Shown: positions 1 to 64,000 of the stretch, one piece after another
How positions within the stretch are numbered: position 1 is the first letter of the stretch
Layout of the letters: each line of letters begins with the position of its first letter
NCBI GenBank assembly: GCA_032906765.1
Contig: JAJTZB010000005.1
Coordinates: forward strand, 1-64,000
DNA: 64,000 bases
From: Nitrososphaerales archaeon
GTDB lineage: Archaea; Thermoproteota; Nitrososphaeria; Nitrososphaerales; Gagatemarchaeaceae
Reading direction: 5' to 3'
Notes under the pieces: model-generated
What the model was told of the DNA's origin: nothing
Seen by the model: only the letters and a program-made list of their open reading frames with translations
Databases searched by the model: none
Position numbers and translations under genes: made by a program

Positions 1-192
1 CCGCCATCGTTTGGCGAATGAGCTGTGGTTATAATGCTAATGGTGTGCCTGACGCGATCTCCCTCGGAAGAGGCAGCGGAAACCAACGTGGAGCCCGAGA
101 CGCCTCCACCAAAGCCCACTACAAGGTCGCAGAGGCTGTTCTGAGAAACGCGGCTCACTCGAATCCTGTTTGTACTAGTCGTGTCTTTCATC

Positions 193-642
193 TCAGTGCC
201 AGACGCCGCTCCAGGCAAGGGGGTTCCCCCTCACGAAGAAGAGAGCTCCCAGGATCTTCGCGCCCGGATTGATGCCTGTCATGCCAGCAAGGGCGGTGCA
301 ATCAACACTTGTCTGGCTGTGGCCAGGCAGTCCGGCATTCGAACCCAGCGTTCCGACCCCGCCGTCAAACTGTTGAAAGATGCATGCGGTCAGCTGGACG
401 TCCTCGCTGCCATCGTTCGACAGGGAGATGCTGCAGCTCCGGGTCGAGACGTCGCAACTCACCGAGGTCACGTTCACCCGAGCGTAGGGGGCCTGGAGCG
501 AAACCACGGTGGACGTCACGACCACTGTCGTAGTCCTGAAGTCTAGGGTTATGTCCCCGTGGTCCACGACTTGAACGTAGACTATCGCGCCCGCCAACAC
601 AAGGTCCAGGAGAAACAGGACAGTCACGCCCCTCACTCTCAA
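193..642 (-). CDS. Small exported or membrane-anchored protein of unknown function
   Basis: The 149-residue product opens with a hydrophobic helix at about residues 5-25 (MRVRGVTVLFLLDLVLAGAI), which reads as a signal anchor. A Thr/Val/Ser-rich extracellular part with several cysteines follows (VSCDVSTRSCSISL, then AC and DC), so disulphides are likely. The layout resembles the 152-residue exported protein at 51055-51513. I do not recognise a named domain. The start is a TTG and no strong TATA box is visible upstream. The long open frames on the opposite strand are shadows of this gene. The topology is fairly clear but the function is unknown. Confidence 0.5.
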   Translation of the reverse strand: MRVRGVTVLFLLDLVLAGAIVYVQVVDHGDITLDFRTTTVVVTSTVVSLQAPYARVNVTSVSCDVSTRSCSISLSNDGSEDVQLTACIFQQFDGGVGTLGSNAGLPGHSQTSVDCTALAGMTGINPGAKILGALFFVRGNPLAWSGVWH

Positions 643-825
643 TCGCTATCTCTACCAGCCTGTGGCCGTCACATCTACGGTTCAAAGCGGGGTTTCCTAC
701 GCAACTTGAATCGACGAAGTAAGGTGGTCGCCGAGACCAGCTCTACACATAGAGCCGAAAGAAGGCGGCGTTTTGAACTCGACTCAGCACGTAACGCTGA
801 GGGTGGGACTGGGATCGAGCGTGCA

Positions 826-834
826 CTAATAAAA
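826..834 (+). promoter_or_regulatory. TATA box for the 857 gene
   Basis: The sequence CTAATAAAA lies about 25 nt upstream of the TTG at 857. That is the archaeal spacing for a leaderless transcript and supports the TTG start. Confidence 0.45.
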
Positions 835-856
835 CCCAGACACTACGCATCGCACA

Positions 857-1216
857 TTGAACGATAGATGGAAAGGAGTCATAATCTCCGAAAGTCTAGC
901 GGAACCAAGCACAATCAACAATTTCGAGGTCTTCAAAGCTAGAATATCCAAGAAGGACTTGGACCTCGGGGAGGGCAAACGAGGAAGATGGCACCTTTAC
1001 TACGTGTGTGCGAGGGAACAACAGATCAATGGTTTGCTCAGCCAAGTCAAACATGGATGGTATTGTCACTTCTGGCGGAGAAACTACCTCGTGGTTGTCT
1101 TTCGTGGCAAGAAATTCGAAATGCTGGCCAATGACAAATCTACTTGGAAGGATGCTGTTGAGTATGGCCGGTCAATTGGAATCCCCGAGAAAGAATTGGA
1201 TTTTCCGACAAGATAA
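857..1216 (+). CDS. Conserved hypothetical archaeal protein
   Basis: The 119-residue soluble protein is rich in Trp, Lys and Glu. Recognisable stretches are WKGVIISESL near the N-terminus, GRWHLYYV, GWYCHFWRRNYLVVVFRGK and a C-terminal IGIPEKELDFP. I recall small archaeal hypothetical proteins with this pattern but know no function for them. The start is a TTG placed about 25 nt after a TATA-like box. An ATG eight nucleotides further on is out of frame. The stop codon lies 10 nt before a partial tRNA-Gly 3' end at 1226, so this is the left-most gene touching the tRNA-fragment array. Confidence 0.6.
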   Translation: MNDRWKGVIISESLAEPSTINNFEVFKARISKKDLDLGEGKRGRWHLYYVCAREQQINGLLSQVKHGWYCHFWRRNYLVVVFRGKKFEMLANDKSTWKDAVEYGRSIGIPEKELDFPTR

Positions 1217-1225
1217 GAGGGAAGT

Positions 1226-1251
1226 GCGGTCGCCGGGATTTAAACCCGGTT
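1226..1251 (-). repeat. Partial copy of tRNA-Gly(TCC) 3' end (copy 1)
   Basis: About 26 nt match the acceptor and T-arm of the complete tRNA at 9011-9084, in the same orientation. The T-loop cytosine is changed (TTTAAAT for TTCAAAT) and one C is missing. No D-arm, anticodon arm or 5' acceptor strand follows, so this is not a gene. GAAGT flanks it outside the tRNA boundary, as at copies 2 and 3. Confidence 0.8.
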
Positions 1252-1421
1252 CAGTTCCATTGCTTACAGCCACGCAGTGGTGCGGGACGAACATGCTGCA
1301 TACTTGTGTTCGGCTGGCGTTCAGGTCGAATATTCCCTCGCGCGTTCGCAACTATCGTCCGCGCTACTGGCGTAGAAGCCGACGGCAACTTCGCAACTAT
1401 TGACTTGGCAGGCTCTGTCAC

Positions 1422-2216
1422 CTAGAATGCTGTCCAGCCGGCATCAGCGACCACGCTCGAGCCGTTCATATAGCTGGAATCGTCAGAAACAAGGAAAACT
1501 GCGAGTCTTGCAACCTCTGCTGGGTCCGCGACTCTGGGTAAGGTGGCCATAGTCTTGTTCAGATTCTCCATCCCGAGAGGGTTCGGTGTTGTACTTCCTA
1601 TGCCAATTGCGGTCTGTACCGCGCCCAAGACCAATGCATTGCATCTGATTCCCTTTGCACCGTACGATGTCGCTATGCTTTTCGTTAGACCAATTAGCCC
1701 ATGCTTCGAGACAGTGTAGGCAACGCCAGCCCTTGCACCAAAGATACCAGCGATCGAAGCCGTGTTCAGGATTGCACCGCCACCATGTTCAATCATGATG
1801 GGAATCACCTTTCTGCTCGCTCTGAAGGGCGCGTTCAAGTTAATTGCCAAGACCCGTTCCCAAACCTCATCTGGCGTATCGGCGACTGGCCTTGCGCCAT
1901 CCATTATGCCGGCATTGTTGCACAATATGTCAATCTTGCCAAACGAACTCAGCGTGCTCTCAATCATCCTATCGACCTCAGTTCCAATTGAAAGATCGAT
2001 TACCAAACCTGACGCATTCTTCCCAGCCGCCCGAATTTCGCCCACAACTTGGTCCACTCTCTCTGGGATTACATCGACCACCATCACTGTGCATCCTTTG
2101 TCGGCGAGAAGCTGCGCGATGGCTCTACCAATTCCAGACCCGGCGCCGGTCACAACTGCCACCTTTCCCTGCAGAATCGCGGGACGAACCTTCTCTTGCG
2201 CACGAGAAATACCCAT
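1422..2216 (-). CDS. Short-chain dehydrogenase/reductase (FabG-like)
   Basis: This is a classical 264-residue SDR. It has the glycine-rich NAD(P) motif TGAGSGIG near residue 24, the structural NNAG motif, the catalytic Ser in NTASIAG, and YTVSK carrying the Tyr and Lys. The C-terminal SSYMNGSSVVADAGW is typical of 3-oxoacyl-ACP reductase and 3-hydroxyacyl-CoA dehydrogenase relatives. The substrate cannot be read from sequence. A TATA-like CTTAAATAC sits near 2250 on the reverse strand and GGAAAG precedes the ATG. It is the only gene between tRNA-Gly fragments 1 and 2, so it may be cargo of one insertion. Confidence 0.85.
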   Translation of the reverse strand: MGISRAQEKVRPAILQGKVAVVTGAGSGIGRAIAQLLADKGCTVMVVDVIPERVDQVVGEIRAAGKNASGLVIDLSIGTEVDRMIESTLSSFGKIDILCNNAGIMDGARPVADTPDEVWERVLAINLNAPFRASRKVIPIMIEHGGGAILNTASIAGIFGARAGVAYTVSKHGLIGLTKSIATSYGAKGIRCNALVLGAVQTAIGIGSTTPNPLGMENLNKTMATLPRVADPAEVARLAVFLVSDDSSYMNGSSVVADAGWTAF

Positions 2217-2286
2217 CTTTCCTTCGGGGTTCAGACACTTCTTGGTATTTAAGGTGGGAAGCGATTCTCAGGTCTGATAAGGAAGT

Positions 2287-2312
2287 GCGGTCGCCGGGAA
2301 TTGAACCAGGGC
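2287..2312 (-). repeat. Diverged partial copy of tRNA-Gly 3' end (copy 2)
   Basis: GTGCGGTCGCCGGGA is identical to the tRNA-Gly 3' end, and the T-arm copy that follows has diverged. Sequence to about 2345 looks vaguely like a decayed tRNA body (CCC could serve as anticodon), but U33 and several stem pairs are missing. It carries the same GAAGT flank as copies 1 and 3. Confidence 0.7.
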
Positions 2313-2462
2313 TACTGGGGTCGCAGAAGGCCTCCAATCTTTGGACAGGTAATCATGAACTTGTAATAGCATTCCAAAAGTGCTAGCAGCCATCCAACCG
2401 GTTAGGTCTGATTCCCCATACGCAGGCTCTCAATTGATTTCATCCTAGACATTAGGCCAAAG

Positions 2463-2470
2463 GCTTATAG
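2463..2470 (+). promoter_or_regulatory. TATA box for the permease/deaminase pair
   Basis: CTTATAGT lies about 25 nt before the ATG at 2488, so the permease mRNA is probably leaderless. Confidence 0.45.
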
Positions 2471-2487
2471 TCACCGAATACACATTC

Positions 2488-4179
2488 ATGCTACCCTTGT
2501 CATCGAGTGAGACTGATGATCGGGTAAAATACGTACGGTTCGAAAAAGATAAGGGATATCTCGAACTCGACAAGACATTTCCCGAAGAGAAGTATCTTTG
2601 GAACGAAGACTTTCATCCAACTCCAGTCAAGCTGAGGAGATGGGGCTCGTGGACATTCTTCGCCGTCTGGTTCGGCATGGCGGTCGAAGTGGAGTCCTGG
2701 GCGCTCGTATCTATCGGTTATTCCTTTGGTCTTGACTGGTTCTACTCCCTCCTAGCAGTGATAATCGGCAACGTAATCGTCTTAGTGCCGATGATTATCC
2801 AAAGCCACGGTGGCGCCAGGTACGGCGTTCCTGAGACCCCCCTCACTAGGAGCAGGTGGGGAATCTACGGCAACTGGATCCCATCGATAATCCGAGGCGT
2901 CATCGGCGCAGGTTGGTGGGGAATCGACACCTGGATCATCGCTGAATGCGTTGGGGCGATCTACCTCATCAACACGAACCAGCTCCAGTCCTTGTTCACT
3001 TCCGTCTCCAACGGCACAGCTTCCCCATTCACAATCGCAACAGTGGTTCCTATACTCTTCTGGGCTACCTTCCTTGTAACAATCGCCATCAGGCTGATAA
3101 TCCTGTTTTACTCTCCCCCGAAGACTGGCCAGAGGACTCTGCAGATAATCTCCTGGACGGTCCCATTCATTGGGTTCTTGGGCTTCGGAATACTCTTCTT
3201 CAGCATGATGAACCTCTCGGGCTGGCAGTGGACCGCCATCCTCAACACACCTATGACCGTCAGCGGTTCCGCCTTCTGGTACGCGCTCATCGGTCTCATC
3301 AACGCGAACGTCGCGTTCTGGGCCACGATGGCAATAAGCATGCCCGACTTCACGAGATACGCGAAGTCTCAATTCTCCCAGACCGTTGGACAGTTGCCCC
3401 TTCCCATCCTGATGGGCGGAATCGGCCTCCTCGGACTCGTTACCACAGGGGCATCTCTGGTCTACTACAAGGTACCGATATGGGACCCGGTGTTGCTATC
3501 GGCACTCGCGATCTCGAGTCAGCCCTTGGCCTATCTTACGATAATCTTCCTCCTTCTCGGAGTAATAGTCGTCAACATCTATGCAGATACCATTGGCCCA
3601 GGCTACGACTTCTCCAATCTCTATCCGAAGAGAATCACCTGGTTCATGGGGGTTGTGATAGTCGTCATCATCGCAGCCATCTTGCAGTCGTGGAGCTATT
3701 ACTTCAGCGCCCAAACCTACGTTGAGAACTGGCTTCTGACATACGGCGCCATACTAGGCGGCGTCGAAGGGATCATCACCTTCGACTATGCGGTGATACG
3801 TAGGTTCAAATTCGAAATCTACGACCTGTTCTATTCCAAGGGCCGCTTCAGGTACTTCCGAGGCTTCAATCCCGCAGCCATGATCGCATTCGCAATTTCC
3901 ATGGTGCTCGTGTTCCCTCCAAGTACATACATCAATCCATCCATGGCGTTGCTCTATCCGGGTCAGGACTGGGTCTTCCAGAACGCATGGGTCTCGGCAA
4001 TCGCGATTGCAGGCCTAGTCTACATCATACTGATGGCCCTATGGGTGATACCGAAGTATCAACCAGAACTAAAGGGGAGCCTGACGAAGGGCTACATCGC
4101 TGACGACACGGCCACAACTTTCGGAGTTGCTAAGCACGCAAGCGCAGTAGACAAGGAAAAGACCACTCCCGCCCCGTAG
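2488..4179 (+). CDS. NCS1-family nucleobase:cation symporter
   Basis: The 563-residue polytopic membrane protein has about twelve hydrophobic segments. It belongs to the nucleobase:cation symporter-1 family (cytosine, uracil, allantoin and hydantoin permeases). Family features include the early charged segment RRWGSWTFFAVWFGMAVEVE, a first-half glycine-rich GVIGAGWWGIDTWI, and SMPDFTRYAKS before the eighth helix. A cytosine-deaminase-like gene starts 18 nt downstream. The pair therefore resembles bacterial codBA, suggesting uptake followed by hydrolytic deamination of cytosine or a related ring compound. The unit lies between tRNA-Gly fragments 2 and 3. The family is secure; the exact substrate is not. 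Confidence 0.88.
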   Translation: MLPLSSSETDDRVKYVRFEKDKGYLELDKTFPEEKYLWNEDFHPTPVKLRRWGSWTFFAVWFGMAVEVESWALVSIGYSFGLDWFYSLLAVIIGNVIVLVPMIIQSHGGARYGVPETPLTRSRWGIYGNWIPSIIRGVIGAGWWGIDTWIIAECVGAIYLINTNQLQSLFTSVSNGTASPFTIATVVPILFWATFLVTIAIRLIILFYSPPKTGQRTLQIISWTVPFIGFLGFGILFFSMMNLSGWQWTAILNTPMTVSGSAFWYALIGLINANVAFWATMAISMPDFTRYAKSQFSQTVGQLPLPILMGGIGLLGLVTTGASLVYYKVPIWDPVLLSALAISSQPLAYLTIIFLLLGVIVVNIYADTIGPGYDFSNLYPKRITWFMGVVIVVIIAAILQSWSYYFSAQTYVENWLLTYGAILGGVEGIITFDYAVIRRFKFEIYDLFYSKGRFRYFRGFNPAAMIAFAISMVLVFPPSTYINPSMALLYPGQDWVFQNAWVSAIAIAGLVYIILMALWVIPKYQPELKGSLTKGYIADDTATTFGVAKHASAVDKEKTTPAP

Positions 4180-4197
4180 AGGAGCGAGTGACCTATA

Positions 4198-5496
4198 GTG
4201 CCGGAAGAATACGACCTAGTAATTCGCGGCGCTCGAGTGCTCGGCAAGCCGGGCGACAAACTCTTCGACGTGGCAGTCGACGAAGGGAGGATCAGGAAGC
4301 TATCTGAGCATATCTCGGCAAAAGGAGAAGAAGAGATAGAAGCCCAGGGCAGACTCATCCTCCCCGGTTTCTTCAACATGCACTTCCATCTCGACTCTGT
4401 ACTCAAAATGGGTGATCCGAGGTACAACATCAGCGGAACTCTGTGGGAAGGAATCCAGATCTGGGCAGAAATCAAGAACAAACTGACGGAAGCGGAAATA
4501 CTGTCCAGGGTGGAAAGGGCGGTAAAATGGATGGCCGCTTACGGCACCCTCTGGCTCAGAACCCACGCGGACACCACAACAACCAACCTGAACACAGTCA
4601 AAGCTCTCGTAACGGGAAGGAAAGAGTTGCAAGACCTCGTAAACATCCAAGTCACCTCGTTCCCTCAGGACGGAATCAGAACAGACCCGGGCAACCTAGA
4701 GCTTCTCGAAAAGTCGCTCGAGCTCGGCGCCGACAACGTCGGCATGATTCCTCACAATGAGTGGACTAGAGAGGACGGGGTGAAATCAATCGAGGACGCA
4801 TTCCGCCTCGCGACCAAGTTCAACAAGGACATCGACGGCCACATAGACGAAACCGACGACCCATCATCCAGGTTCCTTGAGGTCGTCGCAGCCAACACCA
4901 TCCGGCAAAAGTGGATCGGACGCGTCACCGCTGGACACGTGACCGCGAGCCACAGCTGGGACTCAGCATACAGGTACAGGATCTCAAGTCTCATCTCAAA
5001 GGCTGGCATAACCATCATCGCAAACCCGCTAATCAACATGCACCTACAGGGAAGACTCGACGGCTATCCGAAGAGGCGGGGCATGGCACCAATCAAGTTC
5101 TTCCTCGCATCGGGCGTCAACGTGAGCCTCGGACACGATTGCATCATGGACCCCTGGTACCCATTGGGTGTGGGCGACATGCTGCAGGTTCTGTTCATGG
5201 CCGTCCATGTGGACCAGATGATGGGCCAGCAGGAACTAGCGGACTCTATCAACCTGATAACATACAACGCATCGAAAGCTTGGAGGAACACGGCGATTTA
5301 CGGCCTCGAAGAGGGCCGGAACGCGAACTTCGTCCTGGCAAACGCGTTCACCGTCCTCGACGCAATCAGGACCCTCGGTCCTCCGCTTTACGTCATAAAA
5401 GACGGGCGAATCATCGCAAAGAACCTTTCAAGGATGAGCAGCGAGATACTCCACAACAAGAAGTGGGAAACGCTCGAATTCGTCAAGGCCGACTGA
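4198..5496 (+). CDS. Cytosine-deaminase-like amidohydrolase
   Basis: The 432-residue metal-dependent hydrolase matches the CodA layout. It has the metal-binding HFHLDS (HxH) near residue 62, the catalytic HIDETDDPSSRF block, HVTASHSW with a further metal His, and GHDCIMDPWYPLG carrying the metal Asp. In E. coli CodA the last block reads GHDDVFDPW. The flanking beta-sandwich strands expected of amidohydrolases are present at both ends. The start is GTG, with GAGGAG about 13 nt upstream. It is co-transcribed with the NCS1 permease and probably deaminates cytosine or a close analogue such as creatinine or isocytosine. A T-run follows the stop. Confidence 0.85.
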   Translation: MPEEYDLVIRGARVLGKPGDKLFDVAVDEGRIRKLSEHISAKGEEEIEAQGRLILPGFFNMHFHLDSVLKMGDPRYNISGTLWEGIQIWAEIKNKLTEAEILSRVERAVKWMAAYGTLWLRTHADTTTTNLNTVKALVTGRKELQDLVNIQVTSFPQDGIRTDPGNLELLEKSLELGADNVGMIPHNEWTREDGVKSIEDAFRLATKFNKDIDGHIDETDDPSSRFLEVVAANTIRQKWIGRVTAGHVTASHSWDSAYRYRISSLISKAGITIIANPLINMHLQGRLDGYPKRRGMAPIKFFLASGVNVSLGHDCIMDPWYPLGVGDMLQVLFMAVHVDQMMGQQELADSINLITYNASKAWRNTAIYGLEEGRNANFVLANAFTVLDAIRTLGPPLYVIKDGRIIAKNLSRMSSEILHNKKWETLEFVKAD

Positions 5497-5513
5497 ATAT
5501 CTCTTATCTTCCA

Positions 5514-5520
5514 TTTTTTT
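5514..5520 (+). terminator. T-run terminator after the deaminase
   Basis: Seven consecutive T residues begin 17 nt after the deaminase stop codon. Poly-T on the non-template strand is the usual archaeal termination signal. Confidence 0.5.
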
Positions 5521-5539
5521 CTGTTCTTGTGAATGAAGT

Positions 5540-5550
5540 GCGGTCGCCGG
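5540..5550 (-). repeat. Short copy of tRNA-Gly 3' end (copy 3)
   Basis: GAAGTGCGGTCGCCGG ends abruptly at the T-stem. The acceptor 3' strand, the discriminator base and the flanking GAAG are shared with copies 1 and 2. It sits between the deaminase terminator and the helicase promoter. Confidence 0.7.
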
Positions 5551-5662
5551 TTCGCACACGTAATTGCGTTCAAATTCCCCAGTCCACCATCGACATCTGT
5601 AAGAGGCTGGGTTTATTTCTCCCCTTCCGACAATGGTGTTTTAGAGGGCTCGGGAGATTCTT

Positions 5663-7522
5663 TTGGCTAGCAACGAATTCAACATCCGTAATTCTCCGGA
5701 GCCAGTTGCCTTGGAGGAAGAAAGAGAGCGACAAGCCGAAGAAGCGGCTGGCAAAATAGCGAAACCAAGACTTCCAATCTTTTCAATCCTTGATTCAATA
5801 GATTTTTCTGACCATTTCGTAATTATCGGCGACGTCGGGACAGGAAAGAGCACCGTAACCCCGATTCACGAATTTGAGTTATGCAACAGGAGCAGACAAA
5901 TCGTCATTCGTGAGCCATCAAGGGCCTCGTGCAATGCGCTATTCTATTCACTTGAAGCGCTTCATCCAGAAATGAAAACCGAACTAGCCGTCATCACAAA
6001 GGACACCAAGATTAATGTCGGTGGCAAGATCAAGATAGTCACAGATGGCGTCCTGCTTAGAATGCTAGCCGAGAACTCAATTTTCGATTCTTCAATCTAT
6101 TTTGATGAAAGTCATCAGATGTCATCCCAGCTAGAACTGTGTCTGTCAATTGCCAAGAAGCAGGAAGGGAAAGCAAGGAACTTGTTTCGAGTCATGAGCG
6201 CCACAATTGATCCAAATGAGTTCCTCTCCTTCTTGAGAGTGTCAAAACTCTATTCGCTGAGCGGGCGTAGATATCCGGTCGCGCTCGAGGTAGAGCTTGC
6301 AAGGGACCTCGATGAAATGTTCGAAACCCTGTCCCACTATCTTTATTCGCAGCCCCACAATGAATCGTGGCTGGTCTTCCTCCCCACAAGGCGCTTGGTC
6401 GAAAGATATGCCAGCAGCTACGGTGGCGTCTACATTCACGGAGGCCTTGAGGGTTCAGAGGTCAACAAGATTCAGCAAAGAGCTGAGCTCGATAAGAATC
6501 TGAGGGTCTTTGCGACAAATGTTATCGCTTCCTCCGTAAACATCTATGTTGACAATGTATTGATACTCAATGAGGTGATTGATAGCAAGGACAAGCTAGG
6601 TCATAAGACACTCCAATACAAGAAAATAGACAATAACTCTCTCTTGCAAATGATTGGGAGAATCGGTCGATTCAAGCCCGGTCGGGCCGTCATCATCTCT
6701 GATACACCCATCCCAAAGAAGATCCACCCGATACCGGTGCGCAAGGCTCTTGAAACCGAGACTCCGTTTGATTTGGTGCTCCTCATGTCAAAGTATGGCC
6801 TCAAGCTTTCAGAGCTAGAGTTCATGTCAAAGGTAGATTATCGTGAAGTTAACTTTGCAGAGGACTGGCTTATTGAGATTGGAGCAATCAATCGCCATCC
6901 CCATGAAATCACTTGGAAGGGACTCTTGATGAGCGAGACCCCCTACGAGCCCGACTTTTCACACATGATTTCCAGCGCCCTAATTTCAGGTGATTATAAT
7001 ATGGCTAGATTTCTCCTGGCCAGCGGCGCGTTCGGCGATTCACTCAACCACGCCTACAAGTCGGACATGGAAGGCATTGCTCGCGAATTCTTGTACGCCT
7101 TCGACAAGTCAAACGAGCTCAATATCAAAGCGCATCTTCTCAAAGGATATTCGGAGGATAGGGAGGGTTCATTCGCCTCAAGACTGGTCGCAAACGGACT
7201 CTTTACCGCATTCGTTGAGGAAGCATGGAAGAACTATGAAGCAGCTAGAGAAGCATTGAATGACTTGCTTCTTTCTTCGAGGAAGGAACCGATACCCAAG
7301 GAGGTCTTGATAGACCCTGATGTCTCCAAGCTCAAGCCATATCTCGAAGATTGTCTTTCGTTTGAAGAGTTCGATTTATACGAAAAGAACGAACACGACC
7401 TGCACGAAATGATCATCGAAGGTCAGTTCTTTGCAAGAACGTTGACGATAAACTTCAGACGCATACTATTCGATGTAGTTGCGATCAATCCAACGAAGAA
7501 GAATCGCCATCAAAGCAGGTGA
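5663..7522 (+). CDS. DEAH-type superfamily 2 helicase-like ATPase
   Basis: The 619-residue protein has recognisable SF2 helicase motifs: Walker A GDVGTGKST (about residue 57), motif Ia REPSRAS, motif II FDESH (DESH in place of DEAH), motif III SAT, motif V-like FATNVIASSVN and motif VI QMIGRIGRFKPG. The order and spacing recall HrpA/HrpB and viral NS3-like RNA helicases. The roughly 300-residue C-terminal part is unfamiliar. Codon use is clearly more AT-rich than in the neighbouring ribosomal genes, suggesting transfer. It is the sole gene between tRNA-Gly fragments 3 and 4. The start is TTG. A role in RNA or DNA unwinding, perhaps in a mobile element or defence setting, is inference. Confidence 0.72.
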   Translation: MASNEFNIRNSPEPVALEEERERQAEEAAGKIAKPRLPIFSILDSIDFSDHFVIIGDVGTGKSTVTPIHEFELCNRSRQIVIREPSRASCNALFYSLEALHPEMKTELAVITKDTKINVGGKIKIVTDGVLLRMLAENSIFDSSIYFDESHQMSSQLELCLSIAKKQEGKARNLFRVMSATIDPNEFLSFLRVSKLYSLSGRRYPVALEVELARDLDEMFETLSHYLYSQPHNESWLVFLPTRRLVERYASSYGGVYIHGGLEGSEVNKIQQRAELDKNLRVFATNVIASSVNIYVDNVLILNEVIDSKDKLGHKTLQYKKIDNNSLLQMIGRIGRFKPGRAVIISDTPIPKKIHPIPVRKALETETPFDLVLLMSKYGLKLSELEFMSKVDYREVNFAEDWLIEIGAINRHPHEITWKGLLMSETPYEPDFSHMISSALISGDYNMARFLLASGAFGDSLNHAYKSDMEGIAREFLYAFDKSNELNIKAHLLKGYSEDREGSFASRLVANGLFTAFVEEAWKNYEAAREALNDLLLSSRKEPIPKEVLIDPDVSKLKPYLEDCLSFEEFDLYEKNEHDLHEMIIEGQFFARTLTINFRRILFDVVAINPTKKNRHQSR

Positions 7523-7623
7523 TGAGGAATCCACCAGGCTCCGCTTTCCGCGGAAGCCCGAGTAGAACCCATTGCTCCCTCCGGGGAGGCTAGCCGATTC
7601 TCTACGTCCGCATGGCAACAGGT

Positions 7624-7636
7624 GCGGTCGCCGGGA
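7624..7636 (-). repeat. Short copy of tRNA-Gly 3' end (copy 4)
   Basis: GTGCGGTCGCCGGGA matches the tRNA-Gly acceptor and first T-stem bases. The MFS stop codon (7637-7639 on the reverse strand) directly abuts it, so the repeat boundary coincides with the gene end. Confidence 0.7.
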
Positions 7637-8926
7637 CTACAGCTCTACATGTTTAGCTGAAACACTGCGGACTCCAACGTCAGCCTGTAGGATACCCTGC
7701 TTGCTCTCCTTGAAAGTCGATAGGAGCAGCAGCAAGGCGACTAGTGAAATTGTTGCCACGCTTGCGAATCCTACGGCAGGCGTGAACAGTGTCCAGAGAA
7801 TGCCTATCATTGCGCTTGAAATGAAATCGCCCACTCCGTTGACCGTTTGTAGAACTCCATATCCTGTACCTCTCTGGGAGCTGGCTAGCGTTTCAGAGGC
7901 CAACGCCCTCTCCACCGTGTCGACTATCGCAGTTTGAAGCCCAGCGAAAACAAAAATCGTGATCAGAATCGGCAAAGTCGGGGTCTCGAAGATTGATGCA
8001 ATGCAGGCTAGAGCGAAGACCAAGTACCCCAAAGCTAGAAGGTTTCGCTTCGAAACCCTATCGGCGAGGTATCCTGCCGGGAAAGAACCTAGTGCGTAAA
8101 TCATGTTCAACAGCAAATACAGAAGCACGGCGAGCTGTGAAGCGCCCGATATCCCGAGTGAGGGTTGAAGGACTTGCTCGGCTCTTAGGGTGAAGATCAC
8201 GTTGGAGAAGTTGGCAATTCCGAACAGGCCAACGCTGACCAACAGCACCTTGAACCGTCTCGGAAGAGTCCTGATCGACAGAAGGAAGGACATCGGGTCT
8301 CCACCAGAGCCCGGTTCTGCCCTCCTGGTCCGTGGCCTATCCTTCACCAGTGTGAAAACAACGGCGACACAGACGACTGCAGGAACGGCAGAAACGAAGA
8401 AGATTGCAGAGAAATTGAGATAAGGAATCAAGAGAAGTGCGATGGCCGGGCCTATGACCGCCCCTATCGTGTCGAAGGTTCTCTCGAAGCCGAACGCCTT
8501 CCCCACCGCTTCCCTCGGAACAGAATCGACCATCAAAGCGTCTCTAGGAGGACCTCTCGCACCTCTTCCTACCCACGCTCCCACTCGGAGAGCGAGAACC
8601 TGAACCCAAGAGACTGCAAAGCCGATTGCCGGGATCAGAATCCCGGTCAAAATGTAGCCGAGGTACATTATCGGCGTCCTCTTGCCCAATTTGTCGGAGT
8701 AGTAACCTGAATACGACTTTACGAAGCTTGCAGCTCCGTCAGAGGCGCCTTCCACAAGTCCTACAATTGCTGCGCTTCCGCCTAAGGTAAAGACAATGAA
8801 GAAAGGAAGTATCGAGGTCGCCATTTCATGGCTCGTGTCAGAGAACAAACTTGTCAGGCTCATCCCCAGCACGTTTCTGTTCAGCCAGGCTCGGGGACTG
8901 GACGCAGGTGGACTCTCCTGAGTCAT
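7637..8926 (-). CDS. Major facilitator superfamily transporter
   Basis: The 429-residue protein has about twelve membrane helices in two halves. The cytoplasmic loop between helices 2 and 3 carries the MFS signature in a variant form (GYYSDKLGKRTP), with a related loop YLADRVSKRN in the second half. GRGARGPPRDALMVDSVP resembles the helix 4-5 region of drug or metabolite exporters such as the YnfM/Bcr type. The substrate cannot be predicted. It occupies the whole interval between tRNA-Gly fragment 4 and the complete tRNA-Gly gene. Confidence 0.82.
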   Translation of the reverse strand: MTQESPPASSPRAWLNRNVLGMSLTSLFSDTSHEMATSILPFFIVFTLGGSAAIVGLVEGASDGAASFVKSYSGYYSDKLGKRTPIMYLGYILTGILIPAIGFAVSWVQVLALRVGAWVGRGARGPPRDALMVDSVPREAVGKAFGFERTFDTIGAVIGPAIALLLIPYLNFSAIFFVSAVPAVVCVAVVFTLVKDRPRTRRAEPGSGGDPMSFLLSIRTLPRRFKVLLVSVGLFGIANFSNVIFTLRAEQVLQPSLGISGASQLAVLLYLLLNMIYALGSFPAGYLADRVSKRNLLALGYLVFALACIASIFETPTLPILITIFVFAGLQTAIVDTVERALASETLASSQRGTGYGVLQTVNGVGDFISSAMIGILWTLFTPAVGFASVATISLVALLLLLSTFKESKQGILQADVGVRSVSAKHVEL

Positions 8927-9010
8927 CGACCGAGGGTCTGATTACCACGTCTAATAGCTAATTTAGTCCAACCCGCTGAGCTTGAAGAAAGCTTGAGCCC
9001 GGATTGCTGT

Positions 9011-9084
9011 GCGGTCGCCGGGATTTGAACCCGGGTTACCAGCTTGGAGGGCTGATGTCCTAGACCAGACTGGACGACAACCGC
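9011..9084 (-). tRNA. tRNA-Gly(TCC)
   Basis: The complete 74-nt intron-less cloverleaf has a 7-bp acceptor stem GCGGTTG/CGACCGC, D-arm GTCC/GGAC, an anticodon arm with loop CCTCCAA (anticodon TCC), and T-arm CCGGG-TTCAAAT-CCCGG. The discriminator is A73 and CCA is not encoded. Four partial copies of its 3' end lie on its 3' side at 1226, 2287, 5540 and 7624. Confidence 0.95.
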
Positions 9085-9112
9085 ACGATGGGGCGGACAG
9101 AGTGAACCGCTT

Positions 9113-9787
9113 TTAATCATTAGTTCTTTCGATGCGCTTCTCTACCTCGTACAGCACCCTAGAAGCCACGACGTGTGCGTCGAGCGGCTTCTCGTGAACC
9201 CTCACCAACTCGTCCAACGCGTCTGTTGTCCCTAGCGCGAAGTGACCATGGGCGAACCCGCCGACCACCAGGCACGGGTTCCTCGCCACCAAGACCATCG
9301 AGCACAGCTCCTCCATCGTCACCGTGCGCCCATTCCTCGATAGCCCGACAACGGAGTCGGAGTCGATTCTGCCCACCAGCCTCTCAAACTTGGCTTGGTA
9401 AACCCTCAGCAGACCTGTGCTCGGCTTCTCAGACAGCGCCTGCTCCATCAGCCCCCTGAACCTGAAGTAGCTCTTTGGAATTCTAGTCTTCTCCTCGAGC
9501 TCCACCACGAGATCCCCATGCATGTGAACGAAAACCTTCACCAGCCCGTCGGTGTACAACGGGCTACCTGTGGTGCTCAACAGCGTCACGTGGACCAGGT
9601 CTGGCCTTCCACGCTTGAACCCGTCCTTGAGCTTAAGCATCGCCCTGTGGTGGAAGCTCCTGTCGAGCAAGATGCGCCCCGGTTCGACCTCCCTCCTTCT
9701 AGCGTCGTTCACGACAGACGGGTCGCGCCAGAGTTCCTTCGGCACCAGCTCGAGAGCCGCCTCGGCGATTACGAGGTTGAGCTTCAT
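9113..9787 (-). CDS. nep1: rRNA pseudouridine N1-methyltransferase Nep1 (Emg1)
   Basis: The 224-residue SPOUT-class methyltransferase methylates a pseudouridine in helix 35 of small-subunit rRNA (known for the family). Diagnostic stretches are LDRSFHHRAMLKL, RGRPDLVHVTLL, VFVHMHGD, TRIPKSYFRFRGLMEQ and the C-terminal SAM-knot segment VVGGFAHGHF. Its length fits the archaeal family. It diverges from the RNase P gene at 9842 across a short AT-rich segment (GGTTAATTCG near 9811) that probably holds both promoters. Confidence 0.93.
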   Translation of the reverse strand: MKLNLVIAEAALELVPKELWRDPSVVNDARRREVEPGRILLDRSFHHRAMLKLKDGFKRGRPDLVHVTLLSTTGSPLYTDGLVKVFVHMHGDLVVELEEKTRIPKSYFRFRGLMEQALSEKPSTGLLRVYQAKFERLVGRIDSDSVVGLSRNGRTVTMEELCSMVLVARNPCLVVGGFAHGHFALGTTDALDELVRVHEKPLDAHVVASRVLYEVEKRIERTND

Positions 9788-9841
9788 CTGCGTCTGCAGG
9801 CATGCGCATGGTTAATTCGCTTTCCTCTCAACCCACGGCCC

Positions 9842-10153
9842 GTGAGAGCAAGAAAGGGGGCCAAGGCTGACGCCGCTGTTGCGGCCAAGAGTCTGCTGAA
9901 CGCGTCGATCAAGACCTCGAAGGAAGACATGGCCCTTGCCCGCAGGCAGGCAGAGCTGGCGAGGAAGGTGATGCTCCGCTTCAACGTCAGGCTCGACTAC
10001 TCTCTGAGGCGCTTCATCTGCCACGGCTGCAAGAAGCTAATTGTGCCAGGGGTGAACGCTAGAGTAAGGCTTGGCCGAGGGAAGCCGCCCGCGATTCGCA
10101 TCACGTGCCTCGAGTGCGGCCGCGTAAACCGAAAGGTTCTATCACGCACTTGA
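9842..10153 (+). CDS. rnp4: RNase P protein component 4 (Rpp21/Rnp4)
   Basis: This 103-residue basic protein has an N-terminal helical half (SLLNASIKTSKEDMALARRQ) and a zinc ribbon made of CHGCKK and CLECG, around the signature VPGVNARVRL. Rpp21 is a protein subunit of archaeal RNase P and binds the RNA specificity domain with Rpp29. I chose the GTG at 9842, because the frame upstream runs antisense through nep1. Proximity to nep1 and S19e is common in archaeal genomes. Confidence 0.85.
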   Translation: MRARKGAKADAAVAAKSLLNASIKTSKEDMALARRQAELARKVMLRFNVRLDYSLRRFICHGCKKLIVPGVNARVRLGRGKPPAIRITCLECGRVNRKVLSRT

Positions 10154-10190
10154 CTGATGGTGGCTAAATAGCTCATTCAACTCATATGTT

Positions 10191-11411
10191 GTGCTCGTGC
10201 GGAAATCGGTCAAGCAGAGCTACATACCCAGTACAGTCGTTCTCCAACTAATCGAGACATTCCGCCAGATGACTAACGACTGCATCAGAGTCGGACTCCG
10301 AGAGAACGTCTCAACACTCAAACGACTTTCGTCTCTTTCCTACGGAGAATTGAGACGATATGACGATGTTCCGAGTTACTACAAGCTGTGTGCCATTTCT
10401 AGGGCGGCTGGGATTCTCTCTTCTAGGAAGAAGTCGCTCCGGAGGGGGCATCTGACGAGAAGTCCCTACACGTCGAGACCAGTTCTTGTCTCATGCTACG
10501 GTTTCAAGATAGCAGCCAGTCGTCTCCTCATCCCAATCGGAGACCGAGAATACGAATCCATACCCCTTAATGCCCGCACAACGCAGACACTTTCGGACTC
10601 CACGCTCAGTGTCCGCTCTTTCACCTTGACCGACAGGTCTCTGTCGTTGTGCGTCTCAAGAGAGGTCAAGGAGGTCGAGGTTAGTGAAACGAGAGGCGCC
10701 ATGGGGATAGACAGAAATCTCAGGAACATCACAGTCGGAAATGCAAGACAAGTGACCTATTACGACATCTCGAAAGCGGTGAGCATTTTCGAGAACACCA
10801 GGAGCATCATTAGTTCCTTCAAGCGGAACGACTCACGGATTAGGAAAGGAATCGCATCCAAATACGGGAGGCGTAGACGCGAGCGAACAAGGCGCATTCT
10901 CCATTGGGTGTCGAAGGACATTGTTCAGAATGCCAAATCCAATCGTCAAACGATAATCTTTGAGGAGATACGTGGTATCAGGAAGCTCTACAGGAAAGGC
11001 AACTGGCAGGGACGAAAACAGAGGGGACGCATGAATTCGTGGACGTTCCACGAGCTCAAGCGCCAAGTGGAATACAAGGCGACTTGGGAAGGGGTACCAG
11101 TAATCACCCTGACAAGAAGCGAGACAAAAGGCACCACTATGGACTGTCCGAGATGCGGGGAGAGACTCCAATCGGCTGCCCGAGGCGACATGAAACACTA
11201 TCGCCAGATGTGGTGCGGAGAATGCAAGAGATGGGAGGATCGTGACCTATGTGCTGTCCTCAACATCTCGCGCAGGGGCTGGGTGAGGTTCGCCCAGTCG
11301 AAAGGCGAGGCAGGTGAAGCTGTGAAGGGGAACGCGGAACACGACAGGGAGCCGCCAATCCTCAGAGTCGATGCCTCGAAGCCAGGCAACCGGTGTCAAC
11401 CGAAAACCTGA
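10191..11411 (+). mobile_element. tnpB: TnpB RNA-guided nuclease gene (IS200/IS605-type), copy 1
   Basis: The 406-residue TnpB has all three RuvC acidic residues: D in MGIDRN, E in IFEEIRG and D in EDRDLCAVLNI. A four-Cys zinc finger (CPRCGERL and CGECKRW) lies between the second and third. It is therefore probably an active ωRNA-guided nuclease. No TnpA transposase is adjacent, so the element is solo. It sits between rnp4 and rps19e. It is related to copy 2 at 19284-20642, sharing the C-terminal pattern GEA-KGN then ILRVDASK. The GTG start lies 37 nt after rnp4. The ωRNA scaffold probably overlaps the 3' end of the gene. Confidence 0.9.
11305..11411 (+). ncRNA. Putative ωRNA (reRNA) overlapping the 3' end of tnpB copy 1
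   Basis: Nucleotides around 11309-11389 (GGCAGGTGAAGC, TGAAGGGGAAC, then CCTCAGAGTCGATGCC) are strongly conserved with the 3' end of tnpB copy 2. The encoded C-terminus lies beyond the zinc finger and has no evident fold, so selection probably acts on RNA. The guide would follow the scaffold downstream. The exact ends are not determined. Confidence 0.45.
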
Positions 11412-11425
11412 CGGAACCAAGAGCG

Positions 11426-11433
11426 CTTATATA
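11426..11433 (+). promoter_or_regulatory. TATA box for the S19e operon
   Basis: CTTATATA lies about 41 nt before the S19e ATG, implying a short 5' leader. It sits only 15 nt after the tnpB stop, so the insertion lies just upstream of the ribosomal promoter. Confidence 0.6.
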
Positions 11434-11473
11434 CGAAGAACAGACGGCGAAGACCCCGCTTTCGTGATAACCA

Positions 11474-11944
11474 ATGGTAAACGTCTACGACGTTCCGTCA
11501 GAGAAGCTGCTTGAAGCCCTAGCAGGGCAGCTAAAGGCCGAGTCCACAGTGCAGCCACCTGAGTGGGCCCAGTTCGCAAAGACCGGCTCCCACGCGGAGA
11601 GGCCACCCCACCAATCAGACTGGTGGTTTGCGAGGGCAGCATCAATCCTGAGGAAGCTCTACCTACACGCTCCCCTCGGCTTGGGCGACTTCGAGAGAAG
11701 CTACGGCGGTTCGAAGGCAGTCTCGTACTACCCGAAGCACCACAGGGACGCAGGCGGCTCCGCGATCAGGACGATACTCAAGCAGCTCGAGAAGGCTGGC
11801 CTTGTCGACAAGACGAAGAGTCAGAAGGGAAGGGTGGTGGGCAGGACGCTCACGCCCAAGGGCACGAAGATGCTCGACAAACTGAGCAAGCAGCTCTTCG
11901 CCGACCTGAGCAAGGATAACAAGGAACTAGCGAGGTACGCTTAG
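11474..11944 (+). CDS. rps19e: Ribosomal protein S19e
   Basis: The 156-residue small-subunit protein has the family hallmarks VNVYDVPSEKLLEALA at the N-terminus, DWWFARAASILRKLY, YGGSKAVSYYPKHHRDAGGS and IRTILKQLEKAGLV, with a winged-helix fold. It opens a run of tightly spaced translation genes; the next gene starts 3 nt after its stop. This order (S19e, PDCD5-like, L39e, L31e, eIF6, prefoldin, FtsY) is a conserved archaeal cluster. Confidence 0.95.
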   Translation: MVNVYDVPSEKLLEALAGQLKAESTVQPPEWAQFAKTGSHAERPPHQSDWWFARAASILRKLYLHAPLGLGDFERSYGGSKAVSYYPKHHRDAGGSAIRTILKQLEKAGLVDKTKSQKGRVVGRTLTPKGTKMLDKLSKQLFADLSKDNKELARYA

Positions 11945-11947
11945 ACG

Positions 11948-12223
11948 ATGTCCGAGCCGACACAGGGGCAGTCCGGCAACGATGCAGCCGAGAAGAAGGC
12001 CCTCAGGGAAGGCGTCCTGAGGATGGCCCTCACCTCCGAGGCGAGACAGCGGCTCGCGAACGTCAGGATGGTAAAACCGGAGCTCGCGAACTCAATCGAG
12101 GAGTACATAGTCCAGCTGGCATCCAGCGGCAAGCTCAAGCAGGCCGTGGGCGACGAGCAGGTCAAGCAGATGCTCCAGGCGCTCCAAGGGCAGAAGCGCG
12201 AGACGAAGATAAGGAGGCTATGA
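11948..12223 (+). CDS. PDCD5-family DNA-binding protein
   Basis: The 91-residue helical protein of the TFAR19/PDCD5 family has RMALTSEARQRLANVRMVKP and the C-terminal KRETKIRRL tail. Family members bind DNA weakly; their cellular role in archaea is not established. It lies between S19e and L39e, the usual archaeal position. Its stop is followed by the L39e ATG one base later. Confidence 0.92.
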   Translation: MSEPTQGQSGNDAAEKKALREGVLRMALTSEARQRLANVRMVKPELANSIEEYIVQLASSGKLKQAVGDEQVKQMLQALQGQKRETKIRRL

Positions 12224-12224
12224 C

Positions 12225-12383
12225 ATGGCCAGGGTCAAGGACAAGTCGAAGAAGAACAGGCTGATGAGCGCCACCAAGACCGCGAGGTCCGTCCCGACCT
12301 GGGTGGTCGTGCGGACGAACAGGCACGTCAGGTCGAACCCGAAGCGGAGGAACTGGAGGAAGCGCAAGCTGGGGCTGAAGTGA
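12225..12383 (+). CDS. rpl39e: Ribosomal protein L39e
   Basis: This is a 52-residue highly basic protein beginning MARVKDKSKKNRLMSATK and ending RRNWRKRKLGLK. The conserved WVVVRTNRHVRSNPKRRNW core identifies L39e, which lines the peptide exit tunnel. It starts one base after the PDCD5 stop. Confidence 0.95.
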   Translation: MARVKDKSKKNRLMSATKTARSVPTWVVVRTNRHVRSNPKRRNWRKRKLGLK

Positions 12384-12389
12384 TGAGAC

Positions 12390-12674
12390 ATGTCTGAGCA
12401 GAAGAAGGAGCCGCTCACGAGGGTCTACAACGTACCGCTCGGGGTGGTCTTCGAAGCGGCCCCGTACCGGAGGGCCAAGGTCGCCATTCGTGTAATCAGG
12501 GAGTTCACAGTGAGGCACATGAAAGCGGACGAAATCAAGATCAAGGAGGACGTCAACAGGCGGATTTGGGCCAGGGGCATGAAGCATCCCCCGAGACGCA
12601 TCAGGCTGGAGATGGAGAGGGACGAAGACGGCTTGGTCACAATAGGCCTGGCTCCAGAAGCATCGAAAGTGTAA
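12390..12674 (+). CDS. rpl31e: Ribosomal protein L31e
   Basis: This 94-residue protein has the family pattern TRVYNVPLG, RRAKVAIRVIREFTVRHMK and the conserved WARGMKHPPRRIRL block. It is a large-subunit protein near the tunnel exit. It lies 6 nt after L39e and 5 nt before the eIF6 start, in one operon. Confidence 0.95.
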   Translation: MSEQKKEPLTRVYNVPLGVVFEAAPYRRAKVAIRVIREFTVRHMKADEIKIKEDVNRRIWARGMKHPPRRIRLEMERDEDGLVTIGLAPEASKV

Positions 12675-12679
12675 CAGGC

Positions 12680-13345
12680 GTGGGTCTCCACCTCATAGAC
12701 GTCTACCGCAGCCCGAACATAGGCGTCTACATGAAGGCCAACGACAGGTTCCTACTCGTTCCGAAGGGGCTCGCACCGACCAAGGTTGAGAGACTCTCGG
12801 AAGCTCTCGGCGTCACGCCCGTCCAGACCTCCGTAGGAGAATCCAGATTGCTCGGGCCGCTCGTGGCCCTGAACGGAAGGGGGGCTCTCGTCTCCCACCT
12901 CGCCGAGAGTAATGAGATGGCAGAGATAGCCGAGGGGACAGGCCTGGACGTCGAGAGGCTCGAGTCAAGGTTCACAGCCGCGGGCAACCTCGTGGCAGCC
13001 AACGACAAGTTTGCCCTCGTCTCACCTGTGCTGGAACCAAAGGCTGTCGCCCAGGTCCGCGACGTGCTCGGGACCGAGGTGGAGCGAGCGGCGATCAACG
13101 AGTACTACCAGGTCGGGGCCCTAGTAGTCGCCACGAATGCGGGCGCAGCCATCTACCCAGACCTCGGCGAGAGCGAGGTGGAGAGGATTGGGCGACTATT
13201 CGGAGTCGACGCATATCCGACCTCTGTAAACAGGGGAGTCCCCTACGTCGCATCCGGCATCGTGGCCAACTCGAAGAACGCCGTTGTTGGGAACCAGACG
13301 ACCGGACCGGAGCTTGTCTTTATAACAAGGGCGCTGAAGGTTTGA
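12680..13345 (+). CDS. eif6: Translation initiation factor eIF6
   Basis: This 221-residue anti-association factor binds the large subunit near L14 and L24e. Its five-fold pseudo-repeat is visible: NIGVYMKANDRFLLVP, ESRLLGPLVALNGRGALVS, FTAAGNLVAANDKFALVSP, YYQVGALVVATNAGA and VPYVASGIVANSKNAVVG. The GTG at 12680 gives the family length. The frame remains open upstream only because it overlaps L31e. Confidence 0.94.
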   Translation: MGLHLIDVYRSPNIGVYMKANDRFLLVPKGLAPTKVERLSEALGVTPVQTSVGESRLLGPLVALNGRGALVSHLAESNEMAEIAEGTGLDVERLESRFTAAGNLVAANDKFALVSPVLEPKAVAQVRDVLGTEVERAAINEYYQVGALVVATNAGAAIYPDLGESEVERIGRLFGVDAYPTSVNRGVPYVASGIVANSKNAVVGNQTTGPELVFITRALKV

Positions 13346-13806
13346 AAAGTACGCGAGGGCTGCAATTGTCGAGCAAGCAGAAAGAACCGACCGACGAGGA
13401 GAAGATGAACTCGGTCGTGATGGAGATTAGAATCCTAGAAGGCACCCTCAACGAACTCTCGGCGAGGCAGAACATGCTCGAGAGGGCGCTAATCGAGAGT
13501 CGCGCAGCCTTGGACGCTATCAAAGGCCTTGGCGAGGGTAAGGTGACAGAGGTACTCACCCAGATTGGAGGGGGAGCGATGGTAAGGTCGCCGCCTCCCT
13601 CGACGGAAAAGGTCCTCGTAAACGTGGGTGCGAACGTCGTGATAGAGAAACCGCGCGAGGAGGCGGTGGCCATGCTGGAGAGCAGGTCGAGGGACGTCGA
13701 GGCCTCCGTACTGTCAATTCAAAGCCAGAGGAACGAAATAGCGGAGAGGCTTGAGGTGGACAGGCAGTACCTCCAGTCGCTGCTCTCTCAGGCCCAGCAG
13801 AGCTGA
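13342..13806 (+). CDS. pfdA: Prefoldin subunit alpha
   Basis: The 154-residue protein has two long coiled coils (about residues 20-60 and 110-150) around a central beta-hairpin region, including VLVNVGANVVIEKPREEAVAML. That is the canonical prefoldin alpha layout, and the protein acts in the hexameric chaperone that hands nascent proteins to the thermosome. The TTG start overlaps the eIF6 stop; a second TTG at 13366 is an alternative. The L18a/LX gene often found between eIF6 and prefoldin in archaea is absent here. Confidence 0.9.
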   Translation: MKSTRGLQLSSKQKEPTDEEKMNSVVMEIRILEGTLNELSARQNMLERALIESRAALDAIKGLGEGKVTEVLTQIGGGAMVRSPPPSTEKVLVNVGANVVIEKPREEAVAMLESRSRDVEASVLSIQSQRNEIAERLEVDRQYLQSLLSQAQQS

Positions 13807-13807
13807 T

Positions 13808-14713
13808 ATGTTCGACGGGCTGAAGCGGGCCTTCTCCTCAGTCACGTCTGTGGTCCGCGAGAGGACGCTCTCCGAGGGCGAGCTCGATGACATAGCATTC
13901 CAGTTCCAGCTTGCCCTGATAGAGAGTGACGTCGCCCAAGGGGTGGCGGAGAAGCTCACAGACGACGTGAAGAAGGCCCTTTCCGGGGTCAAGATCGAGA
14001 GGTCCGACGAGCCTTCCGCTCTCGTCAAGAAGACACTCGCATCGTCTCTCGAGAAGACCTTCGCCTCGGCCAGCTTGCCCGACGTCGTAACCAAGATCAG
14101 GGAGAAGAACAGGGAGGGAGAGCCCTACACGATCCTCTTCCTCGGAATCAACGGCACAGGCAAGACCACGACCATAGCAAAGTTCGCTACGCTGCTGAAG
14201 AAGAACGGCGTCTCAGTGGTCACTGCAGCAGGCGACACCCACAGGCCGGGGGCCATAGAGCAGCTCACGGAGCACGCGGACAGGATAGCGATGAAGGTAG
14301 TCTCGCAGAGGTACGGCGCTGACCCTGCCGCCGTGGGAAGGGACGGCCAGCTCTACGCCAAGGCCCATCACGTCGACTGCCTGCTGATTGACACGGCGGG
14401 AAGGATGCAGACGAACCAGAACCTGATGGAAGAGATGGCCAAGATAGTGAGGGTCGTCAACCCGGACTTCAAGATCTTCGTCGGAGACTCGCTCACAGGC
14501 AACGACGCTGTGTCGCAGGCAGAGCTATTCAGCAAGTACACCGGATTCGACGGGGTGATACTCACGAAGGCGGACGCAGACGTTCGAGGAGGGGCCGCAG
14601 TCTCCATCGTCTACACCACAGGGAAGCCGATTCTCTACCTCGGCGTGGGCCAAGAGTACGGCGACCTCGTCCCCTTCGACTACCACAAGTTCATCGATTC
14701 TCTGTTCGCCTAG
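13808..14713 (+). CDS. ftsY: Signal recognition particle receptor FtsY
   Basis: The 301-residue protein combines an N-terminal helical bundle with the SRP-family GTPase domain: G1 GINGTGKTTTIAKFA, the insertion-box region AAGDTHRPGAIEQL, DTAGRMQTNQNLMEEM, TKADADVRGGA and the closing GVGQEYGDLVPFD. It docks the SRP-ribosome complex to the membrane and Sec translocon. The ATG at 13808 follows the prefoldin stop by one base, and it is the last gene of the S19e operon. Confidence 0.95.
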   Translation: MFDGLKRAFSSVTSVVRERTLSEGELDDIAFQFQLALIESDVAQGVAEKLTDDVKKALSGVKIERSDEPSALVKKTLASSLEKTFASASLPDVVTKIREKNREGEPYTILFLGINGTGKTTTIAKFATLLKKNGVSVVTAAGDTHRPGAIEQLTEHADRIAMKVVSQRYGADPAAVGRDGQLYAKAHHVDCLLIDTAGRMQTNQNLMEEMAKIVRVVNPDFKIFVGDSLTGNDAVSQAELFSKYTGFDGVILTKADADVRGGAAVSIVYTTGKPILYLGVGQEYGDLVPFDYHKFIDSLFA

Positions 14714-14718
14714 CGAGA

Positions 14719-14724
14719 TTTAAA
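14719..14724 (+). promoter_or_regulatory. TATA box for argF
   Basis: TTTAAA lies 25 nt before the GTG at 14749, consistent with a leaderless argF transcript. Confidence 0.55.
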
Positions 14725-14748
14725 CGGCCTGACATCTGTACCGGCGTC

Positions 14749-15711
14749 GTGAAAGGTAAGGATTTCCTCACCCTTGCGGCGCTTACCCCAGCCGACCTCA
14801 AGCTCATCCTCGACCTCTCGGAGAGGCTCAAGAGGCGCAGGACAGCCGGGCTCGGCTCCCGCGCACTGAAAGAGAAGTCCATCGCGCTCCTATTCGAGAA
14901 GCCGAGCACGAGGACTCGTGTCAGCTTCCAGGTTGGAATCAGCGAGCTGGGAGGGTCAGCAATCAGCCTCGGCTCGAACGAGCTGCAGCTCGGGAGGGGA
15001 GAGACGGTAGAGGATACCGCGGGAGTCCTGTCCCGTTATGTCCACGCGATTATGGCCAGGGTCAACAAGCACGCCGACCTTGAGAGGCTCGCGGCTGCTT
15101 CGAGCGTACCCGTCATCAATGGCCTCAGCGAACTGCATCACCCGGTCCAGATACTCGCAGACCTTCTTGCGCTCAGGGAACACAAGGGGAGGCTGAAGAG
15201 GCTCAAGGTCGCCTGGGTTGGAGACGGGAACAACGTCTGCAACTCCTGGCTCCAGGGCGCAGCGTTGTCGGGAATCGAGTTCGTGGCGGCAACCCCGAAG
15301 GGATACGAGCCCTCGACGGAGGTCATGGGTGTTGCAGAAGGTCTTTCGAAGCCGACTGGGGCCAAGCTGAGCGTCGTCGAAGACCCGGAGGTCGCCGCAA
15401 GAGGAGCCGACTGCGTGATGACAGACACCTTCGTCTCCATGGGCTTCGACCAAGAGAAGGAGACGAGGCTGAACGCCTTCCTGCCGAGATACCAGGTCAA
15501 CCTGCGCTTGATGTCGCTCGCGAAGAAGGACGCTGTCTTCGAGCACTGCCTTCCTGCCCACAGAGGCGAAGAGGTCACGGCAGACGTGATAGACGGTCCG
15601 CACTCAATCGTCTTCGATGAGGCGGAGAACAGACTTCATACCGAGAAGGCGTTACTCTGCTTCCTAATGCTTGGAAAGAGGGAGCTCTCGTCCCTCGTCA
15701 GAGGTCACTGA
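14749..15711 (+). CDS. argF: Ornithine carbamoyltransferase
   Basis: The 320-residue enzyme transfers carbamoyl phosphate to ornithine in arginine synthesis. It shows the carbamoyl-phosphate motif FEKPSTRTRVSF, the HHPVQILADLL segment, the ornithine-loop region FVSMGFDQEKE and the HCLPAHRGEEV motif that marks ornithine rather than aspartate carbamoyltransferases. It stands alone with its own promoter and converges on ogt, overlapping its 3' end by 14 nt. Confidence 0.95.
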   Translation: MKGKDFLTLAALTPADLKLILDLSERLKRRRTAGLGSRALKEKSIALLFEKPSTRTRVSFQVGISELGGSAISLGSNELQLGRGETVEDTAGVLSRYVHAIMARVNKHADLERLAAASSVPVINGLSELHHPVQILADLLALREHKGRLKRLKVAWVGDGNNVCNSWLQGAALSGIEFVAATPKGYEPSTEVMGVAEGLSKPTGAKLSVVEDPEVAARGADCVMTDTFVSMGFDQEKETRLNAFLPRYQVNLRLMSLAKKDAVFEHCLPAHRGEEVTADVIDGPHSIVFDEAENRLHTEKALLCFLMLGKRELSSLVRGH

Positions 15712-16012
15712 AGAGGAACCGCGAGAGGTCCACGCGGTCGTCGCTGACCCTCACGCCCTCCTTCCTCAGCAACTCCGCTTTCCTTGCGATTCCCTTCGCG
15801 CCTCCGTATCCCGCCAGACCGCCGTCCTGCCTGACGACCCTGTGGCAAGGCACAACGATAGGAGTCGGGTTGGCACGAAGTGCACCCCCGACCGCCCTGC
15901 TTGCCTTGGGCTTCCCCATCCTCCTGGCTATCGCGCCGTAGGTCGTGACCTTGCCCGCTGGCACCTTGGAGGTCAGCTCGTAGACTCTCTTCGCGAACCT
16001 GGATACAGTCAA
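15698..16012 (-). CDS. ogt: Methylated-DNA-protein cysteine methyltransferase (Ogt/AGT)
   Basis: The 104-residue protein is just the C-terminal AGT domain. It keeps the alkyl-acceptor motif PCHRVV with the active Cys, a helix-turn-helix with TTYGAIARRMGKPKASRAVG, and GLAGYGGAKGIARK. The retained Cys argues for a true suicide methyltransferase rather than a Cys-less ATL protein, though the lack of the N-terminal domain makes it ATL-sized. It overlaps dtdA by 4 nt, so the two are co-transcribed. Confidence 0.88.
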   Translation of the reverse strand: MTVSRFAKRVYELTSKVPAGKVTTYGAIARRMGKPKASRAVGGALRANPTPIVVPCHRVVRQDGGLAGYGGAKGIARKAELLRKEGVRVSDDRVDLSRFLFSDL

Positions 16013-16836
16013 ACCCTGATTGCCTCGAGCCCGAACTTCTCAACAAGGGCAGATATCCTTTCCTTATGCGGGCCCAGCCCCTTCCAGTCGAGGGCGGCGT
16101 AGCGGACCGGCGAGTTCGTCTTCTGGAACATCTCGCCCATCATCTTCTCGTCAATGTTCCCCAGAGCGTACTTGGGGACTACGTAGCTCAGCGCCATGTC
16201 CCCTTCCACAAGGAAGCTGCTGAACTTCTCAGGGTAGTGCGTCCCCCCGAACCCGATGGCCACCTTGCCCCAGACCCTGCGCTCGGCAAGGCTTTCCATC
16301 AACGCATCCGCCACGACGGAAGCCGCTTTCGCGTCCCCCCAGTTCCTCTCCGCCGCCCCTATCTCCACGAAGAGGACAGGCTTCAGAAGCGAGGTGGGCC
16401 CATGGTGAGTCGCTTCGATTGTGATCTCGTAGTCCTTCACCTTCGTCTGCCTTTTCGAGAGCGAGACCATGTAATTCTTCAGAAGACCAGGGTCGACCCT
16501 CCCCATCTCCCTCGCCCTCCCGCCGACCTCTGCCTTCTCAGAGAAGTTCCCTGTCGTGTGGGCAGTTAGGGAGGCGATTCCCGACTCGGCGACGTGCCTA
16601 GACAGAAAGATGTATGCCTGCGGGTTGAAGTAAGCGTCGAGGTCCGGAGGATTGATGATCAGCCCTTCGAAGAAGAAGAGCAGGTAAGAGTCCCTCTGGA
16701 AGACCGGCTTGCCCAGAAGGCTGACCCCCGTCGACTCGAAGCCGTGGCCATTGATCAGAGCCGCCGCCAGCGTCCTCGAAGCGAGGTCGTTCGACGAAGC
16801 CACCACTAGCGTGGCTGGCTCCCCCTGGGGCATCAT
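16009..16836 (-). CDS. dtdA: D-aminoacyl-tRNA deacylase DtdA (GEK1/DTD2 type)
   Basis: The 275-residue archaeal/plant-type deacylase removes D-amino acids from tRNA. Family markers are SLTAHTTGNF, IEATHHGPTSLLKPVLFVE, the zinc-binding-like GFGGTHYPEKF and the C-terminal DWKGLGPHKERI. Its 3' end overlaps the ogt start, forming a two-gene quality-control and repair unit. Confidence 0.92.
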   Translation of the reverse strand: MMPQGEPATLVVASSNDLASRTLAAALINGHGFESTGVSLLGKPVFQRDSYLLFFFEGLIINPPDLDAYFNPQAYIFLSRHVAESGIASLTAHTTGNFSEKAEVGGRAREMGRVDPGLLKNYMVSLSKRQTKVKDYEITIEATHHGPTSLLKPVLFVEIGAAERNWGDAKAASVVADALMESLAERRVWGKVAIGFGGTHYPEKFSSFLVEGDMALSYVVPKYALGNIDEKMMGEMFQKTNSPVRYAALDWKGLGPHKERISALVEKFGLEAIRV

Positions 16837-16918
16837 CTCCCGCCCCTCGGCGAGAATCTGATATTAACGATGGCAAACCATATAGACGGGGCGCGGGAGG
16901 AGGGAACGCGTTTTCTCT

Positions 16919-17658
16919 TTGTCCCTCGCACTAGGCTGCTCAGCCTGCGGTTGCGGCCCAACCTCGTGCGCGACCTGCGTAACTCCCAGCGAATGCTCCA
17001 ACTGCGTCTCATGCTGCTGCGCCCAGTCTCATGCCTCGTGGCGGTTGGGTAGAATCCAGCGAGGCCTCCTGCTGGAGTACGCCGGCTCAGCGTGGATGAC
17101 AGTCGAGGTGATAGGTTCGATGTGGGCAGGGCTGGTCGCCGGCAGCTTCGCCCTCCTCGCGTTTGGGGGCGACAGTCTAATCGAGCTCGCCTCTGGAATC
17201 GCCGTGGCGCTCCACCTAAGGGAGGATTTCGGCGGCTCGAACGTGCTCGGTCACAGGACGGCGATGGCGACGAGCATCTGCTCTTCGCGCTCCTCCCTGT
17301 CATCGGATTGGGAGCAGGTTACTCCTACCTCTCAGGTCTCAGACCCGACACATCGCCGCTCGGAATCGTGGTGGCTGCCGGGGCTGTGCTCATCATGCCG
17401 TACCTCTGGCTAGAGAAGAGGAGGATAGGAAAGGAGACGAGATGCCTGCCACTGTCTGCAGACGCGGCGGAGTCGGCAACATGCTTCCTCATGTCAGCCG
17501 CCCTCCTTGGTAGCTTGCTCGCCGAGTTCTTCCTCGGGCTGTGGTGGATCGATTACGTCGCGACCGCGCTGATTCTCACCTTCGTGGCAAAGGAAGCAGT
17601 GGAGGCCGTAGCTAGAGCGAGGGAAGGACGCGGCATTCCCCTGCCACCTGACACGTGA
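16919..17658 (+). pseudogene. CDF-like metal transporter with Cys-rich N-terminus, frameshifted
   Basis: Two overlapping frames together make one cation-diffusion-facilitator-like protein. The first frame (from TTG 16919, after a strong GGAGGAGG) encodes a Cys cluster, CSACGCGPTSCATC then CSNCVSCCC. It continues into helices GSMWAGLVAGSFALLAFGGDSLIE and VALHLREDFGG. The second frame, to the stop at 17658, continues with ALLPVIGLGAGYSY, LGIVVAAGAVLIMPYLW and LGLWWIDYVATALIL. The shift falls near 17260-17290. The Cys-rich head probably binds metal. Either the gene is inactivated or a base is missing or extra in the assembly. Confidence 0.65.
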
Positions 17659-17664
17659 ACCGCC

Positions 17665-17892
17665 TCAGAGCCCGAAGCGACTCAGTATCAATGCGAAGTT
17701 GTTGACCACCGGATACCCGAATTCGACGAGGGCGACGGCAGCGAAGAGGAGAACGACGAAACAGAAGGCAATGTTAGCCCTATCCCATCTCGGTCTCTGG
17801 TAGACATACACGAGAAGGAAGATCAAGGCAATCCCGGCTTTCTCGGCCGCGAAGCCGGCCACTCCGTAACTGTGGAGGAGCGCGACAGTCAT
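17665..17892 (-). CDS. Small membrane protein of unknown function
   Basis: This 75-residue protein has two or three hydrophobic helices (AGIALIFLLVYVYQRP, ANIAFCFVVLLFAAVALVEF, VVNNFALILSRFGL). It is convergent with the broken transporter. Similar small DUF-type membrane proteins are widespread in archaea; no function is known. Confidence 0.5.
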   Translation of the reverse strand: MTVALLHSYGVAGFAAEKAGIALIFLLVYVYQRPRWDRANIAFCFVVLLFAAVALVEFGYPVVNNFALILSRFGL

Positions 17893-18072
17893 CGGGTCAG
17901 ACTCGGAGAGTCAGACGCCAAGGCCGACCCTGTTGTGGTGGCATCAAGGACGTTTGCTACAGCTGTCGCTATCAGCAGCACGGAGACGACGAGTGAAAAT
18001 GGGCGTTTCCTTACAACGTCTTGAAACGCCGACATCAGACCGGCCAATTGCATCCGTTGACCCGTTAAGACA

Positions 18073-18078
18073 TATAAA
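18073..18078 (+). promoter_or_regulatory. TATA box for secE-spt5-rpl11
   Basis: TATAAA lies 32 nt before the SecE ATG and is the only strong TATA box in front of this operon. Confidence 0.6.
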
Positions 18079-18109
18079 GCGGTTCGCTCGGTCGAGCCAA
18101 GCTCGGGAT

Positions 18110-18277
18110 ATGGGGTTCAGAGATTTCCTGAAGTCAGTAGGCGCCATATTCAGGCTGTCCCACAAAAGCGACCGGGAGGAGTACATGCTCTACCTGAAGC
18201 TGGTCAGTCTAGGCATAGCAGTAGTCGGCGTCATTGGCTTCCTCATCAAACTCGTCGGCAACCTCTTCTTCGGGTGA
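18110..18277 (+). CDS. secE: Preprotein translocase subunit SecE
   Basis: The 55-residue protein has an amphipathic N-terminal helix (FLKSVGAIFRLSHKSDREEY) and one membrane span (LVSLGIAVVGVIGFLIKLVG), the archaeal SecE/Sec61-gamma layout. The ATG at 18110 fits the TATA position; longer upstream frames have no support. spt5 follows 7 nt later, as in most archaea. Confidence 0.9.
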   Translation: MGFRDFLKSVGAIFRLSHKSDREEYMLYLKLVSLGIAVVGVIGFLIKLVGNLFFG

Positions 18278-18284
18278 TTATACA

Positions 18285-18773
18285 ATGAGCGAACAAGAGC
18301 AGCAGCGGTCCAACCCAATCTTCCCAATCAAGACCACCGGCGGCCAGGAGAGGACTGTTGCCACCTTCGTCGCCCACAGGGTAGTCCAGAAGAAGATACC
18401 CATCTACTCGATCCTCGCCTTGGACACCTGGAAGGGTTACGTACTCTTCGAATCGGCTTCAAGCCAAGCGGTCGATGAGAGCATCCAGGGCTTCAAGCAC
18501 GTGAGAGGGAAGATCCCAGGCATGATGCAGTACTACGAGGACATCCAGAAGTTCCTGGTGACGAAGTCAATGGTCGCGGAGTTGAACGAGGGAGACACAG
18601 TCGAGATAGTCGCCGGGCCGTTCAAGACGATGCGGGCGAAGATATCGCGGCTCGAGAAGGAGAAGCAGGAGGTCACGGTCGTGCTGCTGGACACGCCCTA
18701 CCAGATGCCGATTACAATAGAAGGTGGGTACTTAAAATTGGTAGAGCGTGCGAAGACGGAACTCCCGAAGTGA
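18285..18773 (+). CDS. spt5: Transcription elongation factor Spt5 (NusG-like)
   Basis: The 162-residue protein has an NGN domain (GGQERTVATFVAHRV, YVLFESASSQAVDE) and a C-terminal KOW domain (GDTVEIVAGPFKTMRAKISR). It pairs with Spt4 on RNA polymerase to promote processivity and couples to ribosomes. The ATG at 18285 was chosen because the upstream open frame lies inside secE. It ends 6 nt before rpl11. Confidence 0.93.
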   Translation: MSEQEQQRSNPIFPIKTTGGQERTVATFVAHRVVQKKIPIYSILALDTWKGYVLFESASSQAVDESIQGFKHVRGKIPGMMQYYEDIQKFLVTKSMVAELNEGDTVEIVAGPFKTMRAKISRLEKEKQEVTVVLLDTPYQMPITIEGGYLKLVERAKTELPK

Positions 18774-18779
18774 TGATCG

Positions 18780-19262
18780 ATGGGAGACAAGAAGACCATT
18801 AGCGCCCTCGTGACCGGCGGAGAGGCGAACGCGGGACCGCCGCTGGGCCCGGCCCTAGGCCCTCTGGGTGTCAACGTCCTAGGCATCGTCAACGAGATCA
18901 ACAAGCAGACGGGAGACTTCAAGGGGATGAGGGTGCCAGTCAAGATTGAGGTCGACCAGGAGACAAAGAAGTTCACGATAACCGTCGGCACTCCGACCAC
19001 GTCTGCCCTTATAGTCAAGGAGGCTGCCATCCCGAAGGGTTCGTCCAAGCCAAACTTGGAGTTCGCTGGCGATCTGACCGTGGACAAGGTCGTCGCCATC
19101 GCGAAGAGCAAGATGGCGGGCTCCTACTCTGTGTCTGTCCGTTCGGCCGTGAGGGAGGTCGTCGGAAGCTGCGTCAGCATGGGAGTGAAGGTCGAAGGGA
19201 AGGACCCCAGGGAGTTCATGAAGGAGATTGACGCCGGCAAGTGGGACTCGAAGCTACAGTAG
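18780..19262 (+). CDS. rpl11: Ribosomal protein L11
   Basis: This 160-residue protein of the GTPase-associated stalk base has the N-terminal signature GGEANAGPPLGPALGPLGVN and the RNA-binding C-terminal domain with FTITVGTPTTSALI. In most archaea rpl1 follows directly. Here a TnpB element of about 1.4 kb separates the two. Confidence 0.95.
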   Translation: MGDKKTISALVTGGEANAGPPLGPALGPLGVNVLGIVNEINKQTGDFKGMRVPVKIEVDQETKKFTITVGTPTTSALIVKEAAIPKGSSKPNLEFAGDLTVDKVVAIAKSKMAGSYSVSVRSAVREVVGSCVSMGVKVEGKDPREFMKEIDAGKWDSKLQ

Positions 19263-19283
19263 CCCAGAGGACGGCAGGTTCTG

Positions 19284-19410
19284 TCAACTTGACGAGGCAT
19301 GCGACGGATTGTAAACCATCGGGCCACAAGCCAACTTGCTGGCATCGACTCTGAGGATTACCGGCTTCGTCGGGTTCCCCTTCATTGCTTCACCTGCCAG
19401 CCCTTTCTCA
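19284..19410 (-). ncRNA. Putative ωRNA overlapping the 3' end of tnpB copy 2
   Basis: The reverse strand contains GGCAGGTGAAGC, TGAAGGGGAAC and CCTCAGAGTCGATGCC, as at the 3' end of copy 1, in the same order and spacing apart from a short gap. Sequence diverges after GATGCC, where the guide and element end should lie. Confidence 0.42.
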
Positions 19411-20642
19411 CCAGCTTGCACAGACACTTGTTGCAAGCGACTGCCCGGCCGGGGAAGGGAACTGGCGAACCATGCCAGCCCCCTCAGTGACAGGACTACC
19501 GCCGCGTTGGCGTCCCTATCCACCCATGTCTTACACGGCTGACACCAGAGCATCCTCCGATGCACGATATCGCCCTTCTCGGGTCTGCGGAGCCTCTCCC
19601 CGCATGCGTGGTGCACCATTGAGGATCCATAGGTCTCAGCCTTTGTAAGCGGAATCAAGGTCACGCCCTTCCATGTGGCCTTGTACTCCAACATTCGGTG
19701 TACCTTTCTGTACGGCCACGAGTTCAACCTGAACCTGTAATCGGGCCTCGGCGCGTTCCCCTTCCGGTACATCCTGCTGATACCGGTGAGGTCTTCCACC
19801 GCGAGCGCCGCCCCGCTCTTAGCTGCGAGGTCGATGGTTAAGTTCGCCGCGGCGTGAAGCATCTGGTTCGTCCTGTCGGTAGCTCTCTTCCAGTATTTCG
19901 AGGCCAGCTTCCTCCCCACCCTCACGTCGTTTCTCTTGAACGAACCTAGTATCTCCCGTGTCGTTTGCTTAATCCTCACCGTCTCGGACATGTCGATTTG
20001 CACGACCCCATCTCGGTTCCCGAATGTCAGGTTCTTCTCGTTCCTGTCGACGCCGTACACAATACGGACTTCGATTGGTTCGACCTTCCCTGAAAAGCAG
20101 AGCGAAAGCGAGTCAGGCGTTATCGTGAGGCTCCTGACCTTCGTGCCAGCGAGCTTCTCTTGGAGGTGGTGATTGAGCTGGACGTCTGTATACTTATCTC
20201 GCTTCAGGGGTATGAAGAGCCTGCCCTTGGCTGAAATGAAGAAACCAGAGGTGATGCAGATCATCCGCCTGAGAGGTTGATGATGGCTGACTATCACGCG
20301 CCTCTTCTCGCTCTTCTCTCTGCTCTTCAGTACTGCGCATGCCCTCGTTATCGCAGCGACCTTGTAGCATGAGGGGAGGTCTGTCTCCCTGAGCGAACGG
20401 TAGAACTCCTTCATTCCCTTCCTGTTGGTGATTCTATTCTGCCGTCCGTAATGGACGGCGTTGTAGGTCATGGTCAGGCAGTCACCGAGGAGGGTGTCGA
20501 GAGCATCGTTCCGGCTGGGCTGCGTGGCGGACTTGGTCGCTTGCAACACCCAATCAGAGGGAAGCTGAATATAACGCCCACGAAGGTGATGGATACTTTG
20601 CGGAGCCTGGCCCAACACTTTACAGCCAATAACGTGGCCCAC
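19284..20642 (-). mobile_element. tnpB: TnpB RNA-guided nuclease gene (IS200/IS605-type), copy 2, between rpl11 and rpl1
   Basis: The 452-residue TnpB is related to copy 1. RuvC residues are D in YGVDRN, E in AVEDLTGI and D in VDRDANAAVVL. The first zinc knuckle reads HHACGERL where copy 1 has CPRCGERL, so one Cys ligand is replaced by His; the second, CQPC, is intact. It is antisense to the ribosomal operon it splits. The N-terminus may be overextended by about 20 residues. There is no TnpA nearby. The C-terminus again contains GEAMKGN and ILRVDASK, matching copy 1 at both protein and DNA level. Confidence 0.88.
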
Positions 20643-20669
20643 AGACTTGAAAGAGCGGGCGGCACAACG

Positions 20670-20677
20670 CTTTTAAT
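20670..20677 (+). promoter_or_regulatory. TATA-like box upstream of rpl1
   Basis: CTTTTAAT lies about 40 nt before the rpl1 TTG. With rpl11 1.45 kb away behind an antisense element, rpl1-rpl10 would need this promoter. Confidence 0.45.
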
Positions 20678-20716
20678 CTCTGCAGGATGGCTCGGTTCGG
20701 AATCCGTGGATAGAGG

Positions 20717-21367
20717 TTGCTCTCAAATCAGCAGCTCGCAGAACTGGTCAAGAAGGGAAAGGAACAGTCAAAGGAGAGGAAGTTCCCCCAGTCCATAGAG
20801 GTAGTGCTGACTCTCAAGGAAGTCGACCCCAAGAAGACTGACCTGAACATCAACGAGACGGTCCACCTGCCCCATCCTACCTCGAAGCAGGCAACAATCT
20901 GCTTCATCGGCACCGGCGACATGGCCATCAGGGCGAAGAACGCAAAGGTAGATGCGGTAATCGACCCGTCCCAGCTGGAGAACTATGCGGGCAGCAAGAA
21001 GGACGCGAAGAAGCTCGCCAGGACCTACGACTTCTTCCTCGCGGACACTGCGCTCATGCCGCGAATAGGGAGGATTCTGGGCCAGTCCCTTGGCCCGAAG
21101 GGTAAGATACCGACGCCCGTCCCTCCGAACGCACCCGTCGAGGCGATAATCCAGAGGATGAGGACGGCAATCAGGGTCAGGAGCAGGGGTTCGCTTGGCG
21201 TCGCCGCGAAGGTGGGCGAGGCCAGCCACTCGGATGCCAACTTGGCGGAGAACATACTTGCTGTCGTGCAGGCGGTAGTGAAGAAGCTTCCGAACGGCGA
21301 CAGGAACATCAAGACGATTATGGTCAAGACGACAATGGGCAAACCTGCCAAGCAGGCGGCCGAGTGA
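20717..21367 (+). CDS. rpl1: Ribosomal protein L1
   Basis: The 216-residue L1-stalk protein has the family stretches RKFPQSIEVVLTLKEVDPKK, the LGQSLGPKGKIPTPVPPNAP loop, RSRGSLGVAAKVGEASHSD and IKTIMVKTTMGKPAK. The TTG start gives normal family length; the nearby ATG at 20686 runs into a stop after eight codons. The stop overlaps the rpl10 start region. Confidence 0.94.
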   Translation: MLSNQQLAELVKKGKEQSKERKFPQSIEVVLTLKEVDPKKTDLNINETVHLPHPTSKQATICFIGTGDMAIRAKNAKVDAVIDPSQLENYAGSKKDAKKLARTYDFFLADTALMPRIGRILGQSLGPKGKIPTPVPPNAPVEAIIQRMRTAIRVRSRGSLGVAAKVGEASHSDANLAENILAVVQAVVKKLPNGDRNIKTIMVKTTMGKPAKQAAE

Positions 21368-21369
21368 CC

Positions 21370-22242
21370 ATGAGCGAAACCGTTCAAGTCCACAAGCCGA
21401 ACCCGAAGAAGGAAGCCACGGTGGAGAAGGTAGCAGAGCTCGCCAAGAAGTATCCTGTACTCGCGATCACAAACCTCTCGAAGGTAAGGGCGACCCAGTT
21501 GATGGCGATCAGGAAAGCGCTCAGGGGCAACGCGGAGGTCTTCGTCGTGAAGAACAAGCTTGCAGAGAGGGGGCTGAAGAAGGCGGGCATCAAGAACGCC
21601 GACCAGCTCATCGGCCACCTGACGGGCCAGAACGCCCTCATCTTCTCGACCTACGACCCGTTCAAGCTCTTCCTCACTCTCGACAAGAACAAGGTCTTCC
21701 TCCCAGCTAGGGCAGGGGACGTTGCGCCTGAGAACATCATGGTCCCGGCTGGCAACACCAGCCTGCCTGCCGGTCCAGTGCTGAGCGAGTTCAGGGAGGC
21801 TGGGATTCAGACCAAGATCGAGGCAGGCAGCATCTGGGTCAACAAGGACTCGGTCGCAGTGAAGAAGGGCGCAGTGATAACGCCCAAGCTGGCCAGCCTT
21901 CTCTCCAAGCTGAACATCAAGCCGATCAAGGCTGGCGTCTCGATAGCCCTGGCGTACGAGAGCGGCCTGATCTACGCCGGCGACCTCGTGGCCATAGACC
22001 TGGAGAAGTACAGGCAGAGCCTGGTCCAGGCGTATACCTCTTCAAGGGGCTTGGCAATATTCATCGGATACGTAACAAAGGAGACGGCCCCGGAGATAAT
22101 CGCGAAGGCCTACAGGGAGGCCATGAGCCTCGCGGTGGAAGCTGGCTTCATGACCCCGGAGACCACTCCGAGGATTCTCGCAAAGGCGGAGGTCGAGGCC
22201 TCAGCGCTCGCTGCGAAGGCAAAAGAGAAAGGGTACAAGTAA
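21370..22242 (+). CDS. rpl10: Ribosomal protein P0 (L10)
   Basis: The 290-residue archaeal P0 has an L10 rRNA-binding domain (KKYPVLAITNLSKVRATQLMA and KNKLAERGLKKAG), an inserted P0 domain (AGNTSLPAGPVLSEFREAGI), and C-terminal helices that bind P1/L12 dimers (YREAMSLAVEAGFMTPETTP). It ends in KAKEKGYK and lacks the acidic DDDMGFGLF-type tail seen in many archaeal P0 proteins. rpl12 does not follow on the same strand. A GTG at 21364 is an alternative start. Confidence 0.93.
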   Translation: MSETVQVHKPNPKKEATVEKVAELAKKYPVLAITNLSKVRATQLMAIRKALRGNAEVFVVKNKLAERGLKKAGIKNADQLIGHLTGQNALIFSTYDPFKLFLTLDKNKVFLPARAGDVAPENIMVPAGNTSLPAGPVLSEFREAGIQTKIEAGSIWVNKDSVAVKKGAVITPKLASLLSKLNIKPIKAGVSIALAYESGLIYAGDLVAIDLEKYRQSLVQAYTSSRGLAIFIGYVTKETAPEIIAKAYREAMSLAVEAGFMTPETTPRILAKAEVEASALAAKAKEKGYK

Positions 22243-22278
22243 GGCAAAAGCGCTCGCCTCCCCAACACCCACCCAACC

Positions 22279-22638
22279 CTAGCGCGGCTTCTTCACCTCG
22301 ACGACGAGCGGCTGCAGCACTCCCATTGCAGGCTCCGTCGTTCTTGCTTCGAAGCGAGCCTTTGCCCTCGGATAGTACGCGTCAAACCCGAACTGAAGCC
22401 CCCACCAGAAGCCGCAGAGAGACATCAAGCCGTAGAGCGGAAGCATCTGGTAGAATCCATACGCGGGGGCAGCGTTGTTTCCGACAGCAGTCAAGATCAA
22501 GAGGTTCAATGGCAGGAGCAGTATCAGGTCGAAGAGGACAGCTCCCAGGAATCCGGTCAGTGCGATTATCGCCCATGTGTGGCCGATTATGTCCCGGTCC
22601 CAGATGTCGAATCCCAGCATGGCGAAGTGTTTTCCCAA
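22279..22638 (-). CDS. Small membrane protein of unknown function
   Basis: This 119-residue protein has about three hydrophobic helices (TWAIIALTGFLGAVLFDLIL, NLLILTAVG, MLPLYGLMSLCGFWWGLQFG) and a polar C-terminal tail. No domain is recognised. Together with rpl12 it occupies the opposite strand immediately after rpl10. Confidence 0.5.
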   Translation of the reverse strand: MGKHFAMLGFDIWDRDIIGHTWAIIALTGFLGAVLFDLILLLPLNLLILTAVGNNAAPAYGFYQMLPLYGLMSLCGFWWGLQFGFDAYYPRAKARFEARTTEPAMGVLQPLVVEVKKPR

Positions 22639-22798
22639 CTTGACGTACGTTCTGAACCGACAATAGAAACATGGAGCAACTGCGCGAGCACCGTCACTCT
22701 CCCTGCGAGTTCCCTAGGAATGCAGTGTCAATATGACGGACTTGACCTCATAGCCCACGCTGGGCCAACGGAGAAATGCGAGAAAAAGTCGGTCTCTT

Positions 22799-23101
22799 CT
22801 ATCCGAAGAGCGACGCGAGGCCCTGCAAGGCCTCCTCTTCCTTCTTCTCCTCTTCCTTTGGCTTCTCTTCTGCCTTCGCAGCAGGAGCTCCTGCTGCCGC
22901 CGCAGCTGCCGGCGCGACCGCCATGGCAGCCGCGTTCTTCAGAGCCTCGTCGATGTTGACCTCGCTCAGAGCGGAGGCCAGAGCCTTGATCTTGACCGCG
23001 TCGGGGGTCGTCCCGCTGGCCTTCACTACGTTCGTGAGGTTCTCCTCGTTGACTGGCTTACCCAGCTTGTGCAACAGCAGAGCCGCATAGACGTATTCCA
23101 T
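22799..23101 (-). CDS. rpl12: Ribosomal protein L12 (P1 family)
   Basis: The 100-residue acidic stalk protein has an N-terminal dimerisation domain ([20 protein letters not shown]), an Ala-rich hinge, a charged Glu/Lys stretch and the C-terminal LASLFG that contacts translation factors. It lies on the opposite strand from rpl10 with a membrane protein gene between them. Archaeal rpl12 normally follows rpl10 in the same operon. It has its own TATA box 30 nt upstream. Confidence 0.93.
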
Positions 23102-23130
23102 CTTGATTCGCAGACAGCCGCCCGAGCCTC

Positions 23131-23140
23131 AATATTTAAG
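23131..23140. promoter_or_regulatory. Shared divergent TATA region for rpl12 and the SDR gene
   Basis: AATATTTAAG lies 30 nt from both the rpl12 ATG on the reverse strand and the SDR TTG at 23171. It can be read as a TATA box on either strand (CTTAAATATT or AATATTTAAG). Confidence 0.5.
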
Positions 23141-23170
23141 AGGTTCGCCAGAGAAATCTCTGAATGAAGT

Positions 23171-23965
23171 TTGAATCAGCCCTCCGGCCTCAAGGGTAAG
23201 CGCGTCCTGGTGACCGCGGCGAGCAGGGGAATCGGGTTCGGGGCCGCGAAGGCCTTCCTGCAGGAGGGTTCGAGAGTCGTAATCAACTCCTCAAATGGGG
23301 CCAACCTCTCCGCGGCCGAGAAGCAGCTCCGAGGGCTTGGCGAGGTCCACGGCGTCGTCGCAGACCACATGGCCGAATCCGACCTGGACAGGCTCGTCGA
23401 CGAGACGAAGAAGCTTCTCGGCGGGATCGACGTCCTCGCCTACGTCGCGGGCCCCCCGCCCGCGGGGACCTTCATGGAGAAAGATTACCGGGACTGGAGG
23501 GCGGCAGCCGACCTCCTCATGGTCGCTCCCGCGCACCTAGCTCGAAGGGTGGCCGCGTTGATGATCGACTCGGGCACTCGGGGTAACATGGTCTTCGTCT
23601 CCTCCTTCACAATCAGGGAGCCTGTCCTCAACCTCGCGACGTCGAACGTGGCCAGGGGCAGCATGCTCGGGCTGGTGAGGAGCCTAGCCAGGGAGCTCGG
23701 ACCGAAGGGCATACGCGTCAACGGCGTCATCCCGGGCTACATCGACACAGACAGACTAAGGAAGGTTATCGACGACAGCGCGGCAAGGACGAAGGTCTCT
23801 CGCGAGCAGGCAACGGCAGAGACTGTGGCGCAGATTCCCTTGGGCAGGCTCGGAACGGCCGAGGAGATGGCCGCTGTCATCACCTTCCTCGCTAGCGACA
23901 GGGCCTCCTACGTGTCAGGCGCGACAGTCCCCGTGGACGGGGCTTACCTCCACTCTGTGGGGTGA
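23171..23965 (+). CDS. SDR-fold oxidoreductase lacking the YxxxK motif
   Basis: This 264-residue Rossmann protein has the nucleotide motif TAASRGIGFG, and its C-terminal DRASYVSGATVPVDGAYLHS is typical of SDRs. The catalytic Ser is present (VFVSSF), but where SDRs have YxxxK it reads NLATSNVARGSML, so Tyr and Lys are missing. A subgroup of FabG-like proteins has this change and its activity is unclear to me. The TTG start is set by the divergent TATA box shared with rpl12. Confidence 0.78.
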   Translation: MNQPSGLKGKRVLVTAASRGIGFGAAKAFLQEGSRVVINSSNGANLSAAEKQLRGLGEVHGVVADHMAESDLDRLVDETKKLLGGIDVLAYVAGPPPAGTFMEKDYRDWRAAADLLMVAPAHLARRVAALMIDSGTRGNMVFVSSFTIREPVLNLATSNVARGSMLGLVRSLARELGPKGIRVNGVIPGYIDTDRLRKVIDDSAARTKVSREQATAETVAQIPLGRLGTAEEMAAVITFLASDRASYVSGATVPVDGAYLHSVG

Positions 23966-23969
23966 ACCG

Positions 23970-24365
23970 CTAGCCGCGGTCCGGGGGCAGTGTCTCCGGA
24001 TGGTAGTCCTGCCTCTCCGGAGTAAAGAAGTCGATTATGACACTCAGTTGCTTCTCGTCTGTCCTCAGCTCGTGCGTGATGCCCGGCGGGATGTAGTAAG
24101 AGTCGCCCTTCTTCATCCGCCAGACCGAATCTCCGACCCAGAAGTCTCCCCCTCCTTCGAGGAAGACGCCGAACTGAGCGTGCGGGTGGGAGTGAAGCGG
24201 AAAGACGCTCTTGGGCTCGATCCTATAGAGAACCATCATCCCCACAGGCGAGTGTGTCAACACCCTCCTCTTGACGCCCTTCATGATCTCATGCCAAGCC
24301 TCTGGCTTGTCCTCCCAGAGCGCTGCCTTTAGGAACTCGTCCTCAGTCTTCTGCCCCTTCTGCAT
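23970..24365 (-). CDS. Cupin-domain protein
   Basis: The 131-residue single-domain cupin has metal-ligand motifs FPLHSHPHAQFGVFLEGGG (HxH plus later Glu) and the second motif YYIPPGITHEL. Such proteins bind a divalent metal and act as isomerases, dioxygenases or sensors. It converges on the SDR gene, leaving only 4 nt between them. No specific role can be read. Confidence 0.75.
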   Translation of the reverse strand: MQKGQKTEDEFLKAALWEDKPEAWHEIMKGVKRRVLTHSPVGMMVLYRIEPKSVFPLHSHPHAQFGVFLEGGGDFWVGDSVWRMKKGDSYYIPPGITHELRTDEKQLSVIIDFFTPERQDYHPETLPPDRG

Positions 24366-24439
24366 ACGTTGTCCCTACCCGCCGAGACCAGCCTTTGATA
24401 TATGCTGATTGCCGAACAGCCGCAGGGCCGCTCCCAGAG

Positions 24440-24446
24440 CTTAAAT
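24440..24446 (+). promoter_or_regulatory. TATA box for the aminotransferase
   Basis: CTTAAAT lies about 18-24 nt before the GTG at 24458. This argues against the longer upstream frame and for a leaderless start. Confidence 0.45.
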
Positions 24447-24457
24447 CGAGTCGCGCC

Positions 24458-25612
24458 GTGAATCGGGGCGTGTTCCTCGACAGGGTGGCCAACTCCCCCA
24501 CCCTCCAGATGGTCAACCTCGTCCTCCAGAAACAAGCAGCGGGCGAACGCATCGTCTCCCTTGCAATAGGGGAGCCCTCGTTTAACACACCCCGCGAGAT
24601 CGTGGACGTAGCGTACGAGGCGATGAAGGCTGGCGAAGTGCACTACACATCTTCTTACGGAACTGCGGAGGTGAGGGGAGCCATAGCGAAGAAAGTCAGA
24701 AAGAAGAACGGGATAAACGCCGAGCCCGCGAACACCATCTTCCTCACAACCAAGTTCGCGGTCTACGCCTCGCTCATGGCGGTTGTGAGGAGCGGCTGCG
24801 AGATCCTCATGCCCGACCCTGGCTACTTCTACAGCGAACCTGTCATCTTGGCGGGAGCGAAGCCCAGGTATTATAGACTCGGCGCAGACTTTTCCCTGAA
24901 CGTCGACCTGATCAGAAAGCAGATCAACGCGCGCACGCGTGCGGTCATCATCAACACTCCGTCCAACCCGACCGCGAGGGTCTTCGGGAGGAGCGAGCTC
25001 AAGGAGCTCTATGACCTCTGCAGGGAGAAGGACGTCGTGATAATCAGCGACGAGGCGTATGAAGACCTGGTCTACAAAGGAAGCCACTTCTCTGTCGGCT
25101 CACTCGAGAGGAAGCCTAGCCAGGTCATCTCGCTCTTCAGCCTCTCCAAGAGCTACGCGATGACAGGGTGGAGGGCAGGCTATGTTGTCGGGAGCACCAG
25201 GAACGTTTCGCGGATCTGCAAGTTCCTCGAGAACACCTACACTTCCTACCCACCATTCATCCAGAAAGCATCCGCCTACGCCCTGACCAACGGCGACCGC
25301 TTCATCTCCGGGTTCCACGCGGAGCTGGCGAAGAGAAAGAAGCTGGTGGAGGAGGGGCTCGAAAAGATCAAGGGAGTCGAGCACTACACGGCGGACGGCG
25401 CGTCCTACCTCTTCCCTAGCTACACTGCGCGGCAGAAGTCGATTGCGCTCTCCAAGAGGATACTTCAGGAGCAGGCCCTGGCCGTCCTCCCAGGGGCTGC
25501 CTTCGGACCGCACGGGGAGCGCCGGCTGAGAATCTCCTTCGCCGGTGCCCCAGAGACGCTGGAGGAAGGCATCGACAGGTTGGCACGCTTCTTCTCTGGC
25601 TTGAACCCCTAG
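24458..25612 (+). CDS. Class I/II pyridoxal-phosphate aminotransferase (AspC-like)
   Basis: The protein has about 384 residues in the fold-type I aminotransferase family. It carries the PLP Lys in SLSKSYAMTGWRAGYVVG, the NTPSNPTARVF segment, VIISDEAYEDLVY and the C-terminal substrate-carboxylate Arg in RRLRISFAG. It is closest in style to aspartate/aromatic aminotransferases of archaea. The start was set at GTG 24458 by the TATA box; GTG 24470 is also possible. Confidence 0.87.
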   Translation: MNRGVFLDRVANSPTLQMVNLVLQKQAAGERIVSLAIGEPSFNTPREIVDVAYEAMKAGEVHYTSSYGTAEVRGAIAKKVRKKNGINAEPANTIFLTTKFAVYASLMAVVRSGCEILMPDPGYFYSEPVILAGAKPRYYRLGADFSLNVDLIRKQINARTRAVIINTPSNPTARVFGRSELKELYDLCREKDVVIISDEAYEDLVYKGSHFSVGSLERKPSQVISLFSLSKSYAMTGWRAGYVVGSTRNVSRICKFLENTYTSYPPFIQKASAYALTNGDRFISGFHAELAKRKKLVEEGLEKIKGVEHYTADGASYLFPSYTARQKSIALSKRILQEQALAVLPGAAFGPHGERRLRISFAGAPETLEEGIDRLARFFSGLNP

Positions 25613-25744
25613 GCTGGCGCGCAGAACCGAAAGAGCCGTTCATCAAAACCACTCCGAACGGAAACTCACGCCGTTCACTGGTGGGGGGAGCGAGGTCTTG
25701 GCGCTTAAATGGTTCTCTGTGCTCTTCCTTCGTCGGTTGGGAGA

Positions 25745-26974
25745 ATGCAGCGCGTCATCCTTCTTCAAACAGAAGCCACCTCCGCCAAGCAGAAGATCCT
25801 CTCCACGTTCGAGGAGGCTGCCACAGCCGAAGCCAATCGCCTCCTCTCCGAGCGGCTGAAGCATCGGAGATTCAAAGACTTCTGGCATGGTGTCGGTTCC
25901 GAGTCCAAGAGGCTCACCGGGTTCGGCAGCCAGGTCGTCTGCGACCTTGCCAGGGGCACCTGGAAGAAGCAGATAGAATGCGAAAGAATGGATGGCGTGA
26001 CAGTGAAGTTCAACGTCCCCCGCAACTGCAAGACGTTCAAGACCAGAGGGTTCACCTTCGTCGAACTCGGTCTCTACCCCAAGAAGAGGATTGCTGTCCC
26101 GATCAGGAAGAACCGCAACTGGCAGCGTTTCTCCGGGCTGCTCGGTTCTGGCTGGGCGTGCAAGACCTTCGGGCTGACTCCTGACCTGCAGGTCGCGGCG
26201 CACCTCTACAAGGCCGACGCTGTGGCGCCCAGAAGGAAGAACGTCCTCGGAGTAGATGTCAACAGCAAGTGCTTTGCAGTGAGTGTGCTCTCTCCTGAAG
26301 GCAGGGTCTTGAGGCAGCTATATCTCGGCAAGGACATCTGGGAGAGGCGGAGGAAAATGTTCGAGCGCAAGAGCACACTCCAATCTTACGCCGACCTTGG
26401 CAGCCGTTCTGCCACGAAGAAACTCAGAGCGGCAAAGGCCAGGGAGCACAACTTCGTCAAGAACAGGATCGGCGAGGTTGTGAGAGACGTTACGACCCTC
26501 GCGCTCAGGCATGATGCTGAGGTCGCAATCGAGAGCCTCAGACGCTTCAGTCCCAAGGGGAAGCGGTTCAACCGCCAAGTGATGCGAATCCCCTTCTACG
26601 CTTTCAGACGGAACCTCGAACAGAGATGCTTCGACAAAGGTATCACGCTGAACACGGTCGATAGCTGGCACACGTCCAAGTGGTGTCCCCACTGCGGTGC
26701 AGTCGGGAGAGGGCATGCAAGTGACAACTATTCCCTGTTCAGATGCAAGTGCGGCCTCGTCGTCAACAGCGACAGGAAGGCCAGTCTGGCCATAGCCGCG
26801 AAATCCCTGCTGGAGCGAGGGAGTTCTCCCAACCAGATAACGACCTTCAGTCTTTCCGGCAGGAGAGTGCCCGTAAACGCGCTCCTCCGTCCGTCTCCGA
26901 TGGCCCAGAGCCAAATGGCTGTGCCTCTGTTGACTCTGGAGAGGGGAAAGCCCGCGAGCTTCAGCCGTGGGTAG
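25745..26974 (+). mobile_element. tnpB: TnpB RNA-guided nuclease gene (IS200/IS605-type), copy 3
   Basis: The protein has about 409 residues and belongs to a different TnpB lineage from copies 1 and 2. RuvC residues are D in LGVDVNS, E in AIESLRRF and D in NSDRKASLAIA. A zinc finger is formed by CPHCGAVG and CKCG. The last codons (GKPASFSRG) overlap a stem-loop typical of IS605 right ends. It sits between the aminotransferase and alaS. No TnpA is nearby. The ATG at 25745 is preferred to the longer frame from 25709. Confidence 0.88.
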
Positions 26975-26975
26975 T
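26880..26975 (+). ncRNA. Putative ωRNA and right-end hairpin of tnpB copy 3
   Basis: The end of the gene folds into a stem-loop at 26951-26971 (CCCGCGAGCT paired with AGCCGTGGG). That is the hairpin normally found at the right end of IS605-type elements and at the 3' end of the ωRNA scaffold. The guide would begin at about 26972. Confidence 0.5.
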
Positions 26976-27029
26976 TTACAGTTTATCTACTCGGGAGGTC
27001 GGAGCAACCTCGAAAAGTGAATCCACCGT

Positions 27030-29759
27030 TTGAATGAAAAGAAGGAGGTTCTGAGGGCAAAGTTCTCAGCCGACTACAAGCGCTACTACATGGTCGACCT
27101 CTTCAAGAGGGAGGGCTTCATCAGGAAGCGGTGCGAGAACTGCGGCAAGTTCTTCTGGACTCTCGACGAAAACAGGAAGAGGTGCGACGACCAGCCGTGC
27201 TCTCCCTACTCGTTCATCGGGGACCCGCCCACCAAAAAGAAGTTCGACGCGGTCGGCGCGTGGAAGACGATGGAGCGCTTCTTCGTCAGGAACGGGCACG
27301 CCAGCGTGAAGCGCTACCCAGTGGTTAGCAGGTGGAGGCCTGACCTCTATTTCACAGTGGCCTCGATCATAGACTTCCAGAGGGTCGAGGGAGGGAAGGT
27401 CGTCTTCCAGCTCCCAGCGAATCCCCTAGTCGTCCCGCAGATGAGCCTCCGCTTCAACGACATCCCGAACGTCGGAGTCAGCGGGAAGCATTTCACGTCC
27501 TTCGTCATGGTCGGACAGACTGCCATAGCGGACAAGGAAGGGTACTGGAAGGACAAGTGCATCGACCTTGACTTCAGGCTGATGACGAAAGAATTCGGAA
27601 TCGACGGCGAAGAGATAACTTTCAACGAGGACGTTTGGCTTGGATACGGCGCCTTCGGCTACTCCCTCGAGTATTTCGTGCGCGGGCTCGAGCTAGGCAA
27701 CGCCGTCTTCACAGCCTTCGAGGGCACTCCGACGGACTACAAGCCGCTGAAGCACGGCGTCGTGGACATGGGCGCCGGGCTGAACAGGTTCACCTGGCTC
27801 ACCCAAGGTACACCCACTGCGTACGACGCAAACTTTGCCTACATCCTCAACAAGATGAACAAGGTCTGCAAGGCCGAGGTCGACAGGAACCTGTTCCTGA
27901 AGTATTCCAGACTCGCAGGCACGATGAACGCAGACGAATTCGGCTCGCTGTCAGAGCAGCGCGAAGTCATAGGGAAGCGGCTCGGGGTCGACGCGAGAAG
28001 TCTCGAAGAGCAATTCGCACCGCTCGAGGCGATGTACGCGATAGCGGACCACGCTCGAACGCTTCTCTTCGGCGTTGCTGATGGCATGCTCCCGAGCAAC
28101 TCGGGCGGCGGCTACAACCTGAGAATCCTCTACAGGAGAGCGATGAACTTCATCGAGCACTACAGGTTCCCCCTGACGATAACCGATGTAGTCAACTGGC
28201 ACGTCGATTATCTCAGGAGCATGTACCCCGAGCTGGAGGAGCACCGCGCGGATGTGGCCGAAGTCCTCGGGGTCGAGGAGTCCAGGTACTCATCCTCTTC
28301 GGAGAGGGTGTCCAAGCTCGTCTCGACCATCTCCTCCCAGACCAAGTCTGTCTCCACAGAGGACCTGATCCGGCTCTACGACTCGGACGGCGTCACGCCG
28401 GAGCAGCTCATCGAAGCGGGTGCCGAGGTAACTATGCCGGAGGACTTCTACGAGAAGGTTCAGGCTAGGCACCTCACGCGCAAGTTCGAGGAGCCGAAAC
28501 CCCAATTCGAAGTGGGGAATGTGAGGCCGACGAGGCTGCTCTACTACGAGGAAGAGACGCCGATGGACTTCCGAGCGAAGGTGCTGAAGGTCTTCCAAGG
28601 ACAATATGTCGTCCTCAACAGGACGTCCTTCTACCCAAGGGGTGGCGGCCAGGAGCCGGACAAAGGCACGATAGGGAACGCCAGGGTTGTCGACGCCGAG
28701 AAGTACGGCGACATCGTGATTCACAAGGTCGAGGGGAAGGCGCCGCGAGCAGGCGCGCTGGTGGCTTGCCACGTCGACTCGAGGCGCAGGAGAAGGATAA
28801 TGCAAATCCACACGGCCACACACATCCTCAACGGCTCGGCCAGACAGACCCTCGGCCCCTGGGTCTGGCAGCACTCTGCTTTCAAGGAAGAAGACTACGG
28901 GAGGATAGACATCACGCACTTCTCCCACCTGAAGCCGCAGGAGGTGCAGAAGATTGAGGACCTCGCCAACGACGTTGTGAGGAAGAACATGTCTGTCAAG
29001 ACGACCTCCATGCCGAGGGGGGATGCGGAACAGAAGTACGGCTTCAGGCTCTATCAGGGCGGGGTCGTCCCTACCAAGCTGCTGAGGGTCGTCGACATCG
29101 GCGGCTGGGACATCGAGGCGTGTGGAGGGACGCACACGCGGACGACAGGCGAGGTAGGTCTGGTCAAGATAACGAAGGTTGAGAGGATTCAGGACGGTGT
29201 CGAGAGGCTGAACTTCGTGGCGGGCGAGGCGGCGATAGAGTACATGCACGCCATGGACTCGAGCCTCGAAGAGCTCTCCACCGTCCTGGGGACGCAGAGG
29301 GAGAACCTGTCCAAGGTCGCCCGCTCCACCGTCCAAGAGTTGGAGGCAGCGAGGTCGAGGGAGAAGGCCCTTAGCGAGGCGCTCGTGGAGTCTTCGACGT
29401 CTCAGGTAATCGCCTCGGCGAAGAACCTGGGCTCAGCAAAGCTTTATGTCGCCGAGCAGCCATCGTTTGGCGAGGATCAGATTATTGCTCAGGGAGAGAA
29501 GTGCGTCTCCGCGGAACCTTCCCTGATCTACGTTACAGTCTTCTCCACGCAAAAGACGGCGCGCGTAATCTGCTTCGTCGGCTCTTCGGCAAGGAAGGCA
29601 GGCTTCTCCGCCAGCGACATAGTGAAGAGACTGGCTCCGATTCTTGGAGGCTCGGGCGGAGGCTCCGCTTCGTTCGCCCAGGGAGGGGGCCCGCTGCTTG
29701 AGAAGGTCCACGAAGCCGCGTCCTCTGCCGAAGGTCTAATCGCCAAGGCAGGGAGCTGA
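27030..29759 (+). CDS. alaS: Alanyl-tRNA synthetase (archaeal type)
   Basis: The 909-residue archaeal AlaRS has an N-terminal zinc-like segment CENCGKFFWTLDENRKRC, class II catalytic core (WRPDLYFTVASIIDFQ, GVVDMGAGLNRFTWLTQG), an editing domain with HTATHILNGSARQTLG and CGGTHTRTTGEVG, and a C-terminal domain ending in a glycine-rich GGSGGGSASFAQGG. It charges tRNA-Ala and edits Ser and Gly mischarging. The TTG start lies 56 nt after the tnpB stop. leuS follows after 5 nt. Confidence 0.96.
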   Translation: MNEKKEVLRAKFSADYKRYYMVDLFKREGFIRKRCENCGKFFWTLDENRKRCDDQPCSPYSFIGDPPTKKKFDAVGAWKTMERFFVRNGHASVKRYPVVSRWRPDLYFTVASIIDFQRVEGGKVVFQLPANPLVVPQMSLRFNDIPNVGVSGKHFTSFVMVGQTAIADKEGYWKDKCIDLDFRLMTKEFGIDGEEITFNEDVWLGYGAFGYSLEYFVRGLELGNAVFTAFEGTPTDYKPLKHGVVDMGAGLNRFTWLTQGTPTAYDANFAYILNKMNKVCKAEVDRNLFLKYSRLAGTMNADEFGSLSEQREVIGKRLGVDARSLEEQFAPLEAMYAIADHARTLLFGVADGMLPSNSGGGYNLRILYRRAMNFIEHYRFPLTITDVVNWHVDYLRSMYPELEEHRADVAEVLGVEESRYSSSSERVSKLVSTISSQTKSVSTEDLIRLYDSDGVTPEQLIEAGAEVTMPEDFYEKVQARHLTRKFEEPKPQFEVGNVRPTRLLYYEEETPMDFRAKVLKVFQGQYVVLNRTSFYPRGGGQEPDKGTIGNARVVDAEKYGDIVIHKVEGKAPRAGALVACHVDSRRRRRIMQIHTATHILNGSARQTLGPWVWQHSAFKEEDYGRIDITHFSHLKPQEVQKIEDLANDVVRKNMSVKTTSMPRGDAEQKYGFRLYQGGVVPTKLLRVVDIGGWDIEACGGTHTRTTGEVGLVKITKVERIQDGVERLNFVAGEAAIEYMHAMDSSLEELSTVLGTQRENLSKVARSTVQELEAARSREKALSEALVESSTSQVIASAKNLGSAKLYVAEQPSFGEDQIIAQGEKCVSAEPSLIYVTVFSTQKTARVICFVGSSARKAGFSASDIVKRLAPILGGSGGGSASFAQGGGPLLEKVHEAASSAEGLIAKAGS

Positions 29760-29764
29760 GAACC

Positions 29765-32596
29765 ATGGGGAGGACGGAGGAGTACTGGCTCAAGGTATGG
29801 ACAGACAAGCGTGTCTTCGAGCCGGACCCTGTCGCGGGCAAGAAGAAGTCGTTCGTCACCGTCCCTTTTCCCTACATGAACGGGCCCGTCCACGTTGGGA
29901 CGGCTTTCACCGCTGCCAGGGTCGAATTCTACGCCCGCTTCAAGAGGATGCAGGGATACAACGTTCTCTTCCCTTATGCTTGGCACTGGACGGGGCAGAG
30001 CATCGTCGGCCTCAGCCACAGGCTCCAGGGCGGAGACAAGAACGCCAGGAAAGCGTTCGTGGATGTGGACGGCGTGCCGGAGAAGGAGGTTGCCAAGTTC
30101 GTTGACCCCGAGTACCTTGCATCCTACTACACCAAAGTAAGCCGCCAGGTGATCAGGGACACAGGTTTCTCAATAGACTGGAGGAGGGAGTTCAGGACGG
30201 TCGACCCCACCTACAAGAAGTTCGTCGAGTGGCAATACCTGCGCCTGCGCGAACTAGGCTACGTCGTGCAGGGCACCCATCCGGTCGTCTGGTGCTCCTT
30301 CGACAAGAGCCCTACGGGCGACCACGACAGGATGGAGGGAGAGGGCGTCTCTCCGGACGAGTTCAACCTGATCAAGTTCCACCTGGGAGAGTTCGCTCTC
30401 GTAGCAGCGACGCTTAGGCCTGAGACGATCTACGGCGCGACGAACCTATGGGTCAACCCGGATGAAGAGTACTCCGAGGCGAGGGTAGATGGGGAGCTGT
30501 GGGTGGTCAGCTCCTCAGCTCTGACAAGGCTGGCCGAGCAGAAGCACGACGTCACACCGGTCCGTTCCTTCAAGGGCTCCGAGATGGTCGGGAAGTACGC
30601 CATGGCGCCGCTGACAGGCAAGTCCCTTCCAATCTTGCCTGCCAGGTTCGTCGATGCCGCCCTTGCCACAGGCGTGGTCTACAGCGTTCCCTCGGACGCG
30701 CCGTACGACCTCGCCGCCCTCAGGGACATCCAGCAAGGAAGGTATCAGGTCGCGAGACAGGTGAAGGAGCTGGCCGACTCAGTCAAGCCACTCTCCATCA
30801 TCGCTCTGAAGGGACACTCCGCGCTCCCCGCAGAGGACGCTGTCGCGAAGTCAGGCGCCGTGGACTCGACCGACGCCAAGCTGGACCACGCAACAGCAGA
30901 GCTCTACAAAGAGGAGTTCCACAGGGGAGTGATGAAGGAGGGGTCCGGCCCGCTCTCCGGCCTGAGTGTGAGCGAGGCCAAGGAGAAGGCCGTTGAGCTG
31001 CTCTCCAAGACGGGGCGACTCACGAAGATATTCGAGCTGCCCGAGAAGGTTGTCTGCAGGTGCGGCACAAGGTGCTACGTCAAGATACTCGAAAACCAAT
31101 GGTTCCTGAACTACTCCAACCCTGAGTGGAAGGCGAAGACAAGGGAGCTGATCGAGAAGGCGAAGGTCCTGCCCCCAGAGTCCCGCGAGTGGTACTACTC
31201 CACCATCGAGTGGCTGAAAGACTGGCCCTCCACGAGAAGGTCCGGGATGGGGACAAAGCTCCCTTGGGACAAGGACTGGATAGTGGAGACACTCAGCGAC
31301 TCGACCATCTACATGGCGTACTACACGCTGAGCAAGTTCGTGAACAAGGAGAAGGTGGCACCAGAGAACCTGACTCCAGAGGTCTGCGACTACGTCTTCC
31401 TGGGCAAGGGGAGCCCGGCGAACGTCGCGAAGGCTGTCAAGCTGACTGAGAAACTGCTGAAGGAGATGCGCACGGAGTTCACCTACTGGTACCCAGTCGA
31501 CCTCCGCAACTCGGCCAAGGAACTCATTCCAAATCACCTCACCTTCTTCGCCTTCCACCACGCTGCCCTCTTCCCTGAGAAGCTGTGGCCCAAGGGCTTC
31601 AGCGTCAACGGCATGATCCTGATCGAGGGGAAGAAGATGAGCAAGACCAGGGGCAACTTCGTCACCTGGAAGACCGCTCTCCAGAAATACGGCCCTGACG
31701 CCTACAGGCTGGCCCTCGCGCTCACCGCGGACGGGATGGACGACGCAGACTGGCGGGCGAGGAACGCAGAGGACGCAAAGGTCAGGGTAGAGGCGATCAT
31801 CCCGTTCGTGAAGAAGAGCCTTAAGGCCTCGGTGAAGAGGGAGAAGAACCAGCTCGACTCGTGGCTGCTCTCCACCATGAACAGGAGGATCGACGCCATC
31901 ACGCAGGCGATGGAGGAGGTCAAGATGCGCAGGGCAGCGGCCCTAGCACTGCAGGAAGTGTGGAACGACGTACGCTGGTACATCCACAGGAGCGACAAGT
32001 CGAGAAAGCAGACCCTGACTGACGTCTTCATCGCCTGGGTCAGGTTGATTGCCCCGTTCACTCCCTTCGTCGCGGAGCAGCTGAACCACGAGCTGGGCGG
32101 CAAGGGCCTGGTCTGTCAAGCCGACTGGCCCTCTCTGAAGGACTTCCCAATCGACGAGGAGGCTGAGCTCTCCGAGATAGTCGTCAACAGGGTTTTGGAC
32201 GACGCCAGGAACGTCCTCAAGGTGGTCAAGGGCCCGAGGTCGAAGTTGAACGTCTACGTCGCGTCCAATCCCGCCCGCAGCTACTTCGTGGAACTTGTGA
32301 AAGCGAAGGCGAAGAACGGGGGCGTCGGACCTGTGGTCAAGAAGTTCGTGGGGCTGAAGATTCAGCCAGACCGTGTCTTCAAGCTGCAGTACGAGCTCGG
32401 CGAGGAGCTGCTGGGGAGGTTCCTCTCGCAGAACAAGTTCGACGAGCACAAGACGCTCGCTGCGGCCGCTGGTTTCATGTCGGAGGAGCTTGGCATCGAG
32501 GTTTTTGTCCAGAAGGCAGACGACCCGAAGCTGCATGACCCGGGAAAGAGGGCAAAGGACGCTCTGCCGATGAAGCCCGCCTTCTACATCGAGTGA
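29765..32596 (+). CDS. leuS: Leucyl-tRNA synthetase (archaeal type)
   Basis: The 943-residue class I enzyme has the HIGH-like FPYMNGPVHVGTAF (HVGT), a CP1 editing domain with VAATLRPETIYGATNLWVNP, the KMSKS motif as EGKKMSKTRGNF, and an anticodon-binding helical domain. The CP1 placement and C-terminal layout match archaeal LeuRS rather than bacterial. It forms a two-gene synthetase operon with alaS. Confidence 0.96.
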   Translation: MGRTEEYWLKVWTDKRVFEPDPVAGKKKSFVTVPFPYMNGPVHVGTAFTAARVEFYARFKRMQGYNVLFPYAWHWTGQSIVGLSHRLQGGDKNARKAFVDVDGVPEKEVAKFVDPEYLASYYTKVSRQVIRDTGFSIDWRREFRTVDPTYKKFVEWQYLRLRELGYVVQGTHPVVWCSFDKSPTGDHDRMEGEGVSPDEFNLIKFHLGEFALVAATLRPETIYGATNLWVNPDEEYSEARVDGELWVVSSSALTRLAEQKHDVTPVRSFKGSEMVGKYAMAPLTGKSLPILPARFVDAALATGVVYSVPSDAPYDLAALRDIQQGRYQVARQVKELADSVKPLSIIALKGHSALPAEDAVAKSGAVDSTDAKLDHATAELYKEEFHRGVMKEGSGPLSGLSVSEAKEKAVELLSKTGRLTKIFELPEKVVCRCGTRCYVKILENQWFLNYSNPEWKAKTRELIEKAKVLPPESREWYYSTIEWLKDWPSTRRSGMGTKLPWDKDWIVETLSDSTIYMAYYTLSKFVNKEKVAPENLTPEVCDYVFLGKGSPANVAKAVKLTEKLLKEMRTEFTYWYPVDLRNSAKELIPNHLTFFAFHHAALFPEKLWPKGFSVNGMILIEGKKMSKTRGNFVTWKTALQKYGPDAYRLALALTADGMDDADWRARNAEDAKVRVEAIIPFVKKSLKASVKREKNQLDSWLLSTMNRRIDAITQAMEEVKMRRAAALALQEVWNDVRWYIHRSDKSRKQTLTDVFIAWVRLIAPFTPFVAEQLNHELGGKGLVCQADWPSLKDFPIDEEAELSEIVVNRVLDDARNVLKVVKGPRSKLNVYVASNPARSYFVELVKAKAKNGGVGPVVKKFVGLKIQPDRVFKLQYELGEELLGRFLSQNKFDEHKTLAAAAGFMSEELGIEVFVQKADDPKLHDPGKRAKDALPMKPAFYIE

Positions 32597-32647
32597 CTCT
32601 GTACTCGAAAAAAGATCAGGACGGCTGGCACGTGCGGAGGATGTCCG

Positions 32648-32788
32648 CTAGCCGCCAATCCTGAACATCTTCGTTCCGCAGACCGGGCAGGTGCCAGTGG
32701 TCGCAGGCTTACCATTCTTCATGGTAATCTTCTGCGGGCCCTTGATTTCCCGCGAAGCCTTGCATTTGACGCAATATCCCATGGTCAT
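32648..32788 (-). CDS. Small zinc-ribbon protein (DUF5679-like)
   Basis: This 46-residue protein has two CxxC pairs, YCVKCKASREI and TCPVCGTKMFRIGG, separated by a short basic stretch including ITMKNGKPATTGT. This matches the DUF5679 family of small zinc proteins seen in archaea and Chloroflexota. Function is unknown. A TATA box (TATTTATA, 32823-32830 on the reverse strand) lies about 35 nt upstream. A second in-frame ATG two codons in is equally plausible. Confidence 0.8.
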   Translation of the reverse strand: MTMGYCVKCKASREIKGPQKITMKNGKPATTGTCPVCGTKMFRIGG

Positions 32789-32822
32789 TTGAGATGCCTG
32801 TCCTCGAGGCGCGCTTCAGGGG

Positions 32823-32830
32823 TATAAATA
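32823..32830 (-). promoter_or_regulatory. TATA box for the small zinc-ribbon gene
   Basis: TATTTATA on the reverse strand lies about 35 nt from the start codon. The AT-rich stretch from here to 33022 shows no further gene. Confidence 0.5.
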
Positions 32831-33022
32831 ACTGAGGCCAAACTATTCTGTCTCTTTGTCTCACTTGAATAGACTCGAAGTGGGGGACAACCGCCTAAAC
32901 AATAGCTCAAAATTGCATCTTTCAATCACATTTCTGCATCGTTCTCATCGATTGTGTGAACGAAATTACTCGGCAACGACGCAAGATAGGTAGAAAAGAA
33001 CAAGGTTCCGCCCCTACCTCCC

Positions 33023-33919
33023 ATGGCAGACCCGAAGGAACCTCTGCTCACTACCGTGGCCAAGGTGGGAATCTCAGACGAGTTCGCTGACTTCACGCTT
33101 TACGACAGACTGGCGAAGAGGGTCGCCAACAACTCGTCATTCGCCGAGGTCCTCCGCGAGCTTTCTGCAACCGAGAAGAGGCACTACGAATTCTGGAAGA
33201 AGTACATCCCAGAGGAGAAGCCCAAGTTCAGCCGAGCCAAGCTCTACTTGGTCCTACTCTTCCAGACAATCTTCGGGCTCACCTTTGCAGTCAGATACCT
33301 TGAGAGACACGAATCCACGGTCATCAAGCAGTACAAGTCCGTCGCCGACATTATCCCAGCGGAGGACAAGGAGGCTTTCAGGGAGATCATAAGAGAGGAG
33401 GAGCAACACGAGAAGGAGTTCAGGGGGAGGGTTGAGAGCTCCTCCATCCGATACATCTCGTTCGTGGTGCTTGGGCTCGCTGACGCGCTTGTCGAGATTA
33501 CCGGCATCCACGCTGGCTCGCTCGGGATCTACAACTCGACAGTGATTGCAGGCCTGGCGGGTGTAATCGCTGGCGGTGCAGCGTCGTTGGCGATGGCCTC
33601 GGCTGCGTTCGCCCAAGCAAAGCAGGGATTCCAGGGCTCGGCAAGACTCTCGGCTGTCTACACAGGAATCTCGTACTTCGTCACTGCAGTCATCCTGGCA
33701 GCGCCGTACTTCCTGACCAGGGTGATGCTGAACGCGCTCTCCGCGTCGCTCTTCTTCGCAGTCGTGATTCTGGCGCTTGCCACCTACTACAGTTCTGTGA
33801 TTTCGTACAAACCATTCACGAGGGACTTCGTCGAGATTCTGCTGATAATGTTCGGTGTCACCGCCGCCCTGTACTTCTTCGGCTACTTCATCAGGGACCT
33901 GACCGGGATAACAATCTGA
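33023..33919 (+). CDS. Ferritin-like domain fused to VIT1/CCC1 membrane transporter
   Basis: The 298-residue protein is in two parts. Residues 1-140 look like a rubrerythrin/ferritin-type helical bundle with iron-ligand Glu and His (SATEKRHYEFW, YLERHEST and IIREEEQHEKEF). Residues 145-298 form about five membrane helices of the VIT1/CCC1 iron/manganese family (VLGLADALVEITGIHAG, VIAGLAGVIAGGAASLAMA, GISYFVTAVILAAPYFL). The combination suggests oxidation or sensing of Fe(II) coupled to its transport across the membrane. It appears monocistronic. Confidence 0.82.
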   Translation: MADPKEPLLTTVAKVGISDEFADFTLYDRLAKRVANNSSFAEVLRELSATEKRHYEFWKKYIPEEKPKFSRAKLYLVLLFQTIFGLTFAVRYLERHESTVIKQYKSVADIIPAEDKEAFREIIREEEQHEKEFRGRVESSSIRYISFVVLGLADALVEITGIHAGSLGIYNSTVIAGLAGVIAGGAASLAMASAAFAQAKQGFQGSARLSAVYTGISYFVTAVILAAPYFLTRVMLNALSASLFFAVVILALATYYSSVISYKPFTRDFVEILLIMFGVTAALYFFGYFIRDLTGITI

Positions 33920-33973
33920 GCGACCAACCCAGTCCCGCAGGCTTGAAGCGCAGACGGACACTGGTTCGACGCG

Positions 33974-34843
33974 TTGCGTCCCCACGACCAGGGTTTCGTT
34001 GAGGTCCTCGGCTACAGGCTGTTCTTCAGGAGCTTCGGCAGGGACGAGAGGGGGACTGTGCTCTGTCTCCACGGCGGTCCGGGCGCGACCCACGATTACC
34101 TGCTCCCCATGGCCGACCTCTCGAACCATGGTTACAGGGTGGTCTTCTATGATCAGCTCGAGTGCGGCAGGTCCTAGGTCCCGAAGGACCACGCGCTCTT
34201 CGTCCCGGAGCGCTACGTCGAGGAGGTCGAGCATTTCAGGAGGAGGATGAGACTCGGCAGAGTCCACGTCATAGGTTCGAGCTGGGGCGGAATGCTCGCA
34301 ATAGCCTACGCGCTGAAGTACCAGCGGAACCTGCTAAGCATAACCACCGTAGGAGGGCTCCATGATGTCCCGCTCACGGTCAGGGAGATGCAGAGGATGA
34401 AGGGCCGACTTCCCGAGAGAGTTGTGCAGACCCTTGAGAAGTACGAGGCGAAGGGGGACTACGACAACCCGGCCTACCAGAAGGCTGCGATGGTCTTCTA
34501 CAGGAAGCACATCTGCAGGCTGAAGAAATGGCCAAGGGAGCTAGCCTATTCGCTTAACCACATCAGCCGGCCAGTTTACCACACGATGAACGGCCCCAAC
34601 GAGTTCACAATCACAGGCAACATCAGGTACTGGGACGTTACGGAGCAGTTGCGAACAATCCGCGTCCCGACACTCGTAGTCACCGGCGAATACGACGAGG
34701 TGTCGCCCAAGGTTGGGAGAGCAATCCACGAGGGCATCCGAGGTTCGAAACTTGTGATATTCCCAGGTTGTTCCCACACGCCCTTCTGGGAGAACCGCGA
34801 GGAGTTCATCTCAACAGTCTCGAGGTTTCTTCAGGCAACCTGA
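33974..34843 (+). pseudogene. Proline iminopeptidase-like hydrolase interrupted by in-frame TAG
   Basis: The alpha/beta hydrolase of the Pip family would be 289 residues. It has the oxyanion motif HGGPGATHDY, DQLECGRS, the nucleophile elbow GSSWGG, the acid region TGEYDEVSP and the catalytic His in GCSHTPFW. One TAG codon at 34175-34177 interrupts the frame right after ECGRS, and the reading frame is unchanged on both sides (VPKDHALFVPERYVEEVE follows). Relatives normally have one ordinary residue there, often Glu, so a single substitution such as GAG to TAG explains it. The downstream ORF alone would lack the oxyanion hole. Confidence 0.75.
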
Positions 34844-34882
34844 AAGTAACCATGGGCAGACATTGACTCGCGTCTGGTCTAG

Positions 34883-35686
34883 TTACTCGAGAGCGCCCTT
34901 CTTGACTCCGACCAGGAGTCCCCTTTTGCCTGTCAAGGACTCGGCCAGATACTCTGCGTCGAACCCGCTCTGCCGCATCATGGCCAGCATCTCCTGCTTT
35001 TCGAAGAACCTCATCACATGGTTCGTCTTCAGATACGAGACGCCTTTGTTCCTCTCAGCGATTAGATACCTTTCGTCAAGGAACGAGAATGCTCCCCTCG
35101 CCCGGCCGTAGTCCACCCTAACTATCTTGAGTTCTGGACCTACATACATCTTGACATCGGCCGTTTTGTCTCTCCACTTGGATTTCATTATCCATGGCTC
35201 GATAATCAACACGCCGCCAGTGTTGGTGTGCTTCGCGAAGTTGTCGATCGCCTTTCGGACTCTCTTCCTCGTCTTCAGGTAACCAATGGCGCTAAACAGG
35301 CAAGTCACAACATCGAAGCGCCTCCCGAGGGCGAAGTCTACCATGTCACCCTGCTCGAACCTCCTCCCAGGCACTTCTCTTCGTGCTACCGCTAGCATCT
35401 CCCTGCTGTTGTCGATGCCGACGCACTCGAAGTTCCGTCTCAGGTACCTGATGTGCATCCCAGTGCCGCAACCGACATCTAGCAGTGTGCGACAGCGAAT
35501 TCTGCCACGACTGCGGACAAGCCGATTGACTTTGATTGCCTCCTTACGATAGTCCTTCCAGTGGTAGATTCGGTCATAGTACTTGGCCAATGGGCCATAC
35601 AGTCCACTCTCTGTTTTCAGGCTGTCCGACGTTAGGTGGAGGCGACGGAATAAGAGTTGTGTGTGGCCCTCACAACGCCCCAACAC
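34883..35686 (-). CDS. Class I SAM-dependent methyltransferase
   Basis: The 267-residue Rossmann methyltransferase has motif I LLDVGCGTGMHIRYL, the acidic loop CVGIDNSREML, motif FDVVTCLFSAIGYL and conserved YGPLAKYYDRIYHWKDY near the N-terminus. This matches small-molecule methyltransferases of the UbiE/Methyltransf_25 type. The first 20 or so residues are probably not part of the real protein, but no better start is obvious. Its 5' end lies about 10 nt from a tRNA-Arg 3' fragment at 35695. The substrate is unknown. Confidence 0.75.
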   Translation of the reverse strand: MLGRCEGHTQLLFRRLHLTSDSLKTESGLYGPLAKYYDRIYHWKDYRKEAIKVNRLVRSRGRIRCRTLLDVGCGTGMHIRYLRRNFECVGIDNSREMLAVARREVPGRRFEQGDMVDFALGRRFDVVTCLFSAIGYLKTRKRVRKAIDNFAKHTNTGGVLIIEPWIMKSKWRDKTADVKMYVGPELKIVRVDYGRARGAFSFLDERYLIAERNKGVSYLKTNHVMRFFEKQEMLAMMRQSGFDAEYLAESLTGKRGLLVGVKKGALE

Positions 35687-35694
35687 GGAGGAGG

Positions 35695-35714
35695 CGGGTC
35701 CGGTGGGATTCGAA
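35695..35714 (-). repeat. Partial copy of tRNA-Arg(TCT) 3' end (far copy)
   Basis: GGGTCCGGTGGGATTCGAAC matches the acceptor and T-arm of the tRNA at 36950-37056 with two changes, in the same orientation. Homology ends after the T-loop. GGCGGG flanks it, as at the nearer copy. Confidence 0.75.
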
Positions 35715-35795
35715 CTCTAATAGGCGTCAAAGCCTCGCTCTGGTAATCATTTTGGAGATAGCCAAGGCGTGGCTTGCTAGCAATTGGGTTGACTT

Positions 35796-36188
35796 CTACT
35801 TGCGATTCCTCGGGTCGTCATTCTCGTCCAAGTAATGGATGTCGAAAGGTTCGTACCCGTAGGCAAGAAAGACGCATTCCTCTGGACAATCGACAATGTA
35901 TTGCATCTTCCTAGGTAGGAAGAAGAAGCCACCTCGTCCGATTCTGACCTCCTGCCATCCTGTCCGACGAATTATCATCGACCCTTCGATTATTGCTACC
36001 CAGACGTCATTCGTATGCCAATGCATTGGCACAGCGTACTTTGCAGGGAATTTCCCGAAGAAGGCGTAGTTGCCCTCTGGAGGATTCCCGAAGACGTTGA
36101 AGGAATGGGCACCTGGAGGAAGAGTCTCCTTAGGTTTCCAATGGAAATCTCTTGGGTTGGAAGCCCGCAATGGGTCGCTTTGTGCCAT
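35796..36188 (-). CDS. Cupin-domain protein
   Basis: The 130-residue single cupin domain carries metal ligands in MHWHTNDVWVAIIEGSM (HxH and Glu) and a second motif FFFLPRKMQYIVDC. It resembles small cupins of the ChrR/AraC-sensor kind. It is the only gene between the two tRNA-Arg 3' fragments and is oriented like the tRNA. No specific role is evident. Confidence 0.7.
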   Translation of the reverse strand: MAQSDPLRASNPRDFHWKPKETLPPGAHSFNVFGNPPEGNYAFFGKFPAKYAVPMHWHTNDVWVAIIEGSMIIRRTGWQEVRIGRGGFFFLPRKMQYIVDCPEECVFLAYGYEPFDIHYLDENDDPRNRK

Positions 36189-36249
36189 TATCTCGGGTCC
36201 GAAGTTTCGGGAAGATTCCCTTTATTCCTTACGATACCCATTCAAAGGC

Positions 36250-36266
36250 GGGCCCGGTGGGAATCG
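36250..36266 (-). repeat. Partial copy of tRNA-Arg(TCT) 3' end (near copy)
   Basis: GCGGGCCCGGTGGGA is identical to the 3' end of the tRNA-Arg gene, in the same orientation, and homology is lost within the T-stem and loop. Confidence 0.75.
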
Positions 36267-36302
36267 CATGGAAAACCGTGGCAAGTTCGGACCTGAACTC
36301 TC

Positions 36303-36896
36303 CTAGATCGACCTTCTCATCAGAACGTTGCTTCTTCCGAAGGGGGCGACTTTCTTGAAGCCCTCGCGTTCGAACATCGATACGGTCCCAAACCATACAG
36401 CAAGAGCCCCCGACCGGACCGCAGGGTAGCCTTCGACAAGTCCTCCTCCCTTCTTCTCCATGCTGCGCAAGGCTGCCTTCAGCCCGGCAGTCGCTACTCC
36501 TTTTCTCCTGAACTTCCTGTCGACGACGAAGCATGTTATTCTCCAAAGTTTCTTACTATCATCTCCAAGGGCGAGCTTCTTGTATTTTCGACCGGCGTCA
36601 ACCCTAGGCAACTCCTCTTTCGGTCCGTATTGACACCACCCGACAGGTTCTCCCTTTGCGTAGACAAGAATCCCATGTGAACATCTCTCTTTCACGAGTT
36701 CCAACTTATCTTCTCGATTCTTTGCGATTCTCTCCTCTCTAGTCAAGCCCATCTTGTCGGCCCAACTTTTCAGAGAGTGCGGTCTCTGATAGTACATGCA
36801 CCAGCATCCACCCCACTCGCCGGGCTTTTCGAAGAGCCGCTCGAAGTCCGGCCATGTCTCCAGAGATAGCTCCCTGGTGACCAATTTCACTTCCAT
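36303..36896 (-). CDS. GNAT-family N-acetyltransferase
   Basis: The 197-residue protein has the acetyl-CoA-binding segment ITCFVVDRKFRRKGVATAGL (R-R-K-G-V-A) and a C-terminal FEREGFKKVAPFG typical of GNAT enzymes. The N-terminal GGCWCMYYQRPHSLKSW is characteristic of a GNAT subgroup found beside stress genes. It fills the interval between the near tRNA-Arg fragment and the tRNA gene. The substrate is unknown. Confidence 0.75.
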   Translation of the reverse strand: MEVKLVTRELSLETWPDFERLFEKPGEWGGCWCMYYQRPHSLKSWADKMGLTREERIAKNREDKLELVKERCSHGILVYAKGEPVGWCQYGPKEELPRVDAGRKYKKLALGDDSKKLWRITCFVVDRKFRRKGVATAGLKAALRSMEKKGGGLVEGYPAVRSGALAVWFGTVSMFEREGFKKVAPFGRSNVLMRRSI

Positions 36897-36949
36897 GTGA
36901 CTCTCAACTCCTGTGAACCACTGGCTTAAGGTTGACTTGGTGCTGAAGC

Positions 36950-37056
36950 GGGCCCGGTGGGATTTGAACCCACGACCTCTGCGAGCTTAGCTCTCTACAG
37001 CTTAGAAGGCTGCCACGCTATCCGTACTGCGCTCCTAAGATCTGCGCTACGGGCCC
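36950..37056 (-). tRNA. tRNA-Arg(TCT) with two non-canonical introns
   Basis: The 107-nt gene has acceptor GGGCCCG/CGGGCCC, an anticodon arm GCAGC-CTTCTAA-GCTGT (TCT) and T-arm GTGGG-TTCAAAT-CCCAC. It is about 31-33 nt too long. About 15 nt are extra in the D-arm region (GCGCAG is repeated at both edges, so the boundary is ambiguous), and about 16-18 nt lie between the anticodon stem and the variable loop (bounded by repeated AGAG). Removing both gives a normal 74-76 nt tRNA. Exact splice sites are not resolved. Confidence 0.88.
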
Positions 37057-37123
37057 AAGAACCTCGGCCGCCTCGATTCGAGATAAGCTTTTGCGGTTTC
37101 CAGAACCCGATTAATCCGAAGGG

Positions 37124-37130
37124 TTTTAAC
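37124..37130 (+). promoter_or_regulatory. TATA-like box for the phosphohexomutase gene
   Basis: TTTTAAC lies about 25 nt before the TTG at 37155, which supports that start over the open frame running back through the tRNA. Confidence 0.4.
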
Positions 37131-37154
37131 AGAACTGCGCCGGAACGGGCAGCC

Positions 37155-38522
37155 TTGGCTGTATCACAGCAGAGGCTCTTTGGTACAAACGGGGTCAGGT
37201 TCGTTCCTGGCGTCTCGCACGACCTCGACTTCGTGATAGCTCTCAGTGAGGCACTGGGAACGTACTTCGGAGAGGGGGAGGTCCTTCTCGGTCAGGACGG
37301 CAGGAACTCGAGTCCGGCCGTAGCCAACGCAACAGTGGCGGGCCTGATGAGTTCGGGTCGTGACGTGGCAGAGGCTGGTGTGGTCCCAACCCCGGCGCTG
37401 CAGTACGCGGTGAAGACTCTGGGCTTCAAGGGGGGCGTAATGGTGACGGCCTCCCACAATCCACCGGAGTACAACGGCCTGAAGGTGATGGGGCCAGAGG
37501 GGGTCGAGATACCAAGGCTGGACGAGCAGCGTATAGAGAAGGTCTTCTTCGACGGCGCACAGACGAGGGCTGACTGGAAGAGTGTGGGGGTGGCGCGCCA
37601 AGAGCCATCAGTTGTGAGAAATTACCTCAAGGGGGTGCTCTCGAAGGTGAACGCGAAGTCGATATCAGAAAGGAAGTTCACGGTCGTCATGGACCTGGGC
37701 AACGGGGCCCAGTGCGCGGCCGCTCCATACCTCGTGGAGGCGCTCGGCTGCAAGCTGATCACGCTCAACTCGATTCTGGATGGGAACTTCCTCGGAAGGG
37801 GCCCAGAGCCCACGCCGGATGCCCTGAAGGACCTCTCCCTCGCCGTTAGGTCTGTCGGGGCCGACCTCGGCGTTGCGTACGACGGAGACGGCGACAGGTC
37901 GATCTTCTGCGACGAGGACGGCAGAATCCTGTGGGGCGACCAAAGTGGTTGCCTCATCGCCGACTACCTCCTCGAGAAGAACCCAGACAGCACCGTTGTC
38001 ACCCCCGTGAGCTCCGGTCAGGCGATAGATGTCGTGGCGAAGAAGAGGGGCGGGAAGGTGATCAGGACCAAGGTCGGCAGCGTGGAGGTCTCCAGGACGA
38101 TGCTGGAGAGGAAGGCTCTCTTCGGCTTCGAAGAGAACGGGGGGTGCATCTACTCGCCGCACATACCCGTCAGAGACGGCGCGATGACAACCGCGCTGAT
38201 GTTAGAGTGCCTGGCGGCCAGGGGCGTCGCTTTCTCGCGGGCAGTGTCTTTCTCCGTCTCGAAGTTCTTCCAAGCAAAAATGAAGATTGAGATTGAGAAG
38301 AAGAAGGTCGGTGCAGTCATGAGGGCAGTGGAGAGGCAGGCGAAGGGAGAGGTCGAGCGCATCGATGGGCTCAAGATATTGACGGACGAGCACTCTTGGG
38401 TTCTGGTCAGGCCGAGCGGGACGGAGCCGATAATCAGAATCTTCACCGAGTCCCAGAGTCAGGAGAAGGCTGACGCTCTCACGAAGAGGTTCGCCAAAGT
38501 GATCAAGGCAGCCTCAGCGTAA
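37155..38522 (+). CDS. Phosphoglucosamine/phosphomannomutase family protein
   Basis: The 455-residue alpha-D-phosphohexomutase has an N-terminal FGTNGVR, the phosphoserine loop VTASHNPPEYNG, the metal loop AYDGDGDRS, the sugar loop FGFEENGG and the phosphate-binding RPSGTEPIIRIF. It interconverts 1- and 6-phosphates of glucosamine, mannose or glucose; FEENGG with RPSGTEP leans towards GlmM-like archaeal enzymes. The TTG start was chosen because upstream sequence is the tRNA. It converges on thiL with a 9-nt overlap. Confidence 0.88.
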   Translation: MAVSQQRLFGTNGVRFVPGVSHDLDFVIALSEALGTYFGEGEVLLGQDGRNSSPAVANATVAGLMSSGRDVAEAGVVPTPALQYAVKTLGFKGGVMVTASHNPPEYNGLKVMGPEGVEIPRLDEQRIEKVFFDGAQTRADWKSVGVARQEPSVVRNYLKGVLSKVNAKSISERKFTVVMDLGNGAQCAAAPYLVEALGCKLITLNSILDGNFLGRGPEPTPDALKDLSLAVRSVGADLGVAYDGDGDRSIFCDEDGRILWGDQSGCLIADYLLEKNPDSTVVTPVSSGQAIDVVAKKRGGKVIRTKVGSVEVSRTMLERKALFGFEENGGCIYSPHIPVRDGAMTTALMLECLAARGVAFSRAVSFSVSKFFQAKMKIEIEKKKVGAVMRAVERQAKGEVERIDGLKILTDEHSWVLVRPSGTEPIIRIFTESQSQEKADALTKRFAKVIKAASA

Positions 38523-39461
38523 GTGGACCCATCCTGCGTCTTCGATTGGTTTCGTCCCGTTTCGCGAGCGCAGCGTGACCCGTCCGCTGCGGCCTGTCAC
38601 CCTGCCGATTTCGAAGATCCTCCCCCCGTTTCTCTCCGCGACCCTGCTCGCCCCCGAGAACCTTCTTGCCTTCATCGTCCCGACGATCAGGTACTCTTCC
38701 CCTCCCTCAAGGACCAAGCGCCTTGCCGAGAGTTTGTTAGCCTTCGCGAACTCCTCCACGCCATCGGCTGTCGGGAGTGTGTGAATCTCCATCCCGACCC
38801 CGCTCGCCCTGGCCAGCGCGTGAAGGCTCCTCGCCAGACCGTCGCTCGAGTCCATCGATGACGTCCAGAAGCCGGCAAGAGCGAGCCCAAGTCGCAAGTT
38901 CGGCGTGGGTGAAAGGACGCTCTTCACGGCTGCCCTGCGGAAGCCCGCGGCAGCCTTCGCTCCTCTGATGAGAATCTGTAGTCCGGCGGGTGGACAGCCG
39001 AAGAGCCCCGTGGTCGCGACGATGTCTCCTTGCTTGGCTCCCCCTCTCCCGACGACGTGTCCGCCGAAGCCGACCATCGTGCAATCCACCACAAGTTCCT
39101 TTGCCTCATTGGTGTCGCCGCCTACGAGTCTCACGGCCCATTCTCTCGATGCGTCCCTGAACCCGAGGGCCAGGTCGTCGATGTCGCGGCTGCCCATCTT
39201 TTTGGGGACGCCCAACGAGACCATGTACGAATCAGGTTTGACGCCTTTGGCGGCGAAGTCGCTCACGCACATCGCGACAGCCTTCCGGCCAGCCTGCCTG
39301 AACGTCATACCCCTCGGGACGTCGGTGCTCTCCACAAGCATGTCCACCTTCAGGACGAGCTTCTTCCCTGCGACAGGCACGATCGCCACGTCGTCTCCTA
39401 TCTTCCCGTAGCCCCTCGGAAGCCTTCCAGTGAACCTGAGGACCGACCCGATTATCTCCAA
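38514..39461 (-). CDS. thiL: Thiamine-monophosphate kinase ThiL
   Basis: The 315-residue protein is in the PurM/ThiL ATP-grasp-like superfamily. It shows IGDDVAIVP, DMLVESTDVPRGMTFRQAG, CVSDFAAKGVKP, GGDTNEAKELVVDCTMVGF and MDSSDGLARSLHALA. It phosphorylates thiamine phosphate to the diphosphate. It lies 13 nt downstream of the second phosphohexomutase gene in the same direction, so the two are probably co-transcribed. Confidence 0.9.
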   Translation of the reverse strand: MEIIGSVLRFTGRLPRGYGKIGDDVAIVPVAGKKLVLKVDMLVESTDVPRGMTFRQAGRKAVAMCVSDFAAKGVKPDSYMVSLGVPKKMGSRDIDDLALGFRDASREWAVRLVGGDTNEAKELVVDCTMVGFGGHVVGRGGAKQGDIVATTGLFGCPPAGLQILIRGAKAAAGFRRAAVKSVLSPTPNLRLGLALAGFWTSSMDSSDGLARSLHALARASGVGMEIHTLPTADGVEEFAKANKLSARRLVLEGGEEYLIVGTMKARRFSGASRVAERNGGRIFEIGRVTGRSGRVTLRSRNGTKPIEDAGWVHLR

Positions 39462-39474
39462 TTCGTCTGGCGTG

Positions 39475-40776
39475 CTACCTGCTCATCTCCCTGACCCTGT
39501 TCGAGTACACTTTGACTATCTTGGCCGCCTCCTGCGCTGTCTTTGCCTCGACCGACACCCTCATGACGTCCTCTGTGTTAGAGGGACGGACGAGGACCCA
39601 CGACCCACGCGAGAGGCGAATCTTCACTCCATCAGTCGTGTCTGCACCTTGGTGTTCGGCAGCGAGCCTCTTGATCGCTTTCATCGCCTTCTGGCGTGGC
39701 ATCGGAAAGGCGTCCCTTGCCTGCTGGTAGCTCCTCACCTCGTTGTAGAACCCCGGACCTTTCTCCTTCAGACCCTCGATGATCAGGAGCGCCGCGAGCA
39801 TAGAGTCCCTGCAGTAGTTGAACGAGGCATCAATCAAGCCGCCGCTGCTTCCCTCACCCCCAATCTCGACCATCTCCTCGTGCATCATCTCTACTACGTT
39901 CGCCTCGCCGACCTTCGACCTGAACACCTTCCCTCCGTGCTTGCCCACCACTTCGTCCACAGCGGAAGTGGTGTCCACAGAGACGACCACGTCCTTCCGC
40001 TCCGACTCGAGCAGAGCGCGAGAGATAGCAAGACTCAGCATGTAGTCTCCCGTCCTCTTCCTTCCGTCGCCGTCCACGATGACCAGCCTATCGCCGTCGC
40101 AGTCGAACCCAAGTCCGATGGCGCACCCACCCGCCTTGGTCATCTTCTGGAGGGCGGTCAGCTCGTCCTTTGTGGGGTCAATCTTCCTGTTGAATATCCC
40201 GTAGCTGTCGTTGATTGAGACCACATCGCACCCGAGCCTCCTCAGCACGGGGACAGCGTGGGAGATGGCGGCCCCGCCTCCCAGGTCGAGCGCCACCCTG
40301 ACGCCGTCGAACGAATCTTCACCGAACCTGCGCACCAGGTCGTCGTTGTAGCTGGCCTTCGGCTGGTGCTTCAGCCTCCCTCGCGCGAAACCCCCTATCT
40401 GACCTTCCGCCTTCCCGACGACCTTGTCGACGACTTCGGACCCTACGCCCATACCGTCGACGATGAACTTCAACCCGTTGAACTCTGGCTCGTTATGCGA
40501 CGCCGTGACCATGATGGCTGGCCTCTTCCGGGTGAGGCTCTCCCTGAACAGCGCAGGCGTGGATATCACCCCGTAGTCAACGACCTCGGCCCCGCTGGCC
40601 AAGAGTGCGCCTACGACAGCCCTCTTGATGACCTCCCCAGTGCTCCTCGTGTCCCTGGCGATGAGGAACCCATCAGACCCCGTGATCCGAGCGAAGTTCG
40701 ACGCGAACCTGGCGAAGTCTGCAAGCGAGATGTCTGCGTTGAGTATCCCCCTGATGCCGCTGACCGAGGCGATCAT
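39475..40776 (-). CDS. Phosphomannomutase/phosphoglucomutase family protein
   Basis: The 433-residue phosphohexomutase is distinct from the one at 37155. The Ser loop is VTASHNEPEFNGLK, the metal loop GFDCDGDRLVIVD, the sugar loop GGEGSSGG and the phosphate loop RPSNTEDVMRV. The EGSSGG and SNTED variants suggest specificity different from the first gene; archaeal genomes often keep several paralogues. It is co-oriented with thiL. Confidence 0.87.
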   Translation of the reverse strand: MIASVSGIRGILNADISLADFARFASNFARITGSDGFLIARDTRSTGEVIKRAVVGALLASGAEVVDYGVISTPALFRESLTRKRPAIMVTASHNEPEFNGLKFIVDGMGVGSEVVDKVVGKAEGQIGGFARGRLKHQPKASYNDDLVRRFGEDSFDGVRVALDLGGGAAISHAVPVLRRLGCDVVSINDSYGIFNRKIDPTKDELTALQKMTKAGGCAIGLGFDCDGDRLVIVDGDGRKRTGDYMLSLAISRALLESERKDVVVSVDTTSAVDEVVGKHGGKVFRSKVGEANVVEMMHEEMVEIGGEGSSGGLIDASFNYCRDSMLAALLIIEGLKEKGPGFYNEVRSYQQARDAFPMPRQKAMKAIKRLAAEHQGADTTDGVKIRLSRGSWVLVRPSNTEDVMRVSVEAKTAQEAAKIVKVYSNRVREMSR

Positions 40777-40841
40777 AGGTCCACGCCTCTTGTGATATGC
40801 GGGGCGTCATAAAGAATCCTCGACGAGTGACGGCTGGTGGC

Positions 40842-41090
40842 TCAGCCGCCCACGGGTGCCCCGCAGGAGGAACCGAGCGCGGCATAGTAGATGGCCCTCC
40901 CGAACCCGTCGAAGACGAACAGGACTATCTTCTCCACTCCGTCTGTGTCAACTCCATCAAAGACATCGGACGGCAGCCTCCTCGTACCGCCGACCCCGAG
41001 AAGCTCCAGCACACTATCGTGAATGTTGGAAAGACGGCATGAGTCATACTTCGATGGGAGTGTGCCCTTCTCCAGATCGAGACGGAACAT
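40842..41090 (-). pseudogene. N-terminal remnant of an alkaline-phosphatase-superfamily gene
   Basis: The 82-residue frame carries LLGVGGTRRLPSDVFDG and EKIVLFVFDGFG, which look like the start of a type I phosphodiesterase/nucleotide pyrophosphatase, including the first metal Asp. The rest of the usual 350-400 residue enzyme is missing; after FDGFG the sequence is unrelated. I read it as a truncated relic. Confidence 0.5.
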
Positions 41091-41166
41091 CTGCGATTGG
41101 CCTATCCCACCGGGACATTCTCCGGTTCTGAAACTTCAGCCAGCAATGATACTTGTATGCACTTGG

Positions 41167-42693
41167 CTATTTCGCCAGCCTGCTTCTTCTCCAGATGACA
41201 TACGTGAACCCTGCCACGACGAAGACAACAGCGACAGCACCGCCCGCGATGACGTACAACAATCCGGCGGAAGTTGGTGGAGGCTGCGTCGACTGCTGAC
41301 TTGAAGACGATGAGGTGGACGAGGGCGGCGACTGCTGAACAAAATTAGCAGGCTCTATCAATGCCTGCAAGGGAGCTTGGTTGAAGTCAAACATGGAGAA
41401 CATGTCGTTTGTACCGACGTAGGCATCTCGCGTTCCAAGACTAGACAGATGGAAATTGGTCTCTGCGAACTTGAGTAAGGACCCAAATTCATACTGCGTG
41501 TGGTCAATGTAGTGGGGCTTTACCCATGGAGAGATCACTAGCGTCGGAACCCTGAACCCAAGGCCGAAGTAATCCACCTGCGGTGGAACGACATGGTCAT
41601 AGAAACCTCCCCAATCATCCCAGGTCAGGACTATGGCTGTTGAATTCCAGTAGGGGCTCTTCATCACGGTGTTCACGAGATACGCGACGTAGTCCATCCC
41701 GGCATCACTTCTTGCTGGGGGGTGTTCGCTCGTGTCCATCCCGATGAAGCTGGAAGGGAGTGTGGGAGGGTTCCAAGACCCTGGTATTACCCAGGAGACA
41801 GCCGCCAGTTTCCCCGATAGTATGTCAGAGCTGAAGTACTGGGTGCTCTTGATGTGCTCACCGATCAACTGAGGATTCTTTTGGAAGTAACTGAATTCGG
41901 GAAGGACGTTCCAGGCGCTGGGCGCGGTGGGTACTGGGTCGCCGTCGTACCAGTTCCAGGATGTGTTGGTCATGGTCAGCTCTTGGGCCAGGGTCCCCCA
42001 AGCCAAAGTCAGGTTGTCATAGGGATAGGAGCCTGCCAGGTTATCTACGATTCCACCATTCGAGACAAAGCTGTAGTTGAGTCCGGTCACAGGCCCGCTT
42101 GAGCCTGACGCGATGTAAAGGTGGTTGGGGAAGCTGCCACCCATCAGAGAAGAGAAGAAGTTGTCGCAAAGAACGTAGTGATCGGCGTAGTCCCAGTAAT
42201 ACGGAATATCTGTCCGGCCATAGTAGCCCATCGTCTCGGCGTTTCCACCCTGTGCGTTTATGAAACCATCCATCTTCCCGTTGTCATAGGCTACGTGCGC
42301 CGCGGACCATGCATTGGTCAGGAGGCCGGCGCTTTCGCTAGTTAGATGATGCGGCAAGTACTTGGAGGTGTCGAGCGTCAGTTGGCTCGGATCGGATACC
42401 CCCGGGGGGAGCTCGTCCCCGACTAGGTAAATTGGCTGGCTGTCCGCCAAGAGATACGGGCTGTAGCGAGTGGAGTTCTGCACAGCTGGATTGGCGGGGA
42501 TGGAGAGACCGGCCGGAAATCCGTTGGCCCCAGGATAGGTCCCGAAGTAGTTGTCGAAAGAGTGGTTCTCCTGCACTATGAAGATTATGTGCTGAATCTT
42601 ATTCGTCGACGAGCCGGCTGCCATGGGTGTCAAGGAACTCGTGACGAAAAGGGCAGAAATCAAGACAGCCGACAGGGTCATGCGTCTCTTCAA
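41167..42693 (-). CDS. Secreted, membrane-anchored phosphoesterase (phospholipase C/AcpA family)
   Basis: The 508-residue protein has an N-terminal signal peptide ([20 protein letters not shown]), a phosphoesterase-family domain starting with [20 protein letters not shown], and later family blocks [17 protein letters not shown] and [13 protein letters not shown] Ser/Thr/Pro/Gln linker and a C-terminal membrane helix ([20 protein letters not shown]) ending in Arg/Lys complete it. It should act outside the cell on phosphate esters. A second phosphoesterase is encoded at 50051. Confidence 0.87.
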
Positions 42694-42778
42694 AGAACCC
42701 CACGCTTTGTCCCCGTCGGGAATTTAGCTCTATTGCAATCACGCGACCGCCTGCCGCGTCCAGTTCTTGCTAATGGCA

Positions 42779-43819
42779 TCATTGCATTGCGGGTTCCTCG
42801 ACACCCTTTGGCGCAATAGGTTGAAAGTTCTCCTGCACTTGGACCTTTCCCTGAGCCACGAGTTCGAGATTGTGACACGCAACCAGGTGAATGCCCGACG
42901 CCTTGGAGAGTCTTGGTTCTTCTTCGAAGCAGATGGAGGTGGCATAGGGGCACCTTGTGTTGAATCGACATCCTCTTGGCGGGTTTCTCGGGCTCGGGAG
43001 TTCCCCCCTAAGCCTGAATCCGAGGAAGCCGGAAGACTTGGTGGGAGTTGTTGAGATGAGGGCTTGAGTGTAGGGATGCTTCGGGGTGGCGAAGAGTTCC
43101 AATGCGTCTCCGACCTCGACGATCTTGCCCATGTACATCACAGCGATCTTGTCACAGACGCGTCCCACAACGTTCAGATCATGGGAAATGTAGAAGTAGG
43201 TGAGCCCGAACTTCTCTTGGAGGTCAATCAGGAGGTTCAGGAGTTGAGCCTGGATCGAGACGTCCAGCGCTGACGTAGGCTCGTCTAGAACCATGAATTT
43301 TGGCTTCCGCACAAGAGCCCTCGCTATTGCGACCCTCTGGCTCTGCCCACCGCTCAGCTCGTGGGGGAACCTATCGATGAAGTAATCAGGGAGCCCCACC
43401 GCGGCTAAGGACTGCAATACGAGCGCCCTCCTTTCGGACCAGGGGACGTGGCCGGCAGCCAGGGGCTCTGATATTGACTGCTCCACGGTCCAAGTGGGGT
43501 CAAGGGACGAGATGGGGTTCTGATAGACGTAGGAGACTTGGCTGCTCCATTTCGCGCGTTCCTTGCCCTTCAGCGAGGCAATGTCTATGCCTTCCATGTA
43601 GACCTTGCCGGCGGTGGGCTCGAGCAGCCTTAGTATGCTCATCCCAAGCGTGCTCTTCCCGCAGCCCGACTCGCCAACCAGCCCGAAGATGGTGTTCTGC
43701 TCTATTTCGAAGCTCACGTCGTCAACCGCCCGGACGTACTGCTTCCGAGTGAACGGGAGTCGGCTCACGGGGAAGTACTTCTTGAGTGACTGAATCGAGA
43801 CAAGAACAGTCGTCTTCAA
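42779..43819 (-). CDS. Peptide-type ABC transporter ATP-binding protein (OppF-like)
   Basis: The 346-residue ATPase has Walker A GESGCGKSTLGM, signature LSGGQSQRVAIARAL, Walker B FMVLDEPTSALD and the oligopeptide-family C-terminal extension with CRFNTRCPYATSICFEEEP. It is the last gene of a five-gene operon transcribed from 48507 and starts 7 nt after the OppD-like stop. Confidence 0.9.
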   Translation of the reverse strand: MKTTVLVSIQSLKKYFPVSRLPFTRKQYVRAVDDVSFEIEQNTIFGLVGESGCGKSTLGMSILRLLEPTAGKVYMEGIDIASLKGKERAKWSSQVSYVYQNPISSLDPTWTVEQSISEPLAAGHVPWSERRALVLQSLAAVGLPDYFIDRFPHELSGGQSQRVAIARALVRKPKFMVLDEPTSALDVSIQAQLLNLLIDLQEKFGLTYFYISHDLNVVGRVCDKIAVMYMGKIVEVGDALELFATPKHPYTQALISTTPTKSSGFLGFRLRGELPSPRNPPRGCRFNTRCPYATSICFEEEPRLSKASGIHLVACHNLELVAQGKVQVQENFQPIAPKGVEEPAMQ

Positions 43820-43825
43820 TCACAC

Positions 43826-44806
43826 CTAGTAGAGGTGGCAGGCGACCTCGTGCCGAGGAGCAACAGCCCTGAAAGCGGGGTCCTCCACTTTGCATCGATC
43901 AAATGCAAAGGGACACCTCGGATGGAACTTGCAGCCACTTGGGATGGAGCGCAAGTCAGGGACGTTTCCTTTGATTGATTGAAGCTGTTTCGGTTCGGAG
44001 GTGCTCCTTCGCGGCCTTGGGATTGCTGAAAAGAGTGCCTGGGTGTACGGGTGCTTCGGATTTGAGAAAATGTCAGAAACCTTACCCGTCTCCACCACGC
44101 TCCCTGCGTACATGACAGCAACGCTGTCGCAGACAACAGACACCACATCCAAGCTGTGTGTGATGAAGAGCATGGAAAAGGCGTGTTCACGCTTCAGCCG
44201 AGAGAGGAGCTCTAGGATCTGCACCTGAATGGTTGCGTCTACCGCTGATGTTGGCTCGTCGGCCATGATTAGGTCCGGCTGGGTCGAAAGTGCCATGGCT
44301 ATCATGACTCTCTGCTGCATTCCGCCGCTGAGCTGGAATGGGTAGGATTCGAGCACCTGCTCCGGGTCGGGAAGCTCCACCGATTTCAGACACTCCAGTG
44401 CCAGGCGCCGCGCTTCTACTTTGCTCACGCCCCTGTGCAGCTCAAGCACTCTCCCGAGCTGGTCCTTTACGCGGAAGAGGGGGTTCAACGAAGTCATTGG
44501 GTCCTGGAAGACCATCGAGATTTTCTTGCCACGGATTCCCTTCAGTCTGTTCTCAGGGAGGTCCAAGATCGAGGTTCCGTCGAAGATAACCTTGCCTGAG
44601 CGGTAGACAGCATTGGGGGGTAATAACCGGATTATTGCATAGGCGAGCGTCGACTTCCCCGAACCAGACTCCCCGACGATTCCAAGCATCTGTGAAGGCT
44701 GGAGAGAAAGGCTCACCTTGTTCAAAGCATGCACCGCGCCCTGGCGGGAGAGGTAGTCCAGGGAAAGGTCCCTGACCTGCAAGAGCTCGCCGCTGTCGGA
44801 GCCCAA
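43826..44806 (-). CDS. Peptide-type ABC transporter ATP-binding protein (OppD-like)
   Basis: The 326-residue ATPase has Walker A GESGSGKSTLAY, signature LSGGMQQRVMIAMAL, Walker B LIMADEPTSAVD and the C-terminal Cys-containing extension CKFHPRCPFAFDRCK of the oligopeptide family. It starts 3 nt after the permease gene stop. It forms a heterodimer with the OppF-like subunit. Confidence 0.9.
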   Translation of the reverse strand: MGSDSGELLQVRDLSLDYLSRQGAVHALNKVSLSLQPSQMLGIVGESGSGKSTLAYAIIRLLPPNAVYRSGKVIFDGTSILDLPENRLKGIRGKKISMVFQDPMTSLNPLFRVKDQLGRVLELHRGVSKVEARRLALECLKSVELPDPEQVLESYPFQLSGGMQQRVMIAMALSTQPDLIMADEPTSAVDATIQVQILELLSRLKREHAFSMLFITHSLDVVSVVCDSVAVMYAGSVVETGKVSDIFSNPKHPYTQALFSAIPRPRRSTSEPKQLQSIKGNVPDLRSIPSGCKFHPRCPFAFDRCKVEDPAFRAVAPRHEVACHLY

Positions 44807-44808
44807 TC

Positions 44809-45735
44809 TCAGAGGTGCCTCCTGAGCCTCGGGTCAACCATGTCCCTGACACTGTCGCCGACGAGGTTGAATCCGATGACCAGAATGGTAAGGAAAATGC
44901 CGGGGAACAGGGCATACCACCACGCCGTGGTGATCTGGTTGGCGGATTCGGCTATCATCACGCCCAAGTCTGCGGTGGGAGGCCTAATGCCCAGTCCCAA
45001 GAAGCTAAGCCCTGCCTCGGCCAAGACCACCGCCCCAAGGTCCACAGATATCAGCACAAGTAGCGGCGAGATGGCGTTCGGCAGAATATGCCCTCCGATT
45101 ATGCTTCTGCTGCCAACACCACTAGCCTTTGCGACGATAACGTATGGTCTACTGCGTATCTCCAAGGCTTGTGCCCTGGCGAGCCGGGCAAATGAAGGCC
45201 ACCAGGTCAACCCGAGAGCAATCAGGACGTCGATGAATCCGGGGCCCAGGACGGCCACGATCACGAGAGCAAGAATGAGGTGAGGGAACGAGAGGAAGAT
45301 GTCCGTGACTCGCATCAATCCCTCATCCACCAGCCCCCCGAAGTAGCCCGCAGTGAGCCCCACGGCGAGGCCTATCGCTGTTGCCAGGAGGACGACAAGG
45401 ACGGATATCGTTATTGACGTTCGAATGCCGAAGAATACTCTGCTCATTATGTCTCGGCCCGTCTGCTCGGTCCCGAACCAGTGCTCGGGGGAGGGGGGAC
45501 ATATTCCCGCAGCAGAGGAGGGGCAAGATGTTAGGGCGGTCTGCCCCATCCCTTGGGCTGGGTATGGCGATACCCAGGCGGCGAAGACGCCGATGAAGAC
45601 CATCGCGCCCACCATGATAATCCCAGCCACGAACATCTTCTCACGGAAGAGTGACCGGAGGCTCTGCAGGAACCTCCTGACCAATCTGCCTGTCCCCCGG
45701 AAGGACTGCGATGGGTGAGGGGTGGGCTCTGTCAT
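44809..45735 (-). CDS. Peptide-type ABC transporter permease (OppC-like)
   Basis: The 308-residue inner-membrane permease has six helices. GTEQTGRDIMSRVFFGIRTS and the coupling-helix region KASGVGSRSIIGGHILPNA are OppC/DppC hallmarks, as is the GLSFLGLGIRPPTADLG block. The ATG start overlaps the upstream permease stop by one base. Confidence 0.9.
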   Translation of the reverse strand: MTEPTPHPSQSFRGTGRLVRRFLQSLRSLFREKMFVAGIIMVGAMVFIGVFAAWVSPYPAQGMGQTALTSCPSSAAGICPPSPEHWFGTEQTGRDIMSRVFFGIRTSITISVLVVLLATAIGLAVGLTAGYFGGLVDEGLMRVTDIFLSFPHLILALVIVAVLGPGFIDVLIALGLTWWPSFARLARAQALEIRSRPYVIVAKASGVGSRSIIGGHILPNAISPLLVLISVDLGAVVLAEAGLSFLGLGIRPPTADLGVMIAESANQITTAWWYALFPGIFLTILVIGFNLVGDSVRDMVDPRLRRHL

Positions 45736-46787
45736 CAGACTGTGATTCTCCTGTCAACCACGAGCTGAATCATGTCAACGGCAAAGTTAGTCACAACGTA
45801 CACGATACACGTGACTATGGCCACCCCAAGTATCAGGGGAACGTCAGGCGTACTGATAGAGGTAGACGTGGTCCCCACCCCGAGCCCGGTCCTGATCAGG
45901 GAGCCAAGACCAGGCTGTAGCACGAAGATGTCTTCGACAAAGACCACGCCTATCAGAGAACCCGCGAAGATAAGGCCGAGGGAAACGAGCACAGGAGCAA
46001 GCGCATTCTTGAGTGCGAATTTCGTCTCAACCTCCAGTCTCGGTAGGCCATACGCTCTGGCCGTCCGGATGTAGTCCTGGTTCAAGACACCTATCATTGA
46101 CGCTCTCGTTTGTCTGATTATGACACCGATGGGGTAGGCCGAAAGCGTTACGAGGGGCAGCACGAGGCTCCAGAGGATCTGTCCCTCCGCCGCAAAATTG
46201 CCCGACAGAAGGGCGTCGACGAAGTAGGAACCGGTTATCCTTGGTATTGGGTGTTGAGAGAGGAAGAAGAGGGAGCCACCATACGCGCCTAGAGGAAAAA
46301 GGTGCAAGCTTGAAAAGAAGACCAGCTGCAGTATCAGTCCCGACCAGAATTGGGGAAGCGCCACGGCGCTCATGGAGAAGATTCGAAGAAAATTGTCGAG
46401 CTTGCTGTTGCGACTTCTTGCTGCCAGTATTCCTAGCGGGATTCCCACGATTGCGGCTATCGTGGCTGCCATCGCAGCGAGAACGAGCGAGTTTGGGAGT
46501 GCCTGTGCCACCAGGCTGGCGACAGGCTGTCTCACTACGACCGAGGTTCCGAGGTCTCCCCTGAATATGCTCGACAGGTAGATCCAGAATTGCGTCAACG
46601 GCGGCTTGTTGAAACCATACTGTTCGGTTATTCTTTGGATCTCTTCAGGGCCGGGGTTGCTTCCGGCGTATAGGACAGCTGGGTTCCCGGGCAGCAGGTG
46701 CGACAGATAGAAGGTAACGACGATTGTGCCTATGACCACAAAGAAAGAGAGTGCGGCCCTTCGAGTCACGTACCAGCCTACGTTCAA
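45735..46787 (-). CDS. Peptide-type ABC transporter permease (OppB-like)
   Basis: The permease has about 350 residues and six helices, beginning GWYVTRRAALSFFVVIGTIV. It includes LLPGNPAVLYAG and the coupling-helix block RTARAYGLPRLEVETKFALK typical of OppB/DppB. I placed the start at a TTG just after the substrate-binding gene stop; the longer upstream frame overlaps that gene and has no support. Confidence 0.87.
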   Translation of the reverse strand: MNVGWYVTRRAALSFFVVIGTIVVTFYLSHLLPGNPAVLYAGSNPGPEEIQRITEQYGFNKPPLTQFWIYLSSIFRGDLGTSVVVRQPVASLVAQALPNSLVLAAMAATIAAIVGIPLGILAARSRNSKLDNFLRIFSMSAVALPQFWSGLILQLVFFSSLHLFPLGAYGGSLFFLSQHPIPRITGSYFVDALLSGNFAAEGQILWSLVLPLVTLSAYPIGVIIRQTRASMIGVLNQDYIRTARAYGLPRLEVETKFALKNALAPVLVSLGLIFAGSLIGVVFVEDIFVLQPGLGSLIRTGLGVGTTSTSISTPDVPLILGVAIVTCIVYVVTNFAVDMIQLVVDRRITV

Positions 46788-46794
46788 GCCATAG

Positions 46795-48507
46795 TCAACC
46801 GTAGTACATTTGGTACCAGAACGGGTAGGCGAACCCATAGTTCGGGTTGGCCTGGTAGCCCATCGTGTGAGGTCCAAGGGCGATGACGGTCTGCTCTGCG
46901 AAGAGGGGCCAGCCCGGCGCGGCCTGGTACAACATCACGTTCAGGGCGTTGTACTCTTGCTGTGCAAGTGGCGGGTTGATCGCCTCGTCCACGTGCGCCT
47001 TCTGTAGCAGGTCCGTGAATGTTGCATTGGTCCAGTAGCACCAATTGTAGAGAATGTCATGCTGGTAGGGAGGAGGCTGAATGGCGAAGAGCTCGTTCAT
47101 TACAAGCCACGGGTCATTTGTCGTGCCCACCCAGTTCAGCAGAAGAATATCCTGTGCGCCCGTCGTATTGGCGTAACTCAGCGAACCTGGGGCGAAGACT
47201 GTCCGCGTCGTGGAGTTGTAGTAGCCTGCTTTCTGAGATAGCGAACCCCAGTCAGTCCCCTGAATGCTCAGCGTCACCCCCAAAGGAGCCCAGTTCGTCT
47301 GAAGTACCTGCGCAGCAACGCCCAGGAAGGGACTGCCCGTGGAGTACGTTATCACCCAAGACGCGTTCAGGCCTCCGGTTATGCCTATCGAGGCAAGGAG
47401 CTTCTTTGCCTGCGCAATGTCTCCCTTGGCAGGAAACGTGGGTGTCGAACTGCTGTAGGCAAACTTTCCGGGATTTATCCCACCTCCAAAGAGCAGCCCG
47501 TAACCATAGAATGACTGGTTCAAGACCTGGTTGTAGTTGACAGCAGTAAGAAGCGCCCTCCTAACCACAGGGTTGTTCAATAGAGGATGACGCGTATTGA
47601 ATAGCATCCAAATTGCAGCGAAAGACTTCGAGGGAATCACGTTGATGCCCGCAGACTTTAGCTGGGGGAGATACTGGAATTGGCCGTTAAGGCCGGTCAT
47701 GTTCACTTGGCCCGACAGGAGATACTGGACAGCCGTGCCCGTTTGCGTAACCCACTTGATGAACACACTCTTGAATTGGTTCGGTTGCCAGCCTCCCCAG
47801 TACTTGGAGTACGCCTGAAGGGTTATGCCCGTCGCGAAAGCAGACTGATTGGTCTGAATCACGTAAGGCCCACTTCCATCATCGTGGTACGTAGAGAACC
47901 ACGTGGCGAGTCCCGAGTCGTTCCCAGGAGATACTCCAGAATAAGTCCAGATATTCGGGCTGAAGATAAACGCCGAGTAACCGGCTCCGACGATAGCAGG
48001 CAGTTGCGCGGGGAAGTCCCACGTGATTCTCACAGTATAGGGGTCGAGTGCAGTTACGCTCTTCAGGCCCGCCCACGTGTCGGGGGCGTCTCCCTGTCCC
48101 AGCTTGACGGTGTCGAGTATGGAGAAGACGACCGCCGTGGAGTTGAACGGGGCCCCATCGTGGAAAGTAACGCCCTGTCTGAGCTTGAAGTCCCAGACCG
48201 TGTAGTTGGCATTGGAGGTCCAGCTCGTCGCGAGATCGGGAACGGCGGTCTGGTTCGGCAGCACAACCGTCAGCCTGTTGTAGACGTTCTGCACTATGTC
48301 TATGCTCGGAGTCTCCCTCGGATCCATGTCACTCGTCTGGGAGTTCCTTACGGCGACCAGCACCTTTCCCGTGCTTGGATGCGTACCGCCGCGGGAAGGA
48401 GCCAAGAGGACGTAGCCACCCGCTGCTATCAGGACGATGGCCACAACCGCAACTACGATAATCATTCTTGAGATTCCCGGTCTGCGACAAGAGTAGGAAG
48501 TTCGCAT
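46795..48507 (-). CDS. Peptide-type ABC transporter substrate-binding protein
   Basis: The 570-residue SBP_bac_5 family protein has an N-terminal membrane anchor (MIIVVAVVAIVLIAAGGYVL) and the family motif region VWDFKLRQGVTFHDGAPFNS, followed by VNMTGLNGQFQYLPQL and a long cluster C fold. It captures peptides or similar ligands outside the cell and feeds the permeases encoded downstream. It is first in the operon, with a TATA box at 48533. Confidence 0.9.
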   Translation of the reverse strand: MRTSYSCRRPGISRMIIVVAVVAIVLIAAGGYVLLAPSRGGTHPSTGKVLVAVRNSQTSDMDPRETPSIDIVQNVYNRLTVVLPNQTAVPDLATSWTSNANYTVWDFKLRQGVTFHDGAPFNSTAVVFSILDTVKLGQGDAPDTWAGLKSVTALDPYTVRITWDFPAQLPAIVGAGYSAFIFSPNIWTYSGVSPGNDSGLATWFSTYHDDGSGPYVIQTNQSAFATGITLQAYSKYWGGWQPNQFKSVFIKWVTQTGTAVQYLLSGQVNMTGLNGQFQYLPQLKSAGINVIPSKSFAAIWMLFNTRHPLLNNPVVRRALLTAVNYNQVLNQSFYGYGLLFGGGINPGKFAYSSSTPTFPAKGDIAQAKKLLASIGITGGLNASWVITYSTGSPFLGVAAQVLQTNWAPLGVTLSIQGTDWGSLSQKAGYYNSTTRTVFAPGSLSYANTTGAQDILLLNWVGTTNDPWLVMNELFAIQPPPYQHDILYNWCYWTNATFTDLLQKAHVDEAINPPLAQQEYNALNVMLYQAAPGWPLFAEQTVIALGPHTMGYQANPNYGFAYPFWYQMYYG

Positions 48508-48532
48508 CGGTTTGAAAATTCAGGGACGGGCG

Positions 48533-48540
48533 ATATAAGT
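48533..48540 (-). promoter_or_regulatory. TATA box for the ABC transporter operon
   Basis: ACTTATAT on the reverse strand lies about 26-33 nt from the substrate-binding protein ATG. Confidence 0.5.
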
Positions 48541-48667
48541 ATTGGCGAATCGCCGTTTCTCCTTCTTCGAGTAATCTTGCCGAGAGCGGTGGTCGAGACG
48601 CGGACTTTTGGGAAGCGGTCCATGTCTCCGACTGGTAGACGCAAGAAAAAGGAGGGGAAGGTAAGCC

Positions 48668-49780
48668 TTACCTCGGAGCCGCTGCTTGGGGCTTCGGCTT
48701 CCTTCTCATGACGTAGGCCGCGGCTGCTGCGACGATGATTATGATGACTGCTGCTGCACCTATGATGAGTGGCCAGTTGAGGCTCGATGGGACTGCTTCA
48801 GATGTCGTACCCCACTTTATTGCGTTCAGGATGAAGGTTAGCCCTTGGAAGGTGATGTTATACGAGAATTCTGTGTCTGCGTTTATCACATAGTTGCCGT
48901 AGAACCCAGCGCCAGCGACGATGACCTTGCTGTACGTGCTGCCCTCTGGAATCTTCTCAGCCGCCGCCAGGACGTACTGGCCAGCTGACTGAACTGCCGA
49001 CACGTACGGTTTGGCAGCACCGTAAAGGCCGACCGTCCCCTGCGGGCTTGTCCTGTAGAGCCAAGTCACCGTGTCACTGGATGGGATTGAGCCAAAGTCG
49101 ACGTACTTGCCGCTCGACCAGCCTATGACGTTTGTTGTGCCGTGGAACCTGACCTTCTGCGTATTCGCAGTCATGTTGTTAGCCCAGCCCTGGCTGTTGA
49201 CCCCGCCCTGAGCGGAATTCGCGTAGACCCTGAAGCCCGCCCCAGAGGCACCAACTCCCGGCTGGTCTGTGACTTCGCCAATCTCCAGTCGAAGTTGAGA
49301 GCCAATGGCGGTGAGGATGTGATTGGTTGCGCCTACGTGCCAACCCATGTCCGCTGTGTCATTTGACGTGTAGTCGCTGTCACCGCTCACCATCAGCAAT
49401 TTGTCGCCAGTCTGGAACCAACTTTTGATTGCTTGGACCTCAGAGGTGGTGTAGTTCAATGAAAGGTCGCTCAGCTTGCCGAGAAAGAGCACGTTTACAT
49501 TCTGCAGGGCGCTGGAACTCAGACTGCCGTTGATCAGACTTATTGTGTAACCGGCTTTTGTCAGGTTGCCGAACAGATGTGCTCGGTCGACCTGCTCATA
49601 GGACGGGCCAGGAACGCCGTAAGCTCTGTAGACTGTCTGATTACCCACTTGGACGTGATAGTAGTCGAAGGCCACTACCAGGCCGCTGCTTGCTCTCGCT
49701 GGCAAGGGAATGAAGATGAGATAGGAGGCAGAAAGAAAGAGTGCGACGAATGCGATAGCTAGTATCTTGGATTTTTCCAT
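48668..49780 (-). CDS. Exported, C-terminally anchored surface protein
   Basis: The protein has about 370 residues, with a signal peptide (ILAIAFVALFLSASYLIFIP), a central domain including NVLFLGKLSDLSLNY, IKSWFQTGDKLLMVSGDSD and KVIVAGAGFYGNYVI, and a C-terminal helix rich in Ile and Ala ending MRRKPKPQAAAPR. The central part looks like a class I glutamine-amidotransferase-like (DUF4350/ThuA type) fold in ABC-transport-associated surface proteins. I set the start at the ATG at 49780, about 32 nt after CTTTTAAGG. The role is unknown. Confidence 0.7.
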   Translation of the reverse strand: MEKSKILAIAFVALFLSASYLIFIPLPARASSGLVVAFDYYHVQVGNQTVYRAYGVPGPSYEQVDRAHLFGNLTKAGYTISLINGSLSSSALQNVNVLFLGKLSDLSLNYTTSEVQAIKSWFQTGDKLLMVSGDSDYTSNDTADMGWHVGATNHILTAIGSQLRLEIGEVTDQPGVGASGAGFRVYANSAQGGVNSQGWANNMTANTQKVRFHGTTNVIGWSSGKYVDFGSIPSSDTVTWLYRTSPQGTVGLYGAAKPYVSAVQSAGQYVLAAAEKIPEGSTYSKVIVAGAGFYGNYVINADTEFSYNITFQGLTFILNAIKWGTTSEAVPSSLNWPLIIGAAAVIIIIVAAAAAYVMRRKPKPQAAAPR

Positions 49781-49830
49781 GTCCGACGTGAATCGGAACA
49801 AGAAATGGCCTTAAAAGTCTTAGGGGGCGC

Positions 49831-50050
49831 TCGTCATGCGCGGTTTCCAGCATAGTGCGGTGTCGGTCTCCAACAGGGATTCGACAGGGATGAGTGGAAC
49901 AAGCTCTTTGAGAATCTCGACTACAACCAATTTGGATTTCTGAAGGAGCGTTGCCAATTTGGAGACACGCTAGTGCCCTCGAGACAAGATGGCTGCAAGA
50001 AGCCACGACTGTCTTAGCGTCCTGATGTCAGCGGCGGGCCCGACAGTTCG
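49831..50050. other. Gene-free interval with a possible protein-coding relic
   Basis: Beyond the promoter near 49812 no gene is convincing. A short open frame on the plus strand (about 49854-50017) reads GFDRDEWNKLFENLDYNQFG and then FLKERCQFGD, which looks protein-like but has no start codon and no recognised family. It may be a fragment of a lost gene. Confidence 0.3.
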
Positions 50051-51058
50051 CTAGGAACCGAAGAACTCCATCATGCTCGGAGCGTTGACGTCATTGGAAG
50101 TGAATGGATGGAGGCCCCAGTTCTGTTCGATTGTGCTCAAGAACGAATAGTGGGTGTAGTGAGTGAAAGACTGGTATCCTCTCTTGGCCACCGGACCCGC
50201 CCAAACAGCATAGACCCAGTCCGATGGGTACTGAACATTCCCTTCGTCGAAGACGATGAATAGAGCGGCCTTCTGGGTATTGAAGACATTGCTACTCAGG
50301 ATCGCCGGAACGATGTTGGAAAGGTACTTGTCGCCGAAAGTCATGTTCGAATCATGCATATCGTCCAGGACATTCGGAGTTAGCCACATGAAGTTCGAAG
50401 CCGTAGCAACCGACCCCAGGTCCTTCAAAAGTACGTCGTCAGTCTCTTGCGACGTGCCCACAATAGAGTTGGCCTCGACGATGCGTGCGCAACGTGAAGG
50501 ATTGTCTATGATGTCGTTGAAATAGAGGAACGGGACGTGTCTGGCTAGATAGTTCGTCGGTTGCTCCTCGCCCAGGTAGCACCCTCCGGAGGAGTACAGC
50601 TTCCCTGTGCCCTTGGCAGGGTAGTCCTCGACGTAAGCCTTCCATGTCAGACGTGCTGCTTCGAGTCTGTCAACAAGATTAGTCGCATTCTTTGCGGTGC
50701 AGGAGCCCGTGTCGCCGGTCGGCCCGCAGTCCGCGGCGCTCCACGGATTGAACTGCTGTCCAGAGAACATAGCGAGATAGTTGGGAAGGCTCGGATGGGC
50801 GATCGCTGTGTATTGCATGGCCAGAGAGTAGTTCTTTGCGAACGCTTGCATGAAAGGAGTCGATGTGCCATTGACGACGGCACGAAGTGGTATGTTCTCT
50901 AGGAGAATCACCACAACATAGTCAAACTTGTGCGAACTCGGAGCGAACCCCACGACGTTTGCGGTATTCGTTATCACCAAAGTTGTCGACGAAGCAGCGA
51001 AGACGCTGCTGAGAAGTAGCGCGATGACAAAAACTGAAGAGAGAATCGCCTTTATCAA
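50051..51058 (-). CDS. Secreted phosphoesterase (acid phosphatase/AcpA-like)
   Basis: The 335-residue protein has a signal peptide (ILSSVFVIALLLSSVFAASS) and a phosphoesterase-family domain: FDYVVVILLENIPLRAVVNG, YTAIAHPSLPNYLAMFSGQ, FMWLTPNVLDDMHDSN and FIVFDEG. These match family PF04185 as seen in archaeal acid phosphatases. It has no C-terminal anchor, unlike the paralogue at 41167. Its start overlaps the stop of the exported protein gene at 51055 by 4 nt, so the two are co-transcribed. Confidence 0.83.
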   Translation of the reverse strand: MIKAILSSVFVIALLLSSVFAASSTTLVITNTANVVGFAPSSHKFDYVVVILLENIPLRAVVNGTSTPFMQAFAKNYSLAMQYTAIAHPSLPNYLAMFSGQQFNPWSAADCGPTGDTGSCTAKNATNLVDRLEAARLTWKAYVEDYPAKGTGKLYSSGGCYLGEEQPTNYLARHVPFLYFNDIIDNPSRCARIVEANSIVGTSQETDDVLLKDLGSVATASNFMWLTPNVLDDMHDSNMTFGDKYLSNIVPAILSSNVFNTQKAALFIVFDEGNVQYPSDWVYAVWAGPVAKRGYQSFTHYTHYSFLSTIEQNWGLHPFTSNDVNAPSMMEFFGS

Positions 51059-51513
51059 CTCTCACCACCTATCGTTATCGTGAAAGAGGATATTGGACCG
51101 GTCTGCACGCTCGACGACAACCACAGGTCCAACTCCATCAATTCGGCGCCCTTCCCGTTCAGAACAGTTCCTGCCTCGGGCGAGGTGACCCTTCCGATAG
51201 CAGTCGAAAGAGTGGAGGTGACGGTCAGGTTCACGCGAATCGTTCCCGTGTTCTCTATGCAGAGGAACTGAATGCCTTCCGTGCCCGGGGCAAGGTTCCC
51301 CCAGTTAATAGTAAGAGATGTGTTTCCATAGGCCCCCGCAGGCTGAACGCACGACGACGAAGGAAGCTGTCCTGTCACGGCGACCAGGTTCCCCGCCGTG
51401 CTCACGACGGTGGTGGTGTGCTGCGTGCTCGGGACCGATTCGTAGGCAACATACGCAACAAAGACAACGACAACAAGAGCGAACGCAAGAATGATTAGTC
51501 CGAGTCTACGCAC
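51055..51513 (-). CDS. Exported protein of unknown function
   Basis: The 152-residue protein has an N-terminal hydrophobic helix (GLIILAFALVVVVFVAYVAY) followed by a Thr/Ser/Val-rich extracellular domain with two cysteines (SSSCVQ and FLCIENTG). It has the same overall style as the protein at 193-642. Co-transcription with a secreted phosphoesterase suggests a cell-surface partner, but this is inference. Confidence 0.6.
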   Translation of the reverse strand: MRRLGLIILAFALVVVVFVAYVAYESVPSTQHTTTVVSTAGNLVAVTGQLPSSSCVQPAGAYGNTSLTINWGNLAPGTEGIQFLCIENTGTIRVNLTVTSTLSTAIGRVTSPEAGTVLNGKGAELMELDLWLSSSVQTGPISSFTITIGGES

Positions 51514-51684
51514 GTCAAGTACGATAAATTACAAACTGATAATTTAAGGATTCAGAGCGCCTGCAGTAACCACGGGGTCGCTGCTATCATCCGGCCCTAG
51601 AACCTGTTAACCAAACTTCACCGTATTCGTATGTCTTTTTGAGCTTGGGCCTTTTGATTTGCAGAAGCCGCTTCCGTCCTCGCA

Positions 51685-52182
51685 TTGCACGTGACGTGGT
51701 TCAGGGTGAAGAGGAGCGCTGGCGTCGGAGAGTACAGGCTTGCCGACGTGTTCAGGGGGCTCGAGGCATCTGTCGCCCTGCAGAAGGTCTTCGGCTCGAA
51801 GGAAGAGATGTCGAAGATACTGCGGCACCTCAAGCTTAGGGTCGAGGCCACAGATTCGGGGCTCTGGCTCGATAGGGACACGGGCACAATCTGCGTTGGA
51901 CACAAGCACCTTTCTTCCGCGAAATCGGACTTCATCTACCTGGACATCATACACGTCCTTGTGCACGTCCGCCAGTTCCTAGAGGGGAGGGAACTCTACG
52001 ACCAAGCGTTCGAATACGTCGAGCGCCCAACAGAGCTCGAGGCCTACAGAAACACGGTAGCGGAGGCCAGGAGGGTCGGGATGAAGGAGGACGAGATTCT
52101 AAAGTATCTCAGGATGGACGCGGCCGACGACTCCGAGCTCGGGAAGCTGATGGAGAAGATAGGCGTCAAAGCAAGACGCTGA
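51685..52182 (+). CDS. Conserved archaeal hypothetical protein
   Basis: The 165-residue soluble protein contains YLDIIHVLVHVRQFLEG, then YVERPTELEAYRNTVAEARR and MKEDEILKYLRMD. I recall similar helical proteins in archaea without known function. HVLVH resembles a zinc-protease HExxH site without its Glu, so protease activity is unlikely. The TTG at 51685 or the GTG at 51691 may be the start. Confidence 0.6.
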   Translation: MHVTWFRVKRSAGVGEYRLADVFRGLEASVALQKVFGSKEEMSKILRHLKLRVEATDSGLWLDRDTGTICVGHKHLSSAKSDFIYLDIIHVLVHVRQFLEGRELYDQAFEYVERPTELEAYRNTVAEARRVGMKEDEILKYLRMDAADDSELGKLMEKIGVKARR

Positions 52183-52210
52183 GAAGAACTCCTCTCGCTT
52201 GCGGCTGGCG

Positions 52211-53536
52211 TCAGAGCTTCCTGGCGGGTATTCCTGGCCTTACTAGACTCTTGAGGTCAAGGATCGAGTCTATCTCCTTCTGATTGAATCCGAGTTCCTT
52301 CAGCGCAGTCCTAATCGACGCGCCTTTGGCCAGCCGCTTGCCCAAAACCGTTGCCTTGTCATAACCTATCTTTGGAGAGATCACAGTGATCAGCGCTGGA
52401 CTGCTCTCGGCATACCCCCTGCTCCTGTCCTTGAGAGGCACTATGTGGTCGATTGCAAGCGAAGCAACCTTGTTCAGGGCCTCCGAGAGCAGGCTGGCCT
52501 GAAGAACGACGTTGTAACCAATCAAGGGCACTCCCATCGAGAGCTCGAACTCGCCGAGGGAAGCGGCAGCGTGGTTCGCGCCGTCGAGACCAACCACCTC
52601 TGCGCACGCAAGCAGGGCGCTCTCGACAGTGACGGGATTCGTCTTCCCCGGCATGATACTGCTGCCTGCTACCTCCTCTTGGGTGGGCAGGTCAATCTCT
52701 CCAAGCCCCGTCATTGGGCCCGAGAACATCAGCCTCAGGTCCTGGCAGAGTCTGTAAAGGTCGAGCGAGACTGTTCTGAGGGCTGAGCTGAGCGAAGCGA
52801 CGTCCGTAAGAAGCCTCGTGGCCCTGAACTTGTTCTTCGCCGAAGAGAATCCAACCCCAGTCTCTCTGGCAATCTCTCTCGCAACCATTGCACCAAACCT
52901 CGGATCTGCGTTCAGGCCCGTACCCACAGCTGTCCCGCCGATCGGCAGCTCCAGAAGGTACCGTGTGCATTCAGTGATTAGCCTCGAATCCCTTCTGAAG
53001 GCGTCGGCATAGGCTCCAAACTCCTGGCCCATGGTCACAGGGAGGGCGTCACGGAGATGGGTCCTTCCCGACTTGTAGACAGTTGCAGTCTTCCTCGAGA
53101 CGGCTCCGAGGCTCTTCGACATCTTTCCCATAGCCGGAAGCAACTTCTCGCGAACGGCGTGCACGGCCGCGACCCTAACAGCGGTGGGGCCGACGTCGTT
53201 GGACGACTGGCTCATGTTGACGTGGTCGTTCGGATGAACCTTCTTGCCGAGCTCAGAGGACGCCAGTTCCGCTATCAATTCGTTTGCGTTCATGTTCAGC
53301 CCGGTCCCCGAGCCAGTTTGGAAGACGTCCACAGTGACCTTGTCGTCGTGGGATCCCTTCATCAACTGCCTCGCCTTGGACTGGATAACCTGACCCGTCT
53401 TCCTGTCGAGCAGGCCGAGAGAGACGTTCGATTTCGCTGCTGAGAGCTTAATCAGGCCCATCGCCCAGATTAATTCGCGAGGGAATCTAGTCCCCGTGTT
53501 CAGAAAGACCCTCTTGGAACCTTCGGTGTACTTCAA
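52211..53536 (-). CDS. fumC: Class II fumarate hydratase, short N-terminus
   Basis: The 441-residue protein is in the fumarase/aspartase superfamily. It has the signature [43 protein letters not shown] and [17 protein letters not shown], all expected for class II fumarase in the TCA cycle. The first 20 or so residues usual for the family (the YGAQTxRA region) are missing; the protein begins near [18 protein letters not shown]. The TTG start is uncertain. Function is likely fumarase, with slight doubt from the missing N-terminal segment. Confidence 0.87.
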
Positions 53537-53621
53537 CGCAACACGCTGTCGGCGTCTTGCGCTCTTAAGGATTAGTCAGCAGCGACCCATCCATCCTCTT
53601 AAATCGCCTCGCCGCGAAATC

Positions 53622-54554
53622 ATGGGAGTGCCCACTACCAAGCTGGAAGCGATTGCGAGCGAAATCGAGGTCCAGCCCCGAGCCCTCGACGAGTTGATGA
53701 GACGAAGGATGAGGATGGCCAGGCCAGGGTCGCTATTCGTCGGCGCTGGAGACTCGTATGCTTGCTCGATCGCAGCCCAGTATCTCTCCCGTGGGCGGTC
53801 GCTCGCGCTGGACCCTTACGCGCTCCTCGCGTCTCCGGACTTCGCAAGGGGCAAGGAAGTCTACTTCATCTCAACCTCCGGAAGGACGAAGTCGAACATA
53901 GCAGCAGCGAAGGCTGTGAAGGGGATTGCCTTTGGCAGTACTGCGATAACCGCGAACCCAGCAAGCCCCCTCTCGAAAGCAACTCGAGAGACCATCGAGA
54001 TACCGTACTCGTATGTGCCTAGGACGCCTGGCACGCTCTCCTTTACGCTATCGCTCCTCGCAGCAGTCAAGCTTGCCTGCGAACCCTTCACATGTGGCTT
54101 CGCCCGGTTGCTCTCCCTTGCCAAGGCGTCGTCAAATGTGGTTTTCTCCAAAGGGGGGACGACCTACTTCCTCGGGAACGGGCCTGCGCACGCCATCGCG
54201 CTCTACTCAGCACTGAAGACATTCGAGCTGTTCGGCGACAAAGCGGACGCAGAGCTGCTGGAGGAATTCGGCCACGCTAACCTGTTCTCGCTGCGGCCAA
54301 GGGACACAGTAAACATCTTCACAGCCTTCGACCCCGCTGGCATCGGCAGGAAGCTCGCCTCTGCACTTGGACGGGAGGGGTTCGGTCAGAATCTCATGCC
54401 CGTCAAGGGCGGGAACGAGTTCGAGTCGGTCTTCCACGCTGCCTTCTTCGTCCAGACAAGTATTCTCAAGGAGGCTCGGTCGAGGGGAGTAGCCACTCCG
54501 TACATCATGAGGTCGAAGAAAAAGCTGAAGCTGAGCGACTCTATGATCTACTGA
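53622..54554 (+). CDS. SIS-domain sugar isomerase-like protein
   Basis: The 310-residue protein has two SIS domains. FVGAGDSYACSIAAQYLSRG and YFISTSGRTKSNIAAAKAV form the sugar-phosphate-binding site of the first. YFLGNGPAHAIALYSALKTFE and LLEEFGHANLFSL form the second. It resembles the isomerase half of GlmS without the glutaminase domain. The ATG at 53622 follows a TATA-like CTTAAAT by about 18-24 nt. The sugar specificity is not evident. Confidence 0.78.
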   Translation: MGVPTTKLEAIASEIEVQPRALDELMRRRMRMARPGSLFVGAGDSYACSIAAQYLSRGRSLALDPYALLASPDFARGKEVYFISTSGRTKSNIAAAKAVKGIAFGSTAITANPASPLSKATRETIEIPYSYVPRTPGTLSFTLSLLAAVKLACEPFTCGFARLLSLAKASSNVVFSKGGTTYFLGNGPAHAIALYSALKTFELFGDKADAELLEEFGHANLFSLRPRDTVNIFTAFDPAGIGRKLASALGREGFGQNLMPVKGGNEFESVFHAAFFVQTSILKEARSRGVATPYIMRSKKKLKLSDSMIY

Positions 54555-54562
54555 AGTCCGTA

Positions 54563-54910
54563 TCAGTGGCCGCCGCAGCCACAGGCCTCGGCGTGCACGT
54601 TCGGGTTCTCGATTTTGAACCCAGACCTCTGCAGGCTCTCGAAGTAGTCTATCTTCGATCCTCTAATCAGGGTCTCGTTGGTCTTCTCGACCATGACCTT
54701 CAGAGCGCCCACCTCTTCAACCACGTCCGCCGGTCCTGGCTGCTTCTCAAGGCTGAGCGAGTACCTGTATCCTCCACTGCAAGCGCAACCAGCGCCCTCG
54801 TAGACCTCAATCTTCAGGTAAGAGTCAGCCGCCTTCTCCGACTCGAGCACCTGGTTCAGCTTCTCGGCTGCAACGGGGGTTATGTTCACGAGTGGTTGCA
54901 ACTTTTGCAT
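54563..54910 (-). CDS. Iron-sulfur cluster assembly protein (IscA/ErpA/HesB family)
   Basis: The 115-residue A-type carrier has NITPVAAEKLNQVLESE, GAGCACSGGYRYSLSLE and the C-terminal EACGCGGH, giving the three cluster-binding cysteines. The first Cys region (GCACSGG) has an additional Cys. It transfers Fe-S clusters to client proteins. It converges on the SIS gene with 8 nt between. Confidence 0.88.
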   Translation of the reverse strand: MQKLQPLVNITPVAAEKLNQVLESEKAADSYLKIEVYEGAGCACSGGYRYSLSLEKQPGPADVVEEVGALKVMVEKTNETLIRGSKIDYFESLQRSGFKIENPNVHAEACGCGGH

Positions 54911-54950
54911 TCTTTTCTATAACGTATGTTGTGCGTATTTATACATTTCT

Positions 54951-55085
54951 TCAGTCAGACCGACTTCGAGCGTAGAATCTCCACGCCCAGAGGGTCACGA
55001 ATGCAACCATGACGATTCCGAGGAGAACTGACAGGAAGACAAGCTGGGGCCGTTGCTTCCGCCACAAAAATGTCCACTCCAACAA
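54951..55085 (-). CDS. Possible 44-residue small membrane protein
   Basis: A frame from a TTG encodes EWTFLWRKQRPQLVFLSVLL and continues with GIVMVAFVTLWAWRFYARSR, one or two hydrophobic spans with a basic end. A neighbouring frame upstream reads MVDLISAGIVLTLVGV, so a longer protein with a one-base frameshift is possible. It is too short for certainty. Confidence 0.33.
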   Translation of the reverse strand: MLEWTFLWRKQRPQLVFLSVLLGIVMVAFVTLWAWRFYARSRSD

Positions 55086-55187
55086 GAGTGAGGACAATCC
55101 CCGCGCTAATGAGGTCTACCATCGGTCGAAAGAGCGGCCGTTCACGACAAGACTTTTGTTCGGGCAGCTTCACAATCCAGCCTGCCA

Positions 55188-55355
55188 ATGGTTGAGTACA
55201 GGTGGTGCGAGAGGTGCATGGCCCGCACAGAACACGAACTTGTGGTCGACACGCGGACGTACAACCCACGCGGGAGGGGCATGTACAAGTGCAAGAAGTG
55301 CGGCAGAATCAAGTCTATGCGCCACCTCCGGCCGAGTTCCGAGATAGGCTACTAG
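55188..55355 (+). CDS. Small zinc-ribbon protein
   Basis: The 55-residue basic protein begins MVEYRWCERCMARTEHEL and continues YKCKKCGRIKSMRHL, giving two CxxC pairs about 30 residues apart as in a zinc ribbon. The family is not recognised; such proteins are often nucleic-acid-binding. The start is the ATG 6 codons before the first Cys pair. Confidence 0.6.
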   Translation: MVEYRWCERCMARTEHELVVDTRTYNPRGRGMYKCKKCGRIKSMRHLRPSSEIGY

Positions 55356-55400
55356 AATTCTCACCTACCGTCGACTTTAACAAGATAGTGTTAATGCACG

Positions 55401-55408
55401 ATTATATA
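55401..55408 (+). promoter_or_regulatory. TATA box for the APC permease and Rieske pair
   Basis: ATTATATA lies about 25 nt before the TTG at 55432, supporting that start over the upstream TTG at 55420. Confidence 0.55.
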
Positions 55409-55431
55409 GACTAGGAGTTTTGACATTCATC

Positions 55432-57021
55432 TTGGCGAAGTCTGAGCAGACCCAGACAGCACCCCCGAAGGTCTTCGTGAGGGAGAGCACTGGGCTCGTC
55501 AAGAACGTATCCTTCTTCGACAGCATCGCAATGAACATGAGCAACATGTCGGTGGGCGCCCTCCTCGGCGTCATCGGCATCGCCGGCTTGGTCCCCATGT
55601 TCTTCTCTGGCGCTGACATGGCAGGCGTGAACCTCGTCCTCCTCTCGGTAATCGCGTTCGTTGTCTCCTTCCCCCAGATTGCTGTCTATACGATAATGAC
55701 GCGGAGACTTCCTCGAACCGGCGGCGACTATGTGTGGGTCTCGAGGGTGTTCGGAGGCGCTGCGGGTAGCATCTTTTCCTTCATGGGTTACACGATGGAG
55801 ACGACAGCGTATCTAGCGCTCATCGTCCTCTCAACAGTCTTCGCGGTAGGTTCTGTTGGCCTCTTCTTCACGTTCGACCCGACGCTCCTTGGCCTTGCAG
55901 TCCCGAGCAACGTGCCTGGCGCGCTGCCCGTTGGCCAGTTCCTGGTGGGGGCCCTGATCTTCGCTGCGTTGATAGGGATCAACATCGTGAAGCCGAAGGG
56001 CGGGTACAGGCTAGTCTCCATTCTCACGATTTTCGGGTTCTTCGCTCTCATCCTTGCCATGGCGGTCCTTCTGGGCGCAGGCACGACGGGCGTCCAGAAC
56101 TTCATCAACAACGGGTACATGGCGATAAACGGGACGAAGACCTTCAGTGTCATCTCGAGCCAGTATCCGGGAGGCTCCTTCAGCTTCGGCAACACGCTCT
56201 TCCTGCTCCCCCTGATGGCAGCTTTCGTCTACCCGTGGCTCAATGCCTCTCCTGCTGTCGCGAGCGAGATCAAAGGTAAGTCAGCGCTCAGGTGGAACGT
56301 CCCGATCTCCTCCATACTCGTCTTCGTCTTCTTGACAAGTTCCATCGGAGTGATGTACTACGTGGCGGGACAGGCGTTCACCAACGCGGCCTACGCCAAC
56401 CCTACGCTCGTCTTCAACTACTCCTTCAACTTCTGGACGCTCGCGATGGGTGTCTCCAACAACAACATCGTCGCCGGCCTGATAGGGCTCGGGTGGATAC
56501 TCTCGAACGTCAGCGTCCTCGCCTACGGAGTGATAGTGATATCGAGGTACCTGCTCGCTCAGTCCTTCGACAGATTCCTCCCCTCAAGAATTTCGAACGT
56601 GAGCCCGAGGTTCGGGTCGCCTGTCACAGCGTTGGGAATCTCTCTCATCCTGACAGTCATCCTGGTGGCTCTGGCCGCGTTCTACTACGCCGGTACTGCG
56701 AGCCTCTTCGGAGCGATACTGGCCTCCATGGTCTACTTCATGTTCGTCGGCCTCGCGGCCGCCGTTTGGGGCGTCAGGAAGGAGAAGGGCGGAATCAAGG
56801 CGATACTCGTTGCAGCCGGAATCATCAACTTCTTCGTGTTCGGGTTCCTCTCGTACCAGTTCCTCGCCAACCCCGGTGTCTGGTCGCTGAACAGCCTGAC
56901 GTTCACGTTCATCGGGCTCTCGGTTGTGTCGGGAGCCGTGATCTACTTCGCCTCGAAGGCCTACAACAAGCGCAGGGGAGTAGACATATCCCTGGCGTAC
57001 AAAGAAGTGCCGCCAGAGTAG
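55432..57021 (+). CDS. APC-family amino acid/amine permease
   Basis: The permease has about 529 residues and 12 or more helices in the APC superfamily. It opens with VSFFDSIAMNMSNMSVGALL and has RRLPRTGGDYVWVSRVFG, ASPAVASEIKGKSALRWN (loop 6-7) and YLLAQSFDRFLPSRISNV in the second half. The substrate is unknown. A Rieske oxygenase gene starts 2 nt downstream, suggesting the imported compound is oxidised by it. Confidence 0.85.
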   Translation: MAKSEQTQTAPPKVFVRESTGLVKNVSFFDSIAMNMSNMSVGALLGVIGIAGLVPMFFSGADMAGVNLVLLSVIAFVVSFPQIAVYTIMTRRLPRTGGDYVWVSRVFGGAAGSIFSFMGYTMETTAYLALIVLSTVFAVGSVGLFFTFDPTLLGLAVPSNVPGALPVGQFLVGALIFAALIGINIVKPKGGYRLVSILTIFGFFALILAMAVLLGAGTTGVQNFINNGYMAINGTKTFSVISSQYPGGSFSFGNTLFLLPLMAAFVYPWLNASPAVASEIKGKSALRWNVPISSILVFVFLTSSIGVMYYVAGQAFTNAAYANPTLVFNYSFNFWTLAMGVSNNNIVAGLIGLGWILSNVSVLAYGVIVISRYLLAQSFDRFLPSRISNVSPRFGSPVTALGISLILTVILVALAAFYYAGTASLFGAILASMVYFMFVGLAAAVWGVRKEKGGIKAILVAAGIINFFVFGFLSYQFLANPGVWSLNSLTFTFIGLSVVSGAVIYFASKAYNKRRGVDISLAYKEVPPE

Positions 57022-57023
57022 CG

Positions 57024-58004
57024 ATGAGCTCTCCGCTACAGATAGACCCGATCGTCTTCAACGACTGGCACGTCGTCGCGCACTCCTCCTCCCTGCGGGA
57101 GAGAGAAATCTCGAAGGCGAGGGTTCTCGGGGAGGACCTCGTACTATGGCGCACGGGAGGGAAGGCCAAAGTCTGGAAGGACCTGTGCGTCCACAGAGGT
57201 TCCAAGCTTTCACTTGGCTGGTTCAACGAAGGGATGCTCACATGTTCCTATCACGGCTGGACCTACAACTCGGAAGGGCAATGCGTCCGTTTCCCAGCCC
57301 ACCCCGTACAGAAACCACCGCCTACAGCCCATGTCAAGACGTACAGTTCCCACGAGAAGTACGGGTAGGTCTGGGTCAGCCTCGGCGAACCCTCTAGAGG
57401 AATCCCTGGATTCAAGGAGTGGGACGACCCGCGCTACAGGAAGATCTTCTGCGGACCCTACACCTATCACGCAAGCGCAACGAGGGCAGTCGAGAACTTC
57501 CTCGATGTGGCCCACTTCCCATTCGTCCACGCAGGCCTCCTCGGCGACCAGGCCCACCCCGAGATAGAAGACTACGAGGTCGAGACCAGCGATGAGGGGG
57601 TCGTGACAAGGAACGTGAGGGTCTGGCAGCCCGACCCGGACGGAACCGGCAAGGGAAAGAACGTGAACTACACCTACAGGGTGCTCAGACCATTCACCGC
57701 CTACTTCCTGAAGAGCACTAACGAGGGCAACTTCGCCATCCAGCTGAACGTCACACCGGTGGACGACACCAACTGCGTTGGCTGGATGTGTATAGCCCTC
57801 GACTACGCCCGTGACGTTCCAGACGCGGAGCTCCGCGCGTATCAGGACAAGATAACGGGACAGGACGTTCCCGTCGTCGAGTCTCAGAGGCCGGAGCTGC
57901 TCCCGCTCGACCTTCAGGCAGAACTCCACCTCCGCTCGGACAGAATCGCGGTCGCCTACAGGAAGTGGCTCAGGGACCTCGGCCTGACCTTCGGGACGTC
58001 CTGA
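57024..58004 (+). pseudogene. Rieske non-heme iron oxygenase interrupted by in-frame TAG
   Basis: The 326-residue reading frame has one TAG at 57366-57368. The first 114 residues carry the Rieske cluster motif CVHRGSKLSLGW with CSYHGWTYNSEG, and the remainder carries the mononuclear iron site NFLDVAHFPFVHAGLLGD. The frame is identical on both sides. The interruption lies in SHEKYG-(TAG)-VWVSLGEP, where relatives have an ordinary residue such as Tyr or Leu. It resembles the alpha subunit of aromatic-ring or amine-demethylating oxygenases. It is co-transcribed with the APC permease. Read-through, inactivation and sequencing error are all possible. Confidence 0.8.
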
Positions 58005-58062
58005 AGAGGCCGTCTGAGGCAGCGCGCATTTTTTAAAGCGGAATCGAACGTCTTCAATCCGT

Positions 58063-59694
58063 TTGCAGAATACTCGGAAGAGGGCCTGGTCGCTGTTCTA
58101 CGCAGGCTTCGTCGCTGGGTTGGCCGCCCTGGCTTTCAATTTCTTCCTCAGGATCGAGAGCCTCGCCCCCTTCCCTCCCGAGTCGGCCATTGCCGCGTTC
58201 ATCAGCGTTGTTCCAGCCTCGATTGAAGAGCCCATGGTCCAGCACTTCGGAGAGCTGGCAGGGGAGCTTGGCCTCGGTGTCGCAACCGTCATCGCGGCGG
58301 CTGTCTACGGGGTCCTGTTCGTACTGTTCGATAGATATGTGGCACCTAGGTTGAAGTCGCTGCCGCTGTCGTCCTTCGAGGTTCTCCTCTCCCTGTCGCT
58401 CATGCCGTGGGTCCTATTCGGGATCGTGCTCTTCCCACTGACCGGTGGCTCCCTCTTCGGCAGTTCCGTCGCCTCCGCAACCGCGTCGAGCATCTGGACC
58501 TATCCGCTGACTCTTCTGCTCGTCCAAGGGGTCTTTGCCCTCGTACTCGCGCCGAGGTTCAAAGCGGAATTCCGCGCCCCATCTCCCATGGCCGCCGGTC
58601 CTGCTCCCGTCTTCGGCAAAACGAGAAGGGAGTTCATTGAGAAGGGAACGATAGGTTTCCTCGCGGTCATTGCTGGTTTGCTCGGCCTGTCGAACCTCGG
58701 GTCCATCTTCTCGAGTCAGATTCAGCCTTCGGGCGGCAGCCTTCCTATAGACCTCCAGAACTCTCCCGCGATATTCAGCGACCCGCGACTGAAGCTGTTG
58801 GTCGACTCGGAGGTAACGCCCAACGACAGCTTCTACAGGGTCGCCATTGACATCATAGACCCAGCCGTCGACGTCGCAGGCTGGTCGCTGGCTGTCGACG
58901 GGCTCGTCAACGCTCCCAAGAAGTACGGCCTGCAGGACATCCAGGCGTTGCCTGTGTCAAGTCGGTACACCACTCTGGAGTGCGTCAGCAACCAGATCAA
59001 CGGGGCCCTGATCAGCAACGCGAACTGGAAGGGGGTGAAGCTCTCGGACCTCTTCGCGGATGCAGGCAGCGTGAAGGCAGGCGCGCAGTACGTCGTGTTC
59101 TATTCAGTCGACGGATACAGCGTGGGGATACCGCTAGAGAGGGCGATGTTGCCCGACAGCATCATCGCATACGGGATGAACGACCAGCCTCTGCCCGTGA
59201 AGCACGGCTACCCCCTGCGTGGCGTCATCCCCGGCCTATACGGCATGATGAGCGCGAAGTGGGTCAATCGGATATCCATCCTGGGCTCTGACTACCTTGG
59301 CTACTGGCAGACGCGCGGGTGGACGAACGACGCGGAGGTGAACACGGTCGCCTTCATAGTGATACCCGAGACAGGGAGCCAAGTGAGCGTATCCAATGGC
59401 GGAGGCTCGATACTCCTGGCAGGTTACGCGTTCGCGGGCGACAGGGGCATTTCTAAGGTCGAGTTGAGCTTCGACGACGGCAAGACGTGGCAGCAGGCCC
59501 AACTGAAGAAACCCCTGTCGAACCTGACGTGGGCGCTCTGGGCTTACGAGTGGAGCCCCCCGACCAAGGGCGAGGCCTTCATCTACGTGCGCGCCACCGA
59601 CGGGAACGGACAGCCCCAGACCTCGGACGTCTCCGACACCTTCCCCAACGGCGCGACCGGCTACGCTTTCGTGACAATCAACGTCGCCGACTGA
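58063..59694 (+). CDS. Membrane-anchored sulfite-oxidase-like molybdoenzyme
   Basis: The 543-residue protein has an N-terminal part with about five membrane helices (residues 10-190) and an oxidoreductase molybdopterin-binding domain with the Mo-ligand Cys in TTLECVSNQINGALISN. It continues with GYPLRGVIPGLYGMMSAKWV and a C-terminal Mo-co dimerisation domain (VELSFDDGKTWQQAQL). This matches sulfite oxidase/YedY-type enzymes tethered to the membrane, with the catalytic domain probably outside. The substrate cannot be assigned. TTG start with TTTTAAA at 58031-58037. Confidence 0.86.
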   Translation: MQNTRKRAWSLFYAGFVAGLAALAFNFFLRIESLAPFPPESAIAAFISVVPASIEEPMVQHFGELAGELGLGVATVIAAAVYGVLFVLFDRYVAPRLKSLPLSSFEVLLSLSLMPWVLFGIVLFPLTGGSLFGSSVASATASSIWTYPLTLLLVQGVFALVLAPRFKAEFRAPSPMAAGPAPVFGKTRREFIEKGTIGFLAVIAGLLGLSNLGSIFSSQIQPSGGSLPIDLQNSPAIFSDPRLKLLVDSEVTPNDSFYRVAIDIIDPAVDVAGWSLAVDGLVNAPKKYGLQDIQALPVSSRYTTLECVSNQINGALISNANWKGVKLSDLFADAGSVKAGAQYVVFYSVDGYSVGIPLERAMLPDSIIAYGMNDQPLPVKHGYPLRGVIPGLYGMMSAKWVNRISILGSDYLGYWQTRGWTNDAEVNTVAFIVIPETGSQVSVSNGGGSILLAGYAFAGDRGISKVELSFDDGKTWQQAQLKKPLSNLTWALWAYEWSPPTKGEAFIYVRATDGNGQPQTSDVSDTFPNGATGYAFVTINVAD

Positions 59695-59734
59695 CCCATA
59701 ACACTAACAAGCGGCGCTTTCGCCTCTCGGCGGG

Positions 59735-60322
59735 TTGGAGTTCGAGAAGGCTGTCCTCCGCCGCCGGATGGTCAGGCACTTCACTGGTGGACCGGTCTCC
59801 GCTAAGACCGTCGGCCGCATCCTGCAGCTGGCCCAGCACGCACCGAGCGCCGGCTTCAGCCAAGGGAGCGCTTACGTCGTTGTGACTAGGCCCGAGATGA
59901 AGAGGAACGTAGCCGAGATTCAAGGCGAGAAGGAGTACGCGGCCGGCGGCTTCCACAAGTGGATTTCAGAGGCGCCTCTCGACATAGTTGCGTGTGTGAG
60001 CGAGAAGCTCTATCATGACAGGTACAACGAGCCCGACAAGCTCGACAACGGGAAGGAGATTGAGTGGCCCACCCCCTACTGGTTCTTCGACATAGGCGCT
60101 GGATGCATGATCATACTCCTCGCGGCCATGGACGCTGGCTTGGCGGCCGCCTTTACGGGTGTGCCGAACCCGAAGGCGATGCGGGACCTGCTGGGAATCC
60201 CCCCACACTTCCATCCCGTCGGCGTCATCTCGATAGGCCATCCTGCGAAGGACAAGCGCTCACCGTCGCTCAAGCGGGGAAGGCGACCTGTCGGAGACGT
60301 TGTCCACTACGAGAGATGGTAA
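59735..60322 (+). CDS. Nitroreductase-family flavoprotein
   Basis: The 195-residue FMN-dependent nitroreductase fold has an N-terminal RRRMVRHFTGGPVSAKTVGR, LAQHAPSAGFSQGSAYVVVT and the C-terminal VGVISIGHPAKDKRS. Members reduce nitro groups, quinones or flavins with NAD(P)H. It follows the molybdoenzyme by 40 nt; functional linkage is plausible but unproven. TTG start. Confidence 0.83.
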   Translation: MEFEKAVLRRRMVRHFTGGPVSAKTVGRILQLAQHAPSAGFSQGSAYVVVTRPEMKRNVAEIQGEKEYAAGGFHKWISEAPLDIVACVSEKLYHDRYNEPDKLDNGKEIEWPTPYWFFDIGAGCMIILLAAMDAGLAAAFTGVPNPKAMRDLLGIPPHFHPVGVISIGHPAKDKRSPSLKRGRRPVGDVVHYERW

Positions 60323-60344
60323 TTCCCACGGAAAGGTGAGGAGA

Positions 60345-60433
60345 GCCGGCGGCGAGCATCGATCTCGCGGCCCCTTGCTTACGAGGCAACTGAGCCCATA
60401 GTGGAGTGCTCTACCAGGCTGAGCTACGCCGGC
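60345..60433 (-). tRNA. tRNA-Thr(CGT) with intron in the anticodon stem
   Basis: The 89-nt gene has acceptor GCCGGCG/CGCCGGC, D-arm GCTC/GAGC and an anticodon loop CTCGTAA (CGT). A 16-nt intron splits the 5' side of the anticodon stem near position 28-29; removing it restores CTTGC/GCAAG and a 73-nt tRNA. The T-loop is unusual (ATCGATG, lacking T54). Discriminator U73 fits archaeal tRNA-Thr. It diverges from tRNA-Leu across an AT-rich segment near 60461-60492. Confidence 0.85.
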
Positions 60434-60522
60434 ACGAAGCAAGCCAGCGCAAGACGGGCGTTAAATCCTTGTTCCCCCACAAAAGGGTTTTAGGATTCCC
60501 GAAGACGGGCTGTCGATTGCGC

Positions 60523-60606
60523 GCGGGGGTCGCCCAGCATGGTCAAAGGCGTGGGACTGAGGCTCCCATCCCTTAGGGGTTCGTGGGTTCAAATCCCACC
60601 CCCCGC
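60523..60606 (+). tRNA. tRNA-Leu(GAG)
   Basis: The 84-nt class II tRNA has acceptor GCGGGGG/CCCCCGC, anticodon arm TGGGA-CTGAGGC-TCCCA (GAG), a long variable arm (TCCCTTAGGGGTTC) and T-arm GTGGG-TTCAAAT-CCCAC. Discriminator A73; CCA is not encoded. No intron is needed. Two partial 3'-end copies lie downstream at 61694 and 63858. Confidence 0.95.
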
Positions 60607-60615
60607 ACTTGGTCT

Positions 60616-61584
60616 TTAGGCAGTAGTCACTTCAAAGGAAGAATGGAAGACTATCCCTTCAACCGTCACAGTTGCCTGGAAAGTTCCTGGCGTTGAGTTG
60701 CCGCCGATTGTCCATGAAGCCGAACACGAACCATCAGGATTGGTCACGCAAACGAAGTCCTTGGTCGTCTGACCCGAGGCATAAAGCACATGGATTGACA
60801 CTTGGGTGTTGGAGACAGGACCATCAGAATCGCTTACCCCTACATAGATGGTCTGGGTCGAACCTCGTGAGATCGGGTTGTTCGCATATGAAATTGAGAC
60901 ATTGAGACCGTAGGCAGTTTGAGTCGAAGTGTAGGTGACAGTGGTTTCTGAGGAGATTGCCCATGAAGTTACAGGATGAATTTCCCAGCAAGTGTCTCCA
61001 TGCCAACTCTCGGACTGGTGATAAGTGTCGCAGTAGGGAACCCCTGTCTCGTCTATGGTTGAACCCACCGATGGTTTGCTGACCGTGGATTGGTAGGTTG
61101 GCGTAATTTCCGTGATGAACACGCTGACCTGCCCGTCAGTCACCGCAACATGCCAATCCCCATCGCTTTCATCACGAACGTATAGAACCAGCAGGTTGTG
61201 GACTGTGACAATGACACCTCCTGTCCCCTGTTTGTCCGTGGCGCTCGGGGATTTTCCAGCAATTATGTCTTCAAGTGTGACGCCTGAAACTGAGGTCGTC
61301 GAAATTGAGGAACTTGATGATGTGATGGGCGCAGTTGACGTTGTGGTAGAAGAGGATGAACTCGTCATGCTGGAAGAGGAGCTCGATGGCTGAGATGTTG
61401 ACGGAGAGGAAGCGGTGCTGGAGAACTCTGATGATGCGAACGACGATGACTCCGAAGCCGAGGACGTTGATGAATTTGTTGTCGGTTGATTTTGAGCAGG
61501 AAGTAACAGGCTCCCAACCGCGCCCAGACCGATCAGAACCAGAAAGGCAACCCCGACAGCAACGATTACTCTCTTGGTTCTCAC
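60616..61584 (-). CDS. Secreted Ser/Thr-rich surface protein
   Basis: The 322-residue protein has an N-terminal membrane helix (VIVAVGVAFLVLIGLGAVGS), then a roughly 80-residue stretch composed almost wholly of Ser, Thr and Ala. A folded part follows with two Cys pairs (VPYCDTYHQSESWHGDTCW and FVCVTNPDGSCSASW) and an Ig-like segment near the end (STPGTFQATVTVEG). The linker probably carries O-glycans. It is the only gene between tRNA-Leu(GAG) and its first 3' copy. It is more AT-rich than core genes nearby. No function is known. Confidence 0.7.
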   Translation of the reverse strand: MRTKRVIVAVGVAFLVLIGLGAVGSLLLPAQNQPTTNSSTSSASESSSFASSEFSSTASSPSTSQPSSSSSSMTSSSSSTTTSTAPITSSSSSISTTSVSGVTLEDIIAGKSPSATDKQGTGGVIVTVHNLLVLYVRDESDGDWHVAVTDGQVSVFITEITPTYQSTVSKPSVGSTIDETGVPYCDTYHQSESWHGDTCWEIHPVTSWAISSETTVTYTSTQTAYGLNVSISYANNPISRGSTQTIYVGVSDSDGPVSNTQVSIHVLYASGQTTKDFVCVTNPDGSCSASWTIGGNSTPGTFQATVTVEGIVFHSSFEVTTA

Positions 61585-61693
61585 AAACCGCCCATCTCCT
61601 AGTCAGATGCTAATAAGGACATAACTTCCGCCAAGTATGCTAGGTTGAATTGCCGCTTCTAGGCCAAGATTCTAATCCACTTATGTGTCAGCG

Positions 61694-61709
61694 AATCCCA
61701 CCCCCTGCA
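61694..61709 (+). repeat. Partial copy of tRNA-Leu(GAG) 3' end (near copy)
   Basis: AATCCCACCCCCTGCA matches the last bases of tRNA-Leu with one change, in the same orientation, followed by CCA. The interval 61585-61985 contains no gene; the rest of it shows nothing else I can support. Confidence 0.6.
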
Positions 61710-61985
61710 CCAATAATCGCATCTCATGGTTGGATGAAGCAGATAGTCCCCCACCCGGCTTCCCATCACATTGTTTCTTGTCCATCCCTCCTGTCCTGAA
61801 TCTCAGAGATTCGAACTTTTGATTTCGAATATGACTTCTGCGAAATTGATACGGACGCCTTCTGGCCCGCGCGGAATCTATCGACTCCGGCTCAGGCTTG
61901 GAGCTTCGCTCTGCTTTCAGAGCCGATGTAGATCAAGAAGTCCCTGTTGGATTCCACGATCTCCTTGACCGTTTCCTCCCACTTC

Positions 61986-62402
61986 CTACGTTCGCTCTGT
62001 GACATTCTTGACCAGTCTCTTCATCACGTCGTGAACTTCATTTAAGGTTGCTCCTGCAACTCCTGCCTTGTCAGCGACCCGAACAAGCTCTTCGTCTGTT
62101 AGGGCGATGGTATAGCCATTCATCTTGAGGAACGCAGCCCCAGCCACCAGGGCGGTCCTCTTGTTGCCCTCGTGGAAGTGCTGCCCGCTGGCAATCCGGT
62201 AGACCAACAGGGATGCCTCCTGAATCACCGCCTCCTCGAAATCAACGTCGTTCGCCACGGACGCTACTTCCCTCACCAAATCCCTCAGCCTCTCATCATC
62301 GTACTCAGTGTGCTCATGGAGTTCTCCTGTCAGTGAAACAACCTCCTTGTTTATCATGACGAGCGTGGCGAAGTCTGGGTGCCGAATCTTCTTTCTCCGC
62401 AA
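61986..62402 (-). CDS. Fic/Doc-family protein
   Basis: The 138-residue protein has the Fic motif HFHEGNKRTALVAGAAFLKM (HxFxxGNKRT with catalytic His) and a helical bundle like phage Doc. Doc toxins phosphorylate EF-Tu/EF1A while Fic proteins AMPylate targets; which applies is unclear. No antitoxin-like gene lies beside it on either side, so it may be an orphan. It sits in the tRNA-Leu fragment-bounded region. Confidence 0.82.
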   Translation of the reverse strand: MRRKKIRHPDFATLVMINKEVVSLTGELHEHTEYDDERLRDLVREVASVANDVDFEEAVIQEASLLVYRIASGQHFHEGNKRTALVAGAAFLKMNGYTIALTDEELVRVADKAGVAGATLNEVHDVMKRLVKNVTERT

Positions 62403-62476
62403 CGCCTACCTGATTCTAGGCTTCTGCTTTAAGCGGTTCCCGGTGCTTGTAGGGACTTCTCCAAGAGGTTCAGGGG

Positions 62477-62525
62477 AACGAGATTCGAACCCTCGGCCAC
62501 GTTGGGCTGGAGCAGATTTGAACCC
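62477..62525 (-). repeat. tRNA T-arm-like remnants between the Fic/Doc and UbiA genes
   Basis: Two stretches, CGAGATTCGAACCCTCGG and GCAGATTTGAACCCGAAGG, look like reverse-complement T-arms of tRNAs without the rest of a cloverleaf. No complete tRNA is present, and I cannot assign an amino acid. Confidence 0.4.
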
Positions 62526-62611
62526 GAAGGTCCCTATTCCTGCCCCCGCGCTTCATTCTAGAGTTGTATTCCCGGCTACCCCACACTTTGAATCCCTACG
62601 TGAAGTCGAGT

Positions 62612-63637
62612 CTAGGCCAGCGGCAGGTAGTAGGGGAAGAGAACGCCAAGCAGCAGCCCAAAGACGAAGAGCGTCCCGAACCGCCTGTTGTGCGCGAAGA
62701 CGAAACCAAGGTACCAGATGGGCCACATGACGTACCCCGCCGGAGGCTCATTGGGCTTCGGCTCGGAGAGATTGCGGAAGAGCTGATTGGCCTTCGGCAG
62801 TGCGAGGAGGCTGAGAAGCGACCAGACGGGCAGTAGCCTGATGAGCACCAGTCCGACCACTGCCGCGTAGGCGATGACAATTAGCGCCTTCAGGACGCTT
62901 TTCGTGGTCTTCTCGCCAAGGATCACCGGGAGAGTCTTCACTCCGATTTTGGCGTCGTAGTCTATCTTGTCGATGTGCTTTCCGAACAGCACAGTGGTGA
63001 CGGAGACGGCGTATGGTATGGAGGCTATGATGATCCAGGCGGGCAGCGCGCCAGTGAGGACGTAGTAGCTTCCGCCGACCATCAGCGGCCCCCAGACAAG
63101 GAAGACGGCCGGCTCGCCGAGGCCGATGCGCTTGAGCGGCTTCGGGCCTCCCGCATAGAGCGTCAGGGATACCACGCCGAGACCAGCGAAGAGGATGACG
63201 AGTGGGCCCCTGACCACGACAAAGTATGATGCGATGGCAACCATGGCGACAAGGTGGACCAGGCCGAGGGAGAAGAGGCCCTTCTGGCTCATCATGCCGG
63301 AGATGGATGGGTGCGGGAGATAGGCGGGTCTGAAGTAGCCCTCGGTGGTGTCAATGCCGTGCTTTGCGTCCCAGTAGTCGTTGAACAGGTTGCTGGTGGC
63401 GTGCGCAAAGGTCAGGCCGAGCGCAAGAAGTATGAAGTATGGAAGCAGAACGGACGTCACGCCCACGGCGGTGACAGCAAGCAGGGTCCCAATTATCACA
63501 GAGTTGACAGTCATGACGAAGACGACCGACCTGGTGGCGACTAGCCAGCGGCTGAGAGCGTCAAGGCCTTGGACGGGCTGGGTCTTCGGGTTGTAGGTCC
63601 CGTTCAGAATCGAGTACCAGGTCCCGAGGGTGCCCAT
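62612..63637 (-). CDS. UbiA-family prenyltransferase
   Basis: The 341-residue protein has about eight helices and the two Asp-rich motifs of the UbiA superfamily: NLFNDYWDAKHGIDT and DKIDYDAKIGVKTLPVILG. It transfers a prenyl chain to an aromatic or lipid acceptor, for example in menaquinone-type quinone or archaeal lipid synthesis. The distribution of motifs leans to MenA-like enzymes. A TATA-like CTTAAATAC lies near 63670 on the reverse strand. Confidence 0.85.
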   Translation of the reverse strand: MGTLGTWYSILNGTYNPKTQPVQGLDALSRWLVATRSVVFVMTVNSVIIGTLLAVTAVGVTSVLLPYFILLALGLTFAHATSNLFNDYWDAKHGIDTTEGYFRPAYLPHPSISGMMSQKGLFSLGLVHLVAMVAIASYFVVVRGPLVILFAGLGVVSLTLYAGGPKPLKRIGLGEPAVFLVWGPLMVGGSYYVLTGALPAWIIIASIPYAVSVTTVLFGKHIDKIDYDAKIGVKTLPVILGEKTTKSVLKALIVIAYAAVVGLVLIRLLPVWSLLSLLALPKANQLFRNLSEPKPNEPPAGYVMWPIWYLGFVFAHNRRFGTLFVFGLLLGVLFPYYLPLA

Positions 63638-63857
63638 CGACTGACGCCCTTCTCTCAGGTCAAGTTCGTATTTAAGAAGCGAGAGAACGCCAGCGGCTCA
63701 CACGCAGGTCTTCATGCATTCTTGCAAGACCATCTGCTATCGTCTAGGAGCGGAAACTTTGCCCTTTCGGCACAATGAATTGTGTTCTCGTCCCGGTGAC
63801 CACACTGCAATCTGGGCTCAGAAAGGTCTCGCCTTGAACACAGCGTGCATAATCCGG

Positions 63858-63872
63858 GTCCCACCCCACGCA
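63858..63872 (+). repeat. Partial copy of tRNA-Leu(GAG) 3' end (far copy)
   Basis: GTCCCACCCCACGCA matches the tRNA-Leu 3' end with one change in the last 14 nt and is followed by CCA, as at the near copy. Apart from this, 63638-64000 shows only the UbiA promoter and a T-arm-like CGGGTCTGATTCCCG near 63913; I see no gene there. Confidence 0.5.
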
Positions 63873-64000
63873 CCAGAATCCGATAATCTACTGGTAAGCC
63901 GAAACAATTTCGGGTCTGATTCCCGCCTAGCCTACCATCTGCCCAATCCGACACGGATCCACGTAGTCACCCAGCGGTCAGCGACTTATTAGGGCGTAGT

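Follow-up and report, generated by a model that had tools for sequence, protein, structure and literature searches.

In Streptococcus, CIMEs are units without an integrase that are bounded by att sites; lined up in tandem at one site they form accretion arrays, often with metabolic cargo, and those with cargo span 1.2-13 kb and were detected beside an ICE or IME (PMC7563491). Cryptic integrated elements of the thaumarchaea most commonly target tRNA genes, have att sites with a median length of 17 bp, contain an integrase by definition and are 2.6 kb long at the smallest (PMC6563490). Islander rejects candidates that are under 2 kb or lack an integrase (PMC4383910), so that compact one-gene units are missed by design.

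The array described here stands behind tRNA-Arg(TCT) in an uncultured archaeon of the Nitrososphaerota. Like the streptococcal accretion arrays, it consists of att-bounded units, in which no recombination or conjugation genes were found, in tandem at one site. It differs from them in its archaeal host, in the size of its units (from 554 bp, with one gene), in belonging to a genome with up to four such units in a row, and in holding no autonomous element. The tRNA remains whole on one side and its 3' fragment is displaced downstream in the same orientation, as in Islander islands and integrated plasmids of the pNOB8 type (PMC3293823); unlike in Islander islands, no integrase lies inside the units. 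With the thaumarchaeal cryptic elements the array shares the phylum, the 3' end of a tRNA as target and a short att, but its units are smaller and have no integrase, which sets them outside that definition.

Integron cassettes are tandem units of one or two genes, with a recombinase that comes from outside the unit. The Arg units are likewise small and tandem, and their recombinase would also be encoded outside them. However, they have no adjacent integrase and no conserved folded site of the attC kind at their cores, they are anchored to a tRNA, and gene orientation is mixed in the other arrays of the genome; no family relation to integrons is claimed. Unlike casposons, the units show no terminal inverted repeats inside the duplication and contain no Cas1. 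The array thus falls outside the definitions of cryptic elements, Islander islands, integrons and casposons alike, and is a variant of tRNA-targeted integration rather than a new kind. We read it as a tandem stack of small elements without an integrase at the 3' end of tRNA-Arg(TCT), recombined by integrases encoded elsewhere, a reading to which we assign a probability of about 0.78.

Layout of the array at tRNA-Arg(TCT)

The host DNA is the start of contig C5 in a 1.77-Mb archaeal MAG with an estimated contamination of 3.7%; the window is the whole stretch analysed, 64,000 nucleotides. The sequence GCGGGCCCGGTGGGA occurs exactly at 36248-36262 and again at 36948-36962, where it forms the 3' end of the tRNA-Arg gene, and recurs with one mismatch at 35694-35708. 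Read on the tRNA strand, the last 15 nt of tRNA-Arg(TCT) are TCCCACCGGGCCCGC, and both copies, approximately 0.7 and 1.2 kb downstream, share the orientation of the tRNA. ARAGORN misses or mislabels the tRNA-Arg in the window; in many relatives the gene in this position is identified as tRNA-Arg(TCT). The features are as follows.

33023-33919, plus strand: VIT1-like gene, conserved left border of the variable gap
33943-34843, plus strand: alpha/beta hydrolase gene, with an in-frame TAG at 34175-34177
34883-35686, minus strand: methyltransferase gene past the far core; no distal core found
35694-35708, minus strand: far att core, one mismatch to the 3' 15 nt of the tRNA
35694-36247, minus strand: unit 2, 554 bp including one core
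35796-36188, minus strand: cupin-like gene, sole gene of unit 2, 130 aa; PF07883 match under the curated cut-off
36248-36262, minus strand: near att core, exact copy of the 3' 15 nt of the tRNA
36248-36947, minus strand: unit 1, 700 bp including one core
36303-36896, minus strand: GNAT acetyltransferase gene, sole gene of unit 1, 197 aa, PF00583
36948-37056, minus strand: intron-containing tRNA-Arg(TCT) gene, which ends in the intact att core (last 15 nt, 36948-36962)
37164-38522, plus strand: phosphoglucomutase/phosphomannomutase (PGM) gene, conserved right border of the variable gap

The first-pass annotation had placed an exact copy of the tRNA end at about 36248 and one with a single change at about 35693, both oriented as the tRNA, with a cupin gene between them and a GNAT gene between the near copy and the tRNA. 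This arrangement holds, all on the minus strand, save that the far copy starts one base further on. A methyltransferase gene had been said to end close to the far copy; the closeness is real (8 nt), but the minus-strand ORF begins there. Its start may lie up to about 27 codons further in, as homologs align from residue 15-30. Past the far core the order is the methyltransferase ORF, the hydrolase gene broken by the TAG and then the VIT1-like gene. Both units are compact, with the gene taking up most of the 554 or 700 bp and the cores lying 40-100 bp from the gene ends. No integrase was recognised between 33919 and 36948, within either unit or next to the array; PF00589 matches lie elsewhere.

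The array had also been likened to one behind a tRNA-Gly, and the two do follow the same logic, as do those at several other tRNAs. The Gly-TCC array occupies window positions 1224-9084: the tRNA lies at 9009-9084 on the minus strand and cores are found at 7622, 5538 (two mismatches), 2285 and 1224. Its cargo comprises an MFS transporter, a DEAD-box helicase, a cytosine-type permease with an amidohydrolase, and an SDR dehydrogenase. At the other end of the window, the Leu-GAG array (60523-64000) runs out into the following stretch of the contig (L051, C5 64001-84000); its cores end at 61710, 63873, 65119 and 65983, and its cargo includes a UbiA prenyltransferase, Fic proteins and a methyltransferase.

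Integrases at tRNA ends and the origin of the units

Tyrosine integrases are present in the same genome directly behind tRNA-Arg(TCG), tRNA-Ile, one tRNA-Gly and tRNA-His, and about 0.5 kb behind tRNA-Lys. They lie in the orientation of the tRNA and, at four of the five, a matching 3' fragment follows downstream. In layout the autonomous elements are of the pNOB8 type, in which the integrase immediately follows the tRNA. tRNA-Arg(TCG) ends in the same 15 nt as tRNA-Arg(TCT). The integrase behind the former, encoded at C3:186154-187398, matches a PHROG integrase and is 28% identical to the His-linked one. Across the order, its family has matches in 98 of 151 genomes, spread over 36 of 48 genera. 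The element at tRNA-Arg(TCG) (G000:C3:184052-187582, 3.4 kb) ends in a core carrying the tRNA-Ile base, and a sister copy of the integrase, 84% identical, stands behind tRNA-Ile. Judged from these sequences, a single integrase type seems to use two different tRNAs, accepting both the Arg(TCG) and the Ile end.

Homologs of this integrase also lie at tRNA ends in relatives, two of them at TCCCACCGGGCCCGC. In JACQFN010000011 a gene of the family is found directly behind tRNA-Arg(TCT) itself, and an integrase gene has the same position in G014; tRNA-Arg(TCT) is thus a real target of the family. No composite of integrase with GNAT or cupin was seen at tRNA-Arg(TCT) in these two relatives, nor do the ends of the Arg units have arms in common with the integrase elements found in the genome. 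In JACQFN010000011.1 (L151, 473-4049), the integrase is followed by an ORF of 691 aa that resembles, by eye, a DNA methylase or restriction protein.

In the mechanism we propose, a tyrosine integrase would recombine the attB in the tRNA gene with an attP on the element that carries the same tRNA end, keeping the tRNA whole. Repeated use of one attB would stack units one behind another. The recombinases would be tyrosine integrases encoded outside the array. Foremost among the candidates is the family that stands behind tRNA-Arg(TCG) and tRNA-Ile here and behind tRNA-Arg(TCT) in the two relatives; we infer that the GNAT and cupin units owe their movement to the integrase at tRNA-Arg(TCG). As non-autonomous passengers, the units could move only with an integrase acting in trans, or in cis once an integrase element had landed at the same site.

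Alternatively, each unit may once have been a complete element at tRNA-Arg(TCT) that lost its integrase by internal deletion, leaving the array as a row of fossils. This is the classic origin of CIMEs (PMC7563491), archaeal elements are described as losing their integrase once integrated (PMC8371274), and integrase-bearing elements do occupy tRNA-Arg(TCT) in two relatives. The units themselves fit it less well: a gene fills most of the 554 and 700 bp, no integrase remnant was recognised in either, and several integrase-less arrays coexist in this genome, mostly with one or two intact genes per unit. Compactness favours units that were passengers, precedent favours decay, and we rate decay as a serious possibility with somewhat less than an even chance.

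The passenger reading can be carried further. Nitrososphaerales might run a distributed cassette system resembling an integron, in which tRNA 3' ends dock single-gene units with a short att derived from the tRNA end, while a small set of integrases residing at isoacceptor tRNAs carries out their insertion, stacking and excision in trans, each enzyme serving several tRNA genes with the same last 15 nt. We consider so general a scheme rather unlikely.

Copies of tRNA ends across the genome and structure of the cores

The genome was read in stretches totalling 1.23 of 1.77 Mb (~70%), with tRNA ends curated from the output of Rfam and ARAGORN. At up to one mismatch, the Arg 15-mer occurs at ten sites in the 1.23 Mb. 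Six are inside tRNA genes; the four others are the two copies in the array, one that bounds the integrase element at tRNA-Arg(TCG) and a further site on contig C11. For each tRNA, copies of the terminal 15 nt were sought up to 10 kb away on either side. This yielded 20 copies downstream on the same strand, one downstream on the opposite strand and none upstream. Shuffled tails gave a mean of 0.04 downstream same-strand copies (maximum 1) and the tails of other tRNAs a mean of 1.1 (maximum 4). A chance origin of the repeats is rejected on these counts, in agreement with the view taken in the first-pass annotation. The same asymmetry is seen in two relatives of another genus, with five copies against none in G012 and seven against none in G006, three of the latter behind one tRNA-Leu. 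Repeat-bounded units anchored to tRNAs are a genome-wide pattern that recurs in these relatives. In the single-contig G006 (L235, G006:C1 135318-147401), copies of the tRNA-Leu 3' end lie on the same strand 2.2, 3.2 and 4.5 kb downstream.

The cores match tRNA positions 60-74, that is, the last base of the T-loop, the 3' strand of the T-stem, the 3' strand of the acceptor, base 73 and the next base. When the 21 copies are compared with their cognate tRNAs, 18-21 of them agree at each position from -15 to -1 and 5, the background level, at +1; upstream of the 15-nt core the identity fades through the T-loop. In sequence terms, such a sharp stop at the tRNA 3' end is the look of tyrosine-integrase attachment sites in tRNA genes. 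The element-facing side of such a site comes from attP, and its far side from the old tRNA end. The two Arg cores have no clear left or right arms in common, which counts against our model, although distinct or old elements would look the same.

Terminal inverted repeats are not a general feature of the unit ends (mean 8.48, versus 8.30 in shuffles), which speaks against transposons and casposons. If a Cas1-type or DDE enzyme had moved the units, the 15-nt copies would be target-site duplications. Casposons do leave duplications of comparable length at tRNA 3' ends, and Cas1 genes are present in the genome. These are confined to contigs C6 and C11, however, with none in the units, and we regard a casposon or other transposon as very improbable. 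Hardly better placed is the idea that illegitimate or homologous recombination duplicated part of the tRNA end without any integrase. Such an event would suit short repeats in an array devoid of integrase, but it leaves unexplained the strand and side bias over many tRNAs, the fact that the copies break off sharply at one common point, the tRNA end, and the recurrence of that boundary in the integrase-bearing elements of the genome.

Two candidate features next to the cores were considered and rejected as general. A hairpin or attC-like structure before the core is absent at the Arg sites and strong in the t380 array (G000:C1:372495-380920; L091, L092), where four cores follow a tRNA ending in GGGCCCGC. 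The four t380 sites have a common left arm with a 6-bp stem and a 4-nt loop at a fixed distance from the core; the sequence of the stem varies and its pairing is kept. Two of them also have GGTTCGAYTCC 9 nt past the core. A left-arm motif resembling the T-loop, TTCGAACCC, scored 6.13 bits over 32 sites, versus 4.10 in shuffles; it was not recovered when one site per array was used, which counts against our model, and at least part of the signal thus reflects resemblance among sites of one array.

The locus and its cargo in relatives

Searches for a genome of the same genus found none. In relatives, the order LeuRS-VIT1-gap-tRNA-Arg(TCT)-PGM-AIRS-PGM2 is conserved, with a VIT1-tRNA gap that ranges from 0.39 kb (G022) to 7.9 kb (G024) and contains different genes. 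No recognisable cores accompany the genes in the relatives' gaps, a point against our model, as is the lack of an integrase in the array. GNAT homologs occur in 29 of the 151 genomes of the order and, the window itself apart, all lie away from this locus except one of 48% identity in G024. Cupin homologs occur in four of the 151, one of them 81% identical (G133), and none is at this locus outside the window; one further match, at 28%, came from 300 sampled genomes of the phylum. The two genes occur independently of each other and at other loci.

Conserved synteny of cupin, GNAT and tRNA, the observation that the first-pass annotation had named as contrary to mobility, is accordingly rejected: VIT1 and PGM stay, while cupin and GNAT are absent from the locus, the G024 homolog apart. 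Given differing gap contents and cargo homologs at other loci, the gap is a variable site at which genes come and go independently. That the genes are native to the locus, with repeats that are coincidental or serve as processing or terminator signals, is barely credible, for although the flanking genes are conserved and hairpins precede the cores of the t380 array, the repeats far outnumber chance, GNAT and cupin are missing as described, no hairpin occurs at the Arg sites, and the 15 nt cannot fold as a tRNA end because the 5' halves of both stems are missing.

For the G133 cupin homolog, DNA similarity begins about 10 nt inside the unit, beside a string that resembles a tRNA tail and does not fit the 15-nt core. 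A homolog of the gap hydrolase lies directly behind tRNA-Leu(GAG) in G012 and L156, and this placement suggests that the hydrolase may have moved between two tRNA sites. GNAT homologs as cassettes at other tRNAs found no support in relatives, in flanks where Rfam finds few tRNAs. Among the viral contigs searched, neither the integrase nor the cupin had a relative.

The finding gives a candidate integrase together with exact sites, and unit boundaries can be read from sequence alone. In our reading, small gene cassettes with no integrase of their own would dock at tRNA ends. Should compact units of this kind prove common among uncultured archaea, a considerable share of the gene gain there may run via tRNA ends and borrowed integrases.
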